This document shows, in pieces, positions 1 to 64,000 of a DNA stretch of 64,000 nucleotides; the stretch's first letter is position 1; every line of letters starts with the position of its first letter. The notes beneath the pieces are model-generated. The model saw only the letters and a list, made by a program, of their open reading frames with translations. It was not told where the DNA came from and did not search any database. This stretch comes from Sipunculus nudus (lineage: Eukaryota; Annelida; Sipuncula; Golfingiida; Sipunculidae): assembly GCA_026874595.1 (NCBI GenBank), contig CM049306.1, positions 55,148,019-55,212,018 on the forward strand, read 5' to 3'. The position numbers and the translations under genes are program-made.

Positions 1-3000
1 TAACATTATATTGCCAGTCTAGTAGTAAAACGTGATAAATAGTGTGCTAGAAGGGTCGCGGCTACCGAGTTTCGCTTTATGTCGATTCGTCTGCATCATT
101 CAAGTGCAAGCATAAGAGTGGGCTATCTTCGCGCCCGGCACTCAGGGCCAGCCTAGTACTTTACAGTCACATGACCTATTAATGGGTCATTCCAAATATA
201 GATGAGGGGTGGCAATTATAGGCCTGGTGTCTTACACTCTCTCCCCCTTATATAAAAAAAAGCAGTTTTTTTGTGTTAAATAAAGAAGACACCTTAGCCG
301 TATTACATGCAAAGGCAAATTTTTAAAAGACGCACATTACAGCCTCTAAGTGAAAAAAAACCCAGGGGACAGAATTCCCAGGAAAAACCTAGAGCTTTTA
401 TTGTGCTGGACAAGAGAAGAGTACTTATAGTAGATCACTGTAATATATTATTATGTTACCCCTCCCACAATTTGATATGATGCAAGTTTATTCAAATAAA
501 CACATCAGATGATAACAACATAGAGCAGCATTTAATGCATCCGTAAAACATCAATGTGTGCAAAGTATTTGTACAATGTCAAAAGTGGCTGCACTCTGTC
601 AGCATAGCGCGAAATATAGGACAGTTTTACTCATAAATCTCTGAGTATGTAGCCTTTAAAATGTCTTTCCGTTATAACTTTGCACAAGGTGGCAAGTCAA
701 ATGGCATATTTTTATTTATTGTATTGTTATAATATTTAAATATAAATGTTAGGAGCACTAGTACTGCTGCTAGGCAACATCCACTGTTTCCCCCGTGTTG
801 TAACTTGTAACTGTGCTGAACATACTGGTGTGTGCCGAAGGCATACGTCTTTTTCCTGCAAAGAAATAAAAACCCCGCAGTATCTGTTCCATTTTATCAC
901 ACTATATATATCAAAAATGAAAAACACTGACTTAAAAGTCAATGGGATTTTGTTTTTAATGACTACCGCTTATAGCTTACAGGCATGAATAACTTGACAT
1001 GCTATACTGATCTGGTTAATGTAACACTTATCATATACAGGTTGAATGAAGAATACGGTCAGGTCATAACAATACACTACAAGGGTTTAACGTACTTAAA
1101 TTGAGAGACCAACAGAACAGTTGGTCGAAATATGAATAAAATATTACACTATTTACTCAAATCTTTAATGCGAGAGAATGACCCAGCTAATTACTAGCTA
1201 ACAGGAATATATGGGTTACCTTTCTTAAATTAACAGTCTGTTTCAATAGATTTAATTGCTTACATTTAATGTTAAATCCAGTAATGTAAAATGTGTACTA
1301 CTGGAAATAGAAATGAGCTGTTAATTTTTATTGTCATATGTTGTTCAAATTATCAGACTGTGTACAGGGTGATTAATGGTATCCACAAATATTATAATAT
1401 GTTTCCTGTTTTGTAAATTCCACCTTAAACTCACTTGACAGTCACCAAACATGCATAATTCTCAGCATGAGTTAACTTATCTGGGATTACTGGACTTTAT
1501 CAGTCTTTCCTGACACTTGAAAGGTGTACAAAACTACTGCTCCTGAAAAGCGTTTTTACAGCTGCCTGCTTATTCAACAGAAATATGACATAAGGCAAGG
1601 TGCTTGTTAGATATCAGACGTTATATATACAGGATTATAAAGAGTGAATTGTGTACCACTGATATAAAGGATGGCGATTATGAGTGTTTGGGGTCAGAAA
1701 GGCTGATGGCAGTGGGTGTTACCTCATCTGATACCAGTATGTAGTCTCGACAAATATGCCTGAATTTGTGACTTGTATTTTCTCATTGTGCAATATACAT
1801 GTGACTGGGCATGGGATAGATTTCTCAATATAGCTAGTTACCAACTTTACAAATTTCTCTTTCAGTTGCCCTAAGTGTTAAAGAGGAACAGAAATATTTT
1901 TCGCATTTGATCTCAGAGACAAAAAGGTACGGTAATTTAATATATATTATCCAGGGTGGAGCACCCTTTATATGTCTAGTTTGTTATGTATTACTTAAGG
2001 GTTTTCATTAAAAGTTTAGAAGATTGATTTAAACTGCACAAAAAATACCCATTTTGATTTAGATATAAAGAACACTGTCCTCGGGACTAAAACAGCAAAT
2101 TCTCTACTTGCACATGGTATTAAATTAGAAGTAATCCATTTGAGCCCTAGTGTTATACAATTTATTTTGGTATTTATGAATTTCTATGTTTATATTTTTT
2201 TATCTATTTTAATTTCATAGGCTTTGCTTTTAATCTGTAGATTATATTCATTTTAAAATGAGAAATTACTGGTTTAATTTGTTTTATAATCAAATGCTAT
2301 TTGTTTACTTATAAATATGACCTGAAGCCTTTAAATAACTGTGGAATGTATCTATTTTATATTTTTATTTATATTATGCTCTCTACTAAGCCTTCCCCTA
2401 TGGGTTAAGTGAATGAAATTGTTGTCTGCTTGGCCCTTTAACATGTGAGCAAAGTGAATATCAGATGAAACATGTCACTCATTGCTGCCCCTAATAGTGA
2501 ATGACAAAAAATTCACAGACGGTCACATTCATGACTTTTTACAGGGTCAGTATATATGTAGTTATTCAGATTCGAGTGTGCACACTCTAAGTGGTTTCCT
2601 TGGATGTGTTTTTTTTTTTTTTTTCTAAGATAAATAAGTTTATTTTTTAGGCGTATGTGCTTGCATCTTTAAAACGTTACAAATTCTAGGATCTTGTTCA
2701 GACACCATATTTAACCATTGAAACCAGCCTAATAGGTCTACCAAAGATATACAAAAATGAAGAATGATATCATTATCTTTACACTTTATTATATGCTTAC
2801 TTTAACATTCACTTTTTTAATAATTGATGTAGGGATTAACAATGAGAAATATTTTTAAAACAATAATTTGCTCAGTTTGTCGTGTTTTATGTCAACTTTT
2901 GACTAACGGGTTTGGACTTCATCACCATATCTGTATGTGTGTATGTGTGTCACTATATCAGAATAGTTAATAAATGAACAATTTCCTGTCCCCTTATATA

Positions 3001-4359
3001 ACATGAAAGGTCTGCATTGTCAAAAATAGAATTTATAGAACCTATACAATATAAAAATACAACAGCCTTTAAATCTCAACATTTACACAAACTTAACACC
3101 CTCCTCTATCTCTATTCAATTTGTTCATGCTGACTTATACCCTGTACTATTTAGGGAGACACTGGAAGGAAAATATTAATTTCGCGTTTTCTACATTTAA
3201 TGTACATCAAAATATTGGTAGTATATACCAGTGTTCATGAGTACAATAATCTAGTACGTTTTCTAACAATATAGGCCTACCTCTAGGCCAGTCATTTACT
3301 CAACACTTGTGTCATTCTTTACCACAAGCACACTGGTTGCCCCATGGCACAGTTTTTCGTATTTTTTTTTTTAGTTGTACAGCCAGTCTCGTTTGAGCGC
3401 TATTGGAAGACTTTCAAACTGTCGCAGCAGGCTACAACAGGTTTCGCCTAATGTCGACCTATGTTTTTACATTTCCAGGTTTCGGTGGCTATCTTTAGCC
3501 TTGCTTTAGGTCATTTCTCATGCCATTGATCTACAGCAGTTTCATATTCAGCCTCACATGGCAATTTCTCTTGCTAATATTTCCAGCCGACAGGGGCATT
3601 ATAGATATGTACTAAAGCATATATATTGTTCTCTCTGACGCTAACTTGACGCTAATACTGCTACACTGCTGGGGCGTATAGTCCAGTCATTTTATGGAAA
3701 AAAGAGGCTCGACCCGTCACAAATTGCAACAGAATTTATTTTTCATAAATCCCTGGATAAACATACTAAAGGTCTAAAAAATGGTATGAGTGGAACAGTC
3801 CCTAAATTGCATATATCGAAAATGGCCGCCAGGCCTTATTGTTGATCCATAATGATGACTCTTTAGCGTTTACAGTTCGTAATTATTGAACATAGAGAAT
3901 TCTAACTTAATATCCTGAGCGGCTCTAGGCAGGCCTCTTCGGAAACCCGAAATTAGGTCATGGTGGCCTATAGTCCTTGAGTTTTTTGGGAAAAAATCAT
4001 GATTTACAGCACCCCGGAAGTCAGACAAATATGTTGTGTTTTGTGTTAACCTTTTAGTATGTGGTTAAACGACGCCCAGGTCTATAAATGCGATCAGGAT
4101 CCTAGCATGAACATAATACCCACCTGTGAACATTTGCATTGAAAGATTTATATTTACATCAATTTATATGTAGAACGTGAAAGAGAATATCATTAATTAT
4201 TCCAATAAAACCATATTTTGGGGGAAAATCCATAAATCGATTCATTTGTATGAATTTTACTCGAAATACACCAGATCACTCCAACCAAGGTAATGCTGAA
4301 ATTGTAAATACATGGGGTCAATATAGGGGGGGGGGTATATAAGGAAGAGGCACCTTAAG

Positions 4360-4990
4360 TCACAAATAAATAACATTTTTACTATCCTTGACGTTCTTAA
4401 CTCACATATGCTGTCATGGCAACGGGCCAAACCAACCTTCAGATTAATGGCAAACAAGCAGACTCTGATAGCTGAGGACCAGTAGCTATAAAAAAAATTT
4501 GCCTAAATGGGAAGGAGGTCAATGCCTACCCAGGGGCTGTGTGGTCTATCCCTACTTTGTAAGTCTTTCATTTCTATGATGATTTTCTGCCATAACGTTG
4601 TTATAAGAACTGCCATGACTTTGCATGACTCTGTCTTTAAATGACCTAGATTTTGATGTTACCTACCCTGGCAGCTTCAACATGTAAACTTTAACAAGAA
4701 ATTTATGTTTTTTGGTAAAGTTACAAATAAATAACTTTTTTTAACTTAAACATTTCATAAGTATGTTGACAGAACCACCAGCAGATATAAGCTTGGTATG
4801 CAAGCACATTCTGATACCTGAGGTTCCTGACTAACTAGAAAATGTGGTGACAGTTCCTGCTTAAAGTGGAGGTGGTCCATGCTGGCCCTGAGCTTATATG
4901 GTCTATCCGTATTTTGTATATCTATTGTGTCTATGATAAATTTTCTGTCATTACGTTGTCATGACAACGGCTATGATTTTGGGTGACCGT
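4360..4990. repeat. Diverged tandem duplication, two ~280-bp copies
   Basis: The stretches 4,360-4,640 and 4,722-4,990 match in order. Both open with ACAAATAAATAAC, then share a 'tctgata..ctgagg' block, a 'gtggtctatcc' block, 'tctatgat' and 'ttctg(c/t)cat(a/t)acgttgt'. Indels and substitutions show the duplication is old. No coding frame is conserved between the copies, so I read it as a duplicated non-coding repeat. Confidence 0.6.
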
Positions 4991-6289
4991 GACTTCAATG
5001 ATAAATGTAAATGTTTTTAACCAATGATATATTATTTCTATATAAGGCCATGAAAGACACAAGATCTAAAAAGGTTGAATCAGTCTAACAAAAGTTGTCG
5101 CATATTACTAACAATATTACAATGTGTATTTTTATTGACTCGTACAATCGCCGAAGCGCATGACAACTTATACTTGCAAACAAGGGGTATGCAAAGGTTC
5201 ATATGAACTTTATGTAAATAAACATTCAGAAACAGCTGTTTTGAAATGTCGCGGTTTCTATCCGTTTAGTGGTAACCAAAAGCCACATATATCCAAGCTT
5301 TTCTACATAATAATGTTACACCTGTTTTTTTTTTCAACTTTTACTATACCTTCCTTGAAATGGCCCGATTTATATCCGTTTAGTGTTGACCCAAAACCTG
5401 CTCATACCGTAGACTTGAAAATCCCCACTTTCAACGGCACCTGTTGGTTGACGTGTGACACCTTTCAAACGCACGTAGCAATAAAATCTTATTATTTTCT
5501 TGCTGGTTATATACAGTTATTATCATATTCATTCAACTGTTTTGTTAACATCATCTAACAATTTGAATAATGTTTTGTAACGAGAGCTTTTGTCTATGTT
5601 CGTGACATGTGATACAACCAGGCATAAAATATACTATATAGCCCATACATAAAAATAAAATGAACGGAAATTTAATAATTTTTGTAAAACATTTTAAATT
5701 TTGACATGAGCAGGTCATATTTTTTTAATGTCATGACAACTGTGTGTTGTGGGTATCAAGTTCTGCCTTAAAATTTTCAGGATTTGTTGTGCATGATAAT
5801 TTTGATGAGCAAGACTCAAAGAATCAATGAAATATATATTTGTCTGCATTTTTCATGCATGTAACTGATACTCCATTTATAGCACAACAGTACGTCTGGT
5901 TATTTCCTTACAAATGGACTTCTTCATGTTTAATGAATAAACGGCAAACAAACATTTTCTCTCCTTGAGTTGCCTTTTCACATGCAGACGAAGCATGGAC
6001 TGATGGGCTTTATAGCATGGATGATCAGCGACCTTTCAATTAAAGCATTAATTTCAGGCATATTAACCCCCTTATAGCAACCTTTCATTATATACTTGCC
6101 CAGTCCATGAAATTGGTTAAGGCTTAATAGTTGTTTCTGACAGAGAAATCAAACGTTCCCGCGTTGCATCACACTTAGCATCAGTACCGCCACCTTGCGG
6201 CAACTCATATAACTAATTTACCACTCTCTGACCCTCTTGTAAGACTGTGCCTAAAATTTTCTCAGGTCATTGCATTAACATCACATGTG

Positions 6290-6336
6290 TTACGTACGGA
6301 CCGATGAACGGACGGACGGAGAGACGGACGGACGCT
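6290..6336. repeat. GGAC-rich simple repeat
   Basis: Imperfect GGAC tetranucleotide repeat (ggaccgatgaacggacggacggagag...). Its complement, GTCC, recurs near 15,157-15,190 and inside the element-B copies at 50.4 and 58.5 kb. Confidence 0.7.
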
Positions 6337-6404
6337 TGCCATTTCTATTTCCCCTGCCGACGGCGTCTTCAGCGACGGCGGGTGACAATTATTATCATTT
6401 TGCC

Positions 6405-7160
6405 TCAGGGCCCCTTCAGTACTATTGTTATCAAGGGGCCTCAGACCACCTACGGAACTATTATTCTCTTCGCGCCTCAGGCCCCTGCAGACCTCTTTTT
6501 ATTCTCATGAGGGCCTCAGAAACCTATCCATACCATTGTTTAGTCATAGATGTAGAACTGAAGAGGCCCTGAGGCCTGTCAGATATGGGTCTCCACTCTT
6601 CACCTCGAGAGATATATGCAACCCAATACTAGATTTAATACTGAATTTAAAAGGAATCCTTGGAACTGAGACCTGTGATAACTGTCCCCAGAGATATGTG
6701 CATACTCAAGTTAAATATTACATGGAGCTCTAAAGAGGGGACCTCAGGCCCTACAAACTTTCTGTTATATAACCAAGGGGCTTCAGTCCCACTATAGACC
6801 TTCAATAGTAATAGGAATGTAGGGGGCCTAAGGCCAAGTAATAATAATAATAATAATAATAGTTATAGTAATAATAATAATAATAATATAAATAATAATT
6901 ATAATTAAAATAAAAGTAATACTGAGGTCCCATTAAGGTCCCGTGATGATGTCTATAGTGGGACTGATATATTGGGAATGATATTAATTGTTCTAGCATT
7001 TGAAAAGGTCATGCAGCATCTTCATGGATGTTTTTTCAATGGGCCGAGCTGGATATATATGCATAGTAAATATGTAAGTTATTTTAATCATGGGGGCCTG
7101 AGGCTCCACAGATATAAACATGAACACCAGTGCTTCAGGCCTAAGGCCCCCTACAGATCT
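6405..7160. repeat. Cluster of GGCCT(N)AGGCC-type palindromes
   Basis: About ten imperfect copies of a short palindrome of the form GGGGCCTNAGGCCCC lie at roughly 6,410, 6,437, 6,473, 6,512, 6,563, 6,738, 6,778, 6,826, 7,092 and 7,135. They are separated by unrelated AT-rich DNA that includes an AAT-type microsatellite (6,838-6,900). Spacing is irregular, so this is not a simple satellite. Open frames crossing it share no known domain. Confidence 0.55.
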
Positions 7161-7700
7161 GTTATATTTATTTGCATACAAATGTTTTAGTGTTTATTAA
7201 TAATAAAATGGGGAATATTAAATATAAAAGCATCTTGGGTTTGATCATCTTTCAGGGGGGATATTGTGAACAGTTTCATTAGAAGTAAGTAACTATTGTG
7301 TCCCCTTTTCTGTCCAGGATATGTAAATGAGAAGTAATTTTATATTGTTAGAAAATGATCCATTCCAATTCCAATCTCCAGCTGTAAATCCTTTAAAAAT
7401 CATAAAGATTAAACTATCAGCAGAATAATCTCTTTACTCTTGGTGATGTAACATTTTATTGTTTGAGGCCATTTAATATGATAGAGGAATATTAATGTTT
7501 TAAAAATACAACTTATCATTAGTTTATCAAGCGCAACTTTTGAAATTAAATTGATGAAGTAAATAATTTTGAACAATAATATTTGCATACAAAGAATAAT
7601 TAAATTTAAATTGCTGCAAACGGCAAACGCTCAATAGCCTTCATTCCTTGGCTTTATATCACTTTCTAATGTGATAAGATAATATAATATATCGATTTTT

Positions 7701-7807
<107 letters not shown>

Positions 7808-9334
7808 AGAGCATGACATACAATAGTATTTCGGTTGACTGGCTTGCTTAATGAAACACATTAAACAAGAAATAATAAAATAAAATTGTGTATGATAAAA
7901 GACATGTGACTAAAAATATTTGACTAGGTTCTTGTGCAAGTGATATATTTAATAGCCGAACTGCTTACGCGTATGCTTGAGTTCTTCTGGAGTTGTCTGT
8001 GAGCGGCCTATAGCGAACCCCCGATTTCATATTTTTAAACAAATAACGTGAAAGAAACGAGGACTTTTTAGAATCTTATACATGTAAATCAATACTGCTT
8101 TTATTTCAAAAGAAATATGTACATAAACCATTTGTTTTGAGGTATAAATGTTCCAGGTAAGGTTTTTTAATTGTATTGGTTTGCTTCATCCAAAAGGTTA
8201 GAAGTGAATTATGATGAATTTTTCTTATAGGGGTTGAGTAACATCCAAAGAGTTATCAGTTAACCTTTAGAGGTTATCTGGATCACCATAAAATATTTTT
8301 TTAAGATTCTTTAAAATTGTTAGATCCCAGCAGCAGGGCACAGCCTGGTATTAGGGACCTGGTTGGGATTTTAATTCCGAAAGAATTGCAAACTTGTGAA
8401 CCAAGCTTGTTCTAGTTAACTGTGATACATATTTTTCCTATGTAGCACATACCAAAGAATGCTTAGGATTCTGACAGAGGTATGTATGTGGTCTCTCCCT
8501 ACAATCTAGTTTGTTTAGACCACAATCAAACACAAGCAAATATGATTCCAAACCATAATCATAATATGACAGGTTATTATTAAGAGAATTAAATTGTATT
8601 AATCAACAGTTTCTTGATACTCTTAAGAACCACTGACAAATTAAAATCTGTGATTTTTTTTGTAAATACACTGAAATACACATAAAATATTAAATATTAA
8701 CACTATTCAAAACAACAAAATTTAATGGTTGTGGTTAATTCTTCAGTTACAAATGTCAAATTGAAAAAAAATAAAAATAAAAATTCAGGTTTTTTTCTTT
8801 TTCACACATTTTATTTCACAGTTTAATTAACAACTTAATCAGGAGATCTGTATACTTTTGCAAACAGTCTTAAACATATACCATTCGCCTGAAGGCTTTG
8901 ACACTGCTTTTGTTAAAATGAACAAACAATCACATCTATTGACAGCAATCATAGGCTATATTAGGGTCCTTTTCATTCATTGTAGTTACACATCAGAAAG
9001 TACACCTTAGAAAGGTAATTCTCAGCTATGAAGCAACAACTGTGTATATATTTTATACAAACAATTTTTGTATAATCAACCAAGATCTCCGTTAGATCGA
9101 CTAAAGGTCGCATTCTGTATTAGGCGCCAGTAATATACCGGTATATACTGTACGTATCGTTCTGGGTACTTTGCATATCTGTATAGAAGTAAAGAATCTG
9201 CATTTTATAACTGAGCATTGGTACAGTCGCAGCTAATATTATTGTGTATGCAAGAGCAATCAAACACAGTCCTGATTCATTATTACCGTGTGAAAAACTA
9301 ATCCCCTTTTTGTGCCTCATTAGTGATTTTGGGT

Positions 9335-9405
9335 GTTCAGTAGCCGCCGACGGCGACGTTACAGTATTTATTCTACGGCTTTGAGTGAATTCGCCAGTCA
9401 CTGCA
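9335..9405. repeat. Short interspersed repeat, copy 1 (partner at 13.57 kb)
   Basis: The core 'agccgc(c/t)gacggcg(a/t)cg' followed by 'acagt.ttta' and 'cgccagt' also occurs at 13,568-13,612 in the same order. A related core (gccgacggcgtcttc) occurs near 6,356. The copies share only about 45 bp. Family unknown. Confidence 0.4.
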
Positions 9406-10109
9406 AAAAAAAAACAAATAAGCGGTCCTATATTATGCACTTTTCAGCTGGTGTTACTGTGCTGGAGGCCCAAGCCCTGTTCAAGTACAACCATCGCTCT
9501 ACCAGTTCACAGTCGCTCGAATCCTTATTTCAGGGGGAAATAGGTTGAAATGCATCATCTGAGCACTTCTGTAGGAATAACACCTCACGTCTCCACTAAG
9601 ACAGGATTATTTACTCATATAGTGCACAGTTAGTTGATTAAAACCACAACCGCAAATAAGGATCCAAGCGACTCGAGGCCTAACAGAGGGCATGCACCCG
9701 GGCAGGCGTTAGCCCACATCGGAAGATACGAGACTGCGGCCCCAGCCTGCATGGAACTGATCAATAGGGAAGCATTTCAATCTGTTAACGCGATATGAGT
9801 GTATCTAGGTTAACCGTTTTGCGGTCCATTTCACACGAAAAGCAATCCGGCGAGAAAATAGTGCAGCCCCCGGGCATGGCCTGCTAGCTTAAATACACCG
9901 AGTCTGAGGACCCTGCATGACCGGGCCTAAACCACTTGTTTGCTGTGTTTAAGGACGGGTTCAAACGCTGGCCTGGTAACAGTATAGTCAATCAGCGTGG
10001 TTTTCTGAGGATTATATCAGTCCACAAGCAACACGTGGCCAGCACCAAGATGAGAGACAACAGTTAATAAATATCCGGGTTAGTCACCTGATAAATCCAT
10101 CAGTTTTTT

Positions 10110-10120
10110 CTGATATAAGT
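10110..10120 (+). promoter_or_regulatory. Possible TATA-like element of the cGAS-like gene
   Basis: GATATAAGT lies about 85 bp upstream of the first ATG of the cGAS-like gene, a plausible distance for a short 5' UTR. No other core promoter motif is clear and an upstream untranslated exon cannot be excluded. This is a sequence match only. Confidence 0.25.
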
Positions 10121-10199
10121 TATTGTACACGTTCGCACATCGGCAGTCAGGCGCATTTACACTGCAAAGATTACCGGCCTTGACACCCCTACTTGTACA

Positions 10200-11075
10200 A
10201 TGGCTAATAACAATGATGTCGATGCGCCTAAGCCCCCTGCTTCCAATATCATTTTCACGTCAAAAGAGGAATACACGAATGAATACACTAATCGTGCTGG
10301 CGACAGTTATTACCAAGCTCCCGGAAAAGGCAAGGCCTTCCTCAGAAGATTACTGAAATACGTAGCTGAAGTTAAGGCTGGCGATATAGAAGAAATTGGA
10401 GCTGACAGGGGAGAAATCATTAAGCAGACATTTCAAATGCATGACGTGAGGGACCATCGGTTTGAAGGAGGAACATTAGAAAAATGTGGCAGTTTTTACG
10501 AAGGGACCAAAGTCCGTGAAGCAGACGAGTTTGACTTCCTGTACGTGCTGAAGTCGCTGAGTGAGAAGAACTTCCGACTGATACCCCAAACTCCGCCAAT
10601 TACCAAACCACCGAAAAACCCCGAACTGAAGCCAAGGTCATATTACTCTCTGGCGTTTGAAGAAGTTCCAGATCAATGGAAGGATTGTGTGGATGGAAAC
10701 AGCGAAACAGGGGACATCGTTTTAAATCCCTTAAAAGTACAGAAACAGTTTAAAACGTTCCTGTGTCAAAAATGCGGCCAAGATGGTGGGCATGTTGACG
10801 CCGACCTTTGCGGCCCGGCAGTTACGTTTTATCTGATGGAAGACCTCGGAAAAAAGAAAGACCCGATCAAGGTGGATATAACGCTGGCAATAGCCTGGGA
10901 TGTATCTGCCAAACCTCTGTTTCGGGAAGAACCTGTGGCCAATCAACAAGATAATAAGATCCATTTTGTGGCAGCCGGGGACTTCTGGAAAAAGTCGTAT
11001 ACTTTGTTGGAAACCAGTGACATGAGGAAATATAGAGGACAACTAGGGAAGGCCAGGTGTATCAAAGCTGTCAAG
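10200..11075 (+). CDS. cGAS-like gene exon 1: nucleotidyltransferase core (residues 1-292)
   Basis: Starts at the first in-frame ATG (MANNNDVDAPKPPASN). A helix-rich stretch (FLRRLLKYVAEVKAGDIEEI) precedes the GS...EFD active-site strand, as in cGAS-like folds. Residues C189, C192, H198 and C204 form a compact CxxC-H-C pattern just before the third catalytic acid (D226). In vertebrate cGAS the zinc ribbon lies after this acid, so zinc binding here would be different and is only a possibility. The exon ends AAG|gtaaag in phase 0. If the donor is not used, an in-frame TAA follows ten bases into the intron. Confidence 0.9.
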
Positions 11076-14000
11076 GTAAAGTTATAAAATTTCTTTTTGT
11101 CCATTCATAAAGATATTGCTTACAAAAATGGCACAGAGAAGCGCATACCTCCGCCAAGGCAAAAACAAAAAATCTTTTGGATCCGCTCCCTTATCTGGAT
11201 CCGCAAACTTCACGCAATGGCCCCTTACCTGGCCAATGCTCCCCTGAAAATATTGCATGGAAAGTAATTCTTGCACAGATATGCTAACAGACGAAGAAAG
11301 ACACCAACGAGCAAACACACACGAATGAAAGCATATCCTCCTTCTCAAGGGAACGGACAAACACGGATAATAACATTAGGTGATTAGCGGAGGTAATAAA
11401 GTGATAATGTAGGGATAAATATATACACAATATTCTGTTTAATTAGCTACCTGGACATCATACCGCCATTTTCAAACTAACATTAGCATTCTAGGCAAAA
11501 CCACGTAAATGCATCTGGTTGTTTTCATCGCTGTCGTTATGTCAGTTGGTGTGCAAAGTCTATAGAAACATAACAGGGGTTTTGTTAATATAATTACAAA
11601 CATGAATCATGTCATACCGACAAAGTTATGATCGAAATACATTTTGGACATATTTTATTACCTTGATTCTGATGACCTTGATATCGACTATGACTTTGAC
11701 CAAAGTAATTCCTGCAAAACTGTGGCCTGTAGAATGTTATATATAATGCGCAAGAAAAGACAAGAAGGCGAAATTGAGGACAACTGACAAACAGACAGAC
11801 ATACAGACAAAGTGACACGTCTGAGATAACAGATGACCAGGCCAAACTTCCGCGCAAGGTGAAGAGGAGCATAATTAGCTATAGTTTATTTAGGTAAGGT
11901 TTATAGTTTTGGAGATACGGCCAAAAAATGATATGTTGAAGTGTTTCAAGTGCATTTCTCACTAGCGGCTATTTTCCGAAAATAAAAAATTCTTTTTGAG
12001 ATATTAGTGTAAGAAATAAGATTAACCAGTTCCAAAGGATTCCCGCAAAACTGTGGCCTGTAGAATTGTCATTGTAAGACGCAAGAACCAGCGAGCAGCC
12101 GAATTTGAGGACTTTTGATAATCAGACAGACATACTGACAAAGTGACACAAGGTTGAGACCAGTCGACTAAACCAAGATCTTCAACGACAAATCAACAAT
12201 GCAATGGTAATAAAAATATCTACAACCATCTGTTCCATACTGTTGTTACAGTGCGCAAGATGCCTTACGTGCTTTGCACTGTGTTTGGCACAGTATGGTA
12301 TTTTAAATATGCATAAAGGACCGATTGTTCTTTTTACTCGGCTAGAACATTTATCTCGTATTGGATTTCTATTCACTTATAAAACATAGTCAGGCCACAC
12401 ACACAAACTATGTTCTACGGACACCATACAGAAGCGGATCAAGCGAAGGGGTCCCGGGGGTCCGGAACCCCTCTTTTTTATCCGCTGCAAGCTTGTTTTA
12501 AGGGTTCTAGACAAAATTATGCGGCCCCCCTTTTCCGGACCTGGTGAAATTTTTTTAGGTTTTTCATTTGTCCTCATTTGTTGAACCCCCCCCCCCCCCC
12601 CCCCGCTTTCCTAAATCCTGGATCCGCCCCTGCAATACCAGTCACAATATTTGCAATCTTATGATAAACACAATTATCTGTCTAATGTTTTACCTCTAAA
12701 TAATGTTTTGAGGAATTTGTGCCATAGTACATTATTAGAAACATTATCAAGGACCTGGTATTTATTTGCTTAAAAAAATAGATTCAAGAAAAACTGGAGC
12801 GGCGAATAAGTGGAACAGTTATTTTTTGTATGTGTGGGCTTCCTGAAACCAGAAATATAATCTTCACCGTTCACATGGATCAGCAAGGTGTATCCGAATT
12901 AAGCCATTGCTTCAAAGTTCGTGTGTGTATGCGAGATATTTAAAAAGTCAGTTAACCCTCAACCTGACATGAAGTAGGCTGACATAGCCCTATATGAATT
13001 TACAAATATTTTCGTTATTTTTTACATTGCCTCTAGGCCTACATAAATTATACTTTCTAACAACACCTTCCACCTTCCGTTTTAATTCAGCATATTGGTA
13101 AATCCCTCTGTTTGTTGAATCTCTGACCGCATGAATGCAACCATGGCGCGAACGGGTCACTGGACATTGAGCCAACTTACAAAAAAAATTACTCGTTACC
13201 AAAGTGACGGATTTTCAGTTTGGTTTATAAGGATCCTTTTGTGTTAAGTCATCACACAAAACCTAAAGTTAAGATTATCGGCTGTTTAGCGAGGTCAATG
13301 CAATATGACGGATGGCCATATATTCCGCCGTATGGCGTGTATCACGACTCAAATTAGCCTTAAAAATGCGTTCTGAGTCGTTTATTCACGACTGCTGGGA
13401 GTGGGGCGTATGCGAAGGAATGACCTCCGCCAGTTTAACATGAACATTTCAAAGTATTCCCAGAGGAATGTGCGTCACGGACCACCATCAAAAGTCAAAG
13501 GTCAGATCTCCGAGCTTTAAAGTCAATAAAACCAATGAATAAATGTGATCCTGGGTCGGGTTAAAAGTAGCCGCTGACGGCGTCGCAACAGTTTTTAAAT
13601 CGCCAGTGTTACGGAACCTAATAACAACAGATCGTGTAATCGTGAAGAGCATAAATTTTGTTACGGAGATAAAAAAAATCAGATTCCGCAACACTAAGCA
13701 GCGTCATATGTCTATATGGGGAATGAATAAAGAAGTCAGTGTTTTTTTTTTTTAACAAATAATTATAATTTATTCTTAGAATAATCCTAACATTACAATA
13801 CACTAAATCAATACAATTACACAGTATAAAAATAATAAAAATGTACATCACCAGAGTGTCCGGATCCTTGGCTTTGATTTCTGGATACCACCACTGTCAC
13901 AGCTCAACAAGAGTCCTTAACATAAATAATCCAGATGAACAGTCCATGTAAATCTTCTCAGAGGATTGTCCGATTTAATCTCGAAAACAATATGTTGTAA

Positions 14001-17000
14001 TCCAAAAGTGAAGTTCTCGTAATACTCCCCAAAGTCAAACGGAAGAAAATCCGTATATAAAGTCTGTATGAAGTCCGTAGAATATCGTAGAAGTTCTGCA
14101 ATTATCAGAAAGGTCCCAAAAACTCACGAGAGTGTCACACTCTTCCGTGTCCGCTGGTATTTTTCTCTCTGCCGGCTCTGTCAACTCTGCAGTGACGTCA
14201 CATACTGGGAAAAATTCTAGATCTCAGTAAACGCACAGTATTTCTGCCACTATCAGTCCCAAATTTTCAGGAGATAATAAAAACAACATGCATTACAAGA
14301 TATAAGTTGTTGATGAAATTCAGTCCATGATGTCACGTATACCAGCCAATCAAATTAGGGCATAGTCTGGGATCTGGATGAAATCCTCCATTCACATAAC
14401 CTAATCTGCAAGGGTGAGGTTAGTTCCCATGCATGACAACAGTTTAGTCCATTGGACCGGATTACTGGTGAAGGAGGTTTAGCTTGGCCTCGATAAACAT
14501 TTGAGAAGTTTCATGTTATACTTGTGGACCTCGCCTCTTTTGAGCCAGCGCGAAGAGTATCAATAAAGGAATACTCTCACCTTTAGCGCGAATATTGGTT
14601 TCATTTATCCCTTTTGCTCATACACATACGCGCGCACAAACAAACACGTGTATATCTAATACTTATAAAAGGAAGTTGGTCCACTTGTGTATTCAATGTT
14701 CTCTGAAACCGCGTTGCGTATGACACTGTGCTGTACCTTATTTTAAAAGTTATTGCTCCCGCAGTGACCTCGCCGATAAGAGAATAAATAATTTTTAATG
14801 TATACATCATTTTGAGTGATTTTTGTGTGTTTTATATATTGCCTGGAGGCAAAGACCGGAATCACAACACAGTCATTCAACCTCCAGCACTGGATTAAGG
14901 TATATTTTAATATGAATAAACCCTGCTGTCAGTGACATTGCATGTTTGACCTGGCATTTGACCATGTAACTGACCCCCTTGCACGGTCAGTTAAATGTGA
15001 ACCACAGGTGACTCTCGATCCCTTGGCACTCATTTCTTATGTCAGCATCCAGGGGGATGCCTGACATACGTAGTAGTTAATTTTATTTAAAAAAAAAAAA
15101 CGAACCGCCAATTGCACTCTTTTATTGTTCCAGGTTGTCATCATTAAATGGTGACCGTCTGTTTGTCCGTCCGTCTGTCCGACCGTCCAAGATAAGGTGT
15201 TAGCGCATACAGTTTTCCACACTCACGTCCATGACACACCATTATGGGGCAACCCCAAGTTTGAACAAGGATGACCCAGTTCACATAGGCAATGATATAA
15301 AATGATTAAGTGCATTAACTTGAGGAAAGGACAACATTGATGCACTACCCTATGGTCAAGTTCGAACATGGATTTCACACGGGTGTTACTTTTTGTTAAT
15401 GATATGATTATTATACACTCATCAGTCTTTTTACGATGTGTCTCACAGGTATTCGGCACCATTTCCTGAGCTACTTAATAATAATTCATTATGATAATTC
15501 ATTTAATAATAAAGCCCAATCATACTTCCGTTTCAATGCGCTGTACAGCATTAACAGATCAGTTTATAATAAAACGCCATTCAATAAATAAAAGAATATC
15601 AGCCGACTAGATAATACTGAATTATACTGAAATGGTAAAATTAGTGACTAAATATAGGCTTCCTTAAAAAGGAATGTCTTTAACTTCTTTATAAGTCTCA
15701 TTAGACCTCTGATGTCTGCAGGCAATGTGTTCCATAGTTTAGACAGAGAGAACATACGATTCCCATACCTGCGTGAAACTCGGGACACGACCAGCATCAT
15801 CTGATCTGAAGAGTTCTCTTCCAGGTTGATCCACAGCTAACATTTCTTGCTGGTAATGCAGTGGCATTCGTTCCATGCAAGGATTGTTGTACAGTGGGCA
15901 GAATATTTTGTATTCTATGCGCTGTTTCACAGGCAGCCAATGGAGCTGGTATAGCACTGGGGTGATGTGATCGCTCCGTTTTGTGCTAGTTAGCGGACTA
16001 GCGCCCTTGTTTTGAGCTATTGTAGACGGTATAATTCCTTGTCAGTGACTTTTTACAAGAAGTCTATCATGGAGGTATAAACGAGACGTTAATGTTGCAT
16101 GATTCACCTTCTTGCATGCACTTTCTGTAAGATGAAGTCTAATTTTTGCCATGCGTCGCAAGTGATAGTATACACTGCGAGTCGTCGAGCCCATCTTCTG
16201 CTTCATAGATAGCACATTATAAAAGACTGCGCCGAGATTCTGTATAGAACATGCCGTGAGAGGCGGGGATTAAAGATAATTTTTTTTTCTAAAGATCAAC
16301 TTTTCTTGTGCCCGTTTATATATTGTTTTTCTAAATATCACTGTGACTGAGCAAAATTAGGCAAAATAACTAAAAATAATAAATAATCTTTAAATAAAAA
16401 AGGAATGTGCATAAACGTGGACCAGAGGCCTATGATGTTTATTTTTATATTGACGAACTTTTAGCGTGTCAATATTAATGCTTCAGGAGAAGGGGACATG
16501 TTTTAAAAGGGTTATTGGAACGTTTGAGGATAATATGGCATCTTCGATGGAAGAAACAACTAGTCTATAGTTCTTACAATTAGAGTCTCAAAATAAACAG
16601 GAAAAAGTTAATATGTGGAACAGATCTAATATGTTCCCTGCTTGATGTGGGAATAGCTAGAAATAAAGTTGTGAATACATGTATGAATTTTGGGACGGGT
16701 CAATGTTACAGACCAAGATTACCTCTGTGACCTTGAAAACTGCATGAAAGTCATCCATATTCGATTTTGACCTAGGCCTTCATGAGGTTCGTCAATGCTG
16801 CAAGTTTGGTGACTGTGTCTGAAATTCTGTTCGAGCTATTGTTTAAATTATATAACATGGCATGACCCATTTAAATCCAATTCATGATTGATTGGAAGGG
16901 CCACCTATAAACAGACTTTACCCTGTATGTTTTACATAATATGACCAAATCTTTTTTCAGTACTTGAGGGATCATCTGGCCCTCGGCAACACCAGTGAGC

Positions 17001-18846
17001 TGACAGCCCTGTCAACGTACCCACTGAAAGTCGAATATTTGAAGGAATGCAGGAAACCGGAAGTGGCATGGAAGAGAACCAGACTTCCGGATAGGGTGCT
17101 CGACATCCTTAATAACGTGGAGGAAAAAGGAATAAGCGGCACGCTGTCCAGTCCCCACGACGAGGTAAAAATTAATCATCCTATCAAATAAAAGGGAAAA
17201 AATATTGTTCCTTAAACAGAATCATATTACACTCTTCTGTACTTTAAAAGGAGGCCATGCCAATAGGCATGCACTTTACACAAAGAGGGGGGGGGGGATA
17301 ATATACACTGTTCGACACCTAGCCCATCCCCCTATGCCGCTATGAAACATTTAGTAGCGTCTGCTTCCACTCAAAATATTAAGTAACCGCTCTCTGGATA
17401 AGAACGAGTTGAAGTGGGACTTTGCTGTTACAAGGCCTTTCCAAAACGGCATATTTTAGGAATAGAGTCACCGGAATAAGAAAACCCAGTTTGATAAGAG
17501 ATAAGATATTCTAACACGACGGTTGGGGAGGGGTCCGTTTGTGCCCCCCCCCCCCCCCCCCCCCATTGTCAGGTGCCTGTGCTCAAATCACACGTTTCCC
17601 AGGCTATGTAATTATTATTGTAATGACAATAAAAAATTGACTTACTACAAGATAAATAAAACACGTATCTTTCTCACAGAGATGTATGCGTTAGATATTT
17701 TTATATGAACTATACATGTCTTTATCGAAGATGTCGCATTCAGAGAACAACAAAAAATATGTATTGTTTACAAGTCTTAAGCTGAAAGGTTTATCGTTTA
17801 GAACAAACAAAACGAAAGATATGGCCCTGATATTTGTCTCTCAGAAAGGAAAGAACATTATTTAATATGCATGAAAAGACAATAACGCTGCTTTACGGTA
17901 AATGTATTGCTGTCTCTGGACTAAAACTTGTATCCTGTAAATAATGCTGAGGCAGACAAACAAACAATGTTCATATACAGAATAAAATTCATGTGTGCAT
18001 TTAAGATATGACTCTTCAAATAAACTAAAGTAAAGGTAGTTTTGTGAAAGGAAGGGGCGGGGACGTCAGCATTTGCGTGAATATGGAACAGGTCGATTCA
18101 TCTACCAAGTTGTTTCTTCCGCAATCGTGGGCGATTAAATCATTTTACTTTTCTTTCTGTACTGAACATTTTGGATATAATGTATTTTTCAGAATGACGT
18201 GATTTTGGAACCATCAGACAAGTGTTACCTGGAGAGCCGTCGCATCCAGGAATTTCTGGGTGAAGCTGTCAGTACATATCACGAACACGGGATGGTATAT
18301 ACCTCACTGGTCGCGTTTTACCTGGCATTGGCAGTTGCAATTGGCGCCCTTTCTTGGGTATTCTACGTCGGAGAGCTCAGACATATAGAAAACAAAGAAT
18401 TATGTGACGACAAAGAACTGGTGTACTTGGGGAGGTACTTATTTGCTGGATTTGCTCTTGTGGCTCTGCAGATTGTGGTTCCCGTGATTGGGTTGGGGAT
18501 GGTTTGTGCTCAGTGCCGGCGGGTCAGGTCGTTATTCCTCTACAACATACACAAATGGTTCGTGGTTTGGCTTGCGTTGGGTCTTGTCTTGTCTTTGGCA
18601 TTGATGGGTTTAGGTGTTGGACTTGCCGTGCTCTATAACGAAATAGAAAACCTCGTAAATTGTCATGAAACCGCTTCCAGAATTCTCATTAGCCTGGGAT
18701 GCATATCAGTTGTTCAAATGGCATTTGCGGCCATTTTGTTCACTGTCTGCTTGGTCACTATCATTAGAAGTACTCTATGCTATAAATACTGCTGCACCTA
18801 TTGTACAAAACCTGAAAATGATGCAGCAGATACCTCTAGAAACTAG
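10200..18846 (+). CDS. Membrane-anchored cGAS-like (Mab-21 family) nucleotidyltransferase, 3 exons, 577 aa
   Basis: Exons 10,200-11,075, 16,961-17,164 and 18,193-18,846 join in phase 0 at GT/AG borders and predict 577 residues. Residues 97-112 carry the nucleotidyltransferase signature: GS at 97-98, then EGTKV, then E110-F-D112. The third acidic residue is D226 in KVDITLAI, so all three metal-binding carboxylates are present. CIKAVK joined to YLRDHLAL and the STYPLKVEYL..EC stretch match the C-terminal helical half of Mab-21/cGAS-like proteins. Family members (cGAS, cGLRs) make cyclic dinucleotides after sensing nucleic acid. The last exon adds four hydrophobic segments at about 394-418, 440-465, 482-507 and 522-551 and a Cys-rich end, predicting membrane anchoring with the enzyme domain cytosolic. 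Ligand and product cannot be told from sequence. Family call is confident; activity and exact splicing are inferred. Confidence 0.87.
11695..12180. repeat. Tandem duplication in intron 1, two ~150-bp copies
   Basis: 11,695-11,850 and 12,026-12,180 share 'attcc(t/c)gcaaaactgtgg', 'cagacagacatac.gacaaag' and 'gtgacac' in order, offset by about 331 bp and moderately diverged. Confidence 0.7.
12429..12632. mobile_element. hAT-like MITE, family 1
   Basis: A 204-bp element with terminal inverted repeats: the left end is CAGAAGCGGATC and the right end, read inverted, is CAGGGGCGGATCCAGGATTT. It carries an internal poly-C tract. CAG-initial ends and related copies at 34.74 and 38.34 kb define the family. 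hAT elements make 8-bp target duplications, but none is clear here. Confidence 0.6.
13568..13612. repeat. Short interspersed repeat, copy 2
   Basis: Matches 9,340-9,405 through 'agccgctgacggcgtcg' and 'cgccagt'. Lies within intron 1 of the cGAS-like gene. Confidence 0.35.
14183..14402. repeat. Interspersed repeat shared with QARS1 intron 10
   Basis: About 220 bp are collinear with 61,967-62,187. Shared blocks are 'tgtcaactc.gcagtga', 'gggaaaaattctagatctca', 'cccaaattttcag', 'aacaacatg.att', 'ccagccaatca/ccaaccaatca' and 'ggatgaa'. Both copies contain a TGACGTCAC or closely placed GACGTCAC element. The family is not recognised. Presence in two unrelated introns shows it is mobile or dispersed. 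Confidence 0.65.
15648..16262 (-). pseudogene. LINE reverse-transcriptase 3' remnant, antisense in intron 1
   Basis: Conceptual translation on the minus strand gives the end of a CR1/L2-like non-LTR retrotransposon polyprotein. It includes a segment like SVYYHLRRMAKIRLHLTES, then HITPVLYQLHWLPVKQRIEY, then RRYGNRMFSLSKLWNTLPAD ending in a stop at 15,648-15,650. The LHWLPVKxRIxYKI block and the FS..KLWNTLP block are hallmarks of that protein end. An in-frame TGA at 16,043-16,045 and a frame shift near 15,780 show it is dead. The upstream RT and endonuclease parts are missing. Confidence 0.8.
16961..17164 (+). CDS. cGAS-like gene exon 2: C-terminal helical part of Mab-21 domain
   Basis: Acceptor cttttttcag, donor GAG|gtaaaa; 68 complete codons, phase 0 on both sides (residues 293-360). 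It encodes YLRDHLALGNTSELTALSTY, then PLKVEYLKEC, then a tryptophan-containing segment and RLPDRVLDILNNVEEKGISG. Mab-21/cGLR proteins have the matching order: conserved helix, (S/T)Y.LK, then W, then an R/L-D-L helix and a G-x-L turn. Confidence 0.85.
17165..18192 (+). other. Intron 2 of the cGAS-like gene
   Basis: 1.0-kb intron from gtaaaa to a tgtatttttcag acceptor. Contains poly-G (near 17,287) and poly-C (17,546-17,564) tracts and otherwise unremarkable AT-rich sequence. Confidence 0.8.
18193..18846 (+). CDS. cGAS-like gene exon 3: four-transmembrane C-terminal domain
   Basis: 217 codons plus TAG (residues 361-577). A charged helix (YLESRRIQEFLGEAV) precedes four hydrophobic stretches: VYTSLVAFYLALAVAIGALS..., LFAGFALVALQIVVPVIGLG..., WFVVWLALGLVLSLALMGLG... 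and ISVVQMAFAAILFTVCLVTI. Two short loops separate pairs 1-2 and 3-4, and the segment between 2 and 3 is basic (CRRVRS). The end is Cys-rich (C556, C560, C561, C564), suitable for lipid modification. I do not recognise this domain as a named family. It is not part of the usual cGAS or Mab-21 fold. Linkage to exons 1-2 rests on matching phase, orientation and good splice sites. Confidence 0.85.
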   Translation, partial: NDVILEPSDKCYLESRRIQEFLGEAVSTYHEHGMVYTSLVAFYLALAVAIGALSWVFYVGELRHIENKELCDDKELVYLGRYLFAGFALVALQIVVPVIGLGMVCAQCRRVRSLFLYNIHKWFVVWLALGLVLSLALMGLGVGLAVLYNEIENLVNCHETASRILISLGCISVVQMAFAAILFTVCLVTIIRSTLCYKYCCTYCTKPENDAADTSRN

Positions 18847-19075
18847 GATGATGCACCCTGGGAAAGCCCTTTTGCAATAAATGATGTCGCCCGATGATGT
18901 ACCCTAGGATAGCTATGGTGTGACAAATAATGCGGCAGGTACTGCTAGGTACTAGGATGATGCACCCTGGGATAGCTCTGGTGCGACAATTGATGAAGTA
19001 GATACTTCCAGGAACGCCCATTGATGCACCCTGGGATAGCTATGGTGTAACGAATGATGCACAAGTAACCTAGGT
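18820..19075 (+). repeat. ~63-bp minisatellite spanning the stop codon of the cGAS-like gene
   Basis: Four units recur with 'gatg(c/t)accct(g/a)gga.agc' starting at 18,850, 18,896, 18,959 and 19,023, spacings 46, 63 and 64 bp. Each also holds 'aatgatgc.gca..tac.t' and 'ctag(g)'. The last codons (NDAADTSRN) and the stop lie in the first unit. The array runs into the 3' UTR. Confidence 0.8.
18876..18881 (+). terminator. Polyadenylation signal AATAAA, proximal
   Basis: AATAAA 30 bp after the stop of the cGAS-like gene, inside the minisatellite. Confidence 0.4.
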
Positions 19076-19122
19076 GTTCTTATACCCCATTATATTGCTT
19101 TGTTTCTTTGAATATATGCAAA

Positions 19123-19128
19123 AATAAA
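19123..19128 (+). terminator. Polyadenylation signal AATAAA, distal
   Basis: AATAAA followed by T/GT-rich sequence (tttgtcatgtgtgtc) suits cleavage and polyadenylation. It would give a 3' UTR of about 300 nt and is the more likely 3' end of the cGAS-like transcript. Confidence 0.5.
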
Positions 19129-20164
19129 TTTGTCATGTGTGTCACATATCAGTGCTCGGTCCATGTAAGCAGAGCAAGTATAAGCCCCACCAAACGGATA
19201 CAGTATGACCAATATGTATATGTATTTAAGTAAAACAAGCCGAATATATAATCAGTACTGTGCGGACTTCATTTTGCAATCTATGAAGGGGTTTAGATTT
19301 GTTTATATTTTACAAGTGTGTAAATATGTTAAGCAGGTTGTGAGTTTTTTATACTGCAATGATTGGCTATATCAGTCAAACAGCAGTTAACTTTAACAAA
19401 GAATATAAAGAAGCACTGACAACAGATACCACAGCTTGTCAACCGAGGCACATTTTACAAAAACAACACACTCGGCTTTTTATATAGCGCATGTACGCTC
19501 ATACCGCAGCGGTTATGTAGGCTACTGCGGTCGTCCCAGTTCTCACTCGTCGGAACCGCAGATTTGAATATTCAGACAAGTATCAATTTTATGATAAATT
19601 AACTACACATGAGGACCTTGAATTCAAAGAGATAAACATATACCTTTACACAAATAATTCTTAAACATATATTCTTGACGTACACCAGCTGTCAAACCAA
19701 CAAAGAACTGCATACTCTGGTGTACCTTGGATGTTCATTCTTGTAGGCATTTTTTGTGTGTGCGGGTTAGAGAGACAGTGCGAAATATGCACTGAAGTAT
19801 CAAAGACTGTACGCTGAATTGAATGTAGAAATATTAATTTTGAGAAACGGCTCTGAACTGTGTGAGGTTTTCACGAACATCGCTAATGCAGAGTTATATT
19901 ATTTAGGTGCATACATATGCTAAAGCCCTTTGGCATGGGAGGATCCGTCAGTTTGACAGAATACAAATACAAGAAACAAATAAGACTGCCTAAAAGTGCC
20001 CACATTATAGAGGTGCCCACTGTGCGGAGCTGCCCACGAAGAGAGGTACGACTGTGATTTTCAGCTGTTATCCTTGCGGTTACCCACTTTCTATTAAAAA
20101 TGCTTTTATAATTTATCCTAAACGTATGATATGACAGCCTAGACTGTTTTCTAAAATAAACCTG

Positions 20165-20370
20165 CACTGAAGGTTCTATAAAGAACTCTACACTTAGGTT
20201 CCACAAGAACCGTTTAAGGTTTCCCCAATCAGTCCATTGGGAAGAACCTGGGGGGGGGGTCGTCTTAGAACCTCTAAAGAGATTCTATATGCACCTCACA
20301 GGTTCCATAAAACAACCCTCGTGAGGTGTAAAAAAGAATCCCGTTTTTAAGGTTCCAGTTGGGTCAGCGA
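20165..20370. repeat. GGTTC/GAACC-rich repeat
   Basis: Seven or more alternating AGGTTC and GAACC/GAAC words (aggttctataaagaac, aggttccacaagaacc, gggaagaacc, ttagaacctctaaag, aggttccataaaac, aggttccagttggg) give many short hairpins within about 200 bp. Looks like a decayed foldback or MITE element. Confidence 0.5.
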
Positions 20371-22258
20371 AAGTGGGTGTCGCATGGTTAAAATTTAGGC
20401 ATATTTTGTTAATTTTATTTTTTTTATACCAAAATACTGAACTTGATTTACACGCAAGTAATGGAAAACTGAGAGTATAAAATGTAAAAAAAGCCCAAAT
20501 CAATCGAACATATTACAAAAGGTAATGTAAAAATTTCATCATCATCATTCATAGATTATTTAGATTTATATTAGTTTTATACTGTGTATATAGTTATATT
20601 TTACAGTATATATCATAATCTTTTACGATTTTTATCTCATATATATATCGCATTTATAACATTTATTTTTATAGTGAAAGCCAAAATATCTTTGAATATG
20701 CTTCAATTTATATAATTTGTCTGAAATGTGTATTAATTATACACCATTTCTTGTTGCATTATATGATGACTTATGATATATCGCAACATGTATTCACATG
20801 ACATATTACGTGTCTTTTTTTTTAAATGACGATTGAGACATGTTCGTGTTATATTGCATGTAATTACAAGGTGATTTGATTTGAACGCATGCAAGCATGC
20901 TTCTATATAATGTCTCATTTTCAAACAAGATTCTGCCAGGTACGACATCATGTAAAATCAGAAAATAAAATTTATCAATAAGTATATGTACTAATTAAAA
21001 TCGGATATTCTTTTTAAATGGTGGGTTCTTTTTATCTACTATAATAACTAGTATATCCTGAGCGTAACTTTGTTATGACAGAGTATCTAGTAGAATTTTA
21101 TTTCCACCTGGATGATGTTACATTTTTCCTTGGATCGTTGGTTTCTTTTGAACGGATAATAATAAAATTTTGTGCCGGGATAGGGAAATACCCAAGGGCC
21201 AATCCATTTAATTTTGAATTTAATATATAAATAATAAATATTAATTTAGAAGGAAATATACAGCTACATATTGGGAATCTTTGGTACACGGGAAGACCGA
21301 TCCATTGATAGTTATTAGGGCCAGCCCTGTGTAAGCTAACAGGGCATTACTATGCATCGGTCGAGATATATTGGGTCTGTCACTGGCGGAAAAGGGGAGG
21401 GGGGATTTGCTTCTGTCTTTGGAAAAGGGGGGGGGGAGGCTCAACAAACGGCATTGCACAGGTAAAGAAGTGTGCTGCTGTATGCATGGAGTGCTAGAAG
21501 ATGATATGCATAACCCTTGCATATACAGGTAAGAAAACGGAGCCATACAGGAGCAAATTCCGGCGCTGCTTTCCAGTGTTAAGCTATCTCTCAGATATTT
21601 TGGTAAAAAAAAATGGCAGAACGCACTCCCTGCGCGCCTCCTCTTGACCGGCCCCGGCTATTGGGGCTATGCTGCCTACTACCATGATTGCATTTTCATG
21701 TGCAAATTTGTTATCCTTGATACATCGGTATGTATCCATGTACAACATGAACAGTATGAAAGACATAAAGGGGACCCAGCATTATTTTAACAAATTATAA
21801 ATAAAAGATAAACCACATGGAAATGATTTCTTTTTTGTTAATCATTTTGTTTAATAAGGGAAAAAATGGGCTCCTTCACCTTCCCTGCCAGATACAAAAA
21901 TATAAACATTAAAGATTTTATAAGGTACAAATATCACTATATCTAAAGGGGCAACCTAGGTTCTAGATCACCTAACCTTACCTACCTTGGGTAACCTTTT
22001 TGTGGGTGGACCATGGCGCAGAAAGCAGTTTGTTACTCCAAATTTATAGTAAAAAAAAGCCTTCTGCGGTTGTACCCACAAGGCGCTTGCCTTGCTGCAC
22101 TAGCAATTCTACAATAATTGTTCATATGTAATAAATGCCCGTTTACCTTAATGTAGTGAATAATATTACAAATGTAAGTTTTGTTTCATATTCTGGCAAA
22201 GAACGGGTATTTTGGCAATATGAGCGGTAATAAGAGGACGTCTAAAGGCGTTGATATA

Positions 22259-22436
22259 CAGTAGAACCTGTCTTAAAGAGCACCCATGTAATAGGACCAC
22301 CTGTCTATTAGGATCACCCTCGAATGAACCGAACGCCTTCATATTAGTTATGACTGACCTGTATTATAAGACCACCTTTGAATTAAGACCACTTTTGGTC
22401 AGTCCCACAGGTGGTCTTATTACACAGGATTCACTG
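22259..22436. mobile_element. Tigger/pogo-like MITE with TA duplication
   Basis: 178-bp element flanked by TA on both sides (22,257-22,258 and 22,437-22,438). The left end is CAGTAGAACCTGT and the right end, inverted, is CAGTGAATCCTGT, so 10 of 13 bases match. Inside are repeated 'gaccacct' words. TA target duplication and CAGT ends fit the Tc1/mariner-pogo superfamily. A related copy is at 56.1-56.7 kb. Confidence 0.7.
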
Positions 22437-23050
22437 TACCAGTTTTGTAGGGCAGTGTCAGTGACTGAGCTGGTGTATGGACAAGTCAAGCGCCTGCGGT
22501 TGATCCTGAGTGACTTTTATCAAGGAAATGTAGGAAATGAACTACCATAGTTCCCAGCCTGCTTTGCGCGCAAGCTGAACTGATATGGCTTGTATTAAAT
22601 ATGTAGGGGTATAGCAATACTTTTTCTCCAGTGAAAAAAAAATAAAATGAAAAAAAAGGCACACTGCGCAGAATTGGACACTTGAGAATACGATTCTGCT
22701 GTTTAGGGATTGTGGAGTTACAATCTGACCCCCACATATCACCAGGGTTTTAACATAGCGGCGTAGAGAAGAAGACAATGCAGTTATAGGCGTAAGGGAG
22801 GAAAATTCAGAAAAGGGCGAAAGGAATTCGCCCTGATTTTTTTTCTAAATTGCCCTGATTTTCAAATGAGTACAACGATCCACATAAGTATGTATAATAT
22901 TAATGTTTAGACTTATATATGTCATTTATTTAACGAAACTGGTATTTTAAAATTGATATGAGTGCAACAAGTGCAAATGTACTAAGTTTTACAAAAACGA
23001 TCATGATTCCCATTTAAAATGTTAAGGTTGTTAGCCAAGGTGCACACACC

Positions 23051-23150
23051 CAGGGGCGTCAATACAAGGGGGGGGGGGGGGTGGGGGATATATATACCCC
23101 ACCCATAATTTAGCCGGGGGGGGGTCAATGAAATCACCCCCTCCCCCCAG
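23051..23150. mobile_element. Partial hAT-like MITE, family 2 end
   Basis: CAGGGGCGTCAATA followed by a poly-G tract resembles the left end of the MITEs at 27.44 and 39.33 kb. A matching right end was not found nearby. Confidence 0.35.
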
Positions 23151-23584
23151 ATATTTAGAGAATAAAAGTTAATATTGGAAATGAAATATATTTATAATTA
23201 GATTTATAAACTTTTGTTACATTTATGAGTTTAATATGAAATATTATATATCTTAGCCTGATTAAATAGTAACATGTACTGGAAACATATCTTATTTTTT
23301 AAAACCTTATACTTACTTGTATTATATTTGAAATTTGTCATGCAGACATTAAAGGCTACTGCACACACTTGTAGACATACTTCAGACATTTTTCAGAAGT
23401 TCAAAAGAAATAACTTTGTCTATGCTTTCTCCTTACAAACATGATGTTATTTTCTCCTGGAATTCTCCGGCTTTTGTCCTCTATAATTCGTACTGCTACT
23501 TCCGGACTTTCCGACGAACCCTGAAGTCAGTAACCACTCGGTTCCACTCATACACAGGTGTTCGAATGTACTGTGATTGGCTTC

Positions 23585-24003
23585 ATATTCGAGAGGTTGA
23601 AATTTCGCGATTTCTTAATTTTGAATGTTTTGCGATGGTTTTCATTTTCGCGATTGCACCAGAATCTATGAAATCGAAGTACAACAATATTTACATTATT
23701 ATAAAATTAAAATATCCCACAATACGTCACTCATAACCGTTATAGTAATTGTATTATGACCTGTACCACAGTCGATTTTTTGACAATATATTGCGTGTTT
23801 GCATGAGAAGGTTCCGATATACCATCCACACTTTATGTTGTTGATTAATTAGCCATGCTTTCGGAGGTGTGACAACTTATCCATTTTTGCAGATGCATCA
23901 TACCCTATTGTGCAACCTCGATAATAGGGCAGCTTATTCCCGAGGGTTTCATATTTGCGATTATATCTCATTCGCGAAAATAAAACCTTCGCGAAAAAAA
24001 GGC
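23585..24003. repeat. TTCGCGA-rich interspersed sequence
   Basis: Clusters of 'tttcgcga' and 'tcgcgaaaa' words (23,602-23,656 and 23,960-24,000) mark the two ends of a stretch with opposite orientations. This suggests the ends of a non-autonomous element of about 400 bp. No clean target duplication was found. Confidence 0.35.
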
Positions 24004-25476
24004 AACCACAGAATGCGGTTTATAAAAAATAAATATTATTGATGAATAGAGAGGTTTACATTTTTGATTACAGTAGTGGACGGTAAAGGAAGTAGAGCAC
24101 TGTGTGGAGGATGGTTTAAGGATCTGCCATTAAAATCGGTGTTTACCCTCCCCAAGACCCCCCGCCTCGTACGCCTATGAATGCAGTCCGTTCAATGGTG
24201 TTGGATAACATTTGTTTTAAGACAAATTACATAAACATGGGTGATTTTGTGGTAAGGACATTATGGAATATGTAATATTTTGTAAACATGCGTATGTTGA
24301 ATGAAAATAGAAGGCGTTTCCTTAAATATAATAAATTTTGATTTTTTGAAGTTTGACAGTTGAGACAAGTATAGTCCCGGTCGTCCCACAGTTCCATAAC
24401 AGAAGAAACTCGTTTCGAGTAGAAACGACCTCTGGCGGAAGGCAGATAAAACAGTTCTACCTTTTTCACATTCTGCATGGCATGTGAACTTAAAATATAA
24501 ACATGCTCAATATACCCAAATGCAAAAATTAATGATCCCAATACTTTTTTTATAGTCCAGGAGAAGAGTAAATCTGAATTATAGAGTACAAGGGTGCTGA
24601 CTAGTGGAAAATGTCATGCAAGCAGCCATGTCTGATCAAACGACAGGCTGTTTCAGAGAACCCAGGTGGTGTCAGACCGACAAATAAAATGTTATAACAT
24701 TTTAGATAACTATTTAACTATTATTATGTAAATTTGCAGTGGATATGCCAATCTAACAGACTTAAAGCAGACATCGTCTAGAAAAAAAAATGAGAAGATT
24801 GCAGTTTAAAATTTAGAACTGATTGTTTTATTTGTACACTGCAGTGAAGGCGTGGCAATACCACTACATGCAATTTCCGGTCAGCTTGAATGGTACATGT
24901 TTCGCTAGTACTTCACGATACCACAGGCGCTTGAATTGCTATATTAGTGTAGATTTCGGTAAAATTTATTACTTTTCTGGCTCATTTCCTTATAACTATT
25001 ACTTATCTGACAATTACGGTCAGCCAATCATGCACGTACTTCACATTTAGCCCGAAACCGATGTCCGCATGCGCGTTTCACTAGTCACAATATAGGTGAT
25101 ATAGGTGTCGGACTTAACGACGGGCGTTCTTGCCTGCCTATCCCAAATATTAAGTAAATATAATAAAGAGACTAGCAATTACCCGCACGGTTTGGGGTTC
25201 AGTTCGTTCTGATGTCAAATACTCTGCCATAGTTGATCGAATGTCTTGGTTGTACAATGTTACCGTCATAAGCTCTCTTTGAAGACGACATATGGTGTTA
25301 GTATTCCGCCTTTTAACTGATCTTGTGTCTGAGTCTGGATGACTTTGATGAATACGTTCCGGTACGACCCCGGTAGAGATGACATATGTGATCTGACTTT
25401 CAGTGTAAAAACGAACAAATAAGCGCTGAGACGTGTTCTCGGAAATCGCATTCCCATTATCACTTACATGGTCGGG

Positions 25477-25532
25477 TAGACCCAGTTGTGGCTCTGTTAA
25501 ATGAACATTTAACAGAGCCACAACTGGGTCTA
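25477..25532. repeat. Perfect inverted repeat, 27-bp arms and 2-bp spacer
   Basis: Arms 25,477-25,503 and 25,506-25,532 are exact reverse complements around a central AA. Just outside, 'atggtcggg' occurs on both sides in direct orientation. The spacer is far too short for a microRNA-type loop. A fold-back copying event is the simplest explanation. Confidence 0.95.
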
Positions 25533-25876
25533 ATGGTCGGGCAGTCCCGCTGCGCAAAAGGTCGTGGTAGAATTATACATGTAGCATGTGGTACATTTAA
25601 TGGCTACATGTATGTATTTTTTTTTAAATATCACGCACTCCCAAAGACCATTTTTTAAGCTGAGCCAATGTTAAAAAAAAGTTTTCCAGTGAGACAGTCA
25701 CTGCATTTACTACCGTTATGGTGGTTTTAATTCTTTTAAAGATCCCCCCGTTTGAACATTCTCCTCATGCGAAATCTCGTCTATGGAGGGATTCCTTGTG
25801 CACAATAAACCTTATCTCTGCGCTGAGTGTGCCTTTTGAAATGTTGTTTCTGCTGTTTGCACTAGAGGGCAGCACA

Positions 25877-26085
25877 AATCGTTGATAAGGTCAGAACCTT
25901 GATTGCGAATGTACAGTGCAATAATAATAATGATAATTATTATATGTTGATGATATTCAATCGTTGATAAGGTTAGAACTTCGATGCCAATTTAACATGA
26001 ATATTGCGAATGTACTTGTAATAATAAAAATAATACCAGTAATAATAATGATAATTATTACCGGTATATGTTGATGACATTCAAT
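25877..26085. repeat. Tandem duplication with AAT/ATT core
   Basis: Two copies of 'cgttgataaggt(c/t)agaac', 'attgcgaatgtac', 'aataataatgataattatta' and 'tatgttgatga.attcaat'. Each has a self-complementary AATAATAATGATAATTATTA centre. Confidence 0.8.
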
Positions 26086-26757
26086 ACAATTATACTATTC
26101 CATTTAAAGGATTCCTGTTGTGCTAATAATCATTTGCATGGAAGTGAAAATATCTGAACAACAGTCGAGGGCCCCGTTCAGTCTTAATTCATCTCCGTTA
26201 GGAGATGATGACTTTCACCTTCAAGGGTGTAATTCTTTAAAAGTGGCTTCGTAATAATTATAAACTGTACAGTTCAATAGATGTCATCTTATGATCAATA
26301 TGAATCAAATTTGAATTTCAAACCTGTGGAGTTTAAACCTATCAATTTTAAATACTAACTTCCTAGTATATAGTTATTTAGTAAGGACTTAGATTTGTAA
26401 TTGTGTGTGTGTGTTCTTTTTTTAAGATTTGTTTTTTTCCTGACCTATCTATAATTCTTATCGTGAGTATAGGTACATCTGCAGGGTTTCCATTTCATAT
26501 TGGGACTACTTGACCGGGCGGTAGCACTCGCTTCCTATCATATTATTTTTGTAGCCTGGTGTCACTAAGCCGGGTGTCTACATGATCTTTAGTTCCTTTG
26601 TGTTTAATCATCCCCATAGTTAGGTCATCACACCAAGGAACCCCCAAAGACACCAAATTAAACCAAACAATATATATATATTACCAATAAAAAAGCTGTC
26701 CTACGGATTCTCTGCCCCTGCTTCGGAAGTATACGCATTAATGCTAATATTTTTTGC

Positions 26758-27159
26758 TAGTGGTGGGAGTCGGTTCCTTTTTCATAATCGATCATCGGTT
26801 TGGGCAAACCGATCGATGATCGATTATTAATCGGTTCAGACAAATATAAAGAAATGTGCAATTGTCTGTGAAACTGTACTCTCTAAACCCAGCCCGCATG
26901 TCTTAGTAATTCTACCTGACGTAAAAGAAGTTTTTGCCTTTTTTTTATATTTTTTCTTTTATCACTAAGATATGCTATTCAAAGTTTCATTTTAAATAAT
27001 TATAGTTATCAAGAATAATTTTGCCTATAACATAAAGACATTCTGGTAAAAACAATCATGAGTATGATGTAATCGATAGTTGACTTTGGTAATCAAGCGC
27101 TTGAAAGTGGTAGCAAACCGACTGACTTTCGAAAAAACTCGATGATCGGCCCACCACTA
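26758..27159. mobile_element. hAT-like MITE with TAGTGGTGGG ends and ATCGAT palindromes
   Basis: 402-bp element. Left end TAGTGGTGGG, right end CCCACCACTA: perfect 10-bp inverted repeats. Flanks are TTTTTTGC (26,750-26,757) and ATTTTTGC (27,160-27,167), an 8-bp target duplication with one mismatch, as hAT transposases make. Near the left end a palindrome (aatcgatcatcggtttg and its near complement) could bind a transposase. No coding capacity. Confidence 0.8.
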
Positions 27160-27440
27160 ATTTTTGCCCTTGCATCCGTTCCGTCAGAATTTATAAAATA
27201 ATCATAGATAATGGGCTAAATATTGTTTTGCTTATATAAATTTTTTCAAGAATTGAAGCACATTTTTGTAATCTTCTTTAGTAATGTGTTCTTCTATGTA
27301 TATCGACCGTTACCTTTCCCGGGGGAAAAATTTTAATATAGCTCTATAACTGTTTATCCAATAGTCAGTCGAACATTCTCCTTGCGTCGACCTTACTTTT
27401 TTACCACAAGTTCTGTCAGGCCCATGTCACTGGGGTCACT

Positions 27441-27517
27441 CAGTGGCGTTAATTTATCTTCAGGGGTGTGGGGATGACTCGCAGACAGACACAAACACAC
27501 GCACACACACACACACA

Positions 27518-27548
<31 letters not shown>

Positions 27549-27820
27549 CGTCTATATGACACATTTCAAATATATTAGCGTCTGTATGACACATTTCAAA
27601 TATTTATACTGATTCACATTTTTAATATAATTTAATATATTAATGTTTTATTCATAAATGGAACCCACATCTATAATTCTATTTTTTAATATATTTCATT
27701 TGCAATATAGAAATATTATTTTCTGAATAGTAGGGAGGATGATCACATTGACCATCCCCTCTTACGAAAAAGTGGGGGGTTTTATATCCCCCCCCCCCCC
27801 CACCCATAATAACGCCCCTG
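27441..27820. mobile_element. hAT-like MITE, family 2
   Basis: 380-bp element with ends CAGTGGCGTTAATTT and, inverted, CAGGGGCGTTATTATGGG. It is flanked by GGGTCACT and GGGTCAGT (8-bp duplication, one mismatch). Inside are (CA)n/(TA)n, a direct repeat of 'gacacatttcaaatat' and poly-C. Homologous to 39,333-39,684. Confidence 0.75.
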
Positions 27821-28366
27821 GGGTCAGTATGGTTACAAGTGATTTTAATAGGAGTATTACGTTGGTCTGGGTTTTTATTTATAGTATTTAGGGGGACAGG
27901 AATTGTTCTCAGCCAATTACAGTGAAAATGTGTGAAATGCTATATCAGCAATAATTTTACGATCAAAACTAGGGGAAGAGAGTGTCCGTTTGTTCCGGTT
28001 GGTCAGCCTGACGGTCCAGCTGAATTAGCCCTTCATCATTTATTTATATCAGTATTTATCTACACAATATCCTGATTACGTGGGGGGGGGGGGGAGGGGG
28101 GCTGGCGGAGCACTCTGAATGATGTCAGATTGTGACTCACCATAACTACATAACCGATAATCTGAAAACTTTATGACTCACCTTAACCATAGAAGCGATA
28201 TTGTTTTATTGCGAACCCAATAAACGTCCCTTAGCTGCATATTTTAGGTCTACGTTCTATATAGTTTATTTGTTCAATTTACATTTTTGTAATCACATCC
28301 TTGATTTAATATATTTAGTCAATATTATTTTTTTTTATTTTACAGAGATATTGGTGTATTTACTAT

Positions 28367-28370
<4 letters not shown>

Positions 28371-28455
<85 letters not shown>
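28371..28455. repeat. (AT)n microsatellite
   Basis: Uninterrupted AT dinucleotides, about 42 units. Confidence 0.97.
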
Positions 28456-28458
<3 letters not shown>

Positions 28459-29370
28459 ATGAGAAGCTTCCTGGTAAAGACTGTGATATATTTTACAGCA
28501 ATTGGGATAATATTTGATTAAGTCAGCTCTGCTCCAATAATGAAATGGAAACTGTAGGAAAACGTTTAGGTCTATGATGCGAGAAACTTATTGTTTAAAT
28601 AAAGAGTATCAATGACTTTAGTTTAACAATAATCTACAGGCGGTTATAAGGACATCATGAGTAACTAAGAATATATTTATGTGGAAATTTACAAGAATAG
28701 TATACCATCTTGTAAAATCTTATGTTTCAAACAAATTCCCGACAATAACTTAAAACACAGGTATATATCTTTGCCGCTTGTTTATTACATGAACAGATAT
28801 ACGTGTTCACTACCTAAACAATAAGGTCTGGTTTCCTTCTATTTAGGTTTAAATGTATTATCAATTTTAAGCCTTAAATTAAGGATACCTGATTTTTTTT
28901 ATCTGTTTAGGATAAGGGCACCCTGACAGGTTTTGCTTTTAAAATACGACTGCCTCCTTTGTACACAAAGCAAATTTGTAACACATGACATTTGGGCAAT
29001 TAGGTAAAGAAAGGAACAACAAAAAACAATGTGTTTTATTTGAAAAACATTACTTGTTCTGTTGACGTCTATTTTTGCCGAATTGTCCAATGTAGTTGAA
29101 ACATTTCATACGAGAAGACTGCTTTTTGTCATAAAATGTGTGTGCATGTTAAATTTTAATGTGAGATTTTACCAGATACGATGTAGAAGCATTAGATTCA
29201 GACATATATAAGGACCTTCTTAATTGTTTAATGTTGATTGATTGTTTATTTCTGGCCCTTACTACACGAATCAATAAGCATTGATATTGAACTGACTAAG
29301 CCAATGTCTACTCTTTAAGGACAGAGGGTAAAAAATCATGCCACCAAGAAATGTCGTCAGTTAAGATGTG

Positions 29371-29378
29371 TATATATA
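29371..29378 (+). promoter_or_regulatory. TATA-box candidate
   Basis: TATATATA lies 53 bp upstream of an ATG (29,424), with a possible start site about 28 bp downstream at 'cagtacacc'. Because AT runs are common here, chance is possible; no transcript evidence is available. Confidence 0.25.
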
Positions 29379-29423
29379 GTGCCCAGCGTCCCAGTACACC
29401 GTATCAAACACGGATAATATACC

Positions 29424-29591
29424 ATGAAAAAAATCTATGCATCGCTTGATCAGCGAATATTATATTTTTATTATATGCATTGCTTCCACTCTGGTCAGGG
29501 GAGAGACGTGTATGAACACTGGCCCGCAAGATTTGTTAAAATTAAAGATAACAATTCAGAAACCGAACCTCAAACTCCGAAACTTAAGTAG
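29424..29591 (+). CDS. Small hypothetical ORF (55 aa) behind TATA candidate
   Basis: Begins ccATGAAAAAAATC and encodes a hydrophobic-aromatic start (MKKIYASLDQRILYFYYMHC) followed by a polar tail. The sequence matches no family I recognise. An overlapping frame starting at 29,437 encodes a more signal-peptide-like start (YYIFIICIASTLVRGE). A good donor (gaggtatgt, 29,711) lies downstream but neither frame is open up to it. Treat as unproven. Confidence 0.15.
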   Translation: MKKIYASLDQRILYFYYMHCFHSGQGRDVYEHWPARFVKIKDNNSETEPQTPKLK

Positions 29592-30635
29592 TAGAATTAA
29601 GCAAATAGTATACTCGTCCGAGACACATTTGGTTTATCGTCTGCTCCACATATAGTGGCACTGATTGAAATCTCGCAATATTTTCACAATCTGGCAGAAC
29701 AGGTCCAAGAGGTATGTATGCTGTATTGAAAGAGATATTTTATGCGGAATGAGGCCAATATAATATTATACTGTGAAAAAGATTTAAGTAGAATAAAAAA
29801 ACAGTATATATTTCACAGCCGATGGAGGTCAACATCATTGGTCACGTGCATGCTTTATGAACTACATATTAAAGTTGCTGACTGGTTGTTAAAAGAAATA
29901 AATAATCTAAAATAATGTGACTTTCAAAGTGAGGGTGCCATTCATGTAATTTTGCCATAAAATCCTGAAGAACCGGAAGGTTGTATATAAATTTAGAGAG
30001 AAAGAGAGGGGGGGGGGGGGTTGTTGTCCTGAGGCTTGTCATCTCACATTTAGCCTGACTCCCTCATCAACTTCAGAATGAAACCGTTAATCGTATTAAA
30101 TTTGAGAGAAGGATACCAAATTTAACGGGACACCCTGTTTTGGAACAGACTATTTAGTACCAGCAAGAAAATCAAGAAACTGTTAATTAATACATACAAA
30201 TTATCACACGGTACCATAATGTTATAATTCATGACAAAGTAACCGTTCTGGGGAAATACATTATCTGACTGATATCTTTAACAGACAAGGAAGCAAACCA
30301 TATCTTGATAACTGATTAACCTGTGGCGTGATTTTAAGGGCTCCCTTGGTCTATTTTCAATTTTGTTTTGCATGCAGTAACTCCATTTATTCTATAATCA
30401 AGCTGATAATTTAGATAATAAGCTGCATATATATACATAATCGGAAAGAGCTTGCCAAGATGATATCTGTTTATACAGTAAACACTTGTCAAAGGAAAGC
30501 TACATCCTGCATGTCATTATTTTCAATTTGCACAGTAACAATCTGTGTGACGCATCCCCCCCCCCCCCCCGCCCCACCACCACCACCACCAGTCCTGGGT
30601 CTTGCTATTTAGGCAACTCCTGAAATGGAGCCCTC

Positions 30636-31125
30636 TGTTACGGCCACCACGGTAACGCGAACATCTGGCTCGTACGACAATCCCTGGAACACGACAATTT
30701 GCCATGACGACCATGGCCGGTAATACGACATAACTGATATGTCGTTCACTACGGTTTAAAGACAAGCCTGTTATGATGGCAACTGCGGTAACACGACAGA
30801 CTTATTATGATGATCATCCAACTAATGTGACAAGCTGGTTATGATGAATATTCTTAAGAAAAAAAAAACGAAAAGCATGCTAAAATGACCAAGCTTTCTT
30901 TGACGGCCAACCCCGTTATCACGTAAAACCTGTTATGGCGACCATCCCGGTAACACGATAAGGTAGCTATGACGGTCACCCCGGTAACATGACAAGCTTG
31001 CTATAACGACCATCCTGGTAACACGACAAGCTTGCTATGCATGGCGACTACCCCGGAAACACGACAAGCTTGCTATGACCAAAACCCTGGTAACCCGACA
31101 ACAATGCTAAGATGACCATCCGACC
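30636..31125. repeat. Degenerate 38-39 bp satellite array
   Basis: About a dozen diverged units of the form 'tatgacgaccatcccggtaa' plus 'cacgacaagcttgc'. The best-conserved part is 30,925-31,110. Units to the left are more decayed and interrupted by an A-run at 30,859. Confidence 0.85.
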
Positions 31126-31739
31126 TCACAGACCACCCTGCCAAGAAGGCAACGCAGGCTTACATCGCCAAATCCGCTCTGTTTGTGTAAATACCATGTT
31201 ATGTGTTAAAACGTATATTAAGGCATTGACACTTGGGTTTATTATTGGTTTATTTTTTTGATTGGAATTGGCAGAATGAACTTCTATGGAAAAATTTCAG
31301 ACATGAAACAAATTGATCCAACATAACTCGAATGCTAATGATATAGGAAATCATTTGATCTGTCAGATAAATAGAAAGTTCAATCGGGACTATTAGTTCG
31401 TCCAATTGACACATGGTATTAATGTTGTGCAGCGGTTACAATTCTTCAAGATTAACAAGCACACCAAATCTCATGATTATCCTTAATGCTGGCCTTCTGT
31501 ATGAGCCGTCATTCACAAAGAGTCTTCAAAACTTATGTGACATGACCCTAAGGTAATATGTCACAACAAACTTAAATCTCAGGTTTGAACGGGAACATGT
31601 AAATTAAAACATGTCCAGCCAAAAATGCCTACGTCTTAAACGGATGCGATTTGTGCTGGTGCCGAATGGACGGACAGATTACAGAAAAGGTCCATCCTTT
31701 TAGGTCAAATAAATAGGGGCACAAATCCCTTTTATAACG

Positions 31740-31882
31740 TGCAGGGGGGGGGACGACTGGGGGGGGAGGGAACAAATGGGCGCAACTTGGTGGGGGATGG
31801 GGTGACATGTCTGCCCCCCCCCCCACCCCCTCATCACTTCTTCAACCAGGCACACGTACCATGATATGCCCCCCCCCCCCCA
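31740..31882. repeat. Poly-G / poly-C low-complexity region
   Basis: Poly-G tracts at 31,744-31,770 and poly-C tracts at 31,814-31,828 and 31,869-31,881 can pair with each other. Similar G/C tracts recur throughout the window and often sit inside MITEs. Confidence 0.8.
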
Positions 31883-32347
31883 CAGACACACTTTTTGCTA
31901 ATAAAATTAATGTAATTTTTTCATTAAATATAGGCTTTAACTATAATTAATAAAATGTACAAATTGTCAACATTAATGTGTCACAAATTTCCTAAAATAT
32001 CTATGAAATGCAATGTTTCAGAAATGAATAAAATAGGAAAATGACTTAAAATATAATATGATTCCCCCGTACCCTCTATATTGTGGTACTCAGATATTAG
32101 ATGCTCAAATGAAAAAAAATACTCAAAGCAGGTTATATAGATAAGAATTTTATGGGAAATCATTTTTACTTTGTTATTCTATTGACATACTGCTTCAGTT
32201 ATTCTTAAATTCTGATTAAATTTTGTTTAAAAATGCTCACATAGCAGAAGTGGGACACCCCTCAAATACCCAACCCAGTTAGCCGATACACACAATCAAC
32301 AGTCGTGTACAGTTCACTGAAAAATAACTCATCGCCCCCAAAACTGG

Positions 32348-32398
<51 letters not shown>
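32348..32398. repeat. (ATT)n microsatellite
   Basis: Seventeen ATT/TAT trinucleotides. Confidence 0.97.
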
Positions 32399-32644
32399 TG
32401 AGAAAATGTGTGTGGGGTATAGGGATTGGGGTTGTGATGGGGGGTGTTACACGTGGTAAACCCGTTACAAAGGCTTATGCATGTTTATGGGGGGGGGGGG
32501 GCGGCCGTCGAAATCCCCGTCCCCCCATATTGCGAATGGAAATTGCGCCCCTTGTGAGACAACAAGACCCCTGTCACATGAACACATTTTGCTGTTGAAT
32601 CACGGGAAAGGGAGGGGATCATGTAAACCAAATCTTTGTAGGTG

Positions 32645-32760
32645 TATAAAGTAGCCTCGTGGTTGAAGCGTTGGATTATGTCGGGCATGCAGGGGCCCAG
32701 TGCAGGCTAGATCTCGCTAGCGGCTTGGGATTTCTGGATTATTCCCTGCCTTATACGCAT
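32645..32760 (+). mobile_element. tRNA-derived SINE-like sequence
   Basis: Box A-like TAGCCTCGTGGTTGAAGCG and, about 55 bp on, box B-like GGCTAGATCTCGC are spaced as in a tRNA-derived promoter. The body does not fold as an intact tRNA by eye. Right end not defined. Confidence 0.35.
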
Positions 32761-33121
32761 ATAAAACCTGGAATTCATGAGGCTTTATAATAACATAGCA
32801 TCCTTTAGTTACTCCATCGTCTTTAAATAAACAGCGCCACCAACAGGCAGGGCATGTGTCCTTAAATAAATCGTTTATTACATTGTCTTTCCCCGTTTTA
32901 TCTCTTTGTTTTGGAATAATTAAAGAACTAGCAGTATATGATTCTTTTATCGCTGTGATACCTGTGCATATATATTGAGGCATCTCCAAATAAAACTATT
33001 AATACTTTCAGGTTGGCATTCAGACAAACGCAACCATGTCTCCTCGCTCTCTCACACAGAAACAAACCCATACACCGGATGAAAAAAAAATGAGTATAGA
33101 CATCAAATTCATATAAAAGAG

Positions 33122-33137
33122 TTTATTTATTTATTGC
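33122..33137 (-). terminator. Candidate polyadenylation signals for the receptor gene
   Basis: Overlapping AATAAATAAATAAA on the minus strand, about 390 bp after the receptor stop codon, the first good signal beyond two (AT)n arrays. Confidence 0.35.
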
Positions 33138-33180
33138 AAAATAATATATATGATAGTTAAATGATTTCATATTGTTTTTA

Positions 33181-33187
<7 letters not shown>

Positions 33188-33264
<77 letters not shown>

Positions 33265-33374
33265 CTGCGGCAATGCGGTCTTTCCCCGCGGTAACACAGA
33301 CTATATAGTTACAAGGCATGATATATTCATATATTAAGGTATGTGCATATCAAGATATGTACATACTTATTAAG

Positions 33375-33457
<83 letters not shown>
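33188..33457. repeat. Two (AT)n arrays in the receptor 3' flank
   Basis: 33,188-33,260 and 33,378-33,457 are almost pure AT dinucleotides, separated by unique sequence. Confidence 0.97.
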
Positions 33458-33463
<6 letters not shown>

Positions 33464-33523
33464 TATATACATATATAGCGTCCTTTACCTAGCCGCCATT
33501 TCGTTAATTATGGCGCACCGTGA

Positions 33524-33647
33524 TCATTTCATTTGCACATCATCGTACTGACTTTCTCCCGGCCTGACCACAGTCAGCGGAGTGTATTCTGCCTCTTGGT
33601 GCTTTTTCTGAGTTTGAGTTAATGTAGTGTACTGTGATTCTGCTTTC
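33524..33647 (-). CDS. Receptor last coding exon (tail module 4)
   Basis: Acceptor ttattttacag. After a split Arg codon it encodes 40 residues and TGA. Tyrosines sit in SQYTTL, AEYTPL and SQYDDV, spaced Y-x14-Y-x12-Y, and the protein ends QMK. Two residues shorter before the first tyrosine than modules 1-3. Confidence 0.87.
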
Positions 33648-33803
33648 CTGTAAAATAATAAAAGTAATAATAAATGAAAAGTAATTATTATAATTATTAA
33701 ATTATCATTATTATAAATATTGCCATTTTAATCAATTATTATTATTATTATTATATTATTATATTATTATTTTTAATTAATAGTATTATTATTGTTATCA
33801 TCA

Positions 33804-33856
<53 letters not shown>

Positions 33857-33882
33857 CATCAATTATTTTTATCATCATCATA

Positions 33883-33940
<58 letters not shown>

Positions 33941-35547
33941 TCTATATTATTATATAACAATAATAATAATGATATTATCATTGATCATAACATCATAACA
34001 TTGTTAGTTATTAATACTTTATGCTTCATACTTTTTCTATTATTAGAATTATTAATTTTACTTTTTATTAGTAACACAGTAAATTGCAAGGTAAAACAAA
34101 ACAAATTGTTATGTGTACGTAATATTAATTTCAAGTGCAGGGGTTAGTGAAGAAGTAGTCAACATCTCACCTCTCTATCTTGGTGTACCCGTCGTCCTTC
34201 TCTTGCCTTGGAGACAGCGCCGTGTACTCGCTGCCCTGAGTGGTCTCCTGAGAGGGGGTTGGCACCATGTAATCGGGGACATTCCTAGCTCCTCTGTTAA
34301 AAATATAAATCTGGCTAAAGTACTGGCAAAAAGTATCATTTCTTCTACTTAAGCTCTCAGTGGCATCACCATTAGAGGGTACAAACTTTAGTTGTGTGTG
34401 TACTGTGGATGTATAGTCTTTTTCGTCTCCGTATGTGTGTGTGCATGCGCGCATTTTTGGTGATTGTGTGTGTGGTGCATGTGTGCGAGCATGAATGTTT
34501 GTGTGATTGGGTGCGTTTGTTTTCCATGTGTTGGTATAAACAGCTTGCAACTGAAATGCCGGGGGTTATGATACTTTTATTCCCCATACCAGTTAAATAT
34601 TTTTTTGTGGGACGATTTTAAAGTATGAGTTAAAAAATAGTCCAAGATTGACACAACGGTGAAAACTCTATAGGTGAAAATAAAGTTACATATGTGCACG
34701 GTCAGCAGTTTTTAAAAAATATTTAGTAATATTAAGAATCAGAGGCGAATCCAGGATTTAGGAAAAGGAGGGGTCTAACCCAGGAGGACTTATGACAAAA
34801 CCTAATAAAAGTTTCCCAATTCCAGAAATCCTGGGGAGGGAGGGTTTGTCGAGGCAACAAAAATTTGTCTGAATCCTTTAAAAAAAGTTGCGGCGGAAAT
34901 TTGATTAAAATGTTCTATGGAATATGCGGTGAAACAAAAATTATGGAGCGAGCGGGCGGTTCCCCCCCCCCCCCCCCCCCCCCCAGTTTTTTTTTTTTTT
35001 TTTTTTTTTTAATATAGGCAACACAAACTTTACTTAATTTTCTATGATACCTTTGTGATTTTTAAGGCAAGAGAAAAAATAGCAGCATTAGCAAAAGGCT
35101 ATTCATGATAAATGGGGAAAATAGGAGCGCCGAGTCCGTAGAAGTTTTGTCTGGTTTGGCCTGAGCAAAGTGAATGATAAGGAAAGCGAAAGTAGTAAAA
35201 CAGCTCACATATCCGTGTCGTCGTATACGTGGTCTGTCCTAGGACGCGAGGACAGCTGAGTGTACACAGGGTTTTGCGTTGCTTCTTGATATGGCGTTAA
35301 CTCAGAGTAGGCTGTTTCATTTGTCTGTTCGCTGCCAAAAAGAGTTAATAATCCTGTTTAAGTTTCCATTCGATACCCGAGCAATATCGATCACTGCTCC
35401 TTGAGTTGCTGCTCCTTGTACTGTTACTCACATAATTGCCTTAATCAAACACTGCATGATAATTGGAATGTTCCTTTTTTTTTCGATTCAATATTAGGCC
35501 TATGATTTTTTAAATTTTATTTAGTGTTATATTATATTCATTTTACA

Positions 35548-35592
<45 letters not shown>

Positions 35593-36220
35593 TATAATGA
35601 TAATGATAATAATAAAAGTAATAACAATAGTGTAATGATCCTCATCCTTATCATTGAAATACGTATTATACCCCATTCCCGACAAATGGAGATCCCATCT
35701 CTTTAACACTAACACCTAAAACGAAGCTTTACAATCTCTGCATGGTTTGCTATAAATTACTTCCTATACGTTTTCTCCACTATATTCTCTCAATTTTCTC
35801 CCGTGGGTGAAAAAATATGATCAATACAACCTGTATAGGTCTTTATAAAATGAAATTATAATTGTAGCTAAAATTTACAAAGACTAAAGCTACTCACGTG
35901 CCAATGTTCCTTTGTGTACCCTGAGGGCTCTGAACTAGTTCAGTGTAAACGCCTGCGTTCGGATTTCCTCGGGACGGCTCGGGCGACGTATAAACGGAAT
36001 CATTTCTTGCTCGTCTGAAACAAAGGAAAATTTGAAGATAATCCATCAGATCTTGTTACTTGTTCATATTTATACGAAACTGGACAATACTGAGAAATAT
36101 GGATTTTTAAAAATCAATTTCCAAAGAGGTAAAGGTTGTATCAATATACCCGAAAAAGCATGCATATCTCTTATAATCTTGTGTTGTTTTAGTATAATTT
36201 GACCTTTCGCTAATATTTTG

Positions 36221-36273
<53 letters not shown>

Positions 36274-36456
36274 TTATGTTCATATTATATATATATATAT
36301 ACACACACACATATGTATAAATATATTATGTTGTGACCATGCATGTGACCATGCATCGCCGTATATTTACGTACAATGTGGTGATCATATAATTTTGTGA
36401 TCACGCATTGAATTTATAACTGATATTAACACATTTACTTATATTTCCTTTACACG

Positions 36457-36509
<53 letters not shown>

Positions 36510-37430
36510 TAATATAAAATAAATTCTCACCTCTTTCTGATGCATATAATTGCTGACACTACAAGGCCTATAATTAGTAAAAGTACAACAGCCGAAAGTG
36601 CAGCTACTAAAGTAACTACACTGATCCCTGATATATAGGGATTAGGTCGCATTACGGATGTCGATATGGTAACAGAAGACGGCGTCACTGGAATGGCTAT
36701 ATAAAGAAAAATAAAACTATAATTAACTTTTGTAAAAAGGAAGCTTCACCTAAGAGGAGAGAAAGGTGTTATAGTAAAGTGCATGGAGCATTTCCATTCG
36801 TATAGATGTTATGTTAGTACCATGCAGTTTCTGTAAAAGTGCAAGAAGTTATATATATGGTCATCATATGTAGCATGCAGGCTTGTGTATTAAGCGTATA
36901 AATGTGTAGACCACTGGTTGAAATTATTTGAAAGGTCAAGCTTTTCAGAAAGAGGGTGCCAACTGCATGTTTGACAAAAATGTGTCTCCAGATTTCTTTG
37001 TCAGGCGTACGTATGTGCACATTCTTCCAGTGCTCAGCATTTGCATGCAAAGAAGATCTTAAGCTGTCATCCCGTAATATACAGCATGTTTCGATTATTA
37101 TCAAAGTCCTGACAGAAGCAGTATTAACGCTCATGCGTATAAACATGCATCTGTCTAGCTTGTACGTATATGCAACCATGCATACTGCAACTCATGTGCC
37201 TGAAACCATTTCATATTAATTGTCTGTGTTCGTGGCTATGTCCGTAACTAGGTGAGTGACTTTTCTTTGACACGGAAGCGTCCTCCGTTACTCTCTTCAC
37301 TCCATCACCAAGGCAGCCGTGTCCATATCCGTGCTCTTAGCTGAGGGTGTTCTTGTGCTCGCTTCCGGCCAGCTCAAGAATCCTCTACGAATGACCTTAA
37401 AATAGACTATCGAATATATATAAGACTATC

Positions 37431-37489
<59 letters not shown>

Positions 37490-37582
37490 TATATACAGTA
37501 GAGCGCCAATTTTCCGAAAGCGTCGGAGGACAAGCTTTTCTTTCGGTAAAACGAAATTCGGCATTCGGAAATACGGCGCTTT

Positions 37583-37636
<54 letters not shown>

Positions 37637-38162
37637 GTATTTATACACATATATATATACATATATAAAATTATACACAAATACATATATTTATATAATG
37701 AAATTTATGACAAAATAAATTTAAATAAATTGCATTTTCAATCATGTATATCATATCACATGTGTAATGCATGGATGTGTATGTGCAATATTTCCACCAA
37801 ATTCCGAGGTGTACATTAAGCAAATGAATGTTCAATTTCTTAAGCATGAAAATACTTTAAAATTTTACAAAATTAATGTCTATATGACAAATTTCCCGGT
37901 CATGTATATTAAACAAATTAACATCCGCCTTTTAACAAAATTTTATATAAAAAATTGAAGTTGGTTTTATGGACCAAATATAACTCACAATTGATTTCCT
38001 GTGACACTCTTGGTATCTTGATTGTTGTCTGCGCATGATATTTCAGATGGCTAGCTGAAGTCACTCTGCCTTCATTCACGTCCGAGCTTATATTAAATGA
38101 AAGTGTTTTGCCGGCTGGTTTTAAAGCTGTAACGTTATAACTCGCAAACAGGATGTCATGTT
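33524..38162 (-). CDS. Type I membrane receptor with modular ITIM/ITAM-like tyrosine tail (3' exons)
   Basis: Six minus-strand exons with GT/AG borders and consistent phases: 38,162-37,989 (extracellular), 36,696-36,531 (transmembrane), 36,014-35,898, 35,331-35,209, 34,293-34,171 and 33,647-33,524 (tail, stop TGA). The helix is [20 protein letters not shown] plus GLVVSAIIC, followed by the stop-transfer IRKR. The tail of about 165 residues has 12 tyrosines, seven in YxxL/I context. SEYTAL, SQYTTL and SQYDDV fit the ITIM consensus. YTKI-x7-YTTL across the last exon junction fits an ITAM. Such motifs, when phosphorylated by Src-family kinases, recruit SH2 proteins (SHP phosphatases, Syk-type kinases). 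Tail exons are duplicated modules. The extracellular ligand-binding part lies mostly upstream and was not identified, so the receptor family is unknown. Confidence 0.82.
33738..33965. repeat. (ATT)n microsatellite block in receptor intron
   Basis: Runs at 33,738-33,760, 33,808-33,855 and 33,886-33,938 with short interruptions (atcatc). Confidence 0.95.
34171..34293 (-). CDS. Receptor tail module 3 exon
   Basis: 123 nt, phase 2 on both sides, acceptor tttttaacag, donor GAG|gtgaga. Encodes [15 protein letters not shown], then the ITIM SEYTAL, then DGYTKIE. Shares ARNxxxYxxPxPS with module 1, showing common origin. Confidence 0.87.
34740..35010. mobile_element. hAT-like MITE family 1, degraded copy
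   Basis: CAGAGGCGAATCCAGGATTT followed by 'aggaaaaggaggggtctaac' and 'ggaggacttat' matches the inverted right half of 38,335-38,561. The other end runs into poly-C (34,964-34,984) and poly-T (34,987-35,010). Lies in a receptor intron. Confidence 0.55.
35209..35331 (-). CDS. Receptor tail module 2 exon
   Basis: 123 nt, phase 2-2, acceptor tttttggcag, donor ATAT|gtgagc. Encodes [19 protein letters not shown], then NPVYTQL and HVYDDTD. It has four tyrosines: YSEL, an extra YQEA, YTQL inside an NPxY (PTB-type) context, and YDDT. Confidence 0.87.
35548..35592. repeat. (AAT)n microsatellite
   Basis: About 15 AAT units in a receptor intron. Confidence 0.95.
35898..36014 (-). CDS. Receptor tail module 1 exon
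   Basis: 117 nt, phase 2-2, acceptor ctttgtttcag, donor GCAC|gtgagt. Encodes [15 protein letters not shown], then [13 protein letters not shown]. The third tyrosine of the module is absent. YTSP is a YxxP (Crk/Abl SH2-type) site. Confidence 0.87.
36225..36503. repeat. (AT)n/(AC)n microsatellites beside the TM exon
   Basis: AT runs at 36,225-36,264, 36,286-36,301 and 36,463-36,503 and a short AC run at 36,301-36,310, just 3' of the TM exon. Confidence 0.95.
36531..36696 (-). CDS. Receptor transmembrane exon
   Basis: 166 nt, acceptor tttctttatatag, donor AAGAG|gtgaga. Ser/Thr/Pro-rich juxtamembrane stalk ([19 protein letters not shown]), then about 28 hydrophobic residues, then ICIRKR. The positive residues after the helix orient the C-terminus to the cytoplasm. 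Confidence 0.9.
37433..37640. repeat. (AT)n microsatellite pair
   Basis: AT runs at 37,433-37,486 and 37,589-37,633 flank about 100 bp of unique sequence with 'tttcggtaaaacg' and 'ttcggcattcgg'. In a receptor intron. Confidence 0.95.
37989..38162 (-). CDS. Receptor extracellular exon
   Basis: 174 nt, phase 1 on both sides, as is typical of extracellular domain exons. Encodes [17 protein letters not shown], then [14 protein letters not shown] and a stretch ending VSQEIN. Two N-glycosylation sequons (NVT, NIS) fit an extracellular position. The beta-rich pattern could be half of an immunoglobulin-like or fibronectin-like domain, but no diagnostic Cys/Trp is present. The donor AATT|gtgagt is good. 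The acceptor (gattag) is weak and could instead be 4 bp away. Confidence 0.6.
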
Positions 38163-38334
38163 CTAATCTTCATTAACATCTGCAGGGTGAAGTCATCTCG
38201 CGGTTATTTTCGCTTTACCCATGCACCACACAAACTGAACAATAACTCGTTGTATCCACAGGACGTAATCTCTTGCCTATGTTAATACATGTCATGTATA
38301 AAAAAATTGATAATGAACGTACGGTGTATATCAC

Positions 38335-38561
38335 CAGAAGCGGATGCAGAGGGCGGGGTGGGGGGGGGGGGGGCTACAGGGTGTCCGGACGTCCCATTAT
38401 ATTTTTTATCATCCGCAGCAACCTTTTTGTAAGGGTTGCGGCCTTAGCCCCCCCCCCCCTTTTCCTGACCGTGGAACCCTTTTTTTAAGGGTTTTCATAT
38501 AAGTCCTCCTGCCCTAGGTTTGACCCCCCCCCCTTTTTTTTCCTAAATCCTGGATCCGCCC
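38335..38561. mobile_element. hAT-like MITE family 1, complete copy
   Basis: 227 bp; left end CAGAAGCGGATGCAG, right end inverted GGCGGATCCAGGATTTAGG. Flanked by TATATCAC and TTTATCAC, an 8-bp duplication with one mismatch. Internal poly-G and poly-C arms can pair over most of its length. Confidence 0.7.
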
Positions 38562-39332
38562 TTTATCACAGTACCAACAATACTTTTCCAAATCTTGGCT
38601 TTTTTAACAATATTGTAAGCGTTTTTGCTTCATATGCCGTGAAATTAACAGATTTTTTATTATTAAGAAGCATGTATACGTTTATTATGTATACCCACTT
38701 GTTTGATTCCGTTTAAAAATTAATGGTTCTTTGTTTATGCATGAACATGACTGTATGTGACATTCTTTGTCTAATTCTGTAAGAAATCGGTTGTTCATCT
38801 CGCTTGTAAATGAGTAACTCACTCATGTCGTCTTTTACTCTTAGCAAAAAAGCAAGGAAAATTTCGTATATTTTAATATTTCTTTCACTAATTCCTATGA
38901 TGAAAAATCATTAAGATAATTTGTATTGTGTCTGATTTTTACCATTCAGACACACTTTATTTTCTGGAGTTTAAATAGGAAGGATACATTCACCTGTACA
39001 CAATTCGAAATAAAAATGAACCCGGTGCGATCAGTGGAATAAAAAATAAACACAGAGCGCACGCCACCTGCCATGGTAGCCGAATAGCGCGCAACTTCAC
39101 AAATCAAGTTTCGTCAAGCTTCCAATCTGTGTTTCTTAATCCTTTCATGTTTTTCTTCTCCTTTTTTGGGGGTTGTTGTACACGATCGGATCTCTGGCCA
39201 TTCAGTCTTGTTTTGGTAAACAGACACATGTGGACTTTGTTTACTTACACTTTGGACCATATAACAATGTATATAGAAGTGGGTATCTGGAGACAGTTTT
39301 AGTCCATGTACCGTGATAGTTTTGCTGGGAAA

Positions 39333-39419
39333 CAGCGACGTCAATTTATCTTCAAACTGGGGGGGGGGGGGGGGGGGGTGACTCACATGCAGGCGTGAGA
39401 GAGTAATCAAAGTTGGGCG

Positions 39420-39476
<57 letters not shown>

Positions 39477-39684
39477 CTTTTATCGTCTGTGGGACACTTG
39501 TCAAATATGTTAAAAAATAAAGTGTAGGATAAAAGATTAAGATATATAATGTTTCATAGTAAAATGTAACAAAGTCTCTTGTTCTAATTATTATTATTTC
39601 ATTTTCAATTTATAAATATGATTTTCTAAATAACCATCCCCCCTTGCCCTCCCCCCCCCCCCCCCCCCGGTATTTATGCCCCTG
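39333..39684. mobile_element. hAT-like MITE family 2, copy with (AT)n core
   Basis: Left end CAGCGACGTCAATTTATCTTC, right end inverted CAGGGGCATAAATACC. Collinear with 27,441-27,820: poly-G, 'tgactc.ca', (AT)n at 39,423-39,473, 'gtct.t.gacac.t.tcaaatat', poly-C. Flanks CTGGGAAA/TTTGGAAA give 6 of 8 matches. Confidence 0.65.
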
Positions 39685-41044
39685 TTTGGAAACGTCTGTG
39701 TACAACCAAAAAACTATAACTATAACTATAGCGTGTGTTAATTCACATATTATTGTACATGTTTCTCTGCTTTAAACCTGCAATGCCCGTATAAACAATA
39801 GAGCGCGTACGGCAGCATATATAGGGATTTTTTTCTATACTGAGTCCGGTTCCTCCTAAACTTATTGCGGTCTTCACTAAACCTCGAGCTCGGAGGTCAG
39901 GATTCGTGAAATCGTACTCGATTGCGACTGTCACTTGGCTCTGGTAGCTATACAGTTATAACAGAAATATAATATACCGTCGAGTATTTCTGTAAAATAT
40001 AAAATGGGATAGACTATACAGGAAATTCGATCATGAAATTTCAGATCATATTTCTACACATCTAACTACAAAGAAACACTTAATTAAGTGAAACGCATAT
40101 GTGAACTAGTAAAAATTCACGTACAATTATATAAACAATTGGAGGTGGCTAACTGCCGGCGGTGCTGGTTGTTTAGTCCAAAGGTTGGGGAAACTCAATT
40201 ACCTTGCCTTCAGTTGAAATACTGCAGGCTAGATTGCTGGCATAAGAATATATGCTCTAATTGGAAGTGGGTAAAATTACATGTGCTTATATGCATGTAA
40301 TTATATACAAGTGTGTGTATATTAAGTTTAAAACTGCCTGCAGGGAAAATTTACCGGCATAAAAACATGCTTTAATTTGTAATTTTCATTTGATTAAAAC
40401 ACTGTTTTGACAAACTGCAAGCTTGCTGGCTAACAAAATTAGGTGTTTGTTAAGTCTATATGTAAAGATAACAATGTGTAGATAGTGATCATTCACATCT
40501 TTTAATTTGTGCCATTTCCTTGGTAGTCTAGTTTTAAATCTCATGATGTATTTGCTGTGATTTTTTAAAGAATTCTTCTTCTGGATCTGTGTGAACCTAG
40601 CAAAATGTTAATATCTCTTAAACCAAAGAGAAGTTTACCTTGAAGTTACCTCGCCATTAACATCAAAGGATAAGCAAGAGTATTTTATCAAAGGTAATCA
40701 AATTTGGGACTGCAGCTCATGAAAAATCGGCTGCGCATATATATATGCTTGTGAGCAAACAAACAGCGAATTTTTTCCAGATATGTCAAATCAAAACATA
40801 AGCAGATAATTTCATCAAAGGTAATCGAATGTGACCTTGAGAAAAGCATCTCAAGCATTTTAACATCCCTTGAAGGAAGCAGTTATAGGCCTATCTAAAC
40901 TACTGGCAAGGAACTAGCATGCCCAGGTAAATTTCCGGCAGTTTAGCCCGTGGACTAAACAAAAGGAACTTCCGCCCCGTCCTTAAATAAAATTGAATTT
41001 TTTATAAATATTGTTATTTATTGGACTCCAACAGGGACTTTGAC

Positions 41045-41175
41045 TGGATATTTAACAGACTCGGACTCGTCGGTGGTGGAATTTGACTCAAACCTCAAGA
41101 ATTAGGGCTTCATTGGTTTCGACCAGTCTGGACTCGAATTTGCACTCGGACACAGAAAGTGTAGGCTCGACCAAA
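41045..41175. repeat. GACTCGGACTCG-rich low-complexity repeat
   Basis: Many ACTCGGACTCG/GGACTCGAATT words on alternating strands over about 130 bp. Family unknown. Confidence 0.4.
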
Positions 41176-42279
41176 ACACTGTTAAATATAAGTAGCTTCC
41201 TTGTACAGTGCTGGTTTTCTGGTAATATTTAGGGCATCATATATCATCATTCTAACTGTATTGAGCGGAACTGTTTCGTTAGATAAGGCCCTAGGGTCTT
41301 TGTGATAACCATGAGAAACCACACCGTGATTCTTGAGGAGCAGAGCCGAGCCAGATTTACATACGGGGGGGGGGGGGAGAGGGGGTGTATGACTGGGTTC
41401 CGCAAGATGGGTCCGCAAGATCTTAAAATGGGCCAGACCCAATAAATGATCAACAATATCTAAGAATTAGGTTTGGAAATGTCGCGAAAGGTAAGACTAA
41501 TATCGGTTATGAGTTCAGATCCATCTGAAGATGGTCAGGCCCAATAACCGATTATTAGTCAACAATATAAACTCGGCACATGCACGCAAATCTTCCGATT
41601 TTCATTTACAGATACTGATAGTATTTTATATACATTTATTATCTGTAATAAATACACTAATTTATGTTCATAATAAAAATCAATGTATCATTAATAACAT
41701 TCAACAAATACTGAAATCCATGTACAAGGTACAGAACCTTTGCGGGCTTTAACGAAATAAATTTACATGCTAGTCTATAGACAAAACTGCAGTGACAGGT
41801 TACTTACAAGTGGATTTAAGAATTGATGCCGCTCCGCATGCCTTGTGATAAGATATTAACTCATACAGTTAGGTACCCTGACCCACCACTCAGACATCTC
41901 ATGACTGCAAAATAAAGACAACCAATCGCCTTTTTCGTTCGCTCTCTCCCCCTTTCTGTAATAGGCACCCATTTGATTTCATTTTATTTTTTTTTTAATT
42001 TACAGTTCATTTTTTTATAAATGCCTCGGCGATGTAGGTGTTTATTCGAAGAATCAGTTAAATATACAAATTAAAGTACTCGGGGATCAAATATGAACGT
42101 TTATTTCAACTTTTTATTCTTTTTTTATTCAAAGCTGTAAGCATTCATCGGTAGCTCACGATCGGATATTGGGTCTGACCTATCCGAAGATGGGCGGCGC
42201 ATCTTCCAATGGGCGAATATATCCGATAGGTTATTAGGTCAGACCGATCTTAAGATGGGTCAGAATGGAAGAAGGCGCG

Positions 42280-42287
42280 CGACATAT

Positions 42288-42359
<72 letters not shown>

Positions 42360-42490
42360 ATATATGTAGATATGAATTTATGTGTGTATACAAGAGGTTG
42401 TCCCAACTTTGATTACCCTTCCACGCATGACGCATGCCAGTCGCATCCCCCCCCCCATTGACCCATTGAAGATAAATTGACTCCACCGAG
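42280..42490. mobile_element. hAT-like MITE family 2, inverted partial copy
   Basis: Read on the minus strand: 'gtcaatttatcttcaa', poly-G, 'gatgcgactggcatgcgtcatgcg', 'taatcaaagttggg', then (AT)n at 42,292-42,346, in the same order as the 39.3-kb copy. The far end is missing. Confidence 0.55.
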
Positions 42491-42604
42491 TATACAGGGG
42501 AGGGGGGGGGGGAAGGGATTACATTCGTTCAGAAAATATATAAACTGTACTCAGTGGTATTCTGTATTTTAATTTTATTCACTTTTGAAATTTTAAAGTG
42601 AATT

Positions 42605-42690
42605 CTGCATCCAGCTAGCTCCTGACGTCCGCTTAAAAAATTAGAACCCATTTATTCCAGGTTCTATACTTGGAGCTGGATGCATAGTGT
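42605..42690. repeat. Imperfect hairpin sequence
   Basis: Outer arms 'tgcatccagct..ctcc' and 'ggagctggatgca', inner arms 'agaacc' and 'ggttct', could form a long two-tier hairpin. Function unknown. Confidence 0.55.
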
Positions 42691-42804
42691 TATACAGCAT
42701 TCTCTTTGGTCTTATTACACTTATTTTCCGTGTGCCAACTCTTGTGGTGAAACCCGGAGAATGGTGCTATAAAAGTAGCGGTTAAAACGAAGGAGATATA
42801 GCAC

Positions 42805-43670
42805 GAATGCAGCATATAAACGCTGTGTCAAGAGTGTACAAGGGAATGTGAAAATGGTGGAATCATGACTGGGGTTCCACTTTCGGTTAATATATATATA
42901 TATATATAATAATCATGATTTTGTCACGTACAGAATATATACATAGGTTTCATAATATCATATCTGCTCTGACGTGCAACATAATAAAAAAATAGCCTGA
43001 ATAGCCAGGTGAAAATACGAGACCCCCCGCCCCTGCTAATTCCGATTTGATCACCGAAATTCAATATAATAACTTGGTCTGTTTAATTAAAAGTTCCAAA
43101 ATATCTTAGAACCTTAAATGCATAAAATGAAAGTTTAGACTGTCAATGTCCGACTGACATAATCCAGTGGCGGATTCCCCCCCCCCCCCCCCCGAATCGC
43201 CACAACCTTTTCTCTCGGGTTTCAAACCAACTATGACATGTGATTTACAAGTATGTTGGGTTATCAGGGGGGGATATGCACAATGCTGGTCCATGGATGG
43301 ACGGACTTCTTCTGGGGGCCTTCTCCACACATGAGATCTGTCTGTGAAGTTCCAGGACAGACTGACCCTGTGCCCAGGTTCCTACGGTGGGGTGTAGCGG
43401 AGCGCCACCTTGTAATTGTGCAAGATACTATTCATTGGCCAAATCCAGTATTTTGAGCGCCATCTCCCGGGTAAACAGTCAACGAGGATTCGTTGACACA
43501 CGTTTGAGGTCAGTAAACAGGCCTTTGGGAAGAAATGTATGTATCACAATAAACGAAAGAATTATCACTCGAAGCAAAATTATTATCGACTGGTTCAGTT
43601 TTTCAATTTCAATTAAAGAAATTACGCTAAAATTGTAAAGTTGTTTTGCTTTAACCGGTAGATGGCGTTA
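42805..43670. repeat. Duplicated block upstream of QARS1, copy 1
   Basis: Collinear with 44,045-44,903. Shared blocks: 'gtgtacaagggaatgtgaaa', 'catatctgctctgac', 'gacatgtgatt.acaagtat', 'gaggtcagt', 'gggaagaaatgtat', 'attatcactcgaagcaa' and 'ccggtagatggcgtt'. Offset is about 1,230 bp. Divergence includes many indels. No conserved coding frame. Confidence 0.85.
43457..43667. mobile_element. MITE-like unit with GCGCCATCT ends, copy 1
   Basis: Left end GCGCCATCTCCCGGGTAAAC, right end inverted CGCCATCTACCGGTTAAAGC: near-perfect 18-bp inverted ends 211 bp apart. No target duplication could be assigned. Superfamily unknown. Confidence 0.55.
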
Positions 43671-44044
43671 ATTATTTGATACGAAGCACCCCCCCCCCCC
43701 CCCCCCCCGCTGGGCAATTGTAATCATTTTTATCAGAGACTATTTCTTATTTTTTTTCTTTATTTTATTGAAACAACTTATATACAAATACAAAAACATA
43801 CAGTAGACATATATAAAAAGATACAAATACATTCACATGGACGGACATATAGCAAATTATGTATTATTTTCAGCTGCCATCAAACAAATATCCCCTTTCA
43901 ACTAAAAAATAAAAGCTGAAAACCTTAGGAATCGTCAAGGGAAAAGCGTGTGCCTGCTCAATGATCATGCATACTTTTGAAATAATTAGTTTGTCATTTT
44001 CCAACATTTGATACAGACAGTAAAACTTTCGATCTACATCTCAG

Positions 44045-44903
44045 CCATCTCGGCGTATAACCGCTACGTGAGGAGTGTACAAGGGAATGTGAAAATGGTG
44101 GAATCATGACTGGGCTTCCACTTTCGGTTAAATTATGTATAATAATCATGTTTTTTGTCACGTACAGAATAAAAAAAATTAGGAGGCTTCTTAATATCAT
44201 ATCTGCTCTGACATGTACTGAAATAAAAAAAAATAGCCTGAAAGGCCAGGTTAAAATACACGCTCCAACATCTCCGCTAATTCCCCTTTCAGCACCTCAA
44301 TTCAATATGAACTTGATCTGTTTAAGTATTTTTAACTGTAACATTTCTTTGAACCTCCTTTTGGAATCAAATGCTCTTTTGGAATTTCATTTTAAAATGT
44401 GCGATATTGCTCAGCACAAAATGGTTTTAAATGCTTAAACGAAAAGATTGGACTGTCGATGTTCGACTGCCATGATCAAGTAACGATCCGGGGGGGGGGG
44501 GGGGGTGGAGGGGGGTTCCAGACTTCCAGGTAACATACCAAATTTGACATGTGATTGACAAGTATGTTGGATTTCCGGGGGGGGGGCAAATGTTCAATGC
44601 TTGTCAATGGATGGGCAGATCTCTTCTGAACGATGTAATGAAGCAGGTTTGTGAAGACAGATTTCATCGGGCACAATTGTATTTTTTTAGCGCCATCTAC
44701 CGGGTAAACTTTCAACGACGATTCGTTGGCATACATTTGAGGTCAGTGAGCGGGCTTTGGGAAGAAATGTATATATCACAATAAACGAAACAATTATCAC
44801 TCGAAGCAATAGTATTAATCTATCGGTTCAGTTTATCATTTTCAACAACAAGAAATAGTCTAAATAAGTGAAATTTGTTATGCTTAAGCCGGTAGATGGC
44901 GTT
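44045..44903. repeat. Duplicated block upstream of QARS1, copy 2
   Basis: Second copy of the ~850-bp unit (see 42,805-43,670). Its right edge lies about 70 bp before the QARS1 start codon, so the synthetase promoter is partly built on this duplicated sequence. Confidence 0.85.
44690..44901. mobile_element. MITE-like unit with GCGCCATCT ends, copy 2
   Basis: 212 bp with left end GCGCCATCTACCGGGTAAAC and right end inverted CGCCATCTACCGGCTTAAGC. Directly adjacent to the QARS1 promoter. Confidence 0.55.
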
Positions 44904-44982
44904 TGGGGATGAAAACAAATGCGCCATCTGGCGGGAGTTACAAGTAACAGCGCGCACGTTGCGTGAGAAACATGGCGGACGG
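44894..44982 (+). promoter_or_regulatory. QARS1 proximal promoter with YY1-like ATGGCG cores
   Basis: There is no TATA box. ATGGCG or its complement occurs at 44,896-44,901, 44,920-44,925 and across the start codon (aaacATGGCGGac). AANATGGCGGC is the known YY1 site often placed at the start of metazoan housekeeping genes. Binding is inferred from the motif alone. The local GC content is higher than in the flanks. Confidence 0.4.
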
Positions 44983-45085
44983 GGTCGTCAGTCTGTTTAC
45001 CGGCATTGGCCTGAGTGAACAGAAGGCAAAAGAAACGTTAAAAAATGAAGCTGTGTCACAGAATCTTAAGCAAATCATTGAAGAG
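44972..45085 (+). CDS. QARS1: QARS1 exon 1 (residues 1-38)
   Basis: ATG in a good context (gaaacATGG). Encodes [20 protein letters not shown] and [18 protein letters not shown], the first helices of the GlnRS N-terminal domain. Donor GAG|gtaaat. Confidence 0.95.
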
Positions 45086-48000
45086 GTAAATTTGGCATAT
45101 TTGATTCCTTTTGCCAACCATACAAGAAATAATAAGTCCAAAACCGGCCGGTGCTTTGCGGTACAGTGTGAAACTTACTGTGCCTTGCCTGGACTGCCAG
45201 GTTGAGTCACATGGCTCAGTGAGTGTTGCAGAGTGTCTGTGACGTTTATTCAGGGGCGTATAACAATTACACAGACATAGCTATGTATTACACTGCAACC
45301 CAACTTTAATTTTTGACTTCTTATTGTTAATTATGAGGTAGATCTGTGTGTATATTGACATTTAATATTATCTCAAAATTATCTGAACCCTGTCACTAGT
45401 CAGTCTAGTAGTGTTAGTTACTGTTATTATATATAGTCCTTTTTGTACTAATGTCGAATGCCTCGTGCACCTCATTTTGAGCGACACTACAGGTAGTACA
45501 CATTTAATGTTTAATCAAAGGCTTTTGTAGGTTAATCGAATTAATCCCATGACAATGTTCGTCTCATGTAACTCTTATTCTGTAAGACTGAAATAGTATA
45601 CAATAATTTAACCTTTCTTCACATGATTTATCATGCTCATATCCCATGGTGTGTGAGGTGTTCGACAGTCACTCCGTCATTTTAACCACCTGCTGTCCTA
45701 CTGGTTTTTGTAGAAAATTTTCTCAAAAGTTTATATTTCTCAATTGAGTCAATTATTTCCTAATAAACAACATATGGAGGTGACAACCTTATATGGGCAC
45801 ATAGTAAAAGAAATCTCAGAAAATTTGAAATTTGACTGTAGTAGTTTAAACTCTCAGAATAGCAGTTATATATCACTTACTTGTGTATGATTCAGCTATT
45901 TTGATCGGTAAAATTAAAACTGTTTTGTACAACAGCTGGTTCTGCACAGAAGGGATAAGATGCTTAAATCATTCCCCAAAGTCAGATTATCACCCCTCAG
46001 TTTAACAGGCATACTCAGACTGACAGTTTATGTACGATCACTTTTATCACATGATTGTTGTGGACTTTGATGCACAGCTGATGCAAGAGTTGATCACAGC
46101 AGGATAATCAGTGATGCAACATTGATACAGGTCTGTTATAAATAAACATGTTGACTTCAAGTTTACTATCATTAGCCTCTGATAGTCTTAGGACACTCAA
46201 GGTGTGGTGGAAAACAGGGTGGCCTGTAAACCGAGATAAAGTGTCCATTTGTTGATAGCAGAAGTTGCACTGTAGATAGCTTTCTTGGCAACAGAACGCT
46301 GAATTTGTGGTCTGTTTGATGTTTGGAGAAGGGAAGACCATGCCAAAAAAAATTGTAAGTACAGTGGAAGACCATGCCAAAAAAATTGTAAGCACAGTGG
46401 AAGACCATGCCAAAGAAATTGTGAGTACATTTGAAGACCATGCCAAAAAATTGTAAGTACATTGGAGTGGTGTTTTCCCTAAAACATTGCTTGGAAAAAC
46501 AAACTTTTGGAAAATCTATCAAGGTTCTAGCGGCAAGTTCGTACAACAGGTAATGATTACCTTAAGGCCATTTTACCCGGGGAACACAGTGTTCCTTTTC
46601 AAACTGTGTAATTAACAACCAGGACGTAAAAAAAAGTATGGCATTTATTGCAGAGCATGATTGGCAGACATCAGTCTAACCTGCTTTGTGTGATTGTATG
46701 CCCTTTTTACAACAAATTCAAGGGATTGATAGGTCAAATGACATCACCATTGGTGAAGCTTGCTTAGTTTATTTTACAACCCAAAGGCAGCGCCAGTGCA
46801 GCACACATACAGCAAGTGTAACTAAGGCAAGGGAATTAAAAGTTTTTGAACAATTGTAGAGCCCACTTATAAAAATGAACAATTTATAATTTTTCTTTGA
46901 GTCAGTGGTATCTGGCAACTTCATTCCATATTAGACAAGTTTCTCTCTGCTATTTTTTATATCACTCGTTAATATCAGTAAAAGTGGATCTGCCAATGTT
47001 GTAATTGATTGCTACGATGGCAGGTTTGTACCACAGTCAACTTGTCATCTAAGTATAACACTGTCCATTTTCTCTTCTTTGATTCCATATCTCTGCCAAA
47101 TGGCAGCTATGGGATCTTGTTAGAGTAGTGTTCTTCTCGACAGAAAAAGTGAAATGAAAAATACCAGTAAGATGAATAATGGCAAGTTTCAAGTAAATGG
47201 CACAATTGCTTACGGGAGTGAACTGCTCATTTGTATCACCAGGCTTGCATGCAACAGCTGCACGGATACACCTGCTCAAGCCTAACTGCTCATTTATTTG
47301 GCCTGACATCCTAGCCTAAGCCAACAGTTATGCCTGCTTGAGTACTAACTAGATATCATATGGTTGATAACACACAAGCGCTCTTGGATAAACTGTTCAG
47401 CAGCTTTCTAGGGGTATAGAGGGCCTAGCATTGCGCTACAAGCTGAAGTTTTCACACCTTTGCCCAGGTAAAAACATCTGCACAGAACTAATTAACTAAA
47501 TTCACAAGTGGGCTTAAAACCAGATGGTGTCCCCTTCTGTGCATGAATTTTGTGGGATTTTTATTGAGGTGAGAAGCTATTGGTTAATATGTTTAGCGAG
47601 TTTCATGAAAATCCATAGGATTTTTGGTAAGTCACCATGATACCTCCTAAGGGCACTGACCTCATTGAATATGCGTGGATTTTGCTGGAAATCAAACTTA
47701 GGTGAGGTATTATGATTAACATTTCTGTTGGGTTTTATCAAAATCCATCATATTCCTTGTAAGTTATTGCAGTGACCCCACACAGTAGCCTAGTGACCTC
47801 TGACCTTATTAAATATGCGTGGTTTTGCCCAAAATCACAATCGGGCAAGATAATCTATTGGTAAGTAGTTATAGTGAAAATTCATCAAAGCCCCGGAAGG
47901 TGACAAAGTGACAAAGTTTGCGGACTGTGAGTATCCCGTCAAGTCACTTGACAAGCCACATGTCACAGCTTGTTTAATGGTGTGTAATGTATGAATTGGG

Positions 48001-51000
48001 TAAGTAGGTCAGATCAATGAATTGCAATTTACTTATAATTGCTAAATTATTCTAATTATTGCTAATTAGACATCATATTCTGATTGTAGGCACAGAAGAA
48101 TGTGGGAGGTACGGTGGATAAAGGAATTGGCAACTTGCTCTACCACATGGCTACCAAGCTGAAGACCCAGGTGGCCCACCGACGCCCTCTGTTGGTCAAG
48201 TATGTGACTGAGGGGAAGATCACTTCAGAAGTTCAGCTCAGTGGTATGTTAAATGAATGATGTAAAAATACCTTATATTCTAGGATAATTCATTTGTTAA
48301 CATTTTAGTCATCTCTTAACCCTCTCCTGGTTCCTACCAGCTCAGTCAGATCTTGAGTTTCAAATTCTGCCAAGGAGCTTTGAGAATTTTCATAGTTAAC
48401 CCCCACCCAGCTGATGGGAGTGGGCTGTATGTATAATTGGAAGGCTGTGCCCAACAGCCATGTATCACTTACAGACGAGTGCACCTTTAAGGGTTCCTTG
48501 GTGTTATGACCCAGAAGTGGGGATGGTTACACCCCATGGAGCTGTAGGTGTGATCATCAATGGGCCTAGTAACAACAGGATATTGAATGAGACAAAGGGC
48601 ATGCTATCACCCTTAAAAAACAGAAATGGTATTCTGTGGACACTAGTACTTAATAAGTGGAGGCAGTTTCTTCCACACAATAAAGGTAACCTCTCTTTTC
48701 CAGGCTGATATGGTCACCACTTATATTTAATAAGAACCCAGCCTTTGATTGCATGACATGCTCTTTGAATGAGTTTCCTCACAAAAATTACTACTGTTTT
48801 TATATAGATCTAAAGGTGATCATTGTTTTGATTTTTCTCCACATTTCAAAATATCAACTTTAAATATATCTAGGTAATTCATGTATGCAGGTAATATTCA
48901 TTCATTAACCACAGAAATATAATATTAAAACTTAAAATGTCTAAAATATGATAAGTACTACTCAATGCAGATAAAACAGGATTTATCTGCAACAGCAGAC
49001 TTAGAGGACCACAATAATAATTTGCAAAATTATAGTTATACTGTTTAACTGTGTAATAAATGTTTTGAATGAAGTTAAGCAGAAATCACAAATTGAGGAA
49101 CAATATATTTCTCAAGGGCTTATTATCAAACATATTTAAATGAATATACATAACTGTACCTGAAGTTATAATTTTTAATCTATATCTATTGGTATTGGAA
49201 GGTCTCTCACACTCAGTTTTATTAAAAGCAGCAAATTACTGCTTGGAAGAGAACTTCTGTACTTCTGTTCATCTATGACAGTCGTCAAAGACCAGATAGG
49301 TCTAGGTCGTTTAGTTGGCTATTTCCTGGTTGAAACCTGTACTTTCCAGTAAATTACTCTTCTGTAATTAGCACTCCATGTGTTGGTCTCCTGATATTGC
49401 AGAAGAAATCACTTTGATGCACTGATTCAGAGACTGCCTCTCTAGACACCACAAGCATAACTTTGAGCTGAAAAACACATCCCTTTTGATAATCAATATG
49501 CCACATTATAAACTAACTTGCCAAAGCTGCCCTAAAGGAAACCACCCAAATAAAACACAACCACTCCCCTGCCGATAAAATTTGGTATGACCTGGTGTGA
49601 TAAAAATTCCATTTGCCAGTATATCAGCAAATGCCAGTATTTGCCAGCATAAAGTACCATTTCCCAGCATTTACTGCCGGCATGTATTTGCCAGCGTTTT
49701 GCCAACCCTGATTGCAGTCTGTATCAGGTTACTACTGATCATCTGTAATGTTTTTATGCCCCGCCACAAAGTGGCCGGGGCATATAGTTTTACCCATGTC
49801 CATCCTTCCGTCATTCCAAAATCAAACAGTTGTACAGACTTTTTTTCGCAATGCCTGCAGATATTGGCCTGATTTTTGGTGTGTTGGCAGATAATGACCA
49901 GTTACAGATCGAGTTTGCGTTTCATCCCACTTGACCAACTTTTGACCGTTTTACGGCTCCTAAACTTAGAAAATTTCATGAAAAATAGAAATTTCAATGA
50001 CAAATACACATGTACAGACATTTTTTCATAATGCCTGTAGATATTGGCCTGATTTTTGGTGTGTGGGCAGATAATGACCAGTTACAGATCGAGTTCGCGT
50101 TTGGTCCCGGTTGACCTACTTTTGACCGTTTTATGGCTCCTAATCATAGAAAATTTCATGAAAAATATAAATTTTCATGACAAATACACATGTACAGACT
50201 TTTTTCGCAATGCCTGCAGATATTGGCCTGGTTTTTGGTGTGTGGCCAGATATTGACCAGTTACAGATTGAGTTCGCATTTCGTCCCAGTTGACCTACTT
50301 TTGACAGTTTTACGGCTCCTGAACATAGAAAATTTCATGAAAAATATAAATTTTCAAGACAAATACACATGTACAGCCGTTTTTAGCCCTCAGCTCATAG
50401 GCTGATGGGCTATTGTCGTCACCCAAGCTGTCCAGCTGTCCGTCCGTCCATCTGTCTGTCCGGTGTCTGTCTGTCCGTCAGTTCCGCATCTGTTAACTTT
50501 TACCTTGTGAGCGGGATATCTTAAAAGGATTCACCGTTGGAATTTTATTTCATCAGTGAAGATGTATATCGATAAAATCTCAGTCAAGTTCGAAGATGGG
50601 TGACCTTGACCCATTTTTCTACATTTTAGAGCTGATTATAGAAAAAACCTCAGCAGCTTATATCTCAGGAACCATTGTGTGGATTTTTACAAAACTTACT
50701 ATGATCATTGGGACTGATGGTCTGTACGTGCTGCATAATTTTGGTGGCGCCACCTGCAATTTCTGATTTTTTAATGAAATTTTATCGGATTTTTCAATTT
50801 TGGCCTTTTGTGCAGGATATCTCCAAAGGTATTCAACACAGGAACTTCATTTCTTCAGTGCTATTGCATTATATTTTCAAAATCTTGGTCAAGTTCAAAG
50901 AGGGGTGACCTTGACCTATTTTTCAAGGTCACAGAGCTTAGTATAGAAAAAAACTTAGGAGCTTATTTCTCAGGAAGCATTTGGTGGATTGTTATGAAAC

Positions 51001-54000
51001 ATGGGACATACCTCTCCAATTTTAATTTATAACTGATTATCAGCTTTTGCTAATATTCTAGTTTCGCAATGCAGTGCTTACAGATCCTGGCCTAATGTTT
51101 GGTCTGTGGGCGCATAATGACCACTTACAGATCGAGTTCGCGTTTAGTCCCAGTTAACCTATTTTTGACCATATGACAGATCCTGAACATAGAAAAGTTC
51201 ATGAAAGACAGAATTTTTTTGAAAAATGCACATGTATGGACTTTTTTTCACAATGCCTGCAGATACTGGCCTGATTTTTGGTGTTGCTTGATAATGACCC
51301 ATTACAGATCTAGTTTGCATTTTGCCCTTGTTGACCTACTTTTGACCATACAATACCTCCTGAACTTAAAAAATTTTACAAAATTTAACAAATGTTTCTA
51401 ATTTGCCCCAGGGGGGGGCATTCGTGTCATTCCGACACATCTGGTCCTACAACAGCATTCATATTTCAGGCAGTAGTGATAACAACCACTGCTGCCTTTG
51501 CGCGAATGCAATATTAAGTTCTTAGCTGCATATTTGGTCTGACAGTGATAAGGACCATTTGTTGCAAGAATACATAACTGAGACTAAGTGCCTTTCTGTC
51601 AATCATAGGTTAATCAAGTTATGATGCAGTGTTTCTGATTTCTGTTTGCTTAAAATTATTTTTTTCTTTTATTTTCTTTTAATGCAGATTATATTGCATT
51701 TTATGCTCTTTACACAGCACTTTACCTATAGGTTTACTCCCTATATCGTAAGCGCTTTTGTTTTGACCTTGTATCCTGAATCTCTACACCAGAGGGGAGC
51801 ACTGTATTTTGGTCCAATCAGATGAGACCCTGTGCTGGAAGACAAAATGGTCTACCAGCCCAGCAAGGAATACACGTAGCTAGTGTTGTTCATTTTGTTT
51901 TAAGTGACAGCACATCACCCCGGCAACAGTTTGAATAGTCCACAGACTCAGAGAGAATGGCGCCATATGTGGTTTCTGGGTGGAGCCTGATGCTTGTCGA
52001 GTGTTTGTTGTCTGGCATTTGGTTGGCTGCCAGTCACATCAGCAGTCTTTTCAGCAGACAGGCCACCTGGTGTTTAAGTGCATCATCAACGGTCAAACAG
52101 GCAGCGGGAAAATCAGTAGCTTCTTAAGAAGGGCAAGATTTTCTGCTGCCACGGGAGCGTTATTGCATTAAAATCAAATTAAAATCTTTTACAGTTATCA
52201 CTAGTTAAAAATGGTTTGTTTGTGGTGTTCTGCACAAGTGCCAAGCAGTTTCTAAAGGATTAATTATACAGGTATTGAAATCTGCACGTCAGTGAAGTTA
52301 GATACTGTCAAAAGAATGACATCTGAATGTGTATCTCAATGATGTTTTTAAAACTACTGGTGTTATATTATAGCCAGCATTAATATATATTTGTATATTC
52401 CACGGGTACTTGGACACCATTTGAGGGTGAATCATGTTATGGTTGTTTAATCCAAAGTAGTAATACTTTTGATTCTGAGAGACTGAGTAGCATTTAATAG
52501 ATTTGACTTGAGCATCAGGATTGTTTTAATAAATGCTGATGCAGTTGATGCAGTACTAAAATCATGTTGCTCTTTATTAATAGCGGCTATGGAATACTTA
52601 CTTACGCACCCCCAGGATCCAGTCGACATGGCAGCGTTTGAAGAGAACTGCGGAGTGGGCATTATCATCACGCCAGAGCAAATAGAAGAAGCGGTGAGCA
52701 TCCTCATAGCATTAACATTGATACCTTCAGTTTGTTGTGGTAAAATACCAAGTGTACTATTTTTGTCAAACATGAAACATTGGGCATATTATGCATATAG
52801 AAGTGAATTTGTAAACTGTAGTAGAAAACTTAACCTTGTGGTTTAAGAGTTAGACTTTTGAGCTGATTGTTCCTCTAGTTCAGTTCATGCAAGAAGTTCA
52901 AAAGCATCGTTTGAATTAAAAATTGAATTTATTTTTACCTCAAAAATTTAATAGATTGTTCCTTGGATGTTATCTTAACCATCTATATAATTTCAACAAA
53001 TTCCATTTAGAACATTTTGAGTAAATCTGTTGGCAATCAAACCAAGGGTAAAGTATATGATGTGAGGGATGTTGTCTAGTAGGTAAGAAGTTAACCTCTC
53101 AGAGGAGAAGGTCCTTGATACCAACCCAGTCATTGCCTTAGGCAAAAAATGGTAACATTTCCCTGGAACCTGAGAGATATGATCAAATACAGGCCTGTCA
53201 AATCACTCTTTTTATGCCCCCGCCACAAAGTGGCCAAGGCATATAGTTTTACCCATGTCCGTCATTCCGTCATTCCGAAATCAAACAGTTGTACGGACTT
53301 TTTTTCGCAATGCCTGCAGATATTGGCCTGATTTTTGGTGTGTGGGCAGATATAGACCAGTTACAGATGGAGTTCGCGTTTCGTCCCGGTTGACCTACTT
53401 TTGACCGTTTTACGGCTCATAAACTTAGAAAATTTCATGAAAAATAGAAATTTCATGACAAATACACATGTACGGACTTTTTTTCGCAATGCCTGCAGAT
53501 ATTGGCCTGATTTTTGGTGTGTAGGCAGATAATGACCAGTTACAGATCGAGTTCGCGTTTCATCCCGGTTGACCTACTTTTTACTGTTTTACGGCTCTTA
53601 AACTTAGAAAATTTCATGAAAAATAGAAATTTTCATGACAAATACACATGTACGGACTTTTTTCGCAATGCCTACAGATATTGGCCTGAATTTTTGTGTG
53701 TTGGCAGATAATGACCAGTTACAGATCGAGTTCGCGTTTCGTCCCTGTTGACCTAATTTTGAACGTTTTACGCCTCCTTAACTTAGAAAATTTCTTGAAA
53801 AATAGAAATATTCATGACAGATACACATGTACGGACTTGTTTTTGCAATGCCTGCAGATATTGGCCTGATTTTTGGTGTGTGGGCAGATATAGACCAGTT
53901 ACAGATCGAGTTTGCGTTTCGTCCCGGTTGACCTACTTTTGACCGTTTTACAGCTCCTGAACATAGAAAATTTCATGAAAAATATGAAATTTCATGACAA

Positions 54001-57000
54001 ATACACATGTACGGACTTTTTTCGCAATGCCTGCAGATATTGGCCTGATTTTTGGTGTGTTGGCAGATATTGACCAGTTACAGATCGAGTTCCCGTTTTG
54101 TCCCAGTTGACCTACTTTTGACCATTTGACGGTGCTCTAACATAGAAAATTTCATAAAAAAAGTGCACATGTATGGACTTTTTTCGCAGTGCCTGCAGAT
54201 ACGGGCCTGATTTTTGGTGTGTGGGCAGATAATGACCAGTTACAGATCGAGTTCTTGTTTTGTCCCAGTTGACCAACTTTTGACCATTTGACTGCTCCTG
54301 AACATAGAAAGTTTCATAAAAAATAGAAATTTTCATAACAAATGCATATGTACTGAATTTTTTTTCCTCAATGCCTGCAGATACCACCCTGATTTTTTAT
54401 GTGTGGGCAGATAATGACAGTTACAGATCCAGTTCGCGTTTCGTCCTGGTTGACCTACTTTTCATTGTTTTACGGCTCTTAAACATAGAAAATTTCATGA
54501 AAGACAGAAATTTTTATGGAAAATGCACATGTATGGACTTTTTTTCACAGTGCCTGCATATACTGGCATGATTTTTGGTGTGTTGCTTGATAATGACCGG
54601 TTACAGATCGAGTTTGCATTTTGCCCTTGTTGACCTACTTTTGACCATACGACACCTCCTGAAATTAAAAAATTTTTAAAAATTTTACAAATGTTTCTAA
54701 TTTGCCCCAGGCGGGGGCATTCGTGTCGTTCTGACACATCTAGTTTTTAAAAGATTCACTCTTTTCTTTTTTGAGGATTTCCTAAAAATGATGCTAATTA
54801 CTCTTTTTTTTAATCTTTTTTTCCTCTTTTATTCATGGAATAATTCTGATATAAATACTATTTCACATTTTTTTGTGCAAATGTCCAACATGTAACAACA
54901 TGTGGAAGATGCCATTATCTTTAAGCAGATGTGCCACACATGTTTCTGTCATTTTTAACAATATGCGTCAATATATATATACCCAGTGTGTGTAAGTGAA
55001 GCACATCTTTATTCAGTTTGTGAGAAAAAATCAGGGAATTATTGCAAATTTAACCCATTTTTCGCTCTTTTATTTCAAAGAAGCCTACTGTTTTTTTCCT
55101 GGCACACTTACTCTTTTTTCGGCAATTTACCTCTGGCAGGCCTGTAATACCTTTATGATAGGTCGTCTTCCAGATTATTCCTGGATCCATGCAGATAAAA
55201 TCCTGAAAGAGGCCATGTACCATGATGATTGTGGATTGTGGTCTATTAATTGGGGCCTTAATAACATGCATTCATATTTCAGTCAGTCGAGCCAACTCTC
55301 TCTGCTGTCTTTGCGCGAATGCTACATCAGTTTCCTTGCTGCATGTGTGGGCTGGCAGTGCTTACCAGTCCCTTTGTGATAAGGATACATAATCCATTTA
55401 CATAATCTTTTATTGAATATGGGCAATTTGAAGACTGTCTTGTATATTTTTTCATGTTTATTAAAATAGAATTGCCCTCCATTTACACTAAACAACTGCA
55501 AAGGGATTCTTCAGTGTTTTTAAAGGAATTTTAATTGAATGCTGATTACCGGGAAACACAGAATTTAGCTCAAAATATATACTTTATATATAAGATATAT
55601 ACTTTGTAAACAATATGGGTTTTTTGTTTCATACAGACATATCATCCTTAACTATTAGAGGACTCTCTAATACATGACCTTAAACATCATGGCAGGATTG
55701 TATGTAATTTTTATTTGAAATATCCTTTTTGCATCAAAAAGTTTTTTTTTAACAAGAAAGTTACTTTTAACTTGTCAGTAATAATAATGATAATACCAGT
55801 GTGTATTAAGTTAAATTTAATAATTTGTACTAATTAATGCATTGTCTATTTGCAGGTTGAAGAAGTGATAAAGAAACACAAGGACCAGCTGATCGAGAGA
55901 AGGTACAGGTTCAACACTGGCATCCTGATGGGTAAGTATGTAGGTGTTTTTTGTATATTTTAACTCTAAATATACCTTGAAATCAACACCATCCCACTGC
56001 AGGATTAAGAGTTTGTCACATCCACAAGTTACTGGGATGCACAAGCTTTTTGTAGAACGAGCATGTTGAGTTTAGCAAAAGCTCAAAAAAAAACAGCTGC
56101 CTTCTAAGGCTAACTGTATATTAAGATTATAATAAGACCACTGTTGGCTGAACCGATCTATTCACATAGGTTTAACTGACCTGTCTAAGACCACCTATGA
56201 ATTAAAGGGACATAATCAGGAGCAATATTATTCCTATTATTTCACATTATCAGTTAGGTTTTGCTTTATACAAAAGTTTCCCAGTTAAACCATTCTCATA
56301 TCCTCGCATATGACTGTTTAATACCTTGTCACAGCCCTGCATGTTGGTAAACACAGTCTGTTTACCATAACGAGGCCGCGTGACTGGAGGTCGACTGAGG
56401 GGCAACACACAGTGTTTCAGCCAGCGGGAACATGTATTACATTTTTTAGCCAAGTCTGTCAGGGCATCTCCTGATAAGCCCATGTTGTGGCTCCATGCAG
56501 CACACGGCCCAACGTACTCTGTTTATGTTTACACTGCAATCGTACCCGGTTCACTGTTTTTAACACTCATTTACAGGAGTATGCAAACAGTTTCAAGGCA
56601 ATATTTTGGCAGGTACAGATTTATTTTAAAGGGAAGAAGCTATTTTTCATGTCAACTCAACATGCTTTATAGGTGATTGGGCCCCTTTAAGACCACTTTT
56701 AGCCAGTCTAACAAGTTTTAGAACTGTAGAGCAAAAGGATGTGTAATGCAACCAAAAAAACAGTGTAACATGCATTCTTTGGTTGCCTTTGGATGAACCT
56801 ATGCTTGTGTATTTATGAATGTATTTATGCTTGTTGGATTGAAAATGTGATGGTAGATGCACTGCATGGCATTTTGACCAGAGGAAAAGCAGCCTAAAAA
56901 GAAATAAAAAAGTCCTAGTCATGCAATTAATTCTATGTATGATAAAAGGTTCCTTTTTATGACATCCTTACTCTGGTATTTGTGTCTATGTACATGAATG

Positions 57001-60000
57001 ATTCCTGATAAGAAGTGACATACCTGGGTATCAGGCTTAATTATTCTTTAAAAAGTACGGACATCCTGGTTGTATTTTGAGCTTGAGCTGAATCCCCTTT
57101 GCATAAACAGAAGAGTAGTGTTGTAACTTTGACCATTGTATGTTTTTTCTTAGGTGAGGCAAGACAGAAATTGAAGTGGGCTGACGGCAAGCAGGTGAAA
57201 AACGAAATTGACATGCAGGTACACCTGACATTCTTCATCACTTTATCATTCCATAAATTAATTCATATTCTTATAAATCAGATTGTATACACTAAATTGA
57301 AACGTAAATCATTTATTCTGTTTCAGTTAATTTTCAAATCCCTTGATAGGTAATATATACAGAGGAATTCCATAAATGGAGATGTGGAGTTTTTGCATGC
57401 TATCTCAATGCAAATTAAGCCATCAGTCAGTCCACACAAATGGAAAGTAGATTGGTCAATTTCTTTGTTTTTCCAAGCTGAAGTGAACATCAGACTAACA
57501 ATAAAAAACGTAGAATGAGAGTGAATATGCCTTCACTATTAGCAGGTGGATCATATGGCTTTCCCTCTCATCAAATAATAATTCTAAGGAATAAGTAATA
57601 TGATTTGAGTGAAGGAAGATATCAGCCACATACTATCCATGAATGTCATTTGTTATTAACTTGTTTTGCTTCAGAATTTAATAATTGATTATTCCCCCCC
57701 TGTACTTACCAGGTGCTTGATTTGCTGGGACCAAAGACGGCAGCAGATATGGAGAAACCTCAGAAACAAAAGGTGAATATGAATTGTTAAATAACAAAAC
57801 TGTTGCTGCAGATGAATATACTTGTATTCAATTCAGGATAGATAATCTAGTGTTAAAAAAGTGTCTGTTAAGTTCCATATATGCACTGTCATTTTTCATT
57901 ACTTCAATTTAACATTGACGTAAAAGATTATAAACTCCTAACTTTTAAGCATGCCATCTACATGACATTTGCTTCAAAGTTTTAAGGATTACATATTCAG
58001 TTATCTGCAAGCTGTGTTTATCTTGGTTATGTATCTGTTTAATTGTAATTGAAGAGATTTTACTTGGACAGCAGATGTTAAAAAACATACAAAATTTAAT
58101 CACAGACAAAAAAAATTATTTGGATGTTCCTAAATATCTAAATATATGCTGTCAATTTTGGTTGTTCTCTGTCAATTTAATAAATGTTCAGTCACTGTGT
58201 GGCAGTGTCTAGAGCATTGAAACAATACATAAGGTCTGATGTTAACAGAAAGTCCATAGCCTGCCCTAATAGGTTACTGTATATATTGAATTTCAGTAGT
58301 GTATATGTTCATTGTAAAAGAGAACTTTAATTTATTGTGGCAGCTTATATTTTTGCAATCTTGGCTGTTCATCAGGGGTCCAAACCAGCAAAAGAAAACA
58401 ATAAATCAGAATCTGAGAAAGAAGAAAAATTATTGACAGCAGAGAGCTGTAAGTATTCTTTTTCATGCTAGATATATTGATTTTTAGCCCTCAGCCGCTA
58501 TTGTCGTCACCCAAGCTGTCCGTCCGTCCGTCCGGCGTCCGTAAACTTTTACCTTGTGAGCGGGATATCTTGAAAAGGATTCACCGTCAGAATTTAATTT
58601 CCTCGGTAAAGATGTATATCGACAAAATCTCGGTCAAGTTCGAAGATGGGTGACCTTGACCTATTTTTCTACATTTTAGAGCTGATTATAGAAAATCACT
58701 TAGATGCTTATTACTCAGGAACCATTTGGTGGATTTTCACAAAACTTACTATGATTATTGGGACTGATAGTCTGTACCTGCTATACAAGTTTGGGGGCGC
58801 CACCTGCAATTTCTGATTTTTTATTGAATTTCTCTTGGATTTTTCAACTTCGGGCTTGTGAGCAGGATATCTCGAAAAGGATTCACCGTAAGAATTTTAT
58901 CTTTCGGTGAAGATGTATATTGACAAAATCTCCGTCAAGTTTGAAGATGGGTGACCTTGACCTACTTTTCAAGGTCACAGGGCTTATAATAGAATAAAAC
59001 TTAGAAGCTTATTTTTCAGGAAGCATTTGGTGGATTGTTATGAATCATGGTACATACCTCTCCATTTTAAATTTATAACTGAGACATGTACAGATATACA
59101 TCCATGTGAGAACAGATATTTAGTACTTGTTACTGTTACCACCTCTAAACACTGTTCTTTTGGTTGAGGGCTTTTGTCAGCTTTTGCTGATATTCTAGTT
59201 ATTTGTACGGTTGTCTTTCTGTATCAATAATTTGATATTTGTGCTGTACTTTTGTGATGAAAAGTTCAGTATTTGTAAAAGGAATATGTTAACTGTTAAG
59301 TAGGAAAAATAAATTAATCACTCTAATTAGTACTCTAATTAACAGGTCTGTAATAGTAAAAAATAATACATTAACTCGTGATGTATTTAAATATGAATTG
59401 TGTGCACATGATATGATTCATGTGGATTCAGTATGCTTCATGACTTGTTCATTGAATGAAAACCACAAGTAATCTCATAAAATAGATACCTGTACCACAA
59501 ATTTTATTTACAAAATGATTAACCAATCAGGTGCCATTGTTTTACCCAACTGAGCACAGAGGACTAATATCAAATGTTGTAAGTCTTCATCTGTTTCACT
59601 ATCAAATATTGTCAACATTTTGATACAGTTACAACTGAAGATATTGATATGATATTTGTCTGTGTATTAGTATCACTTATGTTATGTTACAACCCTTGTT
59701 ATTGGCAGGAGCTACACTCTTTTTCCCTGAGCTCTCCCTTATTTCAAATTTTTCAAAATAGTTTGGAAACTATCAAGAAATACTCCGCATTTTACAATTA
59801 ATCTATAATTAAATATATTTAATTTATTTAGGCTAGTAAAATATCAGGTTACATACAACTGGCACTCCTACATGAACCAACATTTTATATTATAAATGTT
59901 AGATCTGTAACAAGAGTGCAAGAATAAAACAGGAATTAATTACCTGGCCTGTCTAATTTCAACAGGTGAGGCAGTCATTCCTGGACAATGACATCTTAAG

Positions 60001-63000
60001 CAAGAACCAAATCAATAGTCTCAGGCTGTTATCGCTAAAATTCAGTAAATAATCTGTCTGGTAAATTAGCTGTTGCACTAATAAATAAGGAGCATTGAAA
60101 TTCATTATTATCATCATAATCTATTTTTTTATATATTATTTTTAGTAATAGGACCAAATGGTGAGATGAGAAGTTTCAGTGAGCTGGCAGGTGAAGCCAT
60201 CAAGTTCCACAAAATAGGTGAGTACTTTAAAAAACAGCTGCAACAGTTTTTATATCAAGTTCATTAACCAATCAAACATACATGTCAGTCATTGGACAGT
60301 TGTCCTCGCAGCCTTCAGAATTATATTTAATAATTCAGAATACCCCAACATTTAGGCTAACACGCATGTTAATGTAATTTCCTGATACAGCTCATTTAGT
60401 ATTCTTTTGAATGTCATTAACTGGCAAATTCCTGATATCTTTTAATTCCTAAACTGTTACAGGTTAGATTTGTGATACTTATAAATGGCAGTGAAGCTTA
60501 ATAACCATTACAAATACCTGCAGATTTTTTTATTAAAATAAATCCAGTTTCAACTAGTTTGATTATCATGTTATTGATGCAGTTTAAAATTAGATGCACA
60601 GTACATGAGCAATCTTTGGATTTTAGGTGAGAATTACAAAACTGACGGATATGTCATAACTCCAAAAACAATGGATCTGCTAAAGAAACATCTAGAAGAA
60701 ATCAAAGGAAAGGTAATACTAATTGCTTCATTAACTAACATGTATGTAGCTATTTAAGATATTTTATGCCTCATGAAGATCGCATTAATTAGCGCTGTCT
60801 ATATTAAAAGAACTTTTTGAGTTTTCGATACATTTTCTATTTAGTTATGGTAAAAATATCAGAGACCATATTTCTGAGGGGGTGAAAAATGAGTTTTTAT
60901 ATCTGTGAGACAAGAATAAAATTTACCCAGATAACTGCATCCTGCTGCAACATTTTATTAATTAACAACAGTAGAAATATATTTTATTTCACGACTGATT
61001 AATAATTAGGACTCCTAGTGTTTTGAGTTCCAGGTAGTTGGTTGCAAATAATGCTAATTAATTGCTGATTAACATCCAGTTAAAAAAATGTTTAAGACTG
61101 ATACCTTAGTGAGACCAAGGCAGAAGTGAACAACTGTAACTCCATCCCCCCCACCCCCCCCAAAAAACATCTAATTAGCAACATCTCTAGACTGAGGCAT
61201 GTCAAGCCTCAGACAATTACAGCAAGTGTCATATTTCACAACATTGCGTTTCTAACTTGAATAATGAAAGAAAATAAACAAAATGTTGTTTAGTCATGTC
61301 AAGAAAATGCAGTGTTGTGTTGTCCCTCAGCAGCCAATTTTCAATAAAAAGCATTTACTGGTGATATTCTTATAGTATTGCTCAAACTTTGAAAATTCTA
61401 AGAATTTGCTGAGAAGTCTGGGTGGATGAAACATGATGGTGCTTCACTTTTGTCTATGATTTGCTTTATAACTTCTCTTAAATGATGAAATATGAATTAT
61501 TTTCAGGTGCATACCAGATTTCCTCCAGAACCAAATGGCATTTTGCACATTGGACATGCTAAAGCCATTAACTTCAATTATGGTTATGCCAAGGTAGGTA
61601 AAAACATTTCTACAACTACTCATTTACATGTGACCTTTGGAAGTAGAATATCACACTGTAATTATAGAGTTTTATACAGAGGATGCCCATCAGAATTTTG
61701 TAATTCTTTTATAAATATAGAGGTCTCTCAGGTCAAGCAAATGTATTCCAAATCTCACTCTATTATCATGCCTGTCATTGCCTATGAAGAAATATTAATA
61801 TAGATTTTACATAAAATGTACCCTATTCCAATGAAAAAATATTAATATAGATTTTACATAAAATGTACCCTATTCCTGGAGGAAAAACATTTTTCTGTCT
61901 TATTTTCCACAAAAAAAACATGAGGTTGTGTGATTTGTTTGAAAACCATTGGCACATCTATGAGCACTGTCAACTCAGCAGTGATTCAACACACAGGGAA
62001 AAATTCTAGATCTCATCAAAAGCTTAGTATTTCTGACACTGTCAGCCCCAAATTTTCAGTGAAGGATTAAAACAACATGTATTGCTAGATTTAAGTCATT
62101 TCTAAATTTTGCCTGTGACGTCACACCAACCAATCACATCAGGGCCCAGTCCCTGTTCTGGATGAATTCTACCCTGAACATAACAAACCCACATTGTTAT
62201 TATGCTTACCTAACCTTAAAGTAGGCTTCAGTGAAAAGATGAGACATTCTGAGGAGTAGCTTCTTCCATGATACAGGCAGAATTGGGCCCAGGTAAAACC
62301 TGCATTACCTTGGTCAGGTGCAGGTACTTGTGAGATGGTCCGGTCGAGTAGGTCTTTCATATAGTACCTTGGCACATGTAATTTGAGGTAAAAGGGCCTT
62401 AGGAAGTACCTGGTTCCAGCTACACTATCTCAGGTAATTTTATTTTTTTAGTGGCTTCTGAAGTTATAAGAAAAGCATATTTTACAACCCTTTGCAGGTC
62501 ACCTCGTCAATTTTCAGTATCATATGTGTACCAGAAATTCATAAATCCAGGTAGATATACTTAAGTCCCCGGCACAGGTTCCTGCTCAGGACATTCAGGT
62601 ACAGGTACTCAGAGTAAGGTCCATAGTTACAGCTGGGTTTAAGTACCTGGCCCCATACCTTGAGTTCAAGTGCCATCAACCAAAATTAATTTGTATATAT
62701 TAGAGACATAAACAGACCATTTTTACACATACTTACATCCAATAGTCTGTTAAGACTGGGTATTGGGAATTTTTTAAAACACATGATAATGCTTTATCCC
62801 ATGGGTCTCTAAACATACCCCTTGCTGTCAACTGTAGATATTTCATATTGAGAAAAAAAATTCAGTTTTAGACATGAAGAATTCAAACATGTCTTTCTAT
62901 ATTCATTGTAGGCACATAATGGTGTTACGTACCTGCGGTATGATGACACCAACCCAGAAAAGGAGGAAGAAAAATTCTTTGTTGGCATCAGAGATATGGT

Positions 63001-63011
63001 TGAATGGTTAG
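44972..63011 (+). CDS. QARS1: Glutaminyl-tRNA synthetase, cytosolic (5' eleven exons; continues past window)
   Basis: Charges tRNA-Gln with glutamine using ATP in the cytosol, in animals often within the multi-synthetase complex. Eleven exons (44,972-45,085; 48,090-48,243; 52,584-52,693; 55,856-55,931; 57,154-57,218; 57,713-57,772; 58,376-58,448; 60,146-60,217; 60,627-60,712; 61,507-61,593; 62,912-63,011) join in frame to give about 333 residues. Residues 1-190 form the eukaryotic N-terminal tRNA-binding domain, about 190-240 a Lys/Glu linker, then the class I catalytic domain. [20 protein letters not shown] carries the HIGH signature (284-287), and [17 protein letters not shown] follows as in GlnRS/GluRS. 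Gln-type identity comes from the N-terminal domain. The last exon ends in phase 1; the KMSKS loop and anticodon-binding domains lie beyond the right edge. Confidence 0.97.
46335..46468 (+). repeat. ~37-bp minisatellite with donor-like GTAAGTA words
   Basis: Four units of 'gaagaccatgccaaaaaaat' plus 'tgtaagtacagtg'. Each has TTGTAAGTA, TTGTAAGCA or TTGTGAGTA, resembling 5' splice sites, on the sense strand of QARS1 intron 1. Confidence 0.9.
47565..47890. repeat. Diverged ~160-bp tandem repeats
   Basis: Two to three units sharing 'aggtga', 'ttc(a/t)t(g/c)aaaatccatcat', 'tggtaagt', 'tgacct.attgaatatgcgtgg' and 'ttttgc..aaatca'. Confidence 0.65.
48090..48243 (+). CDS. QARS1: QARS1 exon 2
   Basis: Encodes [20 protein letters not shown] and [20 protein letters not shown] plus [11 protein letters not shown]. 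Ends in phase 1 (AGTG|gtatgt). Confidence 0.95.
49751..51444 (+). mobile_element. Helitron-like element A, copy 1 (interrupted by element B)
   Basis: Starts at TTTTTATGCCCCGCC with a hairpin (GCCCCGCCAC-aaa-GTGGCCGGGGC) and ends with the small hairpin GTGTCATTCCGACAC then ATCTGG. Internal ~179-bp tandem units ('cagatattggcctgattttt', 'gaccagttacagatcgagtt', 'tgacctacttttgaccgttt') number about five. No inverted termini or target duplication. Hairpin followed by CTRR resembles Helitron 3' ends. Architecture also recalls bivalve 'pearl' elements with tandem cores. No ORF of transposase type. Confidence 0.6.
50381..51061 (+). mobile_element. Helitron-like element B, copy 1, nested in element A
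   Basis: Starts TTTTTAGCCCTCAGC with hairpin arms AGCCCTCAGC/GCTGATGGGCT, and ends TCAGCTTTTGCTAA then TATTCTAG. It interrupts an element A unit between 'cacatgtacag' and 'tttcgcaatgc', which are adjacent in intact units, so the borders are defined to within a T-run. About 680 bp, no coding capacity. Confidence 0.65.
51450..51575 (+). repeat. Repeat shared with 55,265-55,390
   Basis: 'gcattcatatttcag.cagt', 'tttgcgcgaatgc', 'gctgcat.t.tgg(t/g)ctg.cagtg' and 'gataagga' occur in the same order at 55,265-55,390. It directly follows element A copy 1. Confidence 0.6.
52584..52693 (+). CDS. QARS1: QARS1 exon 3
   Basis: Completes a split Ala codon. Encodes [20 protein letters not shown] and [16 protein letters not shown], the most conserved core of the GlnRS N-terminal domain. 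Acceptor tattaatag, donor GCG|gtgagc. Confidence 0.95.
53064..53135 (+). mobile_element. Possible tRNA-derived SINE head
   Basis: TGTCTAGTAGG resembles box A and GGTCCTTGATACC, about 40 bp later, resembles box B. Intact tRNA folding is not apparent. Confidence 0.25.
53209..54743 (+). mobile_element. Helitron-like element A, copy 2 (uninterrupted)
   Basis: Starts TTTTTATGCCCCCGCCACAAAG and ends GTGTCGTTCTGACAC-ATCTAG|T. About eight ~179-bp units, with 'attggcctgatttttggtgt' near 53,318, 53,497, 53,675, 53,857, 54,036 and 54,198 and weaker versions near 54,379 and 54,555. Units at the right end are shorter or more diverged. Same orientation as copy 1 and as QARS1. Confidence 0.65.
55265..55390 (+). 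repeat. Repeat shared with 51,450-51,575
   Basis: See partner entry. Here it is separated from element A copy 2 by about 520 bp, so it is an independent dispersed repeat or an older duplication. Confidence 0.6.
55856..55931 (+). CDS. QARS1: QARS1 exon 4
   Basis: Encodes [20 protein letters not shown] and TGILM. Acceptor ctatttgcag, donor ATGG|gtaagt, ends in phase 1. Confidence 0.95.
56109..56730. mobile_element. Tigger-like MITE interrupted by a TTAA-flanked element
   Basis: Left part (ataagaccactgttggctga, ctgacctgtctaagaccac) and right part (tttaagaccacttttagcca, ending agaactgta) correspond to consecutive pieces of the MITE at 22,259-22,436. They are split by the insertion at 56,206-56,686. 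Confidence 0.55.
56206..56686. mobile_element. piggyBac-like MITE with TTAA target duplication, nested
   Basis: 481 bp between TTAA (56,202-56,205) and TTAA (56,687-56,690). Ends AGGGACATAATCA and, inverted, AGGGGCCCAATCA match at 10 of 13 bases. The exact TTAA duplication and interrupted host MITE support transposition; the superfamily is inferred from TTAA. Confidence 0.65.
57154..57218 (+). CDS. QARS1: QARS1 exon 5
   Basis: Encodes [20 protein letters not shown] then MQ, a strongly conserved GlnRS motif. Acceptor ttttttcttag, donor CAG|gtacac. Confidence 0.95.
57713..57772 (+). CDS. QARS1: QARS1 exon 6
   Basis: 60 nt encoding [20 protein letters not shown], the end of the N-terminal domain. 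Acceptor tacttaccag, donor AAG|gtgaat. Confidence 0.93.
58376..58448 (+). CDS. QARS1: QARS1 exon 7 (linker)
   Basis: Encodes a poorly conserved Lys/Glu/Ser linker ([20 protein letters not shown] then TAES). Call rests on the reading frame, splice sites (gttcatcag; AGCT|gtaagt) and position. Confidence 0.82.
58481..59198 (+). mobile_element. Helitron-like element B, copy 2
   Basis: Starts TTTTTAGCCCTCAGC, has GTCCGTCC repeats, paired 'gagcgggatatctt.aaaagg' and 'gatgggtgaccttgacct' blocks (an internal two-fold repeat), and ends with the perfect hairpin TCAGC-TTTT-GCTGA then TATTCTAG|T. Inserted 32 bp after the exon 7 donor, same orientation as QARS1. Confidence 0.65.
59895..59985 (+). repeat. 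Interspersed repeat, copy 1 (partner at 63.58 kb)
   Basis: 'aacaagagtgc.aga.taa.ac', 'ggaattaattacct' and 'tgaggcagtcattcc' recur in order at 63,584-63,672. Two QARS1 introns carry it. Confidence 0.7.
60146..60217 (+). CDS. QARS1: QARS1 exon 8
   Basis: Encodes [20 protein letters not shown] plus HKI, joining linker to catalytic domain. Acceptor ttatttttag, donor ATAG|gtgagt. Confidence 0.92.
60627..60712 (+). CDS. QARS1: QARS1 exon 9
   Basis: Encodes [20 protein letters not shown] and KHLEEIKGK, conserved just before the class I domain. Acceptor tttggatttta g, donor AAG|gtaata. Confidence 0.95.
61507..61593 (+). CDS. QARS1: QARS1 exon 10 with HIGH motif
   Basis: Encodes [20 protein letters not shown] and [13 protein letters not shown] (H284-I-G-H287) binds ATP in class I synthetases. 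Acceptor attattttcag, donor AAG|gtaggt. Confidence 0.98.
61790..61878. repeat. Two-copy ~46-bp tandem repeat
   Basis: 'aatattaatatagattttac' followed by 'ataaaatgtaccctattcc' occurs twice in tandem with a 'aatgaaaaa' junction. Very recent duplication (nearly identical). Confidence 0.95.
61967..62187. repeat. Interspersed repeat shared with 14,183-14,402
   Basis: See partner entry. Here it ends in 'gggcccagtccctgttctgg'. Lies in QARS1 intron 10. Confidence 0.65.
62280..62680. repeat. AGGTAC/GTACCT-rich stretch
   Basis: More than ten AGGTAC(T), AAGTACCTGG or CAGGTAC words over about 400 bp on both strands. Looks like a decayed repeat; no unit length could be set. Confidence 0.4.
62912..63011 (+). 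CDS. QARS1: QARS1 exon 11 (last in window)
   Basis: Encodes [20 protein letters not shown] and [13 protein letters not shown], ending in phase 1 (TTAG|gtcagt). YDDTNP contributes to the acceptor-stem and glutamine side of the active site in GlnRS. No later exon is visible before 64,000. Confidence 0.96.
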
Positions 63012-63583
63012 GTCAGTATATATACAGTCTTCTAGTTAATTATCATATATGTTGCAGGGCTCCTGGGAATACCTGAGAGCTTGTACAGAAAAATATGGCA
63101 GTTGCTCCAACCTACACACTGTGGATTTTGAAATGTGGGCTTATTCTTTTGTGGATTTGTCTTCTCAAGCAGTTGGTGGTTTATTAATGATGTGGTTGAA
63201 ACCATAATGCAGAACATATCTGTGAAATGATATCTCAGCCTTTATTGATGCTCAGTAACCCAGTAAGCCTTTTCTTGATGAGCATATAGACAATATTTGT
63301 GAGTCTGAGAAGATTTGAAATTCATTTTGTACATCATTATAAATTACATAAGTTACCCTGTTGACTTCAGTAAGTTGGTTATATTGGGCCAAGTCAATCA
63401 TCTTTAAATCTTTCATTTCAAGCTGGCCGTTTTGTTGATTCTTATTAAATTTAAGAAATTTTTAATCTACAAAGTCCACAAAACTAAATAATCGACATGT
63501 TAATGCAAATCCAATGTATGGAAACTAATCTGTGTTTTATGTTATATTGCACTCTGATCTGGTCTGATATTGGGATTCACAGA

Positions 63584-63672
63584 TGTTGGACCTGGAACAA
63601 GAGTGCTAGAGTAACACTGGAATTAATTACCTCATTTGTCCAATTACCACTGATGAGGCAGTCATTCCAGTA
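63584..63672 (+). repeat. Interspersed repeat, copy 2 (partner at 59.9 kb)
   Basis: See partner entry; lies in the intron after QARS1 exon 11. Confidence 0.7.
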
Positions 63673-64000
63673 CATCATAACGTAATAATCAACTCTAATG
63701 ATAAAATAAAACAAGTACAGTATCTTTATATTGATGAAAATATTGTATTTTGCTTGTTGTTTGTCAGACAGAGCTGAGATATTAATTAGAAAGTCTTTTA
63801 AAACCAGCCTATGCATATTTTTATTTTACTATCCTGGATAATGTGCACAATTAATTTTCATCAGAGTGCTGTAAGATGCTTCTAAGAATTACCATGCAAA
63901 TTGTGAAAGTGTTCATTCATGAATGCTAAATAGATGGTGTAATGTTGGGAATCATGTGCTGCCCTCTTGTGGCCAACACTGGAAATAGTCAGCCCTTACA

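Follow-up and report, generated by a model that had tools for sequence, protein, structure and literature searches.

Four probably duplicated exons of Sipunculus nudus encode a tyrosine-rich tail of a predicted membrane protein

In the 64,000-nucleotide stretch of Sipunculus nudus DNA analysed here (the window), four short exons on the minus strand, M1 to M4, probably arose by tandem duplication of a single ancestral exon, about 41 codons long. Together they would code for the cytoplasmic tail of a protein, probably a receptor, that crosses the membrane once. Judged from its motifs, this tail is most likely immunoreceptor-like and predicted to dock SH2 proteins. The valency of multi-tyrosine tails sets signal strength, and such tails are central in immune and adhesion signalling; repeated copying of a single in-frame exon would be a simple route to such valency. 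What we describe is, at the level of sequence, an old exon duplication together with a reading of motifs, and the number of modules in related species could allow docking-site number and function to be compared outside the vertebrates. In the literature searched, coverage of which was partial and took in few subscription papers, nothing described a tail built of duplicated tyrosine exons.

Structure of the tail gene

On the minus strand a transmembrane exon of 166 nt at 36696-36531 (acceptor ctttatatag, donor gtgaga), which is entered in phase 1 and left in phase 2, precedes four exons within 36014-33524. M1 (35898-36014, 117 nt) holds two tyrosines, in YTSP and YTEL. M2 (35209-35331, 123 nt) holds four, in YSEL, YQEA, YTQL and YDDT, that of YQEA being off-register. 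M3 (34171-34293, 123 nt) has three, in YMVP, YTAL and YTKI, and so does M4, the terminal coding exon (33524-33647, 124 nt including the stop), in YTTL, YTPL and YDDV. Between the transmembrane exon and M4 lie, in order, introns of 516, 566, 915 and 523 nt, each with a GTGAG donor and an AG acceptor. The stop is a TGA at 33524, at the end of M4, and AATAAA polyadenylation-like signals, found as a pattern match only, start at 33135 and 33127 (33122-33135, minus strand). The initial annotation had placed four phase-2 exons of 117, 123, 123 and 124 nt in the span 33524-36014, and both coordinates and lengths proved exact.

All four modules are entered in phase 2, and M1 to M3 are also left in it. 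When joined, they give a tail of 162 residues, 12 of them tyrosines, that lacks Cys, Trp and Phe. It had been proposed that any module could be skipped or repeated without breaking the frame. This is so for M1 to M3, since reading frame and stop are retained in all eight combinations of M1-M3 skipping, but M4 holds the stop and free skipping or repeating is therefore limited to the first three modules.

The membrane segment and the nature of the protein

The transmembrane exon encodes a Ser/Thr/Pro-rich stretch, a hydrophobic segment and the residues IRKR. In calling the product a receptor tail the initial annotation was right as to the membrane, a transmembrane segment being present ahead of the tail, although neither an ectodomain nor a signal peptide could be assigned. 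Between the tail and the glutaminyl-tRNA synthetase gene QARS, which starts at 44972, no recognisable ectodomain emerged from listing open segments, scanning for exons and matching candidates to Pfam and PDB. One weak ectodomain candidate came from the open-segment listing, the exon scans and an initial-exon scan (33.5-45.1 kb): an uncertain last ectodomain exon of 138 nt at 38126-37989 on the minus strand, in phase 1-1. This exon has no Pfam or PDB match, and 15% of null segments score as high in the codon model described below, a weak to moderate result. A stretch at 39955-39830 (VTVAIEYDFTNPDLRAR...) was tried as an additional ectodomain exon and rejected, its donor being poor and a trial join to 38126-37989 matching no Pfam family. 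Within 36.5-45.1 kb the initial-exon scan returned three candidates and no convincing signal-peptide exon, the best candidate being an in-frame ATG within the transmembrane exon itself, at 36652.

That this ATG tops the scan, and that the ectodomain search found none, would suit a transmembrane adaptor, in which coding would start with the transmembrane exon and the protein would consist of nine residues outside, a single pass through the membrane and the tail with its 12 tyrosines. Such is the architecture of LAT, SIT and PAG. An adaptor seems to us unlikely, though it is a serious contender. Also in its favour, the protein made up of membrane segment and tail has a single notable Pfam match, to SIT (PF15330), an SHP2-interacting transmembrane adaptor, with an E value of 0.0012. 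The likeness to SIT and LAT consists of a single membrane pass, a tyrosine-rich disordered tail and this weak match. However, the score of 19.7 bits is below the gathering cut-off of 27.6 and the match is partly reproduced with shuffled tails, the same membrane segment followed by a shuffled tail matching SIT in four of eight controls (E 0.055-0.45, all worse than the real protein); membership of the SIT family was rejected on these grounds. The tail without the membrane segment has no Pfam match. A single NCBIfam transporter match via the membrane segment was judged to be due to chance, as was the one match (E 1.5) returned by the PDB sequence searches.

The structure of the transmembrane exon also speaks against an adaptor. 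The acceptor of this exon is plausible and the frame stays open ahead of the ATG; the exon also starts in phase 1, the usual phase for an exon that follows ectodomain exons, and joins the candidate exon at 38126-37989 in frame. Because of the acceptor, the upstream open frame and the phase-1 start we favour a receptor, and the protein is probably one.

Evidence for a probable exon duplication

The initial annotation had pointed to the spacing Y-x14-Y in all four modules, continued by -x12-Y in three of them (M2-M4), to ARN...Y..P.PS shared by M1 and M3, and to a first tyrosine at complete codon 8 in M1, M2 and M3. Translation upheld each of these observations, the first tyrosine of M4 being at codon 6. 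Under random tyrosine placement one spacing common to all four modules has a P of 0.0025 (200,000 draws), and a second spacing shared by three modules in addition occurred in none of 200,000 placements. Y-x14-Y is nevertheless frequent elsewhere in the window, where it was counted behind AG in open phase 2 in 56 other rows, 12 of them with an in-phase GT (20 of 82 rows were removed as simple repeats), so that the evidence for duplication is the in-register similarity of the modules and not the spacing alone.

These 56 rows also lend something to the view that the four exons are unrelated and that their tyrosine spacing is coincidental, or convergent and selected for docking geometry. Convergence is easy for short motifs, and local alignment of M1 with M4 is not above shuffles (P 0.23). 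We consider this view very improbable in the light of the remaining comparisons. In register, the BLOSUM62 total of the four modules is 194, as against a mean of -135 (sd 29) for 20,000 shuffles done within each module, none of which was as high. With the aligned tyrosine columns masked, none of 20,000 shuffles equalled the module alignment, and with Y to Y+3 masked one of 20,000 did. The likeness of the modules exceeds tyrosine spacing alone. Pairwise local alignment is above shuffles in five of the six module pairs (P 0.007 or less), and codon-level similarity in register is greater than in codon shuffles in all six (P 0.003 or less). When profiles were built with one module left out, the held-out module ranked first outside the training set in all four cases (1668 open segments), with E values of 5e-7 for M2, 3.7e-5 for M3, 0.048 for M4, only narrowly ahead of a chance segment at 0.056, and 0.096 for M1, the next segment having 0.39. 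In a MAFFT alignment Y and Y-T-x-L are invariant across the four modules. The masked alignment and the held-out profiles speak against coincidental spacing, which the initial annotation had itself raised as a counter-explanation, and so does codon 8 as the place of the first tyrosine in M1, M2 and M3.

Taken from alignment shuffles, profiles and codon register, exon duplication is well supported; the initial annotation had called the evidence direct, which is too strong a word for what we infer from homology. The duplication also looks old, as third bases mostly differ and the introns share little. Summed over the six module pairs, 61 residues are identical, of which 27 also agree in their third base, and nucleotide identity between modules in register is 40-53%. 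Comparison of six pairs of flanking introns gave no convincing homology, the best match being a single AT-rich stretch of 38 nt (E 6e-4) and the others 10-nt matches or none. A profile search of the window returned no convincing further copy of the module; the best non-module match was a 26-residue segment inside the QARS region (E 0.04).

Coding potential of the exons

The exons were scored with a held-out codon model trained on other genes in the window, with the tail excluded, and 3648 AG..GT open segments served as the null. None of these segments scores as high as M3 or M4, 0.8% score as high as M2 and 6.7% as high as M1, which the model supports weakly. The transmembrane exon is unsupported, with 82% of null segments scoring as high, and the codons of its hydrophobic segment may account for this. 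An exon scan that likewise excluded the tail had M3 and M4, and not M1 and M2, among the 70 segments that it listed. The ranking given by a codon model whose training set had included the tail is circular for the tail exons and was set aside. That the gene is unexpressed, or a decayed paralogue of which exon-like remnants are left, would fit with the lack of recognised ectodomain exons between the tail and QARS, but is the least probable explanation considered here, given that frame and splice sites are intact in all five exons, two of which, M3 and M4, score above every null segment.

The tyrosine ladder and its motifs

The tyrosines are at tail positions 9, 24, 48, 54, 63, 76, 89, 104, 117, 128, 143 and 156, and one of the 12, at position 54 in M2, is outside the register. 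If it is omitted, nine successive tyrosines (48 to 156) follow each other in steps of 11-15 residues, across exon junctions as well as within modules. A chain of nine with steps of 11-15 arose in 2 of 100,000 random placements, and with any five-wide step window permitted in 0 of 5,000. M1 is without the third rung of this ladder, and the second rung in each module is YT[EQAP]L. Eight of the 12 tyrosines are in Yxx[LIV], two, the first rungs of M1 and M3, are in YxxP, and two are in neither. The 12-tyrosine signalling scaffold of the initial annotation therefore holds as to the number of tyrosines and, for eight of them, their context; one is off-register, and a role in signalling is predicted from motifs. 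Three of the 12 tyrosines (SEYTAL, SQYTTL and SQYDDV) agree with the strict ITIM [SIVL]xYxx[ILV], a number reached in 22% of block shuffles.

The tail has one canonical ITAM (Yxx[LI]-x6-8-Yxx[LI]), YTKI-x7-YTTL at tail 117-131, with acidic residues ahead of it. Under the looser spacing of 6-12 residues, which corresponds to the definition of an ITAM as two YxxL 6-12 residues apart in the available text of PMC9731471, there are four overlapping broad ITAMs. The M3/M4 intron splits the canonical ITAM, which is present in the four of eight exon combinations with M3 and missing from the other four. Of shuffles preserving tetrapeptides, 57% have a canonical ITAM, 12% an acidic-headed one and 4% four broad ITAMs. 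The tail is so rich in Yxx[LI] sites that the presence of its canonical ITAM is no proof of selection for it.

Clustered Yxx[LIV] tyrosines in immunoreceptor tails are substrates of Src-family kinases and docking sites for tandem-SH2 proteins. In the Sipunculus protein, clustering would lead to phosphorylation of the Yxx[LIV] sites by Src-family-type kinases, and tandem-SH2 proteins such as a Syk-type kinase or an SHP2-type phosphatase could dock on adjacent rungs. The two YxxP sites in the first rungs of M1 and M3 may attract other SH2 proteins, which we take to be of the Crk type. According to the available text of PMC7337045, the spacing of two phosphotyrosines gives tandem SH2 domains their specificity, and the N-SH2 domain of SHP2 favours a hydrophobic residue at -2. 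Most tail sites have no hydrophobic residue at -2, which tilts the prediction towards mixed docking rather than a purely ITIM/SHP2 tail. Each duplication of a symmetric phase-2 exon would add three rungs with the frame kept, and the canonical ITAM would exist only where M3 is spliced to M4. It is conceivable, though rather doubtful, that the whole forms a phosphotyrosine ladder programmable by splicing, in which copies of the symmetric exon extend the tail by three rungs each, the M3-M4 junction makes the only canonical ITAM, skipping of M3 leaves only longer-spaced or inhibitory-type motifs, and M1 and M2 determine how many other docking sites there are.

Comparison with known tyrosine-motif proteins

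CD3 zeta has triplicated ITAMs, and the tails of PECAM-1, CEACAM1, FcRL and Siglec contain short cytoplasmic exons with tyrosine motifs, some of them alternatively spliced. Alternative splicing of CEACAM1 and FCRL is recorded in the literature sampled. It is in their short exons with tyrosine motifs that these tails are like the one described here, and a non-exhaustive search found no report for PECAM-1, CEACAM1, FcRL or Siglec of four homologous exons that form a regular ladder. The ITAM receptors FcgammaRIIA and CD3 zeta are similar in having YxxL/I pairs at a fixed distance (6-12 residues in the available text of PMC9731471). Unlike them, the tail has a single pair with the classic spacing of 6-8, across a splice junction, and its within-module pairs are 11 or 9 apart.

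Tyrosine-motif receptors are functional in invertebrates, as the available parts of two sources indicate for amphioxus BbLcLRR (PMC8211107) and oyster IgIT (PMC11999971). In BbLcLRR, likewise a membrane protein of an invertebrate, Lck phosphorylates several tyrosines of the tail whose contexts are ITIM or ITIM-like (PMC8211107), and in having such a multi-tyrosine tail it resembles the present protein. It differs in its LRR ectodomain, its three functional tyrosines and its loosely placed motifs, and no module repeat is described in the accessible part of PMC8211107. The oyster proteins (IgIT / CgIgIT2) are membrane receptors of the immunoglobulin superfamily with five Ig domains and tail tyrosine motifs; their motif is termed ITAM in the accessible part of the review PMC11999971, while titles in its references term the receptors inhibitory. 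They too have tyrosine-based motifs in the tail of a membrane protein, whereas the candidate exons searched here yielded no Ig domain. As for adaptors, a LAT-like molecule is reported to be absent from amphioxus in the available text of PMC5431462.

Neighbouring genes and repeats

On the plus strand of the window, an exon at 10200-11081 matches the Mab-21 nucleotidyltransferase family PF03281 (E 4.7e-5; 24.0 bits against a cut-off of 24.1), a second at 16961-17164 has a weak Mab-21_C match (E 0.046), and a large 3' exon downstream of these, at 18193-18846, encodes a multi-pass membrane stretch with no Pfam match. The three are possibly parts of one putative gene for a cGAS-like/Mab-21 protein with a membrane tail. 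QARS (44972-61593, plus strand) is divergent from the tail gene; ten of its exons were placed, and the first two match PF04558 (E 1.5e-25). Its introns contain repeats of about 170-180 bases, some in tandem and some dispersed, noted by eye at 49760-54740, 50380-51030 and 58480-59200, of the types GCCCCGCCACAAAGTGGCC... and CTCAGC...GTCCGTCCG. A segment at 42.8-43.6 kb is apparently repeated at 44.0-44.9 kb (window positions 42800-44900), with similar open segments on both, and is probably a mobile element or a local duplication.
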